Source: a virus. From it: a DNA stretch of 45,188 nucleotides. The position numbers and the translations under genes were made by a program. A model generated the notes under the pieces. It had not been told where the DNA came from. It ran no database searches and saw only the letters and a list, made by a program, of their open reading frames with translations. This document shows positions 1 to 45,188 of this stretch, in pieces. The first letter of the stretch is position 1. The number at the start of each line of letters is the position of its first letter. The stretch is from the IMG/VR virus record IMGVR_UViG_3300047481_002212, positions 1 through 45,188 of that record. One strand, 5' to 3'.

Positions 1-176
1 TCGTCTCCTGTCATCTGGTTACCACCCGACTCGTAGTCGCGACGGTCTGTCGCCTGGTCGCCCATGAGCGACCAATCCACGATGGCCCTCTGACCGAGCT
101 GGACGGAGGTGTTCCTGACGACGAGGCACTTGGCCGAGCCCGTCCTGTAGTTGACTGGTTGGATCTTTGCGTACAT
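1..176 (-). CDS. Small phage protein, partial (N-terminal 58 residues)
   Basis: A minus-strand reading frame begins with ATG at 176 and runs off the left edge of the window, so only 58 residues are visible (starts MYAKIQPVNYRTG, ends near NQMTGD). A Shine-Dalgarno-like AAAGG lies 7 bases upstream of the ATG, which supports this start. It follows the fibre gene by 18 bases on the same strand and is probably cotranscribed with it. The pattern of an opening V-N-Y, a W-S-L-M segment and a Y-x-S-G-G-N-x-M-T-G-D segment recalls small proteins of unknown function found near tail-fibre genes in many tailed phages. That resemblance is from memory and gives no function. Confidence 0.6.
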   Translation of the reverse strand, partial: MYAKIQPVNYRTGSAKCLVVRNTSVQLGQRAIVDWSLMGDQATDRRDYESGGNQMTGD

Positions 177-194
177 GTTGTGACCTTTCGTTAC

Positions 195-3100
195 TTACTT
201 ATTACTGAGCATCGTGAGGATGCTAGAGATTTGATCCTTGAGTGATTGTACCTCGGACTTGAGGGAGTCGTTCTCCTGTTTGAGGCCTTTCATTGCCGCG
301 GAGAGAAGAGGTACCACGTTGTCATAGCACATGACGAATCTTCCACCCTTTGGACTCGTGAATCCTTCTTCATCAGTGTACTCCTCTATTTCAGGATCAT
401 GCAGTATTCCAACTAGTGAATCATACCCTGCCTTTAGTACGTCCTGCGCAATAAAGCCGTATTTTTTCTCTTTTTTCTCGGATGATTTCCACGTGTAGAT
501 TACCGGATTTACTTTTTCTACGAAGTCCAATCCTTCCTCGACACGTATTTTCCTCTCAATATCCTTGGCTCTGCAGTCAGATAGAGAGTTAACCTCTGTA
601 TTTGATATGATTCTGTCGCTAGCATAGATGGAGCTGTTTATGTTTTCTCCAAAGGCGGGCGTTGCTCTTCCAGATGCCGTCGTCGCATTTCTAAGCCAAC
701 CGTACGAAAATACCAAAATTGCGCTATTAATCACTCCGTTGACATGCAAGAATCCTAAGTCTGGTGTTGCGGTGCCAATTCCGACGCGTCCCGCACTAGT
801 GATTGTGACTTGATCACTATTGTTTACTCTGAATCTAATGTCCCAGCCTGTCGGTCTGTTGAGGTATAAGTTCTTGTCTGATCCACTAGCATTAGACAAT
901 ATGTTGTAGTGATCGTCAGTCGTACTTCCGTTGAGGAATATTCCTGCATAACCAGTGTATACCTCATTTATTCTGGCTAGTGTGGAACCACACATGACAC
1001 TGAGTGTTGCAGTTGGATTGGTCGTTCCGATGCCGACTTTGCCATTATATGTGATTCTCATTCTCTCTGTCAATGCCGCATCGCTCGTGGCATTCCTCGT
1101 GGAGAACGCAAGATCACCTGCTGTGTTTCCGCTGCCATCGTAGAGTAACCCCTTCACAGCAGCGAAGCCGACTGAGTTCGCAATATCACCCTGAGAGTTG
1201 GTGAAGAGGATACCTCCTCCCGAGCCCGGCGCGTTGTTATCGTGGCTGAGGCGGAGGAGGCTTCCTCTGTTTCCTGCATCAGTCAGAGCAGCTGTAGTTT
1301 GACCATTGCCGAAAATGTTAAGCCTGGCTCTGACGGTCGCAGTTCCGATTCCGACGTTCTGCGACGTGTCCACCGTCAGCGCTGTGGTGTTGTTTGTGAT
1401 GAGGTCAAGACGGTTCGACGTAAACGATCCAAGCTTGAAGTTTCCGTTGGAGTCTCCTTCGAAGTAGCCGAGATCTGCAGTCCTCGACCACGTCCAGTAC
1501 CCTGCGGCCCTTTCTGTTCCCGTGGACTTAAGGATCATTCTCGTTGATTCGTTCGCGCTTCCGGTCACGACGGTCATCGCGTAACCATCAATTGAAGTAG
1601 TCGTTCCGATTCCTACTGCACCCCTGAAGTCGAACCTAGCCCTTATGTTGCCGTCTCCATCAGAGAGAACGATGTTGTTAGAATTTATCGACGCTGTGCT
1701 CGTCCTTATGTCCAGCCCACCTGCATTGCCCGTGTATCCACCGATGAGAACGTTTTTGGTGGACGAGGTTATTGCTGATCCTGCGTTGTAACCGAATGCG
1801 GAGTTGCCTGCGCCTGTCGCATTCACCAGCGCGCTGTAACCAACAGCCGTGGAGTTCGCTTGAGTTGATATTGATCCACCGGCAAACGCTCCCAAGGACG
1901 TGTTGAAGTTTCCTGTGGAAATTGTGACTCCTGCGCCAAACCCCACAGCAGTGTTGTACGCGGATGTAGCATTGTAGAGGGCAAAATTGCCCACTGCAGT
2001 ATTTGCGCCCCCTGTCGTCGTCGTGGAAAGAGAATTCGATCCGACTGCAACGTTACCTGTTGCCGTCGATATGGACTTTCCTGCCCACCATCCGACGGCT
2101 GTGTTGTCAGCGCCCGTTGCGAGTTTGAGTGCTTCGTATCCCACGCCGACCGACCCGCTCGCTGTCGAGATAGTCGACAGCGCGTAGTATCCGATTCCAA
2201 CGTTTCCCTTCGCTGTGGTGTTCGCGTTGAGCGCGAGGGCTCCTATCGCGACGTTTCCGTCGGCTCCCGTGGTGGCATTGTTGAGTGTCAAAAATCCCAC
2301 TGCAACGTTTGCGACCTGTGAGCTCGTCGCCACGCCGAACGTGGAGTTGCCAAGAACCGTGTTCGTGAAGCTCGTCGCTGACGGTGACAATCCGCCGCGG
2401 CCGACTGTTATGTCGTTTATGAGTGCGTCGTCTCCGTGCACCACGAGCTTTCGAGACATGGAGGCTGTGCCTAGACCTACCCTGTTGTTCACTAGATCAA
2501 AAGTAAAGAGATCGGTGAGAGAGATCGAAGCCGTCGCGTTGGCCCCGCTCGTGTTGTTGCCGGCCCTCACCATCTGCAGCTTACCGGCATTGTCCTCTCG
2601 GAATCCCCACCCATATCCGTTCGCGGCGTACTTCCAGCCAGGTACTGCAGTGTCGTAGTATAGATTTCCCAAGAGAGACCTGGTGTTATTGGCGAGAGTG
2701 ATGTCACCATCGACCATCAACTTGCTTACTGATGTCGTAATAGGCGGTGTGTAATTGACACCGACAATTCCACCGACTTTATCATAAAGAAGACTTGCTG
2801 CTCCTGCAGCTGCGCCTGAATCATTATAGATAACTTGTTTGTTGCTTCCTGCAATGGGGCCTGTGGCACCTGTGTTACCCTGTACACCCTGTGGGCCAGT
2901 TGATCCTGTATTGCCTTGTACGCCTTGAGGACCAGTCGATCCTGTGTTGCCGATTAATCCCTGTGGTCCGGTGGAGCCTGTATTTCCCTGTATGCCCTGC
3001 GGCCCAGTGGCACCAGTATTTCCAGAGACTCCTTGCGGTCCTGTCGCACCAGTGTTTCCCTGCGGTCCAGTAGATCCTGTATTGCCTTGGATTCCTTGAG

Positions 3101-6100
3101 GCCCCGTGGCTCCTGTGTTACCCTGTATTCCCTGTGGTCCAGTTGCTCCGGTGTTACCTTGGATTCCCTGTGGACCTGTAGAACCCGTGTTACCAGTTAT
3201 TCCCTGTGGACCTGTAGACCCTGTCGTGCCTTGAATGCCCTGCGGCCCTGTAGACCCAGTATTTCCTTGGATTCCTTGAGGTCCAGTTGCTCCAGTATTT
3301 CCCTGTATGCCCTGCGGACCTGTAGAACCCGTGTTACCAGATATTCCCTGTGGACCTGTGGAGCCTGTATTTCCCTGTATACCTTGTGGACCAGTTGCTC
3401 CTGTGTTGCCACTTAATCCCTGTGGACCAGTCGAGCCAGTATTACCAGTTAAGCCCTGGGGTCCTGTTGAACCTGTGCTGCCTTGAACTCCCTGTGGACC
3501 CGTAGCACCGGTATTGCCTTGTGCTCCTTGGGGACCTGTGGAGCCTGTATTACCGCTTAAACCTTGCGGTCCTGTAGATCCAGTATTGCCAAGCAATCCT
3601 TGTGGGCCGGTTGCCCCAGTGTTGCCCTGTACACCCTGAGGACCTGTAGAACCTGTATTACCGGTAATTCCCTGCGGACCAGTTGCTCCAGTATTCCCTT
3701 GAATTCCCTGTGGGCCTGTGGATCCTGTATTCCCAGAAATTCCCTGAGGACCCGTAGAACCTGTATTTCCTTGGATTCCTTGTGGGCCAGTAGAACCAGT
3801 ATTACCCTGAGGACCTGTGGAGCCAGTGTTACCTACAATTCCCTGCGGGCCAGTGGCACCTGTATTTCCTTGAACACCCTGAGGACCCGTAGATCCTGTG
3901 TTTCCCTGTATTCCTTGCGGACCTGTTGCACCTGTGTTACCGTTTGATCCCTGCGGGCCAGTCGAGCCAGTATTACCCTGTAAACCCTGAGGACCTGTCG
4001 ATCCTGTGTTGCCACTTAATCCTTGTGGACCGGTTGAACCGGTATTTCCTTGAACACCTTGGGGTCCAGTAGATCCTGTGTTTCCTTGAGGTCCTGTTGA
4101 ACCTGTGGTGCCTTGAAGACCTTGTGGGCCTGTGGACCCAGTATTTCCTTGCAGCCCTTGAGGTCCTGTAGAACCTGTGGTACCCTGAACGCCCTGAACT
4201 CCTTGAGGACCAGTTGCACCGGTATTTCCAGATAAACCCTGCGGACCGGTCGAACCCGTGTTTCCTTGAATGCCTTGAGGACCAGTTGATCCCGTATTGC
4301 CAGATAAACCCTGTGGTCCTGTGGAACCTGTGTTACCAGTTATTCCCTGCGGTCCAGTCGATCCGGTATTGCCTACTATGCCTTGAGGACCTGTGGAGCC
4401 CGTGTTTCCAGACAGACCCTGCGGTCCTGTAGAACCAGTGTTACCTTGAATGCCCTGCGGACCGGTAGATCCGGTGTTTCCATTTAAACCTTGTGGACCA
4501 GTTGCTCCAGTATTCCCTTGAACGCCCTGAGGACCCGTTGCGCCTGTGTTACCGCTTAATCCTTGCGGACCGGTAGAACCAGTGTGTCCCTGAAGACCAG
4601 TAGACCCAGTATTTCCAGTTATACCTTGCGGTCCAGTCGAACCTGTGTTTCCAACTATTCCTTGCGGTCCTGTGGCTCCTGTGTTACCAGTTATGCCCTG
4701 AGGTCCTGTCGATCCAGTATTTCCCTGTACGCCCTGCGGACCAGTAGCACCGGTGTTTCCTTGAACACCTTGTGGCCCCGTGGCTCCCGTAGCACCTGTG
4801 CTACCTCTAGGACCTGTCGATCCTGTATTGCCAAGCAATCCTTGCGGGCCAGTCGATCCGGTATTTCCTACTATTCCTTGTGGACCAGTAGAGCCAGTAT
4901 TGCCAGTTATGCCCTGAGGGCCTGTTGAACCCGTATTTCCAGTAATTCCTTGTGGGCCAGTTGCTCCTGTATTTCCAGCTACACCTTGTGGACCCGTAGA
5001 ACCTGTATTACCAGTTAAACCCTGTGGACCTGTGGCACCAGTGTTGCCCGATAGTCCAGTTGCTCCTGTATTTCCCTGTATTCCCTGTGGTCCTGTGGAC
5101 CCTGTGTTACCTAATAATCCTTGCGGACCAGTGGCTCCAGTGTTACCAATTATTCCTTGCGGACCGGTGGATCCTGTATTACCTTGAACTCCCTGCGGTC
5201 CAGTGGAGCCAGTGTTTCCAGTCAAACCCTGAGGACCTGTAGAGCCTGTGCTTCCTACAATTCCTTGTGGGCCTGTGGATCCTGTATTTCCCTGTATACC
5301 TTGCGGTCCTGTTGCACCTGTGGTGCCCTGAACTCCTTGTGGTCCAGTAGAGCCGGTGTTTCCTTGCAGTCCTGTAGAACCTGTGGCACCTTGTAAGCCT
5401 TGCGGACCCGTGGAGCCAGTGTTTCCTTGAATACCTTGAGGTCCCGTGGCACCTGTATTTCCTTGAGTTCCTTGTGGGCCTGTTGAACCAGTGTTGCCGA
5501 GCAAACCTTGTGGACCAGTAGCTCCCGTGTTACCATTTAATCCCTGCGGTCCTGTAGAGCCTGTATTTCCAAGTAATCCTTGTGGGCCTGTTGCTCCGGT
5601 GTTGCCTTGTATACCCTGCGGACCTGTAGATCCTGTATTCCCAGAAATTCCTTGAGGACCTGTGGCACCAGTATTGCCAGTTATACCTTGCGGTCCAGTG
5701 GCTCCCGTGTTACCACTTAATCCTGTTGAACCCGTGTTTCCTTGAACGCCTTGAGGACCAGTAGAACCTGTATTGCCAGTCAGACCTTGAGGTCCTGTTG
5801 ACCCTGTATTACCGGAGATGCCTTGGGGTCCTGTGGAACCTGTGTTTCCAGATGTTCCCTGTGGTCCTGTTGCACCTGTATTTCCTTGAGGACCTGTCGA
5901 TCCCGTGTCACCTTGTACGCCTTGTGGACCTGTAGCACCCGTGTTTCCTGTCGGACCAGTCGCTCCAGTGTTACCTGTAATTCCTTGAGGTCCAGTCGAG
6001 CCAGTGTTGCCGAGCAAACCTTGCGGACCAGTGGAACCTGTATTTCCAGAAATTCCCTGAGGACCTGTCGATCCAGTATTGCCCACTATGCCTTGCGGTC

Positions 6101-7076
6101 CTGTTGCACCTGTGGTTCCCTGAACTCCTTGCGGTCCAGTAGAGCCGGTGTTTCCAATTAAGCCCTGAGGTCCAGTCGCACCAGTATTCCCCTGTATGCC
6201 CTGTGGTCCTGTGGAACCTGTTGATCCAGTGTTACCGCTTAATCCTTGTGGACCTGTCGATCCTGTGTTACCAACTATTCCTTGTGGGCCAGTTGATCCG
6301 GTATTTCCTTCGATGCCCTGCGGTCCAGTAGAACCTGTATTGCCAGTCAGACCCTGAGGACCTGTCGCTCCTGTGTTTCCCTGTATTCCTTGCGGTCCTG
6401 TTGCACCTGTGTTACCACTTAATCCCTGCGGGCCTGTCGATCCCGTATTTCCTTGAATACCTTGTGGGCCTGTCGCACCTGTGCCTCCAGTCGATCCAGT
6501 AGGCCCCGTAGGTCCTGTGGCACCAGTCGCTCCCGCAGAGCCAGGTGATCCTGCAGTTCCAGTCGCTCCAGTAGGACCAGTAGGACCTGTGGCACCAGTT
6601 GCTCCTCCACCACCTCCCCCAGACGACGTGCTGAGAACAGTCCATCTTGTCCCGTTCCAAGCTAGTGTAGTACTCTCGTAGTTTGTAGTCAGTGTTTTTG
6701 TAGCAGAACTATCGATTAAGACACCAGACTTCGGAGATTTAATCTGAATGTTTTTCGATCCTGCAACACCATTAAAATCTTTTACGTATATTGTTTGGCC
6801 GGTTTTAGGATCCTGCGGAAGAAGCAGGATTGACGTTCCTGATCCACTCTTTACAATGACGTTGAGTATTGTAGCGGAAGAATTTATCTGGGTATTTTTC
6901 CCAGGTGTTACTTCTATTGTTTCAACGCTTTGAGAAAACTTTCCCGTTAGCTGAAAATCTGATGGAGCGTCTGGGACTCCTATTTGAGTGTCCGTGACGT
7001 GTATTGACTTCTTGACTTTGACTCCACCTTCTACGACATAAACTACTGTATCATTAGGTTTCTTTGTTATTGACAT
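195..7076 (-). CDS. Giant collagen-like tail fibre with S74 self-cleaving chaperone tip
   Basis: A 2293-residue trimeric fibre protein, probably the host-binding fibre. Residues 1-150 form a beta-rich head ending in a W-N-G-T-R-W-T-V motif common in phage fibre attachment domains. A Gly6 hinge follows. Residues about 157-1408 are uninterrupted Gly-X-Y triplets with a 12-residue period (G-N-T-G-S/A-T-G-P-Q-G-x-x). Residues about 1585-1790 are YadA-head-like repeats (N-x-A-V-G-x-x-A/S-L). Several G-x-V-G-I-G-T repeats follow to about 2130. The C-terminus has the S74 intramolecular chaperone signature: S2166-D-C-R2169-A-K2171, then G-F-I-A-Q-D-V and a terminal coiled coil. In this family the chaperone trimerises the fibre and cuts itself off at the conserved Ser, releasing here about 128 residues. 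The ATG at 7076 lacks a clear Shine-Dalgarno. The segment encoding residues about 1473-1976 is much richer in GC than the rest. Confidence 0.93.
1150..2660. other. GC-rich block inside the fibre gene
   Basis: Hand counts over whole 60-base lines give 65% GC at 1201-1260, 58% at 2041-2100, 53% at 2281-2340 and 67% at 2521-2580. Flanking parts of the same gene give 42% at 421-480, 45% at 961-1020, 43% at 2701-2760 and 38% at 6901-6960. The block corresponds to residues about 1473-1976, covering the segment after the collagen shaft and the YadA-head-like repeats. The borders are approximate. A segment with different composition inside one open frame suggests replacement by recombination. Confidence 0.7.
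2853..6606 (-). repeat. 36-bp-period coding repeat for the collagen-like shaft
   Basis: About 3.75 kb of the fibre gene is a tandem repeat with a dominant 36-base (12-residue) period, about 100 units. Each unit encodes four Gly-X-Y triplets, usually G-N-T, G-S-T or G-A-T, G-P-Q and G-x-x, where the last triplet is most variable (IQ, LS, VQ, IT, LL, IV, LN). Units of 9, 6 or 3 residues break the 12-residue rhythm (for example the G-P-T-G-N-T insert and the doubled V-Q-G) but never the triplet phase. Adjacent units encoding identical peptides use different synonymous codons, so DNA identity between units is much lower than peptide identity. Many apparent reading frames on both strands here are by-products of the repeat lacking stop codons. 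Confidence 0.95.
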
Positions 7077-7101
7077 TTTGTAGCCGGATCGGTGAAGAAC
7101 T

Positions 7102-9759
7102 TCATGGTACTGTCTGTGTCAAGGTCAAATTTGTGTTCACGAACTGTGCTATTTCGGATTCTTGCCTGTGCTTCGCGATTCCGTCGAAGTACGGCACAGA
7201 CGATGTGACTTCCGTGCTGAGGTTCTGTGAGACTGTTTCCTTTGGCAAGACATTTACCGTGTAAATATCGCCTATTCCGTTTGCGTTCGCTCGATATTGT
7301 TCTTTGACGAAACGCACACTAACTGCTGAAGCGCCCAACGTATTTCCTCCCCCAGAGATGTTCCATCTAGAGTCGACTTCTTCATTGTAGCCCAGCGTAC
7401 TAGAAGAATTACTTGCGTCTACGACTGTCGTAGCTTTCTTATCTGTTGGACTAAGCCCTGTATTTATAAACTTGGTGTAGACTCTCTGCTCTAACATGTC
7501 TCTGAACTGTCCGAACTTGTCCCTTCTAAATACTGCTTTGCTGTTAGTTGGAAGACCATTATAGAGTCCATACTTCCACCCTCTTATTACAGGAGACACG
7601 CCAAAATTGAGACCTTTGTATATGTCAGATGTCCTATTTTGAACTTCTGTCTCGTCCCATGACGCAGTTGCAACTCGATAAGTCGGATCCGCTCTATTGT
7701 CGACGACTACTTTTCTGAAGTGAGGATAGTTGTTTCCTCCCATCGTCTTTTTAGATGTGTCGGTTGGGAAAGAACTGGTGTCGTAAACGTAGAATTCAAG
7801 ATTATCCACGGCGACAAAGTAAGGTTGGTTTGCAGAAGGTCCAGATCCGCCATATTCATACTGGAAGACCAGCCTGTACTCTCCTGATGGCAAAGGATAC
7901 TCTTCCGATCCAGGATATCCCATAGCTCCGTAACCTGTGTACGACCCATGAGTCATCCAGCTGTAAGTCCCGCCTGTTACGTCAGAAGATCCGGGTCTAA
8001 CCGTGCCTGTTAGTTCTGTCTGAGTTATAGGGTAATTTGGATCTATGAAGAAAGGTGAATCTACGTTGTCGTTTGTTGTGATGAGAACAGGTCCACCTGC
8101 TCCGAACCCAGCAGAGCTAGCTTGAGACCTGAAGCCTGGTGATGCTGAGAAGTAAGCGTTGAAGTAGTCCCCTGGGTCGTCCGTCACCATTGAAAAACTG
8201 AAGTTCAGCGTCCACGGACAAGATGAAGTTATGTCCAGTGCCATGAAAGAAGAACCGCCTGCGTCACTTATTCCTCCACCGTTAGACGCAACTGTATCCG
8301 ACACTAGTATCAGGCTGTTTGAAGTTGGAGTCCAGTAAACACCTCTCGCATTATTTGGAGGAGTCAAATATGACAAGTAGTTGTGTGTCACCCCGCCTAT
8401 AACAACAGTGCCTTCTTTTGTTTGAACACTCCAGCCTGCGCCGTTCGTGTTGTCTATTGTGTCCCAGTTCAGTTTTATTATAGCATCGTCATACTCGGGT
8501 ATGTTTTTTGCAAGGGTCGCATCGGACACACTCTCAAAATTTTGTCTGTACTGAAATTCCAGCGCTGAAGAATCAAAAGTTCTTTCGGCGAAAGTCATGG
8601 TGTTCATGTCACCGAAACCAAACAAGAACTTTACGATGTCGTTAACACCAGAAGAGCCTGTCAAGAACTCGCCACCAGGATCAGTTATTGACGGACTGTA
8701 GGATGCTGTCGTGATGAAGTTGTGATCTCCCCTCTTGTTAAGATAGACTTCTGAGGGAATGAGGAGAGAATAACCGTATTCTCCATCTAGATTCGCCAAC
8801 TTAAATGACGTGGGAATAACCGTTATTCCTCCAAGACTTCCATTCAGTTTATTACCGACGCTTTGCCTCAAAGAATTTCTTGCACTGCTATTTGTCTTCA
8901 ATATAGACTGCGGCAATTTACCTGGTAGGAATGGCCTGAACGAAGATACGGGTTTGGCTGTGCTGTTTATTGTCAAATTTTTGACTTCAAAGCTCTTAGA
9001 TCCTGATATTTCCCACAAATCTAGGTCTAGATTGTATAGCTGCTTTGTTTCTATTAGACTGACGTCGCATCCTAAAATCACAGGACTGATGCCGAGACTT
9101 GAGTTAAAGTAGGTGACACGTTCTTGCGGCTTATACTTGCTCTCAAATGGAAAAGACCAGGTCCAGTCATTGTTCACTACTGGGTCGTTTGAATAACCAA
9201 GATTGGTTCTGTCACTCTCTGGATAGTTGAACACCATGTTCGCTATCACAGAGGGACCTGTGCTTCCTGAAAGTGTATTGTTATATGGACTCAAAAGTGT
9301 TGGATTTGCACCATTTTGAAGAATCCAAGGAGTTGTTCCGTCTGCCGAAAAGCAAGTGTTTAAGTCTGGGAGACAAGAGTCATAGAACCTCTCATCTTTG
9401 TCGTAACATTGAGATATTCTGTAAGACGTTGTAGAAACTCTCGACTCCCAGGAAGTCAATCTGTAAGACAGGAGAGGATTGACGTTGACAGCATCAGAAC
9501 CATAAGTCGAAGGAAGAACGGGAAAGATGTCCGACAAATACTTGCTGAAAAGTCTGCCTCGAGTGCTTATGCTGCTCGTGACTAGTCTCTTCGTAGTATC
9601 GAAAGGAAGAGTAGCATCGACCAACATCGACCCAGTTATAAAATCATCCTGCATCGTACCGTAGAAAGATGCAGCGTACGAGATATCGAACTGGTCTAGG
9701 ACGGGATCGTTACCTATGACATCTTTTATTACCTCTGTGAAGACTGACTGTGTCGTCAT
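7102..9759 (-). CDS. Large virion structural protein, tail/fibre connector (unknown)
   Basis: This 885-residue protein has no family that I recognise. It is rich in Ser, Thr, Gly, Asn and aromatic residues, with no signal peptide or membrane segment, as expected of a beta-sandwich virion protein. Residues about 500-680 look like a jelly-roll segment ([14 protein letters not shown] and later [12 protein letters not shown]). The start ATG at 9759 overlaps the stop of the preceding gene as ATGA, implying translational coupling. It lies directly upstream of the collagen-like fibre gene in a run of late virion genes, so a baseplate-to-fibre adaptor or second fibre subunit is plausible, but that is only inference from position. 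Confidence 0.75.
7461..7468 (-). promoter_or_regulatory. Candidate T4-type late promoter (TATAAATA)
   Basis: Read on the minus strand this is an exact TATAAATA, the consensus recognised in T4 by the gp55 sigma factor with gp33 and the sliding clamp. A gp55-like gene is present in this window. The site lies inside the upstream 885-residue virion protein, about 385 bases before the fibre start at 7076, so it could give the fibre an extra late transcript. One 8-base match inside AT-rich coding DNA can occur by chance. Confidence 0.3.
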
Positions 9760-11441
9760 GGAATGTACCTATTTCCGTTCTGGACGTAGGAACCATAGAA
9801 AGTTATGTTTATGGAACCGGTGTTAAATTGGACGTCGTGTCCTGGTAAGAGATTAGTCGGTATTGAGTTGTAGTAGGAAGATGAAATGAGAGTTGGTAAT
9901 CCGTATGTTCTGGCATTTGGATTGGCCACAGTGTCTACGTTTATCTTGAAATTTTTGTGTGCAGGCCTTGTCTTCGACACACTTAAAACGAGTTTCTCTC
10001 CGGGATTGATCAAGTATGGAGACTGCCTCTCTTCTCCTAAAAATTTGTCGGAGAAGAAATATAGATACAGCGTTCCATAGGATCTTCCTGTCAGGATGCT
10101 CGAGGATATTCCGTTGTATATTGCTGTTCTCAAAGTCTCATCTTGAACATAAAATTCATTTTTTATGTTTCCATTTTGCAGTAACTGCTCTGAGTCGATA
10201 GATGTGTATTCTCCACCAAACACAGACCCGCCTGAGGGAGAAAAGCCTGTCTGTCCCCTACCGAACGGATCTATTCCGTAAAGATACATTGCGTCTGAAG
10301 TCGTAGCCTCTGATATTGTTGTGTATTCTTGCGAAAGTCGATTAAGAAGCAGTTTGTCAGCTGCTATTCCTCCTAAAGATCCGGTCGCGACAGCAAATGC
10401 TATTGTTGCGACTTTACAGCCGTTTGATATCAAAGCCTCAGACCTCATTGTGAGACTTCCTGTGAAAAAATTATTTGCATCAGGAGTCACTATGGTGTCC
10501 AAGCTTCCTGTTCTCAATCCAACCCTATTGAAGTAATAGAGATTTGTTGACGCCGCGAGATCCGGAAAAATTTCGTTTGTATTGATAGAACCGCTTGTGT
10601 CGTTAAAGTGTGTTATCCTGCTCTTGCATATCAGGTCTCTTATCGACCCTGTTCCGTAATTCTTTTGCGACATGAGAGCGACAGTTATGCAAGGTCCACC
10701 TTGATCGAAGATCAATGAGATTGGAACTGCACCTCCCATCGATCCTGCACCGTCCAGACTGTAATCACCGTAGGACGAAGTCATAAGTGAGAGCGTTGTC
10801 TTGTCACTAAACCAACCCTTTCCAAAGCAGAAAGGAAGTTCAAAAACAACCTTCTCTATCAGAAAAGGTTTGTCTATCGGAAGCGTGAATCCTTCTTCGA
10901 TAGAGGAATTGTAGGCAGAATTTCTCTGTGTGGAAGCCGGATAATCTCTTGCCATGAGATCTGCTTGTGCAGAAGCGTTTAGAGAAGCTCTTGAACTAAA
11001 GTTCCAAGACTCTTCTGCTATTTTTTGATTAGGACTTGGGACTAGACCTGAATTCGTCCTGTAGATCGGAAGGCTTCCCGATGCGAGCGCATTTCCCTTT
11101 GCGTCAAACAGTATCGTGTCTTCAACAAATGAGCTACCGCTGTTGTAACCTGCTCCGGTGAACACTGCCACCTGCTGAAAAGGACCTGTGTGGTCTCCTA
11201 AAGAACGTGTAGGAATGTTCCACATTCCACTAGAAAAGTTGAAGTAGTAGATGCTGCTAGAGTTCGGCAGCATCCTCGTCTTGTTTCGAACATCGAAAGA
11301 TACTTTTATCCTTTCTTTGCTTCCGAGACCATTGGAAAAATCTCCTGGTGTCGTTCCGAAAGCGTCGATAGAACCAGTAAGATAAAAAGGATCGGAATTT
11401 CCTACGTCATTTAACGAAGTTTCAGAAAACGGTTTGATCAT
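9756..11441 (-). CDS. Virion structural protein (unknown)
   Basis: A 561-residue protein starting at ATG 11441 (M-I-K-P-F-S). The upstream gene stops at the same place (TGATG, one-base overlap) and a GGAAGG lies about 8 bases before, which fits this ATG better than the TTG one codon earlier. No family is recognised. Composition is Ser/Gly/Thr/Asn-rich with many short beta-type segments and no membrane helices. Near the C-terminus a segment around S-P-Y-L-I-N-P-G-E-K-L-V-L-S-V-S-K looks like the edge of a beta-sandwich. It sits between a nidogen-like protein and another virion protein in the baseplate/fibre cluster, so a peripheral baseplate or fibre-network part is likely. Confidence 0.72.
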   Translation of the reverse strand: MIKPFSETSLNDVGNSDPFYLTGSIDAFGTTPGDFSNGLGSKERIKVSFDVRNKTRMLPNSSSIYYFNFSSGMWNIPTRSLGDHTGPFQQVAVFTGAGYNSGSSFVEDTILFDAKGNALASGSLPIYRTNSGLVPSPNQKIAEESWNFSSRASLNASAQADLMARDYPASTQRNSAYNSSIEEGFTLPIDKPFLIEKVVFELPFCFGKGWFSDKTTLSLMTSSYGDYSLDGAGSMGGAVPISLIFDQGGPCITVALMSQKNYGTGSIRDLICKSRITHFNDTSGSINTNEIFPDLAASTNLYYFNRVGLRTGSLDTIVTPDANNFFTGSLTMRSEALISNGCKVATIAFAVATGSLGGIAADKLLLNRLSQEYTTISEATTSDAMYLYGIDPFGRGQTGFSPSGGSVFGGEYTSIDSEQLLQNGNIKNEFYVQDETLRTAIYNGISSSILTGRSYGTLYLYFFSDKFLGEERQSPYLINPGEKLVLSVSKTRPAHKNFKINVDTVANPNARTYGLPTLISSSYYNSIPTNLLPGHDVQFNTGSINITFYGSYVQNGNRYIP

Positions 11442-12790
11442 CAAAACTTCCTTCCGAAGTCTACAAGAGTGTCATAGAAGACCGAGTCAACTAGACCTGG
11501 TCCTATGCTTCTTGTTACTTCAAGACTTCCTGATTGATATAGTTGATTGATTGCAACAGCTTCTTCAAAGTTATAACTCGTCCTGTAGCTGACCGGTATC
11601 ATCGTGGGATATTGTACTACCTGACTGCTACCACTGCATATCATAGTCTTTCTGTCGTCGAACAAAGAGACGTCATTCCTCATGATTGAGGACGAGTCTC
11701 TCACGGCAACTATCGTCCTGTTTTGTGTTCGTCTATTGACAGGAGGTAAGAAGTTGTAGATCGCAGTCATGCCCCTACGTCCAGGCCAATGTACTGCTGG
11801 GTCTAAGTTACAGCTGTATGGAGCAACTCCTATGTCATTGTTTAAGTTGACACCCGTGTCTGTGTAACTTGAGTTATAGACGTACCCACCGTTGACGTAC
11901 TTGGATCTTACGTCATCTCTGTAGCCTAACCCTTCTGAGAAATCTCTAAATTTCCATCCATTCCAATTGGCAAAAATACCCATTGTTGCACCGACAGTTC
12001 CGCTGGGTGCAGCACCAGAATATGGCGGTCTGTAAGACAGCGTTCCGACAAGGTCTCCTTTGCTTTGGTACCTCAGCTGGATCGATCCATTTTCGAAGAT
12101 TGCAGCTTCAAACTTGAGACGACTCATCTCGTAGTTGGACGTCGTCAGGCCTGATATGACAGACCATTTGATAACAAAATACTTGCCTTGATGATCTTCA
12201 GCTCTTGCATAGCTCACAGCGTGTTCGGATGCGTCCCAATCCGTTGTGTTGTCAGGTTTGTCTAATCCATAGATCAGCTTGTTCATTGTCGCAGCTGTTT
12301 GCGCAGGTATTGCTGAAGACCCAGCTTGTACAGCCTGATAGTCTGCGAAACCTGTATTCATCTGATCGTGCCATGCAGCAATTAGGACGTGATTGTTTTG
12401 TCCTGTAGGTCCGAAAGATGATGTTATTTGAGAGTTGCTTCGAACAGAAACTTTATAGAGTTGATCGACCTCTAGCTTATCGTCATCTGGTGACGAATAG
12501 GGTGACGAATAAGATGGATCTATGAGGACTGCAATTCCATATTCTGAAGCTGCAACTTTTGTGTAGTTGACTCCGCTGAAATTGAAAGTAAATCCTAAAT
12601 CAACCCACCGGAGTTGCCCAGATGTCCAATTTCCCGATCCATTTCCGACTCCTGCAGCGTCAGGCCATGCTGTAAATCTCTTCTTGTCTATTTGGAATAG
12701 CGCGTTGCTTGGCAACACTGACTTCATCAAGACGTAATCTTCGAATCGCCTCGAGGGCGGAGTTCTCTTGGATTTTGGCGAAGCAGACAT
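11441..12790 (-). CDS. Virion protein with nidogen-like beta-sandwich
   Basis: A 449-residue protein starting at ATG 12790, which shares its A with the stop of the preceding gene (TAATG). After a basic N-terminus (S-K-R-T-P-P-S-R-R), residues about 60-110 read W-V-D-L-G-F-T-F-N-F-S-G-V-N-Y and A-A-S-E-Y-G-I-A-V-L. This matches the nidogen-like pattern (a F-x-F-x-G-x-x-Y strand followed by a strand ending in x-G-x-x). Further strands follow: H-V-L-I-A-A-W-H-D-Q, Y-F-V-I-K-W-S-V and F-E-A-A-I-F-E-N-G-S-I-Q-L-R-Y. Such domains are usually extracellular adhesive modules. Within a phage baseplate cluster it is probably a surface-exposed wedge or fibre-network protein. The nidogen assignment is from pattern only. 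Confidence 0.7.
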   Translation of the reverse strand: MSASPKSKRTPPSRRFEDYVLMKSVLPSNALFQIDKKRFTAWPDAAGVGNGSGNWTSGQLRWVDLGFTFNFSGVNYTKVAASEYGIAVLIDPSYSSPYSSPDDDKLEVDQLYKVSVRSNSQITSSFGPTGQNNHVLIAAWHDQMNTGFADYQAVQAGSSAIPAQTAATMNKLIYGLDKPDNTTDWDASEHAVSYARAEDHQGKYFVIKWSVISGLTTSNYEMSRLKFEAAIFENGSIQLRYQSKGDLVGTLSYRPPYSGAAPSGTVGATMGIFANWNGWKFRDFSEGLGYRDDVRSKYVNGGYVYNSSYTDTGVNLNNDIGVAPYSCNLDPAVHWPGRRGMTAIYNFLPPVNRRTQNRTIVAVRDSSSIMRNDVSLFDDRKTMICSGSSQVVQYPTMIPVSYRTSYNFEEAVAINQLYQSGSLEVTRSIGPGLVDSVFYDTLVDFGRKF

Positions 12791-14013
12791 TAGTAGAGCA
12801 ATCCTCCGTAGGCTATTGAGTCAGTACCTTCAAATGCATTATCGTACATAAAACCACACGTGGCTGAAAACTCTTTCCTCGTTATGTATGACGTCTCTTC
12901 TGGTGACATTCCGTTGACGACTTCAAGTAATTGAGAAGGATACGACGAACTTGGTATCTGTCCTCTTGGGTATATGACATCCTCAAAAGGCGGGATCACA
13001 TTAGAATCTATCAGTTGATATCCCACATTGGACACGGGGACAGACCCTGTACCTACCGTACCTGTGGTCACAATCGTGGTCGACTCAAGAGAGTCGTACC
13101 ACGGAACTTTGTTAACTCGATTAGGAAGTCTATAGTCTATCGTTTTTACTTGATCCGAAGACATGCTAGTAGACTCATTGCCGCTACCAAAACTACCGCG
13201 AGTTCCCTGCGGCTCAAAAGGAAAGTTTATGGAGAATTTTGATATTACGGGCCTTATTGGAAAAGGCTCTATGATTCCATTCAATATGAAATTCTCTGTT
13301 TGGTTTGAGTCTGACGTTATGATGGGATAAGTGAATTTTGATTTATCTGCAGACTTGATATAGTCGACAGGATCATAAACTTCTATCTCGTAGAATCCTA
13401 ACGGTCTATCGTTGAGAAGTCTTCTCACGTTTCCGCTATTGTCAATAGACGATGAGTTGAACTGCTCCTGTGCCAAGAAGAATACTGAGTTACCGCTACT
13501 GTCTTTTGAAGACGTGAAATAAGTGTTTAGTGTAACTGAAAGGTCTGATTGATTGACACCGTAAGCAAGCGGAAATGTTAAGTGTCCTGGGTTGCCTGAG
13601 GTTATTTTCGCAAGTCCTGTCGTCCAGTGCTTATCAAGTGTTATTTCAATTCCGTTCTTGTAAGTGTCTAAGCTTGAAGACGTAAACAGGTCTATGTAAG
13701 ACGAATCTAGTATTTTTCTTGTATTACCGCTTGAGTCTGTGACCGAAGAGCCCGTTGGATACGTGTATGCGTCTATTGTGCTGTCGTTGCTCGTCGTGCT
13801 CTTTACTTCGAACAGTCCTAAAATTGAAGATCCAGAAATGTAGGGTCGAATTGCGTCTGTGAAGGTATTCTTGTTTCTCTTCTTTACTTGCTCTCTTGTG
13901 TTGAAGTAGTTTCCTGTGGTGTCTATATTGACGTACTGCGTCTCGTTCGAAACTTGACTTCCTATCTTCGGTAGTGTGGAAGCGCCATTCTGCAAGCTGT
14001 TAGAAACAGTCAT
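12790..14013 (-). CDS. Virion structural protein (gp8-position, unknown family)
   Basis: A 407-residue protein starting at ATG 14013, with the previous stop immediately before it (TAAATG). No family is recognised. It is Ser/Thr/Asn-rich and predicted mainly beta, with no membrane helices. The N-terminal part contains R-E-Q-V-K-K-R-N-K-N-T-F-T and the middle has several E-I-x-V-Y-D-P-V-type strands. Its place just after the gp7-position giant protein corresponds to T4 gene 8, a wedge protein, but no sequence likeness to gp8 could be judged by eye. Treat it as a baseplate-associated protein by context. Confidence 0.7.
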   Translation of the reverse strand: MTVSNSLQNGASTLPKIGSQVSNETQYVNIDTTGNYFNTREQVKKRNKNTFTDAIRPYISGSSILGLFEVKSTTSNDSTIDAYTYPTGSSVTDSSGNTRKILDSSYIDLFTSSSLDTYKNGIEITLDKHWTTGLAKITSGNPGHLTFPLAYGVNQSDLSVTLNTYFTSSKDSSGNSVFFLAQEQFNSSSIDNSGNVRRLLNDRPLGFYEIEVYDPVDYIKSADKSKFTYPIITSDSNQTENFILNGIIEPFPIRPVISKFSINFPFEPQGTRGSFGSGNESTSMSSDQVKTIDYRLPNRVNKVPWYDSLESTTIVTTGTVGTGSVPVSNVGYQLIDSNVIPPFEDVIYPRGQIPSSSYPSQLLEVVNGMSPEETSYITRKEFSATCGFMYDNAFEGTDSIAYGGLLY

Positions 14014-17000
14014 TTAGTACTTTCTCAACTTTCCAACTATTTGTTGCACTAGTAAACTATCTTCTATGAACTGTCTGTCACCCAGATAGTTTGCGCTGTG
14101 TCTATAGATGTTCTTGTGACGCTCTAGCATGTGTGATTCGACGACATAGTTTGTACCCTTGTATATCGTTTTGCTCGGTATGAGCTGTTCTACGAAAGAA
14201 GATATTGATATATCGAACCACCTGTAGAATTCAAGAAACTTCCTAAAATCGGGCTTTCCTGACAGCCTATTGAAGTAAACATCTCTCAAGTTCTCCAAGT
14301 CGGGATAGTCTGGTGAGAACATGAGCTCGGGACGACCGAGTGCGTCGTTGAGTGGATCGAAGTCCGAAAACATCGATGTTATATCTTTGTCAAGAGAGTC
14401 GACCATTGAAAATTCGATGGATAGTCTCAGGTCGTCTTTTGGCTCTTCTTGAACGAAAAAATCTCTACTGAGGTAAGATGGTGCGACTACCGATTGAGGA
14501 TTTTCGTCGACTAACTTTCGAGACTCAAAGCTTCTTATCCTTATCTTGTCGTCTGTAGCCGACTCATCAAAGAAAGGAGAGAGATAGCTATAGTGAAATA
14601 TCTCACCTGTGACAACCTTGGATCCCGATGTGAAACCGACTCCTGATGCACTCACGTTATTGAGACTGAAGTCTAAAAGAGTTATGTTTCCTGCAGCATC
14701 AGCTGATCTTGTCGGCTGTTTCAACAGCGTCTCCATCCTGAGTTTTTCGAAAGATCCTGAGACGTTTTTGACGAAATTGTAGTTGATGAGTGGGTTTTCA
14801 ACACCGACAGATTTTTGATTCCTTACGTGCTCTTTCCATTCACTCTCTATCATAGCCTTTGACCAGAATCTCAAGTTTGATGCAAGTCCTACAAAGTCTG
14901 TCGTTCTCGCAATGTTGCTTGCGTTCGTTGTATCGTTCAAGAACCTGTAGCCTCCTGCAGGCAATCCTGACGGTATCGACTGATTGGGGCCCAATGCTAT
15001 GTAACTTCCTGATGAATTGTATGAGATTGATCCTGTCCTGAAGACATTTCCTTCAGCGGTCGGTTGCTCAAAGAAGTAAGAAGAGGTAACGTACACTTCC
15101 GATATTTCGCCCACATCTGTCTTTGCGGCTCTCAAGTAATAAGAAGACGACACGTTGGATGATATTTGATCACTTCTGAAGCAACCTAATGCTACGTTCC
15201 ACTTGTCACCGTCGAAGACGCCGGCGCCGCTCAGAGTCAAGGAAAGCTCCAACACAGGAGATGTCGAAGCCATTCCGGGTCTCAGGTACGCTTTGATAGT
15301 TGCTGCTTGTTCAGGATGATCAACGAACTGGGTCGCAATCACGTTTGCAATGAGAGCAGGCTTTGCAGTGTTTGCAGACCCTGTTGTGAATATTCTCATT
15401 AAAGATTGGTAACCATAATCATCAACTATTTCATTCAATTTTTGAGGTGGTATCTTGAAGACACCCTCAAGGTTCCACGACCCTGAAGTCAACAGACCGT
15501 CGTGTGGTCTCGTAGTACCTGTGTTTCTGGTTGTCAGTGTGTCTATTACGAAAGTTCCATCAGGAAGAGGAAATCCCGGTTCTACTCTTGACGCCGAGAG
15601 GGGTGTCGTCGTGACGAGTGAAGATCCTGTGAAGCTGACCATTGCACCTGGTTCTATTCTCTTTTCTCTCGAGGTGGTGAGCTGCTTCGTCGTCGGACCT
15701 CCGTACTCTCTTATTCTAAGACTGTTGTCTGGGTCTATTCCAATGGACCTAAGGAAAGACCTTATGCTGTGTTGTGTTCCTTTTGACTTGATAACGTCAG
15801 GCATGTTCACAAGTACTCTCCTGAGGAGAATTGCCTGTATGCGCTTCAGAGGTGTGTTTATGTCAGTGAGACCATCTATGTTTTGGCCTTCAGCGAATTG
15901 TTCTATGGTCGAGTGACTGAAAAATTTAGGCAGGTAGAAACCGTAGTATCTCGCCATGTCTTCCAAAAAATTGTCAGGTATCGTGTCATCTGTGTCGTAT
16001 TTAACGGTTCTAAGAGTTACGAAAGAATCAATGTAAGTCTTTAGTTCATCAAAGAACTTCGCCCAGATATACAGGAATGTCAAGATTATCTGAACGGATC
16101 CCTTCTTCCCCTGACCAGGTATTCCCGAGCCCGTGTAAGCATTTCCTCCATTGCCTTCTATCTCTTCGAATCCATCTTGTGAAGCACCTTCTAAGAGATA
16201 ATGTCTTGGTACAAGTTTTATGATGCTGTTTGGATTGGCTCTGTCGTAATCGCTAGCTGACAGTAAGAGGCTCTCGTTCAGATCTATAACATTTGCATAT
16301 GCAGGAAAAAGAACTACTTTAAACTCGGACTTCTCATTTGTCAAAACATTGTTAGAATCTCCCAGGAGGTTAAGTCTCCTGTCAAAACTAAAGTTGTTGA
16401 TGTTGGCATGGAGAGAGTTTCCAGAACTGTCCAGGACTATGGAGTCTAGACTTGTATTCGAATCGAGAGAAAGCGATCCTGACGGCTCATTAAACCTGTA
16501 GTAAAGCTTGAGATCACTTGTCGGGTAAATTCCTCGACTCGTGTACAGCTTTTGCATTTTTTCGTCTCTAACTGAGTGAAAGACTCTAAATTCGTCGAGC
16601 GAACCGCTAAATGTTTGTGTGGGAGTTATGAGAGAGCTCTTGGAATAGAAAGAGCTACCTGATCCTATCACGAAGTCGGATAGGTCTATGTCCAGCTTCT
16701 TCAGCCTCGTGCTATTCTTGCTTGCAGAAACGAGAGTCTCATTGACGTAGAACTGCAGAGAATCTTCTCTAGTTTCTTTGTTAAGGATGACGCAAACGTG
16801 ATTATACGATCCTTTTTTCAAGTCTGCTGCCACCGAGTTTCTCACGGAACCTGACGAAACACAGAATACTGCAGTCACTTTTGTCGTTGAAGACGAAGGC
16901 TCAAAGTAGAAACTGAAGCCGGACGTCTGCGAGGACGACTTCTGAAACAGCACTTGTGTGTCATTGATCTGCTCAGGTACGAACACAAGTGCTTCGACTG

Positions 17001-17523
17001 ACAGTGAATCGTCGTCTCCTGGGTTGAGAACAACTTCTCCCTTTTTATTTTTTGCTAGGTCTGGGAAGAGATTGCCCGATCTATCTTTGACTGATATCCA
17101 ATTTCCTCGAGTTGCCGACGGAATTTCTCCGACTTGTGTGCCTGAGAAATGCAGCGCGCCCGACCAACGTGGAAAGCTGTCGAAAACCCACTTTTCAAAC
17201 CCTGTCATGGTATCGATGAATTCTTCAACTTCCTTCTTCGTTCCGTCGAAAGGATAACTGTTTATTATCTTGTTGAATGCCTCGTTAACTTTTACTTCTG
17301 CTGAAGAGAAAAAGCAGTGATTCTCAAACTTTGACCAATCGACGTTTAGTTGTTGAGTACTCTTAAGCGGGTATCCTAACGGATCATACTTAAAAGAGTT
17401 TATTGACTCACTGTTTGTTTCAGCGATGTCAAAGTCAGAGTAAGAAAGCTGTACTGGTTTAGCGTCTCTTACCGAAGACCTTAAAAACGACGGAACGTAT
17501 GGTGAGTTTGATCTAACCGTCAT
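14014..17523 (-). CDS. Giant gp7-position baseplate wedge protein with two LamG-like domains
   Basis: An 1169-residue protein, slightly longer than T4 gp7 (about 1030), in the gp25-gp6-(503 aa)-gp7 position. Residues about 170-350 form a LamG/concanavalin-type sandwich: S-L-S-V-E-A-L-V-F-V, Y-N-H-V-C-V-I-L-N, F-S-G-S-L-D-E-F-R-V-F and D-L-K-L-Y-Y-R-F-N-E. A second LamG-like region spans about 680-910, ending V-G-L-A-S-N-L-R-F-W-S-K-A-M followed by N-Y-N-F-V. Between them (about 465-600) is a helical, tail-protein-like part with A-R-Y-Y-G-F-Y-L-P-K-F and S-K-G-T-Q-H-S-I-R-S-F-L-R-S-I-G-I, resembling the wedge or tail-protein-I class. LamG folds commonly bind sugars, so the baseplate periphery may touch host glycans. 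The gp7 equivalence rests on position and size. Confidence 0.78.
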   Translation of the reverse strand: MTVRSNSPYVPSFLRSSVRDAKPVQLSYSDFDIAETNSESINSFKYDPLGYPLKSTQQLNVDWSKFENHCFFSSAEVKVNEAFNKIINSYPFDGTKKEVEEFIDTMTGFEKWVFDSFPRWSGALHFSGTQVGEIPSATRGNWISVKDRSGNLFPDLAKNKKGEVVLNPGDDDSLSVEALVFVPEQINDTQVLFQKSSSQTSGFSFYFEPSSSTTKVTAVFCVSSGSVRNSVAADLKKGSYNHVCVILNKETREDSLQFYVNETLVSASKNSTRLKKLDIDLSDFVIGSGSSFYSKSSLITPTQTFSGSLDEFRVFHSVRDEKMQKLYTSRGIYPTSDLKLYYRFNEPSGSLSLDSNTSLDSIVLDSSGNSLHANINNFSFDRRLNLLGDSNNVLTNEKSEFKVVLFPAYANVIDLNESLLLSASDYDRANPNSIIKLVPRHYLLEGASQDGFEEIEGNGGNAYTGSGIPGQGKKGSVQIILTFLYIWAKFFDELKTYIDSFVTLRTVKYDTDDTIPDNFLEDMARYYGFYLPKFFSHSTIEQFAEGQNIDGLTDINTPLKRIQAILLRRVLVNMPDVIKSKGTQHSIRSFLRSIGIDPDNSLRIREYGGPTTKQLTTSREKRIEPGAMVSFTGSSLVTTTPLSASRVEPGFPLPDGTFVIDTLTTRNTGTTRPHDGLLTSGSWNLEGVFKIPPQKLNEIVDDYGYQSLMRIFTTGSANTAKPALIANVIATQFVDHPEQAATIKAYLRPGMASTSPVLELSLTLSGAGVFDGDKWNVALGCFRSDQISSNVSSSYYLRAAKTDVGEISEVYVTSSYFFEQPTAEGNVFRTGSISYNSSGSYIALGPNQSIPSGLPAGGYRFLNDTTNASNIARTTDFVGLASNLRFWSKAMIESEWKEHVRNQKSVGVENPLINYNFVKNVSGSFEKLRMETLLKQPTRSADAAGNITLLDFSLNNVSASGVGFTSGSKVVTGEIFHYSYLSPFFDESATDDKIRIRSFESRKLVDENPQSVVAPSYLSRDFFVQEEPKDDLRLSIEFSMVDSLDKDITSMFSDFDPLNDALGRPELMFSPDYPDLENLRDVYFNRLSGKPDFRKFLEFYRWFDISISSFVEQLIPSKTIYKGTNYVVESHMLERHKNIYRHSANYLGDRQFIEDSLLVQQIVGKLRKY

Positions 17524-17529
17524 GATCTA

Positions 17530-19041
17530 TTAGGCTCCAGTGTTCTTTTCTATTGTGAAAACTTCTGAGACGTTAAAGAATTTATTCTTTATGCCGCTGT
17601 GATTGATGAGAACATCTATCACATACGACCTTCCAGCTGTCAAGTTTGAAGTATCAAACTCAAAAAACATTCCATCAGAATCGCTGGAGATTTTTGTGGA
17701 ATTCTTCAGCTCGTCGAAAGGAACTATGATGTCGTTTGTGACATGATCCCTGATCTGATAGTATACGTTCTTTAGAACTATTCCAGGCATAATGACGGGA
17801 GTTTTTACCAATCTAATGAGTGGGCTTGTTTCGTCAAATATGTTAAGACGAACAACCACAGATTCATCGTCTCTGTACTTAGATTTCACTCCAGGCATGG
17901 TGACTACAAAGTTCTTCACAAGTTTTTCTGTAGATTTTTGAGGAAGTGTGGCAGTCAAGGTGCTAGCTGACACGTATGCGACTGACCCGTCAATAGAACA
18001 CCACACTGGGGTGAAGTCTACAGATCCAGATTGGGCGATCTTGGATTTGATGGTTGCATCGACAGAAGAGATGTTGACAGTGGCAGTGTAGATGCCGGTC
18101 GATGGTATCGACCCCACGGTGCTCTGTGAGCCTGTGAAAAACAAATTGTAGTAGCCACCAGATATTTCTGTGATCATCTTCAAGATGATGCTGTTGCTTC
18201 CTGTTATCTGAGTCAATGAACTACCAGATACGATGTTCGAGAGACTACCTGCAGCATAGTTGTACAAATTAAGTCTACAGTTTGTGTCAAAAGTCAGATT
18301 CTGTGAGTCGTCAGTTATCGAATCATTAAAGCCTACTGTGAGTTTAGGTCTCTTAGTCTCGTCGTACGCCTGCCGTGATGCGAATCTTTTTACGAAATAA
18401 GTTTTTGTATTGCCTTCTAATGTATTTTTGAAAGATATTCTGAAACCGCTATCAGGTAACTCTCCTGACAAAGTTGCAGAAACTATGGAGGTTACGTCCA
18501 CTATCAGGTCTTCTTCTCCTGTTACAAAGCTTTGTGTAACTTCTGTGTTTGCAATGCTTAAAGAGCTCGTTATGTAGTCTCCCGATCCCGTCGCAAAACA
18601 AGCAAGACCGCATCCGGATAGATACCAATTAGTTTCAGAAGAAGAAGTGAGCCAGTTGCTGACGTCGTAATCAGTGTAGTAAACAACATCTCTCCCTATT
18701 CCCTCTGTGAAAGAAGCAGAGAGAGGAAATACACTTACAGTAAAGTTGATAGGAGTTGGTTGGCCTCCGTATACGTCTTTTAGATTCAACTTGCAAAAGA
18801 AAGAAGAATCATTCGTATCAATTTTACCCTCTTGAACAAGCGTCTTTAAGTCTGACAAGTCGAAGTGCACCAGAAGCCTGGTTAGTTCTGTCAACTTCGT
18901 CGATCCACTTGTGTTGACTCCGTACAGCTTGAAGAGGTCTAGTGTTCCTGCGTAGCCGACGTTCGCGTTCTCTTTTCTTACACCATTTGTGAATTTGTTG
19001 GTTATGTAGTTGTCTTTGTCAGCTTTGACTATTTTATACAT
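17530..19041 (-). CDS. DNRLRE-like virion protein in the baseplate cluster
   Basis: A 503-residue protein, ATG at 19041. The N-terminal 230 residues follow the DNRLRE beta-sandwich pattern: R-L-L-V-H-F-D-L-S-D-L near residue 57, a V-S-V-F-P-L strand, the N-W-L segment, D-V-T-S-I-V near 175, and closing F-A-S-R-Q-A-Y-D-E-T-K-R-P-K-L-T-V-G-F. That fold is found in secreted and surface carbohydrate-associated proteins. The remaining half contains further beta domains, including a T-A-T-V-N-I-S-S-V strand. It lies between the gp6-like and gp7-position genes, so it is probably an extra wedge or decoration component with no T4 counterpart. Domain assignment is by pattern recognition. Confidence 0.72.
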   Translation of the reverse strand: MYKIVKADKDNYITNKFTNGVRKENANVGYAGTLDLFKLYGVNTSGSTKLTELTRLLVHFDLSDLKTLVQEGKIDTNDSSFFCKLNLKDVYGGQPTPINFTVSVFPLSASFTEGIGRDVVYYTDYDVSNWLTSSSETNWYLSGCGLACFATGSGDYITSSLSIANTEVTQSFVTGEEDLIVDVTSIVSATLSGELPDSGFRISFKNTLEGNTKTYFVKRFASRQAYDETKRPKLTVGFNDSITDDSQNLTFDTNCRLNLYNYAAGSLSNIVSGSSLTQITGSNSIILKMITEISGGYYNLFFTGSQSTVGSIPSTGIYTATVNISSVDATIKSKIAQSGSVDFTPVWCSIDGSVAYVSASTLTATLPQKSTEKLVKNFVVTMPGVKSKYRDDESVVVRLNIFDETSPLIRLVKTPVIMPGIVLKNVYYQIRDHVTNDIIVPFDELKNSTKISSDSDGMFFEFDTSNLTAGRSYVIDVLINHSGIKNKFFNVSEVFTIEKNTGA

Positions 19042-19055
19042 TACAGTGTCTCCGC

Positions 19056-20921
19056 TTATGTGTTAGAAACACACCTACCAATTATGTTCACATCCGGGTA
19101 TTTGATCTCAAATATCGAACCTTCGGGTGGATACAGTATTTGATTTCTAGTATTGAGTTGAGGATCAAACGATATCTGTGAATATTCTCTGTTTTTTACT
19201 GTTCCGTTGAGATTCCTGAATCTTACTTTGTCCACAGACAATACACCCTGCTTCGCGTATATTGTTGACAAAACGTCAGAAATGATTATTGGCTGTCCTA
19301 TGTGGAATTTGGTGATATCGAACTGCCTCTTTAAATCTGCAATTATGCTCTGCAATAGAAGTTGCTTGTTGAGCGAAGGATCAACTACGGCTTGAAAGAA
19401 CAATTCCAAGTTTATGACAGCTGCGTCCATTATGTCTATTGCGTCAGAAACCATTCTGTATGTGTTCAGGTATCTCTTGAGATTAATCTTTAGCGTGTCA
19501 GGTGATGTGACTAGATTGTTGTTTGCATCTCTTGAAATAACGTATAGAGTGGAGGAAAGAGGGTTATTTTCATTTCTGTTTATAGATGCTCTGAAGACTC
19601 TTCCGAAGTTGCTCGGCATCGTGTACACTCTCGAAAGAAGGTCTTCTTTCGTTACTATTCTCTCTTGAGAATTTTTTACTGTGGGCACTAATGCCAGAAG
19701 TTCATTTGATGTTAGAGCGTCTTCTCCGCCCGACGCAGGCTGCTGATTAAAGACTTCGATAGAGTTTCTTACTTGCGACTGCTGACCAGGTGTGGGATTT
19801 TCTGGAAAGGAAACATTCAATATAGAAATGTTTCTTATAGCACCTGAGTTGACGTTGTGGGAAAGACCTCCTCCGTACCTATAGGTGACGCTAAGCGTCG
19901 TGTTGATTGCTGCCACGCCCAAGGTCGAGGTCTGAAGCATCTTCTGAGGATTAACAGGAACTCTGGAGAAAGTCTGTGAATAGGGAAGCGGTATTGAAAA
20001 CTCGGACGGATCTGGTATTATGTCGTCTTCGAGATTTTCCGCTGTTCCTCCTCCGAAAACTAAAGTCGTAGATCTGTTGCTTAAAGATACTTCTTTGACA
20101 AATCTGTAAGGTGCAGGTATAACTTTTAGACTGTCTTTGACCAGCCTGTTTGAGTTATCTGCTGTGTTTAGAACGTTCTTATAGACGACATCGTGTGTTA
20201 AGTTTTCCACTTCGTAGTATGTGTTGCCTAGACCGTCCGTTACACTTACGACCTGGGTCACATTTGGTTGCGACAAAGTAAGACGTCTGAATTGAACAAA
20301 ATCACCAATACTGAAGGTCTCGGTCTTCTGTTTTCCGGAAGAACACACTCCTGACTTTCTCAGTATCTTCGACACAGTGACGCCCGATAGTCTTCTTCCG
20401 TCCACGACTTCGACATCATCAGCAGCTGATATTACGCCAGTTACAGGATCTGACTTCCAAAATTGAACATCTTCTAGCAATATAAACTCGACACCATTAT
20501 CAGCTTGCAATATTGTCTGGGCTTTTATTGTAGGAATCAGAGTAGGGTCAGGAAGGTATGTAGATCCGTCTAGAATCGGAACTTCGACGTAAAAATCTAC
20601 TTCAACGACTGCAGAAGAATTTCCTGTTATTGGAACACCAGAGTTTCGAAGTAATCTCTCAACGTTTCCCGACTCTACAACGGTATCACTATTGAGTTCT
20701 CCATAGAGGTGATCCATGTAGAAAGACATGTTGTCACCAATGTATGCTGCCATGTCGAGAAACAATCCTCCAACTGAAGACTCCGAGAAGTCTTGAATTC
20801 TGTCAGGATAGTATTGTCTAGCGTAGTCTAGTAAGACGGCTCTGAAACCATCGAAATCTCTGGCTAGGTAGTTTCTCTGTCTTACAGACTTGAGTGCAGT
20901 TTTATTGTTGTTTATGGCCAT
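19056..20921 (-). CDS. 6: Baseplate wedge protein, T4 gp6 / baseplate J-like
   Basis: A 621-residue protein (T4 gp6 is 660), ATG at 20921, with AAGG about 8 bases upstream. The N-terminus reads N-Y-L-A-R-D-F-D-G-F-R-A and D-F-S-E-S-S-V-G-G-L-F-L-D-M-A-A-Y-I-G-D-N-M-S-F-Y, followed by a segment ending R-L-L-R-N-S-G. This is the diagnostic opening of gp6/baseplate-J family wedge proteins. In T4, gp6 dimers form the continuous inner ring of the baseplate and trigger sheath contraction. A central proline-rich stretch and the C-terminal D-V-L-S-T-I-Y-A-K-Q-G-V segment also fit baseplate J. It lies directly after the gp25-like gene, as expected, with a 28-base gap. Confidence 0.92.
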   Translation of the reverse strand: MAINNNKTALKSVRQRNYLARDFDGFRAVLLDYARQYYPDRIQDFSESSVGGLFLDMAAYIGDNMSFYMDHLYGELNSDTVVESGNVERLLRNSGVPITGNSSAVVEVDFYVEVPILDGSTYLPDPTLIPTIKAQTILQADNGVEFILLEDVQFWKSDPVTGVISAADDVEVVDGRRLSGVTVSKILRKSGVCSSGKQKTETFSIGDFVQFRRLTLSQPNVTQVVSVTDGLGNTYYEVENLTHDVVYKNVLNTADNSNRLVKDSLKVIPAPYRFVKEVSLSNRSTTLVFGGGTAENLEDDIIPDPSEFSIPLPYSQTFSRVPVNPQKMLQTSTLGVAAINTTLSVTYRYGGGLSHNVNSGAIRNISILNVSFPENPTPGQQSQVRNSIEVFNQQPASGGEDALTSNELLALVPTVKNSQERIVTKEDLLSRVYTMPSNFGRVFRASINRNENNPLSSTLYVISRDANNNLVTSPDTLKINLKRYLNTYRMVSDAIDIMDAAVINLELFFQAVVDPSLNKQLLLQSIIADLKRQFDITKFHIGQPIIISDVLSTIYAKQGVLSVDKVRFRNLNGTVKNREYSQISFDPQLNTRNQILYPPEGSIFEIKYPDVNIIGRCVSNT

Positions 20922-20949
20922 GGCTCAACCTTACATAAATAGAGAAATT

Positions 20950-21417
20950 TCATATTACGTACAGGACAATTTGGAGACCTTTGTTGGTTACACCAAGCTC
21001 GGGTATGTTGTATGTGATATTGATTCGCATAATGGCGGTATTTTTGTTCTCGACCCTGTCTATTGAAGAGCTAAAATTCTCTAGATCGATGAATGGCATC
21101 CACTTTTCGACCGCCGCCTTTATTCTAAAAATAGCTTGTCCATCGAAGTCGTCCTGATTTGTAAACTCAGTAACTAGAGGTCTGAGATTTGCACCAAACT
21201 GGTACAAACCTAATCTTTCTCCCCAGTTCGTGAGAATCAGGTTTCTCAAGTTGTCAGCAAATTGATCCTCGAGACTGTAGTTCATGGAAAAGATTCCTTC
21301 GGATACACCGAGCTGTAGAGGCGTCTTTATCCCGAACGGCGTCGGTGAAGGTATCAACTCTTCTTCATCTTGTTGTTCGAGAGTTTTTCCAACACTCTTA
21401 AAACTGTAAGTTGCCAT
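20950..21417 (-). CDS. 25: Baseplate wedge protein, T4 gp25-like
   Basis: A 155-residue protein (T4 gp25 is 132), ATG at 21417. The signature is clear: L-Q-L-G, then N-L-R-N-L-I-L-T-N-W-G-E-R, F-G-A-N-L-R-P-L-V, A-V-E-K-W-M-P-F-I-D-L, and a final beta pair I-N-I-T-Y-N-I-P-E-L-G. This gp25/W family caps the wedge where the sheath begins to assemble on the baseplate. The N-terminal 30 residues are a charged extension. Its start codon overlaps the opposite-strand small gene, whose frame opens at 21411, so the two are divergent and the space between them is fully used. Confidence 0.94.
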   Translation of the reverse strand: MATYSFKSVGKTLEQQDEEELIPSPTPFGIKTPLQLGVSEGIFSMNYSLEDQFADNLRNLILTNWGERLGLYQFGANLRPLVTEFTNQDDFDGQAIFRIKAAVEKWMPFIDLENFSSSIDRVENKNTAIMRINITYNIPELGVTNKGLQIVLYVI

Positions 21418-21788
21418 GTCAAGTCCCAGTCAAACAATACTACTCGATAAGTAATACGCAAGCACAATTGAGTATTATCTATGACATGTTAGATGATTCA
21501 GTAGCTAGAAGAGTCGCACAAGCAATCATTCAGAAGACAGGATTAGGCACAGGTAATTCTGCAAAGACTCCTGAAGAAAATTGGACAATCATCGTTCAAG
21601 AAGTTTTCAATGCTATCAAGACAAATGCAGTGATTGAGGTGAAAGAGCTTGTCACACCTCTTGTTGTGGACTCTGTTGTGACCGCAACTGTTACACCTGC
21701 AGGCGTGGTTACAGGAACGGCAACTGGTACTGCGACAGGATCGACAACGGCTCCAACTGTCGTCAGTCTAAAAGGTAAAGTTACTTGA
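21411..21788 (+). CDS. Small plus-strand gene inside the baseplate cluster (unknown)
   Basis: A reading frame of up to 125 residues fills the only long gap of the minus-strand baseplate run. It is probably real: the minus strand has no comparable frame here, and the product looks protein-like. It has an N-terminal helical part (I-Y-D-M-L-D-D-S-V-A-R-R-V-A-Q-A-I-I), a W-T-I-I-V-Q-E-V-F-N-A-I helix, and a Thr/Val/Gly-rich beta tail (G-V-V-T-G-T-A-T-G-T-A-T-G). The start is uncertain: TTG at 21411, TTG at 21468, or the first in-frame ATG at 21486. None has a strong Shine-Dalgarno. Its 3' end overlaps the hub gene end by 8 bases. Similar small T-G-x-x-T-G-tailed proteins occur beside spike genes in other phages, suggesting a spike- or tube-associated role, but no function is assigned. 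Confidence 0.68.
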   Translation: MPCQVPVKQYYSISNTQAQLSIIYDMLDDSVARRVAQAIIQKTGLGTGNSAKTPEENWTIIVQEVFNAIKTNAVIEVKELVTPLVVDSVVTATVTPAGVVTGTATGTATGSTTAPTVVSLKGKVT

Positions 21789-23253
21789 GAAGGACTTTTG
21801 TCGCGTAGACACCGGTTGAAGATGTCCCAGGAATACCTAGGGAGCCACCCATGGTATCAGTCAAAGGAGCCGCTGTAACTTGTCCGGCAGCTACAATGGC
21901 TGTACTGCACAAAACAGCTTTGTCTGCTTCTTCTCCGCCTAACTTTATGACACCCGTCTGTGAAGGCTTTATGATTATCTCGCCCTTCTTATTGATGACT
22001 ATTGAGGCCCAACTCGTGTTTCCTTCGTTCTGTTCCTTGTAGGTCTCATCATTTGGCCCTTTCTTCTCTGAGAAGTCTGTAACGACTATCTCTATGTCGG
22101 ATCTTGCCATCAATCTTATCTTGTCACTCTTTATTACTATTGCAGCGTCACCGTTCTGTGAGTCGGTCACTGAAAGGGGAGTGTTGTAAGACTTGAGACC
22201 GAAATTTTCGTCTACTTTTGTCTTTTGTGACAGAAGAATTCTGCTTCTGTCGTTTTTCAAGTCTGGGTCACCTTCGTCAGGAACAATTGTATCAAAAGTC
22301 TTATTGAGTTCTTTTTTTATCTCTTTTCCTCTTCCGCCGTCTGGTACGTTCGTTATACTGGTCGTGGATGCAACTTTGCCAAACTTTTCTTTCGATTGAC
22401 CTCTTCCAACAACTATGTCGATCGATCCTTTTCCAATTTCTTTATTTAAGTTTTCAACTGCGGAGTCTTTGAGAACGTCTTTCCTCTCAGTTCCCAAAAC
22501 TATCAGAGTGTTATTGGATCCTTCAAAAGCAATGTCACCAGGTCTCTTCTTAAATCTCGGCACCGCCTCGTACGAAGTCAACAAAGCAGCCCTGGAGTTG
22601 AAGACTATCTTCTCAAACACGTCTTCTTTTTCTCCCTGAAGTATTGTATTTTGGGGCGATGTTTTTCTTTCTTTGTCTACTTTTACAACGGGGCCATTTC
22701 TTAGCTCATAGATGACTTTATCTCCTGGTGTCTTTCCTTCTTTTGAGCTGTCTAGCACTTGCTTCGTACCAGCTGCCACTGTCGGTTCATAGGACCTTCC
22801 TGTGTGAGCATGATTAACATCATCTACAGTTGAAAAATCAACAACTCTGCAAAACCAATATCCTATGTCGCTGTATTGTGCGTCTGGTTTTTCAAACATT
22901 ACCCAAACGCACTCTCCTGGTTTGCATGGCAATGAAAGATGAGATGGGAAAAATGGGAAAATGAACATTGGTCTCCCAGGTTCATTTACTTTCTTTGCAA
23001 CTATTGTGTTTCTTGGAAGTAGCGGAGCATAACGCATGTTACTCACGCCTATTCCTGCAAGCTTGGTCTGGAATTCCTTGTCCTGAGAATCTCTCACAGG
23101 ATCACTAATCACGTCCATCACAATCATCCTGACGAACGTTGAATTAGGAATGGGACTGTGCTTATAGTTCTTACTATCAAAATTGCCGTGTGAAATGTCC
23201 CTTAGATTGTCAGCATGATTTGTAGAAGTTATTTTGCTGTCCAAATCACTCAT
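21781..23253 (-). CDS. 5: Baseplate hub / central spike protein, gp5-like without lysozyme
   Basis: A 490-residue protein, ATG at 23253. Residues about 75-160 look like the OB-fold hub domain: R-N-T-I-V-A-K-K-V, F-F-P-S-H-L-S-L-P-C-K-P-G-E-C-V-W-V-M-F, Y-W-F-C-R-V-V-D, then H-A-H-T-G-R-S-Y. The C-terminal third has alternating strands typical of a spike helix (D-K-I-R-L-M-A-R-S-D-I-E-I-V and K-G-E-I-I-I-K-P-S-Q-T-G-V-I-K-L-G-G). T4 gp5 carries a lysozyme domain between these parts. None is visible here; instead there is a charged Lys/Glu/Asp-rich linker. It probably forms the trimeric puncturing device under the tail tube. It lies upstream of gp25 and downstream of the sigma-factor group. Confidence 0.78.
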   Translation of the reverse strand: MSDLDSKITSTNHADNLRDISHGNFDSKNYKHSPIPNSTFVRMIVMDVISDPVRDSQDKEFQTKLAGIGVSNMRYAPLLPRNTIVAKKVNEPGRPMFIFPFFPSHLSLPCKPGECVWVMFEKPDAQYSDIGYWFCRVVDFSTVDDVNHAHTGRSYEPTVAAGTKQVLDSSKEGKTPGDKVIYELRNGPVVKVDKERKTSPQNTILQGEKEDVFEKIVFNSRAALLTSYEAVPRFKKRPGDIAFEGSNNTLIVLGTERKDVLKDSAVENLNKEIGKGSIDIVVGRGQSKEKFGKVASTTSITNVPDGGRGKEIKKELNKTFDTIVPDEGDPDLKNDRSRILLSQKTKVDENFGLKSYNTPLSVTDSQNGDAAIVIKSDKIRLMARSDIEIVVTDFSEKKGPNDETYKEQNEGNTSWASIVINKKGEIIIKPSQTGVIKLGGEEADKAVLCSTAIVAAGQVTAAPLTDTMGGSLGIPGTSSTGVYATKVLLK

Positions 23254-23254
23254 G

Positions 23255-23605
23255 TCAGGATCCTATCTTCTTAAACATCTCTTCTGGGTCTATCTCTTCG
23301 TCCTGCTTGACCTCAGACTTTGACACGAGTTCTGCGAGTCTGATGATTTGATCGTTGGCTTTGCTCATTCTTTCTATGAAAACCGCCATCGTTTTCCCAT
23401 GTATCGCGTGCTCTGTGCTGTTGTTTTGTGTTATATCGAGAAGTGTATTGAAAAGAATATAAGCATTTTGTCTATCTGTAACAGCATTTTCATAAATCTC
23501 GCGCCATAACTTCTTCTTCTTATCAGAGACACCGTCAATTTGGTCAAGAAGACCCGTAAAGTCTTTGATCTTATCTTGTATGTTGTCGGTTCGATTCTTT
23601 GTCAT
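23255..23605 (-). CDS. Small helical protein, possible gp33-like late coactivator
   Basis: A 116-residue, almost entirely helical and highly charged protein, ATG at 23605. It has a D-R-Q-N-A-Y-I-L-F-N-T-L-L helix, an H-A-I-H-G segment and an E-R-M-S-K-A-N-D-Q-I-I-R-L helix, and ends in an acidic tail closing D-P-E-E-M-F-K-K-I-G-S. It lies 10 bases after the gp55-like sigma gene. In T4, late transcription also needs gp33, a small protein that bridges polymerase and the sliding clamp through a C-terminal acidic-hydrophobic peptide. Size, neighbour and tail make this a gp33-type candidate, but there is no readable similarity to T4 gp33. A structural chaperone or hub-related protein is equally possible. 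Confidence 0.62.
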   Translation of the reverse strand: MTKNRTDNIQDKIKDFTGLLDQIDGVSDKKKKLWREIYENAVTDRQNAYILFNTLLDITQNNSTEHAIHGKTMAVFIERMSKANDQIIRLAELVSKSEVKQDEEIDPEEMFKKIGS

Positions 23606-23615
23606 GTAAGAAATA

Positions 23616-24452
23616 TTACGCGTTTCTTGAGTCAGTCTTAGATTTTTTGTAATGACGCTTTATTGACTGCATCGCTGTTGTGAGCTGCTTTGGTGACAGA
23701 CCCGATAATTCTCTCATGTATAAGAGAACAGCGCTCTTGTTCAATAAGTCAATTTCATCGATGTTCTCAAAGATTGTTATGATGGCATTGATACATGTTA
23801 GCTCGTTCTCTGACTTTACTTTTGTTCTAATCTCATACAATAAGCCTACAGTATTTTCCATCGAAAAGGCAGTGTCAGACAACAAGTCTTGCGAGGGTAT
23901 GATATTAAACTCATCTATTATGTGTGCTTCGTGAGTCGTAAGACTGGTTGGGTCGTCCAGACTTACGCTCTTTTTTGTTCTCTGAGTCTTCTGCTTTGTT
24001 CGAATTATGAGCCAATTTTTAGCAACTACATTGAAGTAAGAAAAAGCATTTGTTCCTCTACCTGCGTCGAATTTGTGTATCGTCTCAAATAGAAAATTTA
24101 CACAGTCATTCTTAAGCTCGTCGTATGTGTCGTGCATACCTGTAAACTTGTGTATGTTTATCAGGTTCTCCACCAGCTTCTCAAATGCAGGAAGTATCGA
24201 GTTGACGTAGAGTTTGTCTTTTTCTTTTTTTACTTTTTCTAACTGAAATTGAACTATCGCTTCTTGAGTTCCTGAATTGAAATACAGCTTTAGATTATTC
24301 TTGGACTTCTTTGTGTCTTCTGCTAATTTTTCTGCGTCAATTTTCTCAGAGTCACCAAAAGACGCAGTTAGACTGACATGCTCAACATCAATAATGACTT
24401 CGCTTTTCTTTGGAGACTTTTCTCTCTTTTTCTGTTGTCTCTTTTGTGTCAT
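23616..24452 (-). CDS. 55: Late-transcription sigma factor, T4 gp55-like
   Basis: A 278-residue protein, ATG at 24452. After a Lys-rich N-terminus, residues about 110-160 carry the sigma region-2-like core: L-K-N-D-C-V-N-F-L-F-E-T-I-H-K-F-D, G-R-G-T-N-A-F-S-Y-F-N-V-V-A-K-N-W-L-I. The K-F-D...A-F-S-Y-F segment is the hallmark of T4-type late sigma factors. The C-terminal part has L-L-Y-M-R-E-L-S-G-L-S-P-K-Q-L, a helix-turn-helix-like stretch. It is longer than T4 gp55 (185). gp55 directs polymerase to TATAAATA-type late promoters and needs the sliding clamp for activation. It lies upstream of the virion genes it would be expected to switch on. Confidence 0.86.
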   Translation of the reverse strand: MTQKRQQKKREKSPKKSEVIIDVEHVSLTASFGDSEKIDAEKLAEDTKKSKNNLKLYFNSGTQEAIVQFQLEKVKKEKDKLYVNSILPAFEKLVENLINIHKFTGMHDTYDELKNDCVNFLFETIHKFDAGRGTNAFSYFNVVAKNWLIIRTKQKTQRTKKSVSLDDPTSLTTHEAHIIDEFNIIPSQDLLSDTAFSMENTVGLLYEIRTKVKSENELTCINAIITIFENIDEIDLLNKSAVLLYMRELSGLSPKQLTTAMQSIKRHYKKSKTDSRNA

Positions 24453-24454
24453 AA

Positions 24455-24751
24455 CTAAATTTCTTCATTTTTGATCGTTTCGTCAAGCACTTTGGCAACT
24501 TCAAGTACTGACATTTTCGCAATCGCTATGTCCTGAACGAGAGACCGTACGACGGGTTCGTCAGAGAAAAGCTCTATTTTTGTCTTGCTTTCTATGATTT
24601 GATGTTGCAGCTCTAAAGAGTCCAAACAGACCTCTACAGCCTCTTGAAATTCCTCTATCTTTTCCAAAAGTTCTATGTTTTTTTTGACGCTAACATAGAG
24701 ACCCGTGAGGCTCCCAACGAGCAGTCCAGATAGAAGCAACGACAATATCAA
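24455..24751 (-). CDS. Small N-terminal membrane-anchored coiled-coil protein
   Basis: A 98-residue protein. Residues 1-22 form one hydrophobic helix (I-L-S-L-L-L-S-G-L-L-V-G-S-L-T-G-L-Y-V), followed by an amphipathic Glu/Leu-rich helix that probably makes a coiled coil. The start is TTG at 24751: it overlaps the stop of the preceding glycosyltransferase gene (TTGA), an AAGGA sits 9 bases upstream, and no ATG occurs before residue about 80. Topology suggests an inner-membrane anchor with a cytoplasmic or periplasmic coil. The function is unknown. Its position between a glycosyltransferase and the sigma factor does not decide between a lysis role and membrane recruitment of enzymes. Confidence 0.65.
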   Translation of the reverse strand: MILSLLLSGLLVGSLTGLYVSVKKNIELLEKIEEFQEAVEVCLDSLELQHQIIESKTKIELFSDEPVVRSLVQDIAIAKMSVLEVAKVLDETIKNEEI

Positions 24752-25932
24752 GTCAAAAGATCCTTTGTGACTTCATTGTACATTTTTATCACTGATTCGA
24801 TTGAGTACTTGTCAACAATTTTTTCTTGTAAGTTCAAAGCCCATTCCTTGGGTATAGAATGACCAGACTTAAATTTCTGTATTTTTCGCTTGAAGTCTTC
24901 TTCCGATGGATGAGCCCACTTTGAACCCTTCATGAAAATCTTGTTGTCTACTCTAGAAGCATGTATCTCTTGAACTTTGTAGTCCACGTCTATGTATTTG
25001 CCGTGTGACAGAAAGTCCGTGTGTCCTGACCATCTCGTTGCTATTACTGGGAGTCCAGAAGCAGCGGCTTCCAAAATGGGTAGACCGTATCCCTCGCCTC
25101 TCGTCAAAGAAACTAAAGCTTTTATCTGTGGGTGATGATAAAGAGAAGAGATTTCTTCGTCTGACATGTCACCATGCAATAGATGGACTTTTGGGAAAGT
25201 ACTCTTTCTCACTTCTGAGACTAAGTTCTCAAAAGTTTGCTTGACCAATTTTTTGTCGATCTTTGTGTGTCTTCCTGAATTTGTTTTTATGATTATTCCT
25301 ACTGACGGGTCGTTCTTGAAGACCTCACAAATCCACTTAACTGTATAGAAGATGTTCTTTCTTTCATTTTCTGGATTGTTGCCAGTGATTTGGCCCACTA
25401 TCAAGAAGTTGAAAGGGGTCGAAAATTTCATCTTGTCTACATTGGTCTCTATGTTCTTTCCTATCTTTGTATTGTAAGACTCAGGAACAACATGAAGTGG
25501 TACTCTCACTTCGCCAGAAGACTTGAGACAATTTGCCGAGTGGTTTGATGGAACTATTACCATTGACATTCTGTTGCAAGCTGTGATCCACTCAGGATTG
25601 CACCTGTCGGTCTCCACACCTGCTGTTATTCCAATGTTTACAGGAGACATTGAAGTATCCCACTCATTAGGAAGCTGTAATTGGACCGTTGCATCGTATC
25701 GTCGACCCTTTGGGTCGATAGTTTTTTCCATTATCTTTCCGATGAAACCGTCTTCAAGACTGCTATTGATGAGCCAAGGAGTGTCGCCCCACGGCAGTGC
25801 CTGGTACTCTACATCAAATCTACTTTCCAGCCACCTCGCTATTTGTCGTGCGTGTACTCCGTACCCGGACTGTGTCAAGACGGGCCCTCTGAACAACACC
25901 TTCTTTAAGTTGGAAAAATTTGTGAAAATCAT
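24748..25932 (-). CDS. Glycosyltransferase, GT4-like (GT-B fold)
   Basis: A 394-residue protein from ATG 25932, which overlaps the upstream stop as ATGA; an ATG six codons earlier exists but lies inside the previous gene. The N-terminus has a strand then R-G-P-V-L-T-Q-S-G-Y-G-V-H, the usual acceptor-side loop. N-I-G-I-T-A-G-V-E-T-D and V-I-V-P-S-N-H-S follow. The donor-binding E-x7-E is E280-G-Y-G-L-P-I-L-E, followed by A-A-A-S-G-L-P-V-I-A-T. This group transfers sugars from nucleotide-sugar donors with retention. The next gene upstream is another GT4, suggesting sequential addition of sugars to one product. Donor and acceptor cannot be read from sequence. Confidence 0.88.
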   Translation of the reverse strand: MIFTNFSNLKKVLFRGPVLTQSGYGVHARQIARWLESRFDVEYQALPWGDTPWLINSSLEDGFIGKIMEKTIDPKGRRYDATVQLQLPNEWDTSMSPVNIGITAGVETDRCNPEWITACNRMSMVIVPSNHSANCLKSSGEVRVPLHVVPESYNTKIGKNIETNVDKMKFSTPFNFLIVGQITGNNPENERKNIFYTVKWICEVFKNDPSVGIIIKTNSGRHTKIDKKLVKQTFENLVSEVRKSTFPKVHLLHGDMSDEEISSLYHHPQIKALVSLTRGEGYGLPILEAAASGLPVIATRWSGHTDFLSHGKYIDVDYKVQEIHASRVDNKIFMKGSKWAHPSEEDFKRKIQKFKSGHSIPKEWALNLQEKIVDKYSIESVIKMYNEVTKDLLT

Positions 25933-27182
25933 AGCTCCATAACCTTCCACTTATTTTCTTCAACCGACTTCCACTTCTCAATTGTCTTTTCAATAGATGT
26001 GTCCCAGTCTGCTACCATCTTCTTCAAACTGTATTCTCTCCTAGCTCTTTCCATTGCCTTGTTGCCGAGAGCTTCTCTCTTTTCAGGTCCCATCTCGTAC
26101 ATCTTCATGAATGCATCCGTTGTTGTCTTGTGCGAAACAAAGTCTTCATATATGAAGGGAACCATGTGGTTACCAACCATTGTTCTAACCTCAGGGTCAA
26201 GTCCTATTCCAAACTGTTCACCTGTTTCAGGATCTTCTACCTGTCGAGTGAGACCTCCTGTCTTGAGAGCAATGATAGGCTTTCCACACATCATCATTTC
26301 AAGCGTTGGAAGTCCAAATCCTTCATTGCAACTCCTGTTTATTATTGTGTCGCAGGAGTTGTAGAGGGCTTTCATTTCATTGAATCCAATTCTGTCTTTG
26401 GAAAACATAACGTTGTCTTTAACACCAAGCATCTCTATTACTTGATAGAGGTTCGTTCCTTCTTGGTCAAGAGGATCGGTGTGAAGAACGAGTGTAGCCT
26501 TACTGTGTCCATGTTTCTTCTTTAAGTCTTCTATAAACATCTTCCAAGAAACGAGAATGTCGCTCGGCATCTTTCTTCTTGCATTTCTAGAAACATAGAG
26601 ACAAGTGAAATGGTCAGCTCTTGCTTCTCCCATGAGACTCTTCTTAAATTTCAGAGACTCTTCTTTGGGAATTGGATGATAGAGATCTTCAGGAACGGCA
26701 TGAGGTACGTAGTTTGTCCTATCCGGGAATCTTTCCTTAACCATTTCATATGTGGGATAATTGATACAGTTTATCAGATCACAAGACTCGTAAAGCGGAC
26801 TGTTAAAATCTGGCCACGGAGGATTATCCCAGAGGTGCCAATAGACGATTGGACAGATCTGATGTATCTCATCTTCCATCTCCCATGCCCAGATGAAGAA
26901 TCTTGGGTCGGTAAATAGAAAGAGGGCGTCTGGTTTTACTTGGGCTAAAGTCTTTCGCAAGAGTGCCTTGTCGCCAAAACCGTTTGTTGGCTTGATGATA
27001 AAGTCTGGGTTGACAACCACTGTCTCGTAGTTGTCATGCTTTATTGCACCACCAAAGCACTTAAAGCTGTATTTTCCTGTATTTACTAATCCACTGATTA
27101 ACCATCTCGCCTGTGTACCCACTCCGGAAGTCGAAAGTGGATGGTCCGACAAGAATAAGATGTTTTTCTTCTGATTCTGCAT
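25929..27182 (-). CDS. Glycosyltransferase, GT4-like (GT-B fold)
   Basis: A 417-residue protein, ATG at 27182 with AGGG shortly upstream. Features are N-I-L-F-L-S-D-H-P-L-S-T-S-G-V-G-T-Q at the N-terminus, the aromatic stretch Y-W-H-L-W-D-N-P-P-W-P, Y-V-S-R-N-A-R-R-K-M-P at the domain junction, and E-G-F-G-L-P-T-L-E at about residue 287, followed by M-C-G-K-P-I-I-A-L-K-T-G-G. The signature is that of retaining GT-B enzymes. A 45-base gap separates it from the nuclease gene upstream, so this may be the first gene of a sub-operon with the next glycosyltransferase, the membrane protein and the sigma factor. Substrates are unknown. Confidence 0.88.
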   Translation of the reverse strand: MQNQKKNILFLSDHPLSTSGVGTQARWLISGLVNTGKYSFKCFGGAIKHDNYETVVVNPDFIIKPTNGFGDKALLRKTLAQVKPDALFLFTDPRFFIWAWEMEDEIHQICPIVYWHLWDNPPWPDFNSPLYESCDLINCINYPTYEMVKERFPDRTNYVPHAVPEDLYHPIPKEESLKFKKSLMGEARADHFTCLYVSRNARRKMPSDILVSWKMFIEDLKKKHGHSKATLVLHTDPLDQEGTNLYQVIEMLGVKDNVMFSKDRIGFNEMKALYNSCDTIINRSCNEGFGLPTLEMMMCGKPIIALKTGGLTRQVEDPETGEQFGIGLDPEVRTMVGNHMVPFIYEDFVSHKTTTDAFMKMYEMGPEKREALGNKAMERARREYSLKKMVADWDTSIEKTIEKWKSVEENKWKVMEL

Positions 27183-27227
27183 TGTCCCTATATTACCTAA
27201 AAACGAAAAGTTGTAACAAAAGTTTCG

Positions 27228-28040
27228 CTAAGTGCAGTGTTCTGTGCCTTTGTACTCGCAGTAGGTGCAAGAGTCACGATTCTTCAGAGCCACACCGCGC
27301 TTGACAGAAGTGATCATGTTGCTGACCACCTTGAGCGACTTCTTAATGGGAACTTCGCCCATGGAGACAGAGAACAGCTCACAGTGTTGTCCTGGTTTCG
27401 CAGACTTCTTGAGGATGGCGAAACCACACCGAATGTTCTTGAAAGGCACCTGCGGATTCTTCTGATTCCAGTAGTTCTTGTATAGTGCCAACTGCGCCTT
27501 CACCATCTCATCCGAACGTTTCTCCCGTCTCCAGCCATTGGCCGAAGTCTTCCAGTCGATGATCCAGTAGAGATCTTCTCCGCGTTTGCCTTTGCACTTG
27601 ATGACACCGTCAATGAATCCTTTGAAAGCATGGGGATGACCTTCTACCGATTCATATAGGGCATGCTCAGCATCCACAACAGTCCAGTCAGGAAATTCCT
27701 TATCTAGGAAGGCAGGAACCTCTAGAAGAATTGCTTCAGACTCGGCCTTGGCAACCTTTAAAGCTTTTTCTGAGAATTCTTCCTGGTCACTGTGCTTGGC
27801 CCAGGCCTCATCGAGGGCATCGTGGCACAACTTCACGTCCATCTCGCGAGTGAGTAAGTACTTCTCGCAGGAAGCGTGAACTGCTGTACCAAACTCAAGC
27901 ACGGGTGAGGGCTTGAAGAAATCGATCTTCTTCACGTGGGTGAGGTGGTGTCTGTAGGAACAATCCTTCCAGGTCTTCACCTCCGAAAAAGATACGTGCG
28001 GTTTGCCTGTTGGAAGTACTTGGAATTCAGTTTCTGACAT
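27228..28040 (-). CDS. PD-(D/E)XK nuclease, Cas4/RecB-like with Fe-S cysteines
   Basis: A 270-residue protein, ATG at 28040. It has the Cas4/RecB nuclease layout: S-x-S-E-V-K-T-W-K-D-C27 near the N-terminus, G-T-A-V-H-A at about 50, F-I-D-G at about 143, I-I-D-W-K-T at about 161 (catalytic D and K) and a Q-L-A-L-Y motif. C258-T-Y-C261-x7-C269 at the end, with C27, matches the four-cysteine 4Fe-4S arrangement of Cas4/AddB nucleases. The role is probably exonucleolytic processing of DNA ends in phage recombination or replication. It is isolated among sugar genes, with untranslated gaps of 45 and 36 bases on either side. It is also richer in GC (62% at 27781-27840, against 43% at 26581-26640 in the next gene), suggesting separate acquisition. 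Confidence 0.85.
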   Translation of the reverse strand: MSETEFQVLPTGKPHVSFSEVKTWKDCSYRHHLTHVKKIDFFKPSPVLEFGTAVHASCEKYLLTREMDVKLCHDALDEAWAKHSDQEEFSEKALKVAKAESEAILLEVPAFLDKEFPDWTVVDAEHALYESVEGHPHAFKGFIDGVIKCKGKRGEDLYWIIDWKTSANGWRREKRSDEMVKAQLALYKNYWNQKNPQVPFKNIRCGFAILKKSAKPGQHCELFSVSMGEVPIKKSLKVVSNMITSVKRGVALKNRDSCTYCEYKGTEHCT

Positions 28041-28058
28041 GTTAGTTTTGATACTAAC
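28041..28058 (-). promoter_or_regulatory. Stem-loop abutting the nuclease start codon
   Basis: GTTAGT and ACTAAC form a perfect 6-bp stem with a 6-base loop directly before the ATG at 28040. The space where a Shine-Dalgarno would sit is taken by the hairpin and no purine-rich site is evident. Such hairpins at start codons serve as translational operators in T4-type phages, but here the role is only inferred. Confidence 0.45.
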
Positions 28059-28076
28059 ACGTGAAACCGCAACAGT

Positions 28077-28991
28077 TCAAGTTGGCTTCTTTGACACGGC
28101 TCTGCCTGACATCTTCTCCCAATCTCTGTGTTCAGGTTGCCGCACCTCGAGGTTCTTGTCCCATGCGGCAGTGAGAACTTTTGGATCCACATTGTTCTTC
28201 TTGGCAACATCGATCATCGCGTTTATGTCCTTGGGGAAGCAATGACCGCCATAGCCTCTCGCACCGTCAGGCCCTGGTACGTTCCAATGACTCGTCCCTA
28301 AACGAGTGTCATACTTTGCGTATTCAACGACTTTGTCGTAGTCAACGTCTAGACCTGACGCATCCAGTGCCTCACAGATCTGTGCCATCTCGTTAGCAAA
28401 TGCAACTTTAACAGTGAGGAAGTTGTTTGTGAGATACTTGACCATCTCGGCCGTAGTAGAAGAAGTCTTGACGATCGGAACTTTAGGAAAGGCAGTCTGA
28501 AACACTTGCTTTACTACATTTAACCAGGGACGAGGTCCACCTAAAACTATCCTGTTCTGATTTCTCATGTCGTCTATCGCATTGGCTTCAGTAAGGAATT
28601 CAGGGTTAAAGACTACATGTAGACCACGCTGAGAAAACTTTTTGTTCCAGGCTTCCGTTGATCCAGGTGACACAGTTGATTTTACTACTGCTATCCGCTC
28701 TCCCGGAATCAAAGATAGATTTTCTAAAACTTCTTCAACAATGCTGAGGTCTGCTGATCCGTCTTCATACATGGGCGTTGGAAGACACACGAAATAGACG
28801 TTTGAGAAGTCATCCATGTTTTCTGCACATGTCACCAGATCTCTCAGACACTCTGGTCTGTATTCGTGTGATCCTTTTGCGTACTTCCCTGCTTTGTCAT
28901 ATGCCAAAACTCTGAACCCATGTTCAGAAAAAACTGTGGTAAGAGAACCTCCGACAAAACCCTGTCCTATGACTGCTATTGTCTTCTTCAT
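28077..28991 (-). CDS. UDP-glucose/GDP-mannose 6-dehydrogenase family, short form
   Basis: A 304-residue protein, ATG at 28991 overlapping the upstream stop (ATGA). The NAD site is G-Q-G-F-V-G-G near residue 9. V-K-S-T-V-S-P-G-S-T and N-P-E-F-L-T-E-A-N-A are the family motifs, and the catalytic Cys is C251 in G-G-H-C-F-P-K-D. These enzymes oxidise the C6 alcohol of a nucleotide sugar to a uronic acid using two NAD. Typical bacterial members have about 390-450 residues. Here most of the third, nucleotide-sugar-binding domain is missing and the protein ends soon after D-W-E-K-M-S-G-R-A-V. It follows fcl and gmd in one coupled operon. Whether UDP-Glc, GDP-Man or another sugar is the substrate cannot be told. 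Confidence 0.85.
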   Translation of the reverse strand: MKKTIAVIGQGFVGGSLTTVFSEHGFRVLAYDKAGKYAKGSHEYRPECLRDLVTCAENMDDFSNVYFVCLPTPMYEDGSADLSIVEEVLENLSLIPGERIAVVKSTVSPGSTEAWNKKFSQRGLHVVFNPEFLTEANAIDDMRNQNRIVLGGPRPWLNVVKQVFQTAFPKVPIVKTSSTTAEMVKYLTNNFLTVKVAFANEMAQICEALDASGLDVDYDKVVEYAKYDTRLGTSHWNVPGPDGARGYGGHCFPKDINAMIDVAKKNNVDPKVLTAAWDKNLEVRQPEHRDWEKMSGRAVSKKPT

Positions 28992-29899
28992 ATTCCTCTG
29001 ACATTCGGATATTTCTTCACTAAGAAATCGATCGAAGATTCAAGCCCTGACGACAGCGAGGTGTACTTGACTTCACACCCGAGGTCGCGCAACTTCTTAT
29101 TGCTAGTCGGCTTCCGGAACTGACCTTCAGGCTTGCTCGTGTCGAACTTGATCTGACCCTTAAACCCAATGATCCGTCCGATCTCTCGAGCTACATCTCC
29201 GATGGAGACTTCTTCAGTGTTTCCGATGTTGACAGGATCAGGTTCGTTATAGTTCTCTGTGCACCACCAGATCACTCTTGCGGCGTCTTCTGAGAACGTG
29301 AACTCACGTAGAGGTTTACCGGAACCCCATATCGTGACATCGGTTGATGCTAGGTGGGCCTCGTAAAACTTGCGAATAAGCGATGGGATTACATGCCCGT
29401 TGTTTAAGTCGTAATTATCGTGAGGTCCGTAGAGGTTGTTGGGAACCACAGTGATAAAGTTGCATCCCCACTGTTGCCTGTAGGCCCGAGAACCCACATC
29501 GAGCATCCTCTTGGCATAGGCGTATCCGTAGTTGGAGAGATGTGGAGGTCCGCTGTGGAGTTGATCTTCGGTGATGGGATAATCAACATATGCTGAATCT
29601 GGATAGATGCATGTGGAGAGGATGGAGACGAGTTTCTTTACGTTATCTACTCTTGCGCCTTCTAGAACGTTGTTGGCGATGTTTATGTTGTCTCTATAGA
29701 ATTCTCCGACGAAGTCTGTGTTTCCTTTCACACCTCCGACTTTTGCTGCCGCATTTATCCAGACATCATTGTGTTTCGATGTCGGTATGGTATTTGTCAA
29801 ATCTCCTGAAGACCTTGTGTATTCGAACACATCATCCTTGCATGTTTTTACAAGAGCTGTTCCCAGAAGTCCCTTTGATCCAAAAACTGTTGTCTTCAT
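28988..29899 (-). CDS. fcl: GDP-L-fucose synthase (epimerase/reductase)
   Basis: A 303-residue protein, close to the usual length, ATG at 29899 (ATGA with gmd). The short SDR opening [10 protein letters not shown], then [15 protein letters not shown] near residue 95, Y-G-Y-A-Y-A-K with the catalytic Tyr and Lys, and [11 protein letters not shown] are all fcl/WcaG hallmarks. It converts GDP-4-keto-6-deoxymannose to GDP-L-fucose with NADPH. Being directly downstream of gmd, it completes the two-step route from GDP-mannose. Its 3' part is richer in GC (55% at 29041-29100) than gmd (38% at 30481-30540), so the pair may not share one recent origin. Confidence 0.92.
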
Positions 29900-30864
29900 T
29901 TCGATTCTCTTTCTAGATCTGAAAGGTACATCATCTTGATCAGATCTTCAAAAGTATGTCTCGGTTTCCAGCCCAAGACTCTTTGTGCCTTTGATGAATC
30001 TCCTCTGAGATGAGGAACTTCGTGAGGTCTGTAGTATCGAGGATCAATGTCGATGTACTTTTCATAGTCAAGACCTGCAAGACTAAACGCTACTTCTACC
30101 AGTTCCTTGACTGAGTGACACTCACCTGTGGCTATTACGTAGTCGTCAGCTTTCTCCTGTTGCAACATAAGCCACATTGCTTCAACATAGTCACCGGCAA
30201 ATCCCCAATCTCTGACTGCACTCAAATTACCAAGCTTTAATTCCTTCTGTTTACCCAGTTTTATTCTTGCTGCTGCTCTCGTCACTTTTCTAGTGACGAA
30301 AGTTTCTCCTCTTCTTGGTGACTCATGGTTGAAGAGTATTCCGCTAGAAGCATGCATTCCATAACCAATCCTGTAGTTCCGCACTATGTTGTGAGAAAAT
30401 AATTTTGCGCAGGCGTATGGAGATGCAGGAGTCATTCTTGTTTCTTCATTCTTCAATTCATCAAGATTGTCTCCGTACATTTCTGAAGATGAAGCTTGAT
30501 AGAACTTACAGTCTGGTACAACATTTCTACAGGCTTCTAGGAATCTCATTGTTCCCATTGCTACAGTGTCCACTGTCTCTTCGGGTATGTCAAAGGAAGT
30601 TCTGACGTGTGACTGTGCTGCGATGTTATAGACTTCGTCAGGTTTTGTGTCTGACAAAATTTTATAGAGCGATCCAACATCATTCATCGACGAGTAGACC
30701 ATCTTGAAGTCAGGGTTGTCGTACAGATGGTCTACATTCACTGTATTGATAACAGACGACCTTCTCTTCGTGCCTATGACTCTATAGTTCTTTTTCAGAA
30801 GCAACTCTGCAAGATACGATCCATCTTGACCGGTCACTCCCGTTATAAGTGCAGTTTTTTTCAT
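29896..30864 (-). CDS. gmd: GDP-mannose 4,6-dehydratase
   Basis: A 322-residue protein, ATG at 30864. It is a clear extended [14 protein letters not shown] at residues 8-18, K-R-R-S-S (NADP preference), [17 protein letters not shown] and P-Y-A-C-A-K with the catalytic Tyr and Lys, plus F-V-T-R-K-V-T-R-A and R-D-W-G-F-A-G-D-Y. It makes GDP-4-keto-6-deoxy-D-mannose from GDP-mannose, the precursor for fucose, rhamnose, perosamine or colitose. With fcl next to it, GDP-L-fucose is the most likely product. GDP-mannose itself must come from the host, since no phosphomannomutase or guanylyltransferase is in the window. Confidence 0.94.
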
Positions 30865-30886
30865 GTGCTTCCTGGTAACTGCAAAG

Positions 30887-31468
30887 TTACTTTTGAAGAA
30901 TATTGTAAAGACTAGAATAGTAGTTGTTTACTTTGGGTTCGAAAAACTCTACTTCTATTCCTTCGAATAGTTTCAGGTCGAGGTAGTCTCTCCCAGAGGG
31001 ACCGCTGATGTATTTTGAAGCACCAACTTTCCTCAAGATGTTTGCTAAAAGTTCTGACTTGCTACCTTCAACGTCTAGACTACTTGCCATCAATGTCGGT
31101 GTCTTTATACCCATCATTTCCATGGACCATCTAATCGACGTCATATTGATGTCCAACAGCTTTTCATGTTGGTAGATTTCAGTTGCATCAAATTTTAAGT
31201 TTTCTTGTATTGTTCGAACGATTTTTCGCCTCCAAAGAGAGTCTTTGTTCGCTAGAACATCTTTAATGTCTTTGGAATCGGCTGTCTTCTCCACAGGTAC
31301 AGTGATCCAAGCGTCATCTCCTGACTTCAGCTTGATCTTGTTCCTGTTCTGAAAGTAGTTTTTTCTGAACTTGACGTTGTCCAGAACGACAAACAAGTCA
31401 GCCGAAGAGATTTTTTGAAAGAATCCCATGTAGGGAAAGTGCTCAGGCTGGTGTATAGTGACTATCAT
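30887..31468 (-). CDS. WbqC-like family protein
   Basis: A 193-residue protein starting at ATG 31468, which overlaps the upstream stop as ATGA; an ATG three codons earlier is possible. The opening [15 protein letters not shown], then [22 protein letters not shown] and A-W-I-T-V-P-V, is the WbqC family signature. These proteins are found in O-antigen and glycan loci and are suspected of helping make or transfer modified amino sugars; their precise reaction is not settled. Its placement between the deacetylase and gmd agrees with a role in nucleotide-sugar modification. Confidence 0.85.
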
Positions 31469-32097
31469 GTTAGCCATTTAACTACTTGAAAAGACTCGGC
31501 ATATCTCACACCGACTTCTTGTCCATTAATCCTGCATTGATTTTTGAAGAAATCCGTCCAGTCGTCTCCTCGCCTACTCATTTCTGAGGAATGAGCTCTT
31601 ATTGCTTCTATCTTCTTTTCAATGAATTCAGAGACGTCGACATAAAAGTTGTTCTCAAAATGCTTATAAGACTTGTACCAATTGCTTCGATACATCAGTA
31701 GCCTGGGTACATTTCTTCCTGCTACTATTGTAGCTTGAGATATTGCGCTGTGGTCTTGATTAATATCGCCATCCCAATGTGTGTAAACGACATTTGCTCT
31801 ATCGTGGTCTATATGCCTGTTTATATCTTCTATGAGACGTACGTCATAAGTGACAGCTTTAGTCTCGTAATTTAGGCAACTTAGTCTAGATACACCCATG
31901 ATTTTTGCTGCATTGTGTGCTTCTTCAAGTGCAGTCTCTCTGCTTCGTACGAGCTTGCCGTCAAAATTTGTATACTCGCTATGTGTCACCAAGAGTATAT
32001 GGACATTGTCACCATTGCTGACGTGTTTTGAAATAGTACCTCCTAGACCCAACTCGACGTCGTCGGCATGAGCTCCTATTGCAAGTACATTCATCAT
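31465..32097 (-). CDS. PIG-L/LmbE-type zinc N-deacetylase
   Basis: A 210-residue protein, ATG at 32097 (ATGA with the upstream gene). The zinc site is complete: A-H10-A-D12-D13-V-E-L-G at the start and T-H-W-D-G-D-I-N-Q-D-H near residues 105-116. The family hydrolyses N-acetyl groups from GlcNAc-type sugars in lipid, glycan or small-molecule substrates. In this operon it is flanked by a CapD/PseB-like dehydratase and a WbqC-like protein. A combined path that makes a modified deacetylated amino sugar is plausible but inferred. Confidence 0.88.
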   Translation of the reverse strand: MMNVLAIGAHADDVELGLGGTISKHVSNGDNVHILLVTHSEYTNFDGKLVRSRETALEEAHNAAKIMGVSRLSCLNYETKAVTYDVRLIEDINRHIDHDRANVVYTHWDGDINQDHSAISQATIVAGRNVPRLLMYRSNWYKSYKHFENNFYVDVSEFIEKKIEAIRAHSSEMSRRGDDWTDFFKNQCRINGQEVGVRYAESFQVVKWLT

Positions 32098-32945
32098 CTT
32101 TTGTTCCTGTCGTAGTGAGATTTAAGGAGACGAATTACCAAATCGTCGTCAGGCTTGATTACTTTTATGTTTCCAAGAGGAAGATCCTCATCGTGCTTCT
32201 CTACATCAAGAGGTGTGTAGACGTTTACATTCCAGTAATTGTGATAATTTGAGAATGCTTTTTGCAACGTCTCTATGCTTATCAAATAACAACTATCGAC
32301 CGTGAATCTTCCTTTGAAGTCCAGTGAGTCTATAATTTTTTCACACACGTCGTCTACGAGACAAAAGTATCTTGTTGCCTTGGTGTTGACAAGAAGCTGC
32401 TTGTTCTCTTTCATCAACTTGTCCCAAATGTCCAAAACACTTCCCGTAGAGAACAGAAAGTTGACACCCTGAAATGCACCGCAGCCATTTTCAATGAACA
32501 TGTCTTCCATCAGCTTTTTTGTCATTCCATATACACATGCAGGATTAACAGATTTGTCTGTACTGATTCCGACAATATTTTTTACACCGTGCTCTAGCGA
32601 TGCTGCCATGATCTGCCTAGATCCTGTTACATTAACATCGATGGCTCTCGTAGGATTCTTCTCACATATTCCCACGTGCTTGAGAGCTGCACTATGAACG
32701 ACATAATCTACTTTATGGTCTCTCAAAATTCTTTTCATCTGATGGTAGCAGTCTGCTACATCAAGTGAGTAGAGCTTAATTTTTTCACTTCCTTCCACGA
32801 CTCTCTCAAAATCTCTAACACTGGATTCTGAGTGTGCAGTACCAACTACGTCGTATCCTCTTTCTAAAAGAGTTTCACACAATCTTTTCCCCAAGAAACC
32901 AGCTGCTCCAGTTACCAATACAGTTGACATTCTTCTGTTCCTCAT
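32094..32945 (-). CDS. Nucleotide-sugar dehydratase/epimerase, CapD/PseB-like SDR
   Basis: A 283-residue protein. ATG 32945 overlaps the upstream stop (ATGA), but an ATG five codons in (32930) has a GAGG at better spacing and may be used. The motifs are V-T-G-A-A-G-F-L-G-K-R, H-S-A-A-L-K-H-V-G, I-S-T-D-K-S-V-N-P and V-Y-G-M-T-K-K (catalytic Tyr and Lys). A-A-L-K-H-V and S-T-D-K-x-V-N-P are characteristic of UDP-GlcNAc 4,6-dehydratases and 5-epimerases (PseB/CapD/FlaA1 soluble type). It therefore probably acts on UDP-N-acetyl-glucosamine at C4/C6. It is somewhat shorter than usual (about 330). Confidence 0.86.
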   Translation of the reverse strand: MRNRRMSTVLVTGAAGFLGKRLCETLLERGYDVVGTAHSESSVRDFERVVEGSEKIKLYSLDVADCYHQMKRILRDHKVDYVVHSAALKHVGICEKNPTRAIDVNVTGSRQIMAASLEHGVKNIVGISTDKSVNPACVYGMTKKLMEDMFIENGCGAFQGVNFLFSTGSVLDIWDKLMKENKQLLVNTKATRYFCLVDDVCEKIIDSLDFKGRFTVDSCYLISIETLQKAFSNYHNYWNVNVYTPLDVEKHDEDLPLGNIKVIKPDDDLVIRLLKSHYDRNKR

Positions 32946-33913
32946 AGCGTCTTTAGAAATTCCAAGAGTTTTAGATTTTGTTTGTCAAAATTGAACTCTT
33001 TTTCTACAAGCGATTGTAATCCATCTCCAAGCTCTTGTCGGAGCCTGGTTGATGTCAATAGTTTCTCTATGCAGTTTTCCCATCCCGAAGAATTACAAGC
33101 TACCAAGCCAGTCTTCAAGTCTTCTCTAATGTATTGAAGAGCCGAGGGATAGAAATCGGCGACTACAGGGATTCCTAGTTTTCCGAATACAATGAACCTA
33201 CCTGGATTTGAAGGCATTTTAAATCTTAACGAATAATCGTCTGGACTGTAGTTGTAGTTTTTATTGAGTGCTTTTGAAGATTTTTCTGTCTCATCATGCA
33301 AGATATTGTTTGGGACCAATCCAATATCGCATTCTGCCAGATGACTCATATAGGCATTCATGCTCCATGAAACATGTTTAATCTTTACTCCTCTTGGCAC
33401 CCAAGACTCATTGCCTGCGGGAGAGTTGCCACTATGCATGACAACTAATTCAATTTGGTGATTTTTTGACAGATTTTCTAAGGCGGGCGTAATGGTCTCA
33501 CTCATGCAGTCCAAGTGAATCAAATTACCGTGATAGCCTATCTTTAAGACTTCTTTGTCTGTGTGGGTCTTTTTAATCGTGGGAATAGAAGGATACTCAG
33601 CGTATCTGAATATGGGTTTCTTTGCAACTGTCCAATAGTCTTCCATCTCTATGGAGTCGACTACGAGAAAATCGCACAATTTTGCACTTTCTAGAACAGA
33701 CTTATTGCGTGGATCGACTATACCAACTTTTGCTCGTGGATTTAATTCCCTGATCTTTCGAACCATGTGATGGTCATAAGTCATCACAAGAACTACATCG
33801 TAATCTGACACATTAAAATCATAGAGCGTCACTTCAGGCAAGAGTCTCAGTGAATCCGAATAGAACATTGAGCATGCTGCTGAAGGTTGCGTTGTTACAA
33901 GGTCTATCTTCAT
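32942..33913 (-). CDS. Probable glycosyltransferase, GT-B type
   Basis: A 323-residue protein, ATG at 33913. It is a two-domain Rossmann-like protein: a short N-terminal domain (D-Y-D-V-V-L-V-M-T-Y-D-H-H, I-V-D-P-R-N-K-S), then K-I-G-Y-H-G-N-L-I-H and C-D-I-G-L-V-P-N-N, and R-F-I-V-F-G-K-L-G-I-P-V-V-A-D in the place of the donor-binding helix. The canonical E-x7-E is not obvious, so the family call is weaker than for its neighbours. It is translationally coupled to the CapD-like gene downstream. Donor and acceptor are unknown. Confidence 0.7.
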   Translation of the reverse strand: MKIDLVTTQPSAACSMFYSDSLRLLPEVTLYDFNVSDYDVVLVMTYDHHMVRKIRELNPRAKVGIVDPRNKSVLESAKLCDFLVVDSIEMEDYWTVAKKPIFRYAEYPSIPTIKKTHTDKEVLKIGYHGNLIHLDCMSETITPALENLSKNHQIELVVMHSGNSPAGNESWVPRGVKIKHVSWSMNAYMSHLAECDIGLVPNNILHDETEKSSKALNKNYNYSPDDYSLRFKMPSNPGRFIVFGKLGIPVVADFYPSALQYIREDLKTGLVACNSSGWENCIEKLLTSTRLRQELGDGLQSLVEKEFNFDKQNLKLLEFLKTL

Positions 33914-33915
33914 TC

Positions 33916-35043
33916 TTAAAGTCTCTTCATGACCTCTTCTAATGCTCGAGTGTAGCTTTCTGTGTAAGCCTCTTGAGTGAAAAGATGGGACTTCTCCAAT
34001 GTACCTTGAACAAGAAGTTTGTATTCTTCCTTAGACATAGACGAAGATGAATTGACAGTCTGAGAAATTGTATCAATGATATTTCCACTCTCAGACATGC
34101 TGATTCCACAACCTTCCACTAATATTCCTGTCCAAGGATTGACAATAGGAACTAGTCCTGCTTTCATTGCTGTTGCAACTGAAGTGCAACAACCTTCTGC
34201 TGAAGAGTGAAAGATTACGAAAGAACATTTGCTGGCAAGATCGTTAAAAATTCCTACACCTGGTTGTACAAAACCGTGGTACTTTATGTTTTTGGAATGC
34301 TTTATCTTTTCTCCGTAGTAATCAAAGAATGCGCCTTCCGTCGGTCCGCAAATATGAAGAAATCTTGACTCATCTTTTAGAAAAGATTCTACTACGAGGT
34401 CTACACCCTTGCAGATCAATCCATTGCCAGCAAAACACAGATAGCTGTTGAGGTCTCTTGAGTTCATCCATTGACTGTCGTATTTTACTGCAGGGCTGAC
34501 AGCTGGATAGAAGTGCAATATTGGCTTTCCGTACTTAAGGTAGCTCTTGTAGCTCTCATTTTCTTTTTCTCCAATATTGAAAATGAAGTCTGTCTCCGAC
34601 ATTATGTCTAAAAACTTTTCACCAATCACATCGGTAACTGTTCTCATTGGAGGTGCATGTCTACCTGTTCTTTCATCGAACATTTTGTATCTACCCAAGA
34701 CTAATTCATTGGATATGTCTGGTTGTGGGCCCATTGAAAGAAGAACTTTTACCTTGGCCTTGGAAGACCTTGCGTATCTTGAGAAATTTTTTCCACTGTT
34801 GCCCACGCCAAGACCAAGAAACAAATCGTATTCTTTGCTCGGCGTCCAGTTGTGATTGTCCCTGTCTATTAGGTCTACAGAAAATCCTTTGTTTGTGAGA
34901 ATTTCTATAGCTCTCACTATTTCCCAATTGTTTGTGTGAGTATAACTGCTTATATCTGTAACAAAAGGCTCAGTCTTGTAGTACATGGCAGCTCTCCTTG
35001 AAGGAGTCACTGTCTTAGAAACTATGTTCTCAATTATCCTCAT
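33916..35043 (-). CDS. Glycosyltransferase, GT-B type
   Basis: A 375-residue protein, ATG at 35043. The N-terminal domain contains E-Y-D-L-F-L-G-L-G-V-G-N-S-G. The C-terminal domain contains F-A-G-N-G-L-I-C-K-G-V-D-L-V, L-H-I-C-G-P-T-E, H-G-F-V-Q-P-G and F-H-S-S-A-E-G-C-C-T-S-V-A-T-A-M-K-A-G-L-V-P-I, where the usual acidic E-x7-E region is altered (E-G-C-C-T-S-V-A). This is a GT1/GT4-like enzyme with a divergent donor site. It is spaced 2 bases from both neighbours, consistent with the same operon. Specificity is unknown. Confidence 0.78.
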   Translation of the reverse strand: MRIIENIVSKTVTPSRRAAMYYKTEPFVTDISSYTHTNNWEIVRAIEILTNKGFSVDLIDRDNHNWTPSKEYDLFLGLGVGNSGKNFSRYARSSKAKVKVLLSMGPQPDISNELVLGRYKMFDERTGRHAPPMRTVTDVIGEKFLDIMSETDFIFNIGEKENESYKSYLKYGKPILHFYPAVSPAVKYDSQWMNSRDLNSYLCFAGNGLICKGVDLVVESFLKDESRFLHICGPTEGAFFDYYGEKIKHSKNIKYHGFVQPGVGIFNDLASKCSFVIFHSSAEGCCTSVATAMKAGLVPIVNPWTGILVEGCGISMSESGNIIDTISQTVNSSSSMSKEEYKLLVQGTLEKSHLFTQEAYTESYTRALEEVMKRL

Positions 35044-35044
35044 T

Positions 35045-35650
35045 TTAGTTTCTGTCCTTGCGAGTCAGTTTTGCTGTATAGGCACTGAGACCTTCTTCTT
35101 GAGGTCTTGCTGTCAAAAAGCTAAACTCTACCGTCCATCCTAGACTCTGAAAGTATTTTTTATAGAACTGATGAACAAATTCTTCGCTAAGTTCAGAAGC
35201 GTCTGTTCCGTAGAAATTGTCTCTCTTCTTTCTCCAAATCAATTTGTCTTCATAGTCAAAAGGTTTTGTCTTGACATTGAAGATTAGTAGACAGGAATCG
35301 TTCATAAGAAATTTGACTGCTTCGATTGCTTCAAAGTGCTCGCAATAATCATTTCCAAAACAGCCTTGTGGATTGTCCAAGACAATTAAGTCGAATTTTT
35401 CTTGACAGACTTTTGCCAGCTCATAAGAGTCACCAATCTTAATTTTTGCTGTCTTAGGAAGATTTTTCTTGAGAGCAGACTCGTAATTCGATTCAATCTC
35501 CCACGCGTGTATTTGATCAACTAGACTTGCGTAACTCGAAGTCTGCCAGTCTCCTTCTCTAGCAAAAAAGTCTAAAGCTTTTATGGAAGAGAAGTCGACA
35601 CCTCTGTCTTGTAGTTCTTTTATTATCTTCTTTATTGCAACATCTCTCAT
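35045..35650 (-). CDS. SAM-dependent methyltransferase-like protein
   Basis: A 201-residue protein, ATG at 35650 overlapping the upstream stop (ATGA). The order fits a class I Rossmann methyltransferase: A-L-D-F-F-A-R-E-G-D-W in the SAM-loop position (motif I, with G-x-G degraded to A-R-E-G-D), A-W-E-I-E with the acidic end of beta-2, K-I-G-D-S-Y-E-L, then F-D-L-I-V-L-D-N-P-Q-G-C-F-G. The D-N-P-Q-G end of motif IV resembles the N-P-P-type loop of some amino- and N-methyltransferases. It is one of three methyltransferase genes in a row. The substrate is probably a sugar or sugar-linked group, by context only. Confidence 0.72.
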   Translation of the reverse strand: MRDVAIKKIIKELQDRGVDFSSIKALDFFAREGDWQTSSYASLVDQIHAWEIESNYESALKKNLPKTAKIKIGDSYELAKVCQEKFDLIVLDNPQGCFGNDYCEHFEAIEAVKFLMNDSCLLIFNVKTKPFDYEDKLIWRKKRDNFYGTDASELSEEFVHQFYKKYFQSLGWTVEFSFLTARPQEEGLSAYTAKLTRKDRN

Positions 35651-36879
35651 TGTTTTACCAATTCTAAGACGTAGCGTCCTTTGTCAGCAAATCCTAAATT
35701 TCTAGTGTACTTAAAACCTGAAAATGTAGATTGCAAGTAACCTACCAACTCTTCAAGCGAACTAAACGACCATCCTGTCGTGTCGATCCAGTGGCCATTG
35801 ACAGGCTGCTTTCCGTTTTCAACGAGTCTGGTCTCTATGATTATTCTATTGCAAGACTCCACTATCTTCTTTGCGTTTACTTCTGGCTGTCTGGTGTGAT
35901 GAAAAACCGAGAACAGCATGATGGTGTCGTATTTGTCTAATTTTTCGACATAATCCAAATCCATGCAGGAGTATTCGATGTCTTTTCCTATGATGTTGGA
36001 AACCATCTTTGCTCCGACGACAATGTGAGGATCGTTATCGACTCCCGTGACTTTGCAACCTCTGTCGTGTAGATACTCACACAGGAGACCTGCATTACAT
36101 CCTACGTCAAGTACTCTCTCTCCGTGAGAAAACGCTACAGTGTCCAAAATCTTGGAACGAGTGTCCAGACTTCTCGAACCAATCGCTACAACGTCTTTAG
36201 TCTGAATCGTGTGATATATTCCACTTTGGCTATTTGTCGTCTTTTGAAGCTTGAAGACCGACGTCTTAGAAAGATCTAATGCATCGTCTATAAAAATTCT
36301 CGGGAAATATTCTCTTGCGGCGCTTGGAAAGTGTCTTAACCAATTTCCAAAACCATATCGATCTTTGTCGTCTTTGTCACAAAAAGCAAAGAATTCTCTA
36401 TTGGAAGAATCGGTCAAGTCTTTTGACAAATTGAGAGACTGATCGTAGTCTATCAAAACGCAAATTCCTGTGTTTGGGTTAAATCTGACATTTGACGGCT
36501 TTATGTCACCTTGATAGACGCCAAGTTTCTTCTGCTCTATTATCGACAAAGCTAAGTCAAACAGTGAGTAATTCTCATTGCTTTCACAATATTCTTCGAT
36601 TATGTACTCCAAAGTCTCTGGTAGTTCTCTTCCTGTCTCTATCGCAAGGAAAGACTTGAGGACGATTCCGTGTTCATATACTTTGGGGCAAGACTGACAT
36701 CCTCTGCTGTTGAGGTATGCCATGGTTTCGAACTCTTCTTTTAGTGTCTTTGCCTTCCTTGGATTTACTAGGATAGGAACTTTTAGGAGATATCTTCCGG
36801 TCGCGTCTATCGATGTGACTGTTTCTCTTCTGTCGTTCAAGAAGAACTTGTTAAAACTTAAACTATCAATGAGGCTCAT
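35647..36879 (-). CDS. Sugar/LPS kinase-like and methyltransferase fusion (WbdD-like, reversed order)
   Basis: A 410-residue protein. I start it at ATG 36879, which overlaps the upstream stop as ATGA; a longer frame from 36996 would intrude 120 bases into that gene. Residues about 30-190 resemble a small protein-kinase-fold sugar kinase: G-R-Y-L-L-K-V-P (ATP lysine), the catalytic loop Y-Q-G-D-I-K-P-S-N at about 125 and the metal-binding I-D-Y-D near 142. Residues about 235-410 are a class I methyltransferase: V-L-D-V-G-C-N-A-G at about 256, V-T-G-V-D-N-D-P, then F-S-V-F-H-H-T. In E. coli O9a, WbdD (methyltransferase first, then kinase) phosphorylates and methylates the O-antigen end to stop chain growth. 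The same pair in the opposite order here suggests glycan capping. Confidence 0.83.
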   Translation of the reverse strand: MSLIDSLSFNKFFLNDRRETVTSIDATGRYLLKVPILVNPRKAKTLKEEFETMAYLNSRGCQSCPKVYEHGIVLKSFLAIETGRELPETLEYIIEEYCESNENYSLFDLALSIIEQKKLGVYQGDIKPSNVRFNPNTGICVLIDYDQSLNLSKDLTDSSNREFFAFCDKDDKDRYGFGNWLRHFPSAAREYFPRIFIDDALDLSKTSVFKLQKTTNSQSGIYHTIQTKDVVAIGSRSLDTRSKILDTVAFSHGERVLDVGCNAGLLCEYLHDRGCKVTGVDNDPHIVVGAKMVSNIIGKDIEYSCMDLDYVEKLDKYDTIMLFSVFHHTRQPEVNAKKIVESCNRIIIETRLVENGKQPVNGHWIDTTGWSFSSLEELVGYLQSTFSGFKYTRNLGFADKGRYVLELVKQ

Positions 36880-37550
36880 AAGTCTGTTCCTTTCGCAAGA
36901 AGGACTCTGTTGGGTTGACCACTTGCAGTCAAGCCAAATTCCAAGACCATCTTCTCGTCTAGATGTCTTGACAGAAGATTTAAATCGTGAAAGCAACCGA
37001 ACCTCTTGTCGTAGTCGTCAAAAGCCCAAATTGTGTTTTTGTGTGTTCTGGGAAGAATAGAAATGAAGTCTTCAACTACGGCATAGTGATCATGAGACCC
37101 ATCTATCCAGCAAAAGTCTACTGTGTGGTCTAACTTGTCTCTTAGAGCGCTAGACATCTTCAGAGAATCTCCTAAGAAGAATTCTAGGTTCTTATATTCA
37201 CCAAAGAGACTGTCTCTCTCGTCCTTTATGTCACATGTAAAGACTCTAGAGTCACTAAATACGTGAGAGAATATTATCGACTGCATTCCTTGAGCGGTAC
37301 CGACTTCAACGAAGTTTCTCATAGAGAGTCCTTCTGAGATGGCGACGTCAGCGACGTGCACCAGCATTTCAGGCCTTTTCATGAGACCTTGAATTATGTC
37401 ATTTCTCTTCTCTTCTTCAAAGATCATGCTATTGTTTAGCTTCTGATTCTGTACCGATAAGCTGACTCTGTTCCACAAAGAAGTACATGCCTCTCTGTGA
37501 TCTTTATTCATGTTCTCAAAGGAATTGGCGCACTTCTCAAAAAAACTCAT
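36876..37550 (-). CDS. Class I methyltransferase, CmcI/Methyltransf_24-like
   Basis: A 224-residue protein, ATG at 37550 sharing a base with the upstream stop (TAATG). The core reads R-N-F-V-E-V-G-T-A-Q-G-M-Q-S near residue 78 (SAM loop), F-T-C-D-I-K-D, F-F-L-G-D-S-L, and F-C-W-I-D-G-S-H-D-H-Y-A-V-V-E-D. This I-D-G-x-H-x-Y-x-x-V-x-x-D signature belongs to the cephalosporin-hydroxylase/caffeoyl-CoA-type O-methyltransferases, many of which are metal-dependent and found in polysaccharide clusters. O-methylation of a sugar is a natural role here. It is the third methyltransferase gene of the group. Confidence 0.85.
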   Translation of the reverse strand: MSFFEKCANSFENMNKDHREACTSLWNRVSLSVQNQKLNNSMIFEEEKRNDIIQGLMKRPEMLVHVADVAISEGLSMRNFVEVGTAQGMQSIIFSHVFSDSRVFTCDIKDERDSLFGEYKNLEFFLGDSLKMSSALRDKLDHTVDFCWIDGSHDHYAVVEDFISILPRTHKNTIWAFDDYDKRFGCFHDLNLLSRHLDEKMVLEFGLTASGQPNRVLLAKGTDL

Positions 37551-37909
37551 TACGACCTCTTCTTTACTTCATAAATGAAAATGGGTGCAAAAGGAGTACC
37601 ACTGAACATAGTTCCGAGCATCGCGAGCTCTTTCGTAGTCACATTCTCAAGCTTAGCTCTTTTATCAAAGATGTTTGGATCAAGCTCTTCTCTGTCGTTT
37701 ATCTTTACAGAGTCGTAGTACATTTGTGCAACAAGATTTGCAGCTTCGTTAGAAAGCGGTATCTCAGACTCTTGAAAAACTTCAACGATACAATTGAATA
37801 TGTCTGCATAGATGGAGATGCAAGTTGATGAAGTCAGTTTACTTTCTTTGTGAACTTCTAGTTTTGAGACTAGAAGTTTGCTAAGTGATTCGTGGATCTG
37901 TTTCTTCAT
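37550..37909 (-). CDS. Small helical protein of unknown function
   Basis: A 119-residue, mostly helical protein, ATG at 37909 overlapping the upstream glycosyltransferase stop (ATGA). No family is recognised. A helix S-C-I-S-I-Y-A-D-I-F-N-C-I-V-E-V-F is followed by P-L-S-N-E-A-A-N-L-V-A-Q-M-Y-Y and, near the end, A-M-L-G-T-M-F-S-G-T-P-F-A-P. There is no signal peptide or membrane helix. Its tight coupling between a glycosyltransferase and a methyltransferase suggests an accessory subunit, but nothing in the sequence shows this. Confidence 0.6.
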   Translation of the reverse strand: MKKQIHESLSKLLVSKLEVHKESKLTSSTCISIYADIFNCIVEVFQESEIPLSNEAANLVAQMYYDSVKINDREELDPNIFDKRAKLENVTTKELAMLGTMFSGTPFAPIFIYEVKKRS

Positions 37910-38805
37910 TTTACCTCACAGATAGACATGAGTGCCTCTGTATAGAGCGAGGCGACAAAGCCTATGTCAATATTAGACTGTATATCGTTCTTGTATGTTA
38001 GTTCAGGATTTAGCGGAGGTGGTCTATAAAGTTCCAATGGAGACATGTCCCACTCAATATCTTGTACAATCGTAGCATTCTGTCCTGCTACTTCTTTCGT
38101 TCCTCCCGATGAAGACACCACTATGTGACAACCGCTAGCTCTTGCATCGACGACGACATTTGGACAATGATCTAAAAATGCAAGGTGTAAGAAAACTTTT
38201 GATCTCTTGTACAGAGATATGCACTTATCCCATGGAAGATGTCCCGCATAGAGTATGCGAGAGTCTTTGACAATATAGTCTGGGTTTTCTCCTGCTACGA
38301 CTAGACATGCATCTTTGGGAGCTTTCTCCAAAAAATATCTTACATTTTCCTTAAGACGCTTGTGAGGTCTCCAAGAAGATGAGCACGACCACACTTCAGA
38401 GAACTTATCAAGTTCTGCTGCCTGCATGGGAGATATTTTGTCGAGACACTTCATACATGTTCCATTGTTTATCACAACAGAATTCTTGGCAATACCGAAG
38501 TACTTCTCTGTCAACGTCTTATTGAATTGAGACTGAAATATTACGATATCAGACAGTTCATAAGACCTTCTTAGAGGCTCATTCAGTGCTTTCCAATCTT
38601 GTATTGTATTGAAATAAATGCCATCAAGCCTGAGTGCCAAGGGAGCTAATTTTCTGCTAGCAGCTATAAAAGAAAGCTGAACATCTGGTTCTTCTTCTAC
38701 GAAACTGTGAAGTCTAAGATTTTCTATCTCTAGCTTTAAACGTTTACCAAAAGAATTCGGCCCCGACGAAGAATTCAAATTGACATTGTCTAAGAGTATC
38801 TTCAC
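37906..38805 (-). CDS. Glycosyltransferase, GT4-like, compact
   Basis: A 299-residue protein starting at GTG 38805 (K-I-L-L-D-N), overlapping the upstream stop as GTGA; no ATG is better placed. It contains I-V-I-F-Q-S-Q-F-N-K, S-V-V-I-N-N-G-T, S-S-S-W-R-P-H-K-R-L-K-E-N (the inter-domain start of the donor domain), L-V-V-A-G-E-N-P-D and H-L-A-F-L-D-H-C-P-N-V-V-V-D-A-R-A-S-G-C-H-I-V-V-S. The E-x7-E is replaced by D-H-C-P-N-V-V-V-D, a conservative variant. The N-terminal domain is short, making it smaller than typical GT4 enzymes (about 350-400). Substrate unknown. Confidence 0.83.
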   Translation of the reverse strand: MKILLDNVNLNSSSGPNSFGKRLKLEIENLRLHSFVEEEPDVQLSFIAASRKLAPLALRLDGIYFNTIQDWKALNEPLRRSYELSDIVIFQSQFNKTLTEKYFGIAKNSVVINNGTCMKCLDKISPMQAAELDKFSEVWSCSSSWRPHKRLKENVRYFLEKAPKDACLVVAGENPDYIVKDSRILYAGHLPWDKCISLYKRSKVFLHLAFLDHCPNVVVDARASGCHIVVSSSGGTKEVAGQNATIVQDIEWDMSPLELYRPPPLNPELTYKNDIQSNIDIGFVASLYTEALMSICEVK

Positions 38806-39545
38806 TTGACAAAACCTCGTTCTCTTATTCTCTCTGCAGACATTTTTTGTCTGTGTGACCTCTCGTTATTGAACACAAACTTATTGGTAAGATCAATGTT
38901 GTAATGGTAACCAAGAATAGGAACAAAATGTAACTTCTTTCCTTCTAGAAGAGACAGATGCATCATTGGAAGAAAAATAGCTTGATCACATGCAATCATA
39001 ATGTATTCACCGTTGTCATCTCGAAAATTGGCATCTGGGACTTTCTTGAGTTGACCGCATCTAAAAGTTTTCAAATGACTAGATACCCATGGATGCTGAT
39101 AGACAGTCTGCCCTGGTTTCAAGTTCATAGGACCAGATATGTTTTGCGTCGTGTAGCTCCACCTTTGTGCGGTCCATGCTACTGCAATGTCATCTTCTTG
39201 ATAGACTTGGTTTAATACAAAAAGTAGGTCGTTCTCTGTCAACCAGTCTCCTCCATCAAGTCTGCAAACTACGTCTTCGTCGTCAATGTACTTGATAGAA
39301 TTGAGAGTATTTCTAACTTCACCTTGCTTTGTTTCGTTGTCAACGAGAGTGAATTTTTCCCTGTTCTTTTTTGGAAGAGAGTCACAGATTTCTCTTACAA
39401 GATTTTCTGTGCCATCGGTCGACATGTCGTTTATTAGAACAGCTCTCCAGTTGTCATAACTCTGAGACAGCATGGAAAATATTGTTTTTTCTATGTCTTC
39501 TATACAATTGAAGTATGGAATTACGAAAACGAATTTATTGATCAC
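38802..39545 (-). CDS. Glycosyltransferase family 2 (GT-A fold)
   Basis: A 247-residue protein starting at GTG 39545 (I-N-K-F-V-F-V-I-P-Y-F-N), GTGA overlap with the upstream gene. This is a classic GT2: V-I-P-Y-F-N at residues 8-13, S-M-L-S-Q-S-Y-D-N-W-R, L-I-N-D-M-S-T-D-G-T near 39, and C-R-L-D-G-G-D-W-L in the metal-binding DxD place near 93. Inverting transfer of a sugar from a nucleotide donor is expected. It is soluble, with no membrane helices. It sits between the double-domain glycosyltransferase and a GT4. Confidence 0.88.
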   Translation of the reverse strand: MINKFVFVIPYFNCIEDIEKTIFSMLSQSYDNWRAVLINDMSTDGTENLVREICDSLPKKNREKFTLVDNETKQGEVRNTLNSIKYIDDEDVVCRLDGGDWLTENDLLFVLNQVYQEDDIAVAWTAQRWSYTTQNISGPMNLKPGQTVYQHPWVSSHLKTFRCGQLKKVPDANFRDDNGEYIMIACDQAIFLPMMHLSLLEGKKLHFVPILGYHYNIDLTNKFVFNNERSHRQKMSAERIRERGFVK

Positions 39546-41479
39546 GATTCTGCTTTCTTGAAAAGAAACAGCTGAGTCATGTAAGAAGGTTCATTCTTCT
39601 TCAACTTCACCCAAGGCGTGGGTTTATTGAAGTCTATTCTGTCATGAAAGATCCAACCACCCATTTCATTTTTCATCCTAGCAGCCATGTTTCTAATCTC
39701 GTCGTCACTGACGTCCGACCACTTCTTGTCGAAGAACTTGTTGTTTTCAGGAACATCTTCTTGCACTTGATTATAGAGACTAGTCCAATGTTTTGACCAG
39801 AAATTCTTGTATGTGTGAATCTTTCTCTCTAGATCGTACCAAGAATAGTGATAAACGCCTGGTACGTTCTCAACGACATTATTCATCCAATTTTCGTATG
39901 CCACTAGAGCATCCTTGTTCCCCATGAGAGCATGCCGGCGAGCATTCTCCACTTCATTGTTGTAAAAAGTAACATACGGAACGTTCTCTAGAGTATCGGA
40001 GTAGATGTAGTCGTCTCCGTCAGATCCAGCAGAGTACATCGTACCTTCAGCGTCAAATCTTCTATGACTTTTTGGAAGACCATGAGTTATCTTTGGATTA
40101 TTTCTGCTGAGACGCCATTTCCATGGATTGACGTCGACTCTAATTTTGTCACTTCCACCCCAATACTCTATTACAGGAAGAGCTATGAGATCGACTCCTT
40201 TGGGGAAATTTTTTGCTAGATCTATTATCTTCAGTGCGTCGTCCTCATGGACAACTTCGTCAATGTCTACTTGCCAACAGAATTCTCCTGTGCACTTCTT
40301 TCTCGCTTCTGCTTTTTGCTGACCGTTGAAGAGAGCAAATCTCTTGTCATCCCAGTCTCTGGTGAACTGGAATGGTTTTACTCTTGGATCTATCGACTGT
40401 ATCTCTAGAAGACGCTCCCATGTACCGTCTGTAGACCCTCCGTCTACAACTACAACTTCATTACAGAAAGCTAAGAGAGACTTAATAGACTGCTCCCAAG
40501 GATATTTCTGCTCTATGCAATTTCTGGTCTGTGTATAACCGCTTATTGTAGGTTTGTAGTCCATTATTTTACTAATTGCCTTCCAAAAAAGATCAGGTGT
40601 CGTCGACAGATAGTCTTCTATCAAAGATACGTCATCTGTCGAGAACCATTCTTCATCTTTATGTTGAACATGTTCATTTATGTGAAGCTTGCATCCAAGA
40701 AGTTTAGCTTCTATTACCATCCTTGGGCAAGTGTCTCCGCCCGATGGAAGATAGACAAATCCTTCCGATGTTGCCAGCTTGGCTAGCAATTTTTCATAGG
40801 GGACGTCCCAGACCACTTCATAATCTTTTTTGTTGACTTCACACCAATTCTTTGCCGACTCGAATCCTTTCACCCAGGACTGAGATCCTAAGACAATCCA
40901 GCCTTTTCTGTCCTCTATCTTCACTGTCTCTCTCAAGACTTTAAGCATTCCGAGAGTCTTCTTGGAAAAGACAGAAGACAGAACAATGTTGTCTTTTTCC
41001 GAGAGGAAAGGAAAGAGTGTGTGGTACTTTTCTTTCTGTTTCTCCGACATCCACCATAAAGCTTTTGAACCGTAGTAGAAAGCTGAAACTAACTTTCCAT
41101 TCATTTGTTCGTGACAGTCGCATTTCTGACCGGTAGCGACTTCATGTTTTTCTGGGGACCTGAACTTGCAGTACTTGTAATCGTACTCTAGGATTGAATA
41201 CTTTATGTTTGCAACGATGCTTGGTATCAGCTCTGGATTAAGTTGAGAAAAATTACCAAACAACCAGAACTTCCCTGCTCCTTGTGAGAGTGCTGCAAGG
41301 TTAACATTTCTTGAATGTAATTTCTGTATTTTGAAGGGTGACTCGGAGATTATTGACTCAGAGGTCATCTCTGCACCTCCTGCATAGTCTTCTACAAAAA
41401 GATCAGCTACAAAAATTACTTCTGCATTATCATCGATGACTTTGTTGGGATTAACGAACACACTGTCAGAAAAATTCAT
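39542..41479 (-). CDS. Double-domain glycosyltransferase (GT-B-like + GT2)
   Basis: A 645-residue protein, ATG at 41479, the first gene of the glycan operon. Residues about 15-300 look like a divergent GT-B: V-I-F-V-A-D-L-F-V, A-G-G-A-E-M-T, then W-I-V-L-G-S-Q-S-W-V-K-G-F and V-Y-L-P-S-G-G-D-T-C-P-R-M-V-I-E-A-K-L-L-G-C. From about 330 a GT2 domain follows: N-E-V-V-V-V-D-G-G-S-T-D-G-T-W, F-T-R-D-W-D-D-K-R and C-W-Q-V-D-I-D-E-V-V (DxD). The C-terminal part is aromatic and charged. Two linked transferases often add consecutive sugars to one acceptor. Its place at the head of the operon suggests an early step, but this is not shown. Confidence 0.85.
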   Translation of the reverse strand: MNFSDSVFVNPNKVIDDNAEVIFVADLFVEDYAGGAEMTSESIISESPFKIQKLHSRNVNLAALSQGAGKFWLFGNFSQLNPELIPSIVANIKYSILEYDYKYCKFRSPEKHEVATGQKCDCHEQMNGKLVSAFYYGSKALWWMSEKQKEKYHTLFPFLSEKDNIVLSSVFSKKTLGMLKVLRETVKIEDRKGWIVLGSQSWVKGFESAKNWCEVNKKDYEVVWDVPYEKLLAKLATSEGFVYLPSGGDTCPRMVIEAKLLGCKLHINEHVQHKDEEWFSTDDVSLIEDYLSTTPDLFWKAISKIMDYKPTISGYTQTRNCIEQKYPWEQSIKSLLAFCNEVVVVDGGSTDGTWERLLEIQSIDPRVKPFQFTRDWDDKRFALFNGQQKAEARKKCTGEFCWQVDIDEVVHEDDALKIIDLAKNFPKGVDLIALPVIEYWGGSDKIRVDVNPWKWRLSRNNPKITHGLPKSHRRFDAEGTMYSAGSDGDDYIYSDTLENVPYVTFYNNEVENARRHALMGNKDALVAYENWMNNVVENVPGVYHYSWYDLERKIHTYKNFWSKHWTSLYNQVQEDVPENNKFFDKKWSDVSDDEIRNMAARMKNEMGGWIFHDRIDFNKPTPWVKLKKNEPSYMTQLFLFKKAES

Positions 41480-41532
41480 ATCTTTTCATCTCTGGGTCTT
41501 TATTTAAGCTGAAATTACAGTTATCAGGAGAA
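41480..41532. promoter_or_regulatory. Divergent intergenic control region
   Basis: This 53-base gap separates the minus-strand glycan operon (start 41479) from the plus-strand genes (start 41533), so it must hold or adjoin promoters for both directions unless transcription enters from outside. On the minus strand CTTAAATA (41501-41508) matches 6 of 8 bases of the T4 late consensus and lies about 21 bases before the ATG. On the plus strand no convincing -35/-10 pair is seen. AGGAG at 41525-41529 is a strong Shine-Dalgarno for the coiled-coil gene. Confidence 0.4.
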
Positions 41533-42057
41533 ATGTATATGAAGAAAAGAGTTGCTCGTACAGTTGCAAGGTCTTCTCCTGAGTCCAAAAGAACAAAGTC
41601 TTTTGAAGCGCTCGACGACATTCACAGCAAGATAGTCAATAGTTCAGCTCTCAACGGTGGGTTCGATACGCTGCTGTACAAGATAGACAAGATAGAGCAA
41701 AGTCAGGGACAACTGGTCAACAAAGTCGACAAAATACACGATGCGATCTACGATCCAAGTGAAGGTATATTCTCTCGTCTGAGTGAACATAAGATTGAGA
41801 ATAACGAAAAGCTTAGCGAAATTTCTCAAGAACTAGTTGAGCTTCATGCCTGGAAGAAGCAAGTGGAAAAAGAAGAGCAGAAAGACGATGAAACTGTAGG
41901 TCAGGCTGTCAAAAAATTAAATCAGTTAGAGTCGTCTGTCGACGATCTGGTCAAGAACAAGAAAGACGTTTGGACTGTTGCCAAGTGGTTTCTGGCTGCG
42001 ATAGGCGGAGGTTTAGTAACTCTTTTCTTCAAGTGGTTCGAGACAAAGTTGAAGTAG
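41533..42057 (+). CDS. Tail-anchored coiled-coil membrane protein (XhlA-like topology)
   Basis: A 174-residue protein. AGGAG precedes two nearby ATGs (41533 and 41539); the second has the better spacing. A basic N-terminus (K-K-R-V-A-R-T-V-A-R) is followed by a long heptad-like coil (about 45-140, I-D-K-I-E-Q-S-Q-G-Q-L-V-N-K-V-D-K-I). The C-terminus is a single membrane helix, W-F-L-A-A-I-G-G-G-L-V-T-L-F-F-K-W-F. The coil-then-helix arrangement resembles XhlA-type phage lysis accessory proteins. It could be a holin partner, a membrane organiser or a superinfection factor; no lysin or holin is visible nearby to decide. Confidence 0.75.
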   Translation: MYMKKRVARTVARSSPESKRTKSFEALDDIHSKIVNSSALNGGFDTLLYKIDKIEQSQGQLVNKVDKIHDAIYDPSEGIFSRLSEHKIENNEKLSEISQELVELHAWKKQVEKEEQKDDETVGQAVKKLNQLESSVDDLVKNKKDVWTVAKWFLAAIGGGLVTLFFKWFETKLK

Positions 42058-42094
42058 ACTTGTTCATTTTCATACAAGGTACTTAAAATGAATC

Positions 42095-43225
42095 GTGGTC
42101 AACAAGGAAGAAGCTCTAAGGCAGGCTAAGAAATTTATAGCAGAAAATTTAGCTGTAATTCTAAGTTTAGACTGTACTAATAGTACTGCTAAGACTAGAA
42201 GAAGACTACAGCATCTTGCTTCTATAAGAAATGGGACTAAAGAAGTCCAGACAATCTATGAAATGGTTCTTACTGCTGCAATCAGAGCTGAAAAAGTTTC
42301 TCCTCAGTCAGGAGAGATTCTTCTGAAGATGTTTGTTGGAGAGTTTAACGGGCTGTCTACCGTTCTTCGAACAAAAAACGATGTACGTAATCATCTGAGA
42401 GCTCTCTCTCTTTCTCCTAAATGTCTAGGCATCTTAGAAGAGACTTTGGAACTCTGTACAGTTAATTCTAAAATATCTTTAGGCAAGTCTTCTTCAGATA
42501 ATTCTTACATCGAAGTCTTCGAAGGCTATACCTTCAAAATTAAGCCTCTGCTTAAGTCTAACAATCTTGTATTCGAAAAACCAAAAGTTGCATGCATCGA
42601 TGGTTTCATTGAAAATGTATCAGAATTGCATCATCTTCTCTTAGGACTCTCAGAGACAAAAAGTACCTGTCTATTGTTTGTCCGCGGTGCCTCAGATGAA
42701 GTGACTTACACGCTCAAGACAAACATAGATAGAGGAACTGTTTTTGCATATCCTTATGTAGTTCCCTACGACCTAGAAAATGTGAATACTCTCGTAGATA
42801 TTGCTGTTGTATCTGGTACCGATGTTGTCTCTACGACAAAGGGAGAACTAATCAGTACAGTTACTCTTGACAAACTAGGATCGATCCAGTCGGCTGCATT
42901 CAAAGACGATATGATAACCATGAAGAACTTTACAGCACGCCGTGCTGTGCAAGAGCACGCAAAAAGACTCAAGAAAAATATGGAAGACAGACAAGAAGTG
43001 ACAGAATACATGTCCAACAGACTTAAGTCTCTATCTTCAAGCAGTGTACAGATAAACTTGTCAGAAGACATAAACTTCTATTCCAATACTCAACAGCTAG
43101 ATGAAGGAATTCGTCTTATATCTGCTTTTATCAGCAACACATACAGCCCTATCGACACAGCTAATTTTTTTTACGCTTCTGTGCAAAAAACGATAGAGAG
43201 TATGAGTTCTGTTTACTTTGAGTAG
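42095..43225 (+). CDS. Chaperonin-like protein (GroEL apical domain, no ATPase motifs)
   Basis: A 376-residue protein. The start is GTG 42095, since an in-frame stop lies directly upstream. Residues about 142-322 track the GroEL apical domain: F-E-G-Y-T-F where GroEL has V-E-G-M-Q-F; A-C-I-D-G-F-I-E-N-V-S-E-L where it has I-L-L-A-D-K-K-I; T-C-L-L-F-V where it has P-L-L-I-I-A; R-G-T-V before V-P-Y; V-D-I-A-V-V-S-G-T-D-V-V-S where it has Q-D-I-A-T-L-T-G-G-T; then T-L-D-K-L-G-S and a long charged helix pair. Spacing agrees within a few residues. The equatorial G-P-K-G and D-G-T-T-T ATP motifs are absent and the whole is 170 residues shorter than GroEL. The reading is a divergent, probably ATP-independent chaperonin relative. 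The gene is AT-rich (32% GC at 42421-42480). Confidence 0.7.
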   Translation: MVNKEEALRQAKKFIAENLAVILSLDCTNSTAKTRRRLQHLASIRNGTKEVQTIYEMVLTAAIRAEKVSPQSGEILLKMFVGEFNGLSTVLRTKNDVRNHLRALSLSPKCLGILEETLELCTVNSKISLGKSSSDNSYIEVFEGYTFKIKPLLKSNNLVFEKPKVACIDGFIENVSELHHLLLGLSETKSTCLLFVRGASDEVTYTLKTNIDRGTVFAYPYVVPYDLENVNTLVDIAVVSGTDVVSTTKGELISTVTLDKLGSIQSAAFKDDMITMKNFTARRAVQEHAKRLKKNMEDRQEVTEYMSNRLKSLSSSSVQINLSEDINFYSNTQQLDEGIRLISAFISNTYSPIDTANFFYASVQKTIESMSSVYFE

Positions 43226-43245
43226 AAATTTTTTATCATTTGATC

Positions 43246-43464
43246 ATGAATACAGTCGATAGAGTTACAAAAGAAGTCAAGATAGTTGTTGACAGTGCAA
43301 AAGATTCGACACTGTCGAACGTGATTAAGTACATCAGAGAAAACTCTTTGCAGTTGACTGACAATCAAGTCAGCGGCTTGATTAACCTTATAGGAATTTC
43401 GATAGATGAAGGTTATCAGAGGTCTGTAACGACATTTCAAAATTCCGTTAAGAAATTTGTGTAA
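43246..43464 (+). CDS. Small helical protein of unknown function
   Basis: A 72-residue protein from ATG 43246 (a TTG two codons earlier is in frame). It is all helical by pattern: V-D-R-V-T-K-E-V-K-I-V-V-D-S-A, then L-S-N-V-I-K-Y-I-R, and Q-L-T-D-N-Q-V-S-G-L-I-N-L-I-G-I-S. No Shine-Dalgarno is evident. It ends TAATG, sharing one base with the next gene, so the two are translationally coupled. No family is recognised. Confidence 0.6.
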   Translation: MNTVDRVTKEVKIVVDSAKDSTLSNVIKYIRENSLQLTDNQVSGLINLIGISIDEGYQRSVTTFQNSVKKFV

Positions 43465-43937
43465 TGAGAGGGCAGCGTCATCTCCTGAAATGTAGGTGCG
43501 TTCTTCCACAATACAAAGGTGTAGTAAGTCCTCCTACACATCATTTCATTGTATTCTCTGTCGTCAACGACGACGACACTGTGAAGTCAAAGTTTGCCCA
43601 ATGCAACAACTGTGGAATCATCCATAGAGTAACCGACATTTGCACGTCTGAGATCATGCCAGGAAAAGAAGCGATGAGTTCCATCGTCAAAGTTGAGGAC
43701 ATCAAACTTTCACTTCCGCCTAATCTAACTGATATACTCGAACGCAACAATTGCGACCTTGCCACCTGGGAACAAGCTCAGTTTATCCTCGAGGAAAAAC
43801 AGTGGGGAAACTTCGTGATCCTAGCTCAAGAAGAAGAGTCTGGTACGAAGCAAGGGAAGTATGTTAGGATCATGAGTGAGACCTTCTTCAAAGTGGAGTC
43901 ATTCTCCAGAGAAGAAGTCGCAGTACCATCGGAGTAA
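43464..43937 (+). CDS. Zinc-ribbon-like phage protein
   Basis: A 157-residue protein, ATG at 43464. C10-R-C12 and C47-N-N-C50-G form two metal-ligand pairs separated by a beta-rich stretch (H-H-F-I-V-F-S-V-V), the layout of a zinc ribbon; C60 and H54 lie close by. The rest is mixed helix and strand with W-E-Q-A-Q-F-I-L-E-E-K-Q-W-G-N-F. No enzymatic motif is seen. Such ribbons bind nucleic acid or proteins. From here on the GC content is higher than in the preceding chaperonin-like gene. It is coupled to the small helical gene before it. Confidence 0.68.
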   Translation: MRGQRHLLKCRCVLPQYKGVVSPPTHHFIVFSVVNDDDTVKSKFAQCNNCGIIHRVTDICTSEIMPGKEAMSSIVKVEDIKLSLPPNLTDILERNNCDLATWEQAQFILEEKQWGNFVILAQEEESGTKQGKYVRIMSETFFKVESFSREEVAVPSE

Positions 43938-43939
43938 AC

Positions 43940-44188
43940 ATGTCAGAGATATACGGACAACTGGAGTCTGAGAAGCTGGCCGCAGACAATAAGGTGGCCC
44001 ACGAGATAGTTCGTGAGATCAACCACTTCGGTATCAGTGACCGGCAACGATGGCTCATCATCTACTATCTCGGTCTAGAACTTGAGAATGTGGAAGAGAT
44101 GAAGGAACTCACAGGTTTCGTGAAGGAGTTCAAGGGGTCAGACCTCTTCATCTCCAAGATCTACGGCGCAAACGAAGGAGATGAGTGA
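43940..44188 (+). CDS. Small acidic helical protein of unknown function
   Basis: An 82-residue acidic protein, ATG at 43940 with GGAG 5 bases upstream. It has three probable helices: L-E-S-E-K-L-A-A-D-N-K-V-A-H-E-I-V-R-E-I, D-R-Q-R-W-L-I-I-Y-Y-L-G-L-E-L and E-E-M-K-E-L-T-G-F-V-K-E-F. There is no membrane helix and no motif I can name. Its stop overlaps the ClpP start (TGATG). An adaptor or regulator for the protease is an idea from coupling alone. Confidence 0.65.
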   Translation: MSEIYGQLESEKLAADNKVAHEIVREINHFGISDRQRWLIIYYLGLELENVEEMKELTGFVKEFKGSDLFISKIYGANEGDE

Positions 44189-44787
44189 TGGGAAGACAAG
44201 TTACAAACTCCGCGAGAGTTACCAGCAACAAGAGTAACAGCGATGAATCATCCACGACCATGGGCATCGCGATGGGAGATTCTCAACGCCTCGTGGTCCT
44301 CCATGGCGAAGTCAACGAGGCATCCATCTCGCTGGTTGTTGCCCAGTTGCTTCACCTCGCATCGCAAAACCACAAGCCCATCCACCTCGTGATCTCTACG
44401 TATGGCGGATCGGTGGACGAGATGTTCACACTATACGATACCATCAAGTTCCTCCCATGTCCAGTCCACACCATCGCGCTTGGAAAGGTGATGAGCGCAG
44501 GAGTACTTTTGCTCGCAACAGGGGCTAAGGGAAAGAGGATGATCGGTCGAAATGCTCGAGTGATGATCCATCCAATCTCCGGTGGAGTTGGTGGAAATGT
44601 TTTCGAGGTGATCAATGAGTCCAAGGAACACAAGCGCATGCAGGACCAGATGGTGGATGCTATCGTCCGTGAGACTAAGGGTTCTAAATCGGAAATCGAG
44701 AAGATCATGAAGTCAGGTCACGACTTCTACCTCCTTCCAGAGCAGGCTGTTAAGCTCGGGATCGTGGACAAGATCATCGGTGACTGA
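44188..44787 (+). CDS. clpP: ClpP-type serine protease subunit
   Basis: A 199-residue protein. ATG 44188 is preferred over GTG 44185 because AGGAG lies 7 bases before it. The catalytic triad is intact: S103 in K-V-M-S-A-G, H128 in V-M-I-H-P-I-S-G-G and D179 in G-H-D-F-Y-L. The Ser-His spacing of 25 is the same as in E. coli ClpP. I-S-T-Y-G-G-S-V near residue 70 is the oxyanion-side G-G motif. ClpP forms tetradecameric barrels fed by ClpX/ClpA-type ATPases. None is in the window, so it would use a host unfoldase or act as a phage prohead or regulatory protease. The first 40 residues are Ser/Asn-rich and unlike host ClpP. Confidence 0.92.
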   Translation: MGRQVTNSARVTSNKSNSDESSTTMGIAMGDSQRLVVLHGEVNEASISLVVAQLLHLASQNHKPIHLVISTYGGSVDEMFTLYDTIKFLPCPVHTIALGKVMSAGVLLLATGAKGKRMIGRNARVMIHPISGGVGGNVFEVINESKEHKRMQDQMVDAIVRETKGSKSEIEKIMKSGHDFYLLPEQAVKLGIVDKIIGD

Positions 44788-44802
44788 CACCTGTGCAAAC
44801 TG

Positions 44803-44857
44803 TACCTCACGTGGTATAATGTCAGGCCAACATGCCTAAACATGACTACGTGAGGTA
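44803..44857 (+). repeat. Perfect 10-bp inverted repeat around the helicase start
   Basis: TACCTCACGT at 44803-44812 and its exact complement ACGTGAGGTA at 44848-44857 enclose a 35-base spacer. The spacer contains the -10 hexamer and the helicase ATG. On read-through RNA from clpP the arms could pair and hide the start codon. On DNA they could be paired operator half-sites. No T-run follows, so it is not a typical terminator. Confidence 0.6.
44812..44820 (+). promoter_or_regulatory. Extended -10 sigma70-type promoter
   Basis: TG-G-TATAAT is a perfect extended -10 element with a perfect -10 hexamer at 44815-44820. The -35 position 17 bases upstream (TGTGCA) is poor, as is usual for extended -10 promoters. 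A start of transcription about 7 bases downstream would fall near 44827, only about 5 bases before the helicase ATG. It would therefore give a leaderless or nearly leaderless message. Confidence 0.55.
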
Positions 44858-45188
44858 TTTTCCATTTGACCGTATCCGACCCGAACAACGAAAGGCGATC
44901 GAGTTCGCTCTCGATTCTTATGAGTCCGGCAAGAAGGCTGTTCTCCTAGAAATGGGAACGGGGACGGGAAAGTCCGCCACAGGCATCTGCATCGCCCGTT
45001 ACATGGAGGCACACGCCCCTGTGATTAAGGATGAGGAGGGGATGCCTCTCACCGGTGCATATGTGATCACCACCCAGAAGATCCTCCAGGAACAGTACAT
45101 GGATGACTTCGGGCCTCAATCCGGACGAAACCTCATCCGCACCATCAAGTCAGCATCCAACTACCGATGCAAGCACTACTCCGATAAT
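44832..45188 (+). CDS. DinG/XPD-like superfamily 2 helicase, partial (N-terminus)
   Basis: The frame runs from ATG 44832 to the right edge, 119 residues visible. F-D-R-I-R-P-E-Q-R-K-A-I is a Q-motif-like opening. M-G-T-G-T-G-K-S-A is Walker A. V-I-T-T-Q-K-I-L-Q-E-Q-Y is motif Ia. The stretch ending N-Y-R-C-K-H-Y is where DinG/XPD-type helicases begin their four-cysteine iron-sulphur insertion; only the first Cys is visible. DinG-like enzymes unwind 5'-3' at forks and R-loops. CAGG 5 bases before the ATG could serve as Shine-Dalgarno in a read-through message. It is 44 bases downstream of clpP. The class beyond superfamily 2 is provisional until the rest is seen. Confidence 0.8.
   Translation, partial: MPKHDYVRYFPFDRIRPEQRKAIEFALDSYESGKKAVLLEMGTGTGKSATGICIARYMEAHAPVIKDEEGMPLTGAYVITTQKILQEQYMDDFGPQSGRNLIRTIKSASNYRCKHYSDN

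Follow-up and report, generated by a model that had tools for sequence, protein, structure and literature searches.

Codon usage and related fibres suggest exchange of the distal part of a giant phage tail-fibre gene

The locus and its fibre gene

The stretch of DNA analysed here, referred to as the window, is the virus fragment IMGVR_UViG_3300047481_002212 of IMG/VR, 45,188 nucleotides long. A giant tail-fibre gene lies near its left end. Among its neighbours are genes with baseplate-wedge matches and one with a weak match to gp25, under the Pfam cut-off. The locus is therefore likely to represent the tail module of a phage with a contractile tail. A second contig, 3300042197_003228 (G001), is identical to positions 1-30540 of the window (30,540 bases, including the whole fibre gene) and extends 11.5 kb past its left end. 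The features that concern us, with GC content at third codon positions given as GC3, are the following.

1..176, minus strand: start of the downstream small gene (106 amino acids in the overlapping contig); GC3 0.76; 70-74% identical in the records L118 to L120
195..7076, minus strand: giant tail-fibre gene, 2293 amino acids, open in frame; PHROG tail fibre, Pfam Collagen and Peptidase_S74
6615..7076, minus strand: N-terminal head, aa 1-154; GC3 0.33; kept in five syntenic fibres at 40-47% identity
2853..6614, minus strand: collagen stalk, aa 155-1408; about 416-418 uninterrupted Gly-X-Y triplets; GC3 0.30
2727..2852, minus strand: collagen-exit linker, aa 1409-1450; GC3 low, 0.24; joint of the first codon-usage step; homologous linker in relatives
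1083..2726, minus strand: GC3-rich distal segment, aa 1451-1998; GC3 0.61; probable exchanged tip
1722..2309, minus strand: NxAxG repeats of 16-17 amino acids each, aa ~1590-1785; YadA-head-like by pattern only; predicted regular beta repeat
765..1046, minus strand: cassette between two VGIGT motifs, aa 2011-2104; 57-60% identical to the fibres of L018 and L021
420..581, minus strand: Peptidase_S74 chaperone domain, aa 2166-2219; Pfam PF13884

The Gly-X-Y repeats match PF01391 with an E-value of 4.7e-182, and the S74 domain near the C-terminus scores 39.2-43.4 bits against a cut-off of 22. The distal part of the fibre (aa 1451-2150) is beta-rich and the C-terminal end after S74 is coiled-coil-like. 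The stalk consists mostly of a 12-amino-acid unit and would be about 360 nm long if folded with collagen's rise.

What are the repeats in the tip? The initial annotation called them YadA-head-like. There are indeed about ten NxAxG-type units of 16-17 amino acids, but Pfam YadA_head finds no match in the tip, even at an E-value of 0.1. In a monomer model the repeat region has a strand every 16-17 residues, with pLDDT of about 70-85; a fold search with this model gave no PDB match at E<=0.001, and a sequence search of the PDB with the tip found nothing.

Beyond the window, the overlapping contig (G001 / L002 9024-17002) carries a small gene, a polynucleotide-kinase-like gene, PTH2, a patatin-like phospholipase, tRNA-Ile and tRNA-Leu. 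It also encodes a second fibre of 1196 amino acids, which matches Pfam YadA_head (E 1.1e-5). Within the window, positions 24748-41479 hold glycosyltransferases, a UDP-sugar dehydrogenase, a WbqC-like gene and other apparent sugar-metabolism genes, a putative phage-borne glycan island. Inside this lower-GC3 cluster lies a PD-(D/E)XK nuclease gene with a GC3 of 0.60 (27228-28040), which could have been inserted separately or could be a native relic.

Codon usage changes abruptly at the end of the stalk

A GC-rich block had been described in this gene at about 1150-2660, flanked on both sides by sequence of 38-45% GC. In 150-base windows, total GC is 49-61% from about 1126 to 2700, 39-47% at 376-1050 and 39-43% in the N-terminal head (6676-7050). 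A distinct block does exist, and it is clearest at third codon positions. The contrast with the right flank, however, was wrong for most of its length: only 2701-2850 dips (43% GC), and the collagen stalk at 2853-6614 is mostly about 50-58% GC. The high total GC of the stalk comes from the first two codon positions, through glycine and proline; at the third position, GC is only 0.30. We therefore rejected total GC as a measure, since the stalk reaches a similar value for amino-acid reasons.

By GC3 the profile along the gene is stepped, not smooth. Segmentation gives a GC3 of 0.30 before the block, 0.61 within it (1083-2726) and 0.45 after it. With the amino acids fixed and the codon usage of the structural genes as reference, the expected GC3 of the tip is 0.394 and the observed value is 0.605. 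This excess of +0.21 over the structural genes corresponds to z = 10.6, in units of the standard deviation of same-size windows in those genes. The best amino-acid-controlled model with two borders places them at aa 1451 (position 2726, support 2630-2780) and at aa 1999 (position 1082, support 962-1352). The borders first proposed, 2660 and 1150, thus differ from the best estimates and lie within their support intervals. The log-likelihood gains of the two steps are 55.7 and 12.8, where the null reaches at most 7.0 and 8.7, and a null of homogeneous codon usage is rejected at both borders (P<=0.005 each, 200 simulations). The border at 1082 is the weaker of the two, with an interval 130 codons wide. 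Six other long structural genes contain no comparable step, their gains being only 1.3-4.5. A third step was sought in the S74 end (best at aa 2248) and was not significant (P<=0.17). The S74 end and the head, said at first to share a lower composition, are both lower than the block; they are not alike, with GC3 of 0.43-0.48 and 0.33, respectively.

Is a step of this kind a property of fibre tips in general? We scored the distal 200 codons of 43 collagen-containing fibre reading frames taken from the window, its relatives and other viral contigs. The amino-acid-controlled GC3 excess averages 0.000 (standard deviation 0.11) and exceeds +0.25 in just three fibres: that of the window (+0.28), that of L020 (+0.33) and that of L170 (+0.37). 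As most of the 43 lack the step, it is not a generic property of fibre tips. The 931-amino-acid collagen reading frame of L170, with the largest excess of the 43, is a candidate for a similar exchange.

Fibre segments in syntenic relatives have conflicting relationships

Used as a query for close relatives, the head of the fibre returned the overlapping contig alone; the relatives discussed here were obtained through upstream genes. A 1169-amino-acid tail gene has many relatives in IMG/VR, at 60-73% identity, and no match among named phages, so that no host is suggested.

In L017, L018, L019/L020, L021 and L023, the gene after the homolog of an 885-amino-acid protein opens with the head found in the window and continues into a shorter collagen run. 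These runs count about 18-41 triplets (51 or more in one record that is cut short), against some 416-418 in the window. Aligned with these fibres, the window's fibre does not diverge uniformly: the heads are 40-47% identical, whereas after the linker the records that reach that far (L018, L020, L021 and L023) are only 26-28% identical to the window.

The relatives disagree in the same manner among themselves. The heads of L018 and L023 are 47% identical, their linkers 90% and the sequence that follows 82%; for L018 and L020 the head gives 64% and the part beyond the linker 39%. L018 and L021 are 82% identical in the 1169-amino-acid gene; the gene that precedes the fibre is about 45% identical, the fibre itself 90% and the gene following it 99%. 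Their fibres show a sharp drop in similarity at a linker-like QFN motif and a recovery by about aa 1080, and GC3 in L021 is raised in the later part of the stretch that diverges from L018. Segments of a single gene thus have conflicting relationships among relatives, and the identities of fibre and backbone disagree. L020 has a GC3 step of its own at aa 226, which is 21 residues past the end of its collagen and within the same linker.

For the homologs of 9756-11444 and 7102-9759, identity between L018 and L021 is only 42-45%, with flanking genes at 70-99%. Judging by these identities, the two pre-fibre genes may be another fast-changing or swap-prone spot.

Candidate joints at the collagen-exit linker and VGIGT motifs

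Where would such cassettes be joined? The border at 2726 coincides with the point where the conserved collagen-exit linker ends. The border at 1082 precedes S74 by about 150-165 residues and adjoins the VGIGT motif at aa 2014. The neighbouring cassette, aa 2011-2104, is 60% identical to a mid-fibre cassette of L018, and the similarity ends at both VGIGT motifs. The S74 end is only about 31% identical to that of the one lineage fibre found to have an S74 domain as well. The initial annotation had proposed recombination between conserved collagen and S74 segments. Distal exchange and a step at the collagen-exit linker agree with that proposal; the joint that it places at S74 is not supported, because the step falls upstream of this domain.

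Tests of the association between motifs and the borders of similarity blocks gave mixed results. Taken over all loci, the test was dominated by collagen matches and gave no enrichment. In a second test, with near-duplicates still in, VGIGT alone was not enriched, only a combined motif set. In the version that we use, restricted to the lineage, with collagen masked and a distance of <=8 residues, 23 of 96 distinct block ends lie near a VGIGT motif (8.3 expected) and 16 of 101 block starts do so (8.4 expected), counts that may be inflated, since a conserved VGIGT can attract alignment ends and the similar L018 and L021 were both counted. The signal of QVxFN at block starts in this lineage-only test is partly an artefact of masking the collagen that stands just before the linker. 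The VGIGT motifs as joints are therefore suggestive, not proof. We propose, tentatively and at somewhat less than even odds, that the collagen-exit QVxFN linker and the VGIGT motifs are preferred crossover points in this lineage, that cassettes change position and pass from one fibre gene to another, and that codon-usage steps record recent moves.

Discussion

The best explanation of these results is that one or more distal cassettes of the fibre were exchanged by recombination with another fibre gene; we put the probability of this reading at about 0.8. Exchange is well supported because of the sharp step at the linker, the disagreement between head and distal part in the syntenic relatives, and the step that L020 has in its own linker. 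That recombination was the cause in this particular gene we infer from these patterns.

The fibre runs from the head through the collagen stalk and the linker to the beta-rich shaft and tip cassettes, the S74 chaperone and the coiled coil. Residues 1451-1998 have a codon-usage history different from that of the stalk before them and of the S74 end after them. In the arrangement we propose, the collagen-exit linker would be one joint of the exchanged cassette or cassettes and a VGIGT-type shaft motif the opposite one. The stalk would hold the tip away from the tail, S74 would assist trimer folding, and the exchangeable cassettes would contact the host surface. Receptor contact by the distal cassettes is suggested by the known architecture of fibres (head at the baseplate, then stalk, cassettes and S74) together with the variability of the cassettes. 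Their exchange may serve adaptation to host variation.

The strongest rival concerns the direction and source of the exchange, not exchange itself. The tip may be native to the GC3-rich part of its own genome, the AT3-rich stalk and head having been acquired, or the exchange may have taken place within the lineage's fibre genes. We regard this as quite possible, though somewhat short of an even chance. In the overlapping contig the genes downstream of the fibre have a GC3 of about 0.57-0.80 (0.76 in the small gene right after it), and L024, L119 and L120 show a similar contrast, with lower GC3 in the tail genes and higher GC3 in many genes beyond. For the codon usage of the tip, the downstream genes are a better fit than the structural genes by a small margin only, and its score is about equal under the downstream genes and the second fibre. 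Against a recent paralogous donor, the second fibre is only 22-23% identical to the tip. Because the downstream genes are as GC3-rich as the tip, either direction is compatible with the data: a GC3-rich pool within the lineage may have supplied the tip, or it may be the AT3-rich parts that arrived later. The tip could also be native to the downstream GC3 regime, or old. Searches with the tip of viral contigs, phage records and genome contigs returned no donor or close relative, the best protein matches being 32-46% identical; a missing donor does not exclude exchange.

Could the step have arisen with no exchange, through domain-specific selection on translation or mRNA structure in the tip? 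The stalk's amino acids are repetitive and its GC3 is unusually low, so selection could vary along the gene. Yet the distal excess averages zero over the 43 collagen fibres, with three above +0.25, and GC3 falls back in the S74 end, which is not repetitive. We consider selection an unlikely cause.

Still less probable is an assembly chimera, in which reads of two phages were joined at conserved motifs. Repeats and shared motifs do favour misassembly in metagenomes. Here, however, the second contig, which may or may not be an independent assembly, is identical across both borders, and the fibre's reading frame is unbroken over 6.9 kb. Finally, amino-acid composition alone, as in Gly/Ala-rich repeats, is what raises total GC in the stalk, but as the whole cause of the difference it is refuted by the gap between expected and observed GC3 in the tip (0.39 and 0.605).

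Exchange of distal cassettes thus remains the preferred reading. It means that, within one phage gene and without any close relative, a swapped tip can be signalled by an amino-acid-controlled step in codon usage, with its probable joints named. Should these joints prove general, automatic delimitation of the cassettes of giant fibres would become possible, as would their comparison with host range.

How does this fibre compare with known systems? Fibres with an S74 intramolecular chaperone (PF13884) resemble it in having S74 near the C-terminus, followed by a coiled-coil-like end. S74 in the window is a chaperone domain by its Pfam match; a chaperone role or autocleavage is at most predicted.

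Pelagiphage tail fibres, in the portion of the account that we draw on (PMC3909814), have a conserved N-terminus and a variable C-terminus, one of them with a YadA domain. They are like the window's fibre in pairing a conserved N-terminus with a variable, repeat-rich C-terminus of YadA type, a likeness that in the window's tip is one of pattern only; they differ in their T7-like head, and that portion does not describe a collagen stalk.

The mosaic adhesive trimer (MAT) fibres of Bdellovibrio are long and have beta-rich shaft and tip modules, in S74 and non-S74 groups (Caulton et al. 2024, PMC10769870; PDB 8OND, 8OML, 8OJN). Bd2133 and Bd1334 have common N-termini (75% identity) and exchanged C-termini (PMC10769870). 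The likeness to the window lies in the modular beta-rich shaft, in S74 and in a weak sequence match: the region aa 2001-2293 matches the solved shaft 8OND with an E-value of 7e-5 (phmmer) and 8OJN and 8OML more weakly, over short stretches only. MAT fibres are bacterial, whereas the window encodes a phage fibre with a collagen stalk of more than 400 triplets, known from its sequence and a monomer prediction.

Mosaicism of phage fibres is itself already known, and the fibre of the window is a well-supported example of it. The phage classes that show contemporary mosaicism include tail fibres and tail spikes, as judged from shared fragments of >=50% identity (Smug et al. 2023, PMC10684548). Many blocks in the lineage of the window reach this identity. 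What is added here, for one uncultivated lineage, is that the candidate joints are narrowed to the collagen-exit linker and the VGIGT motifs.
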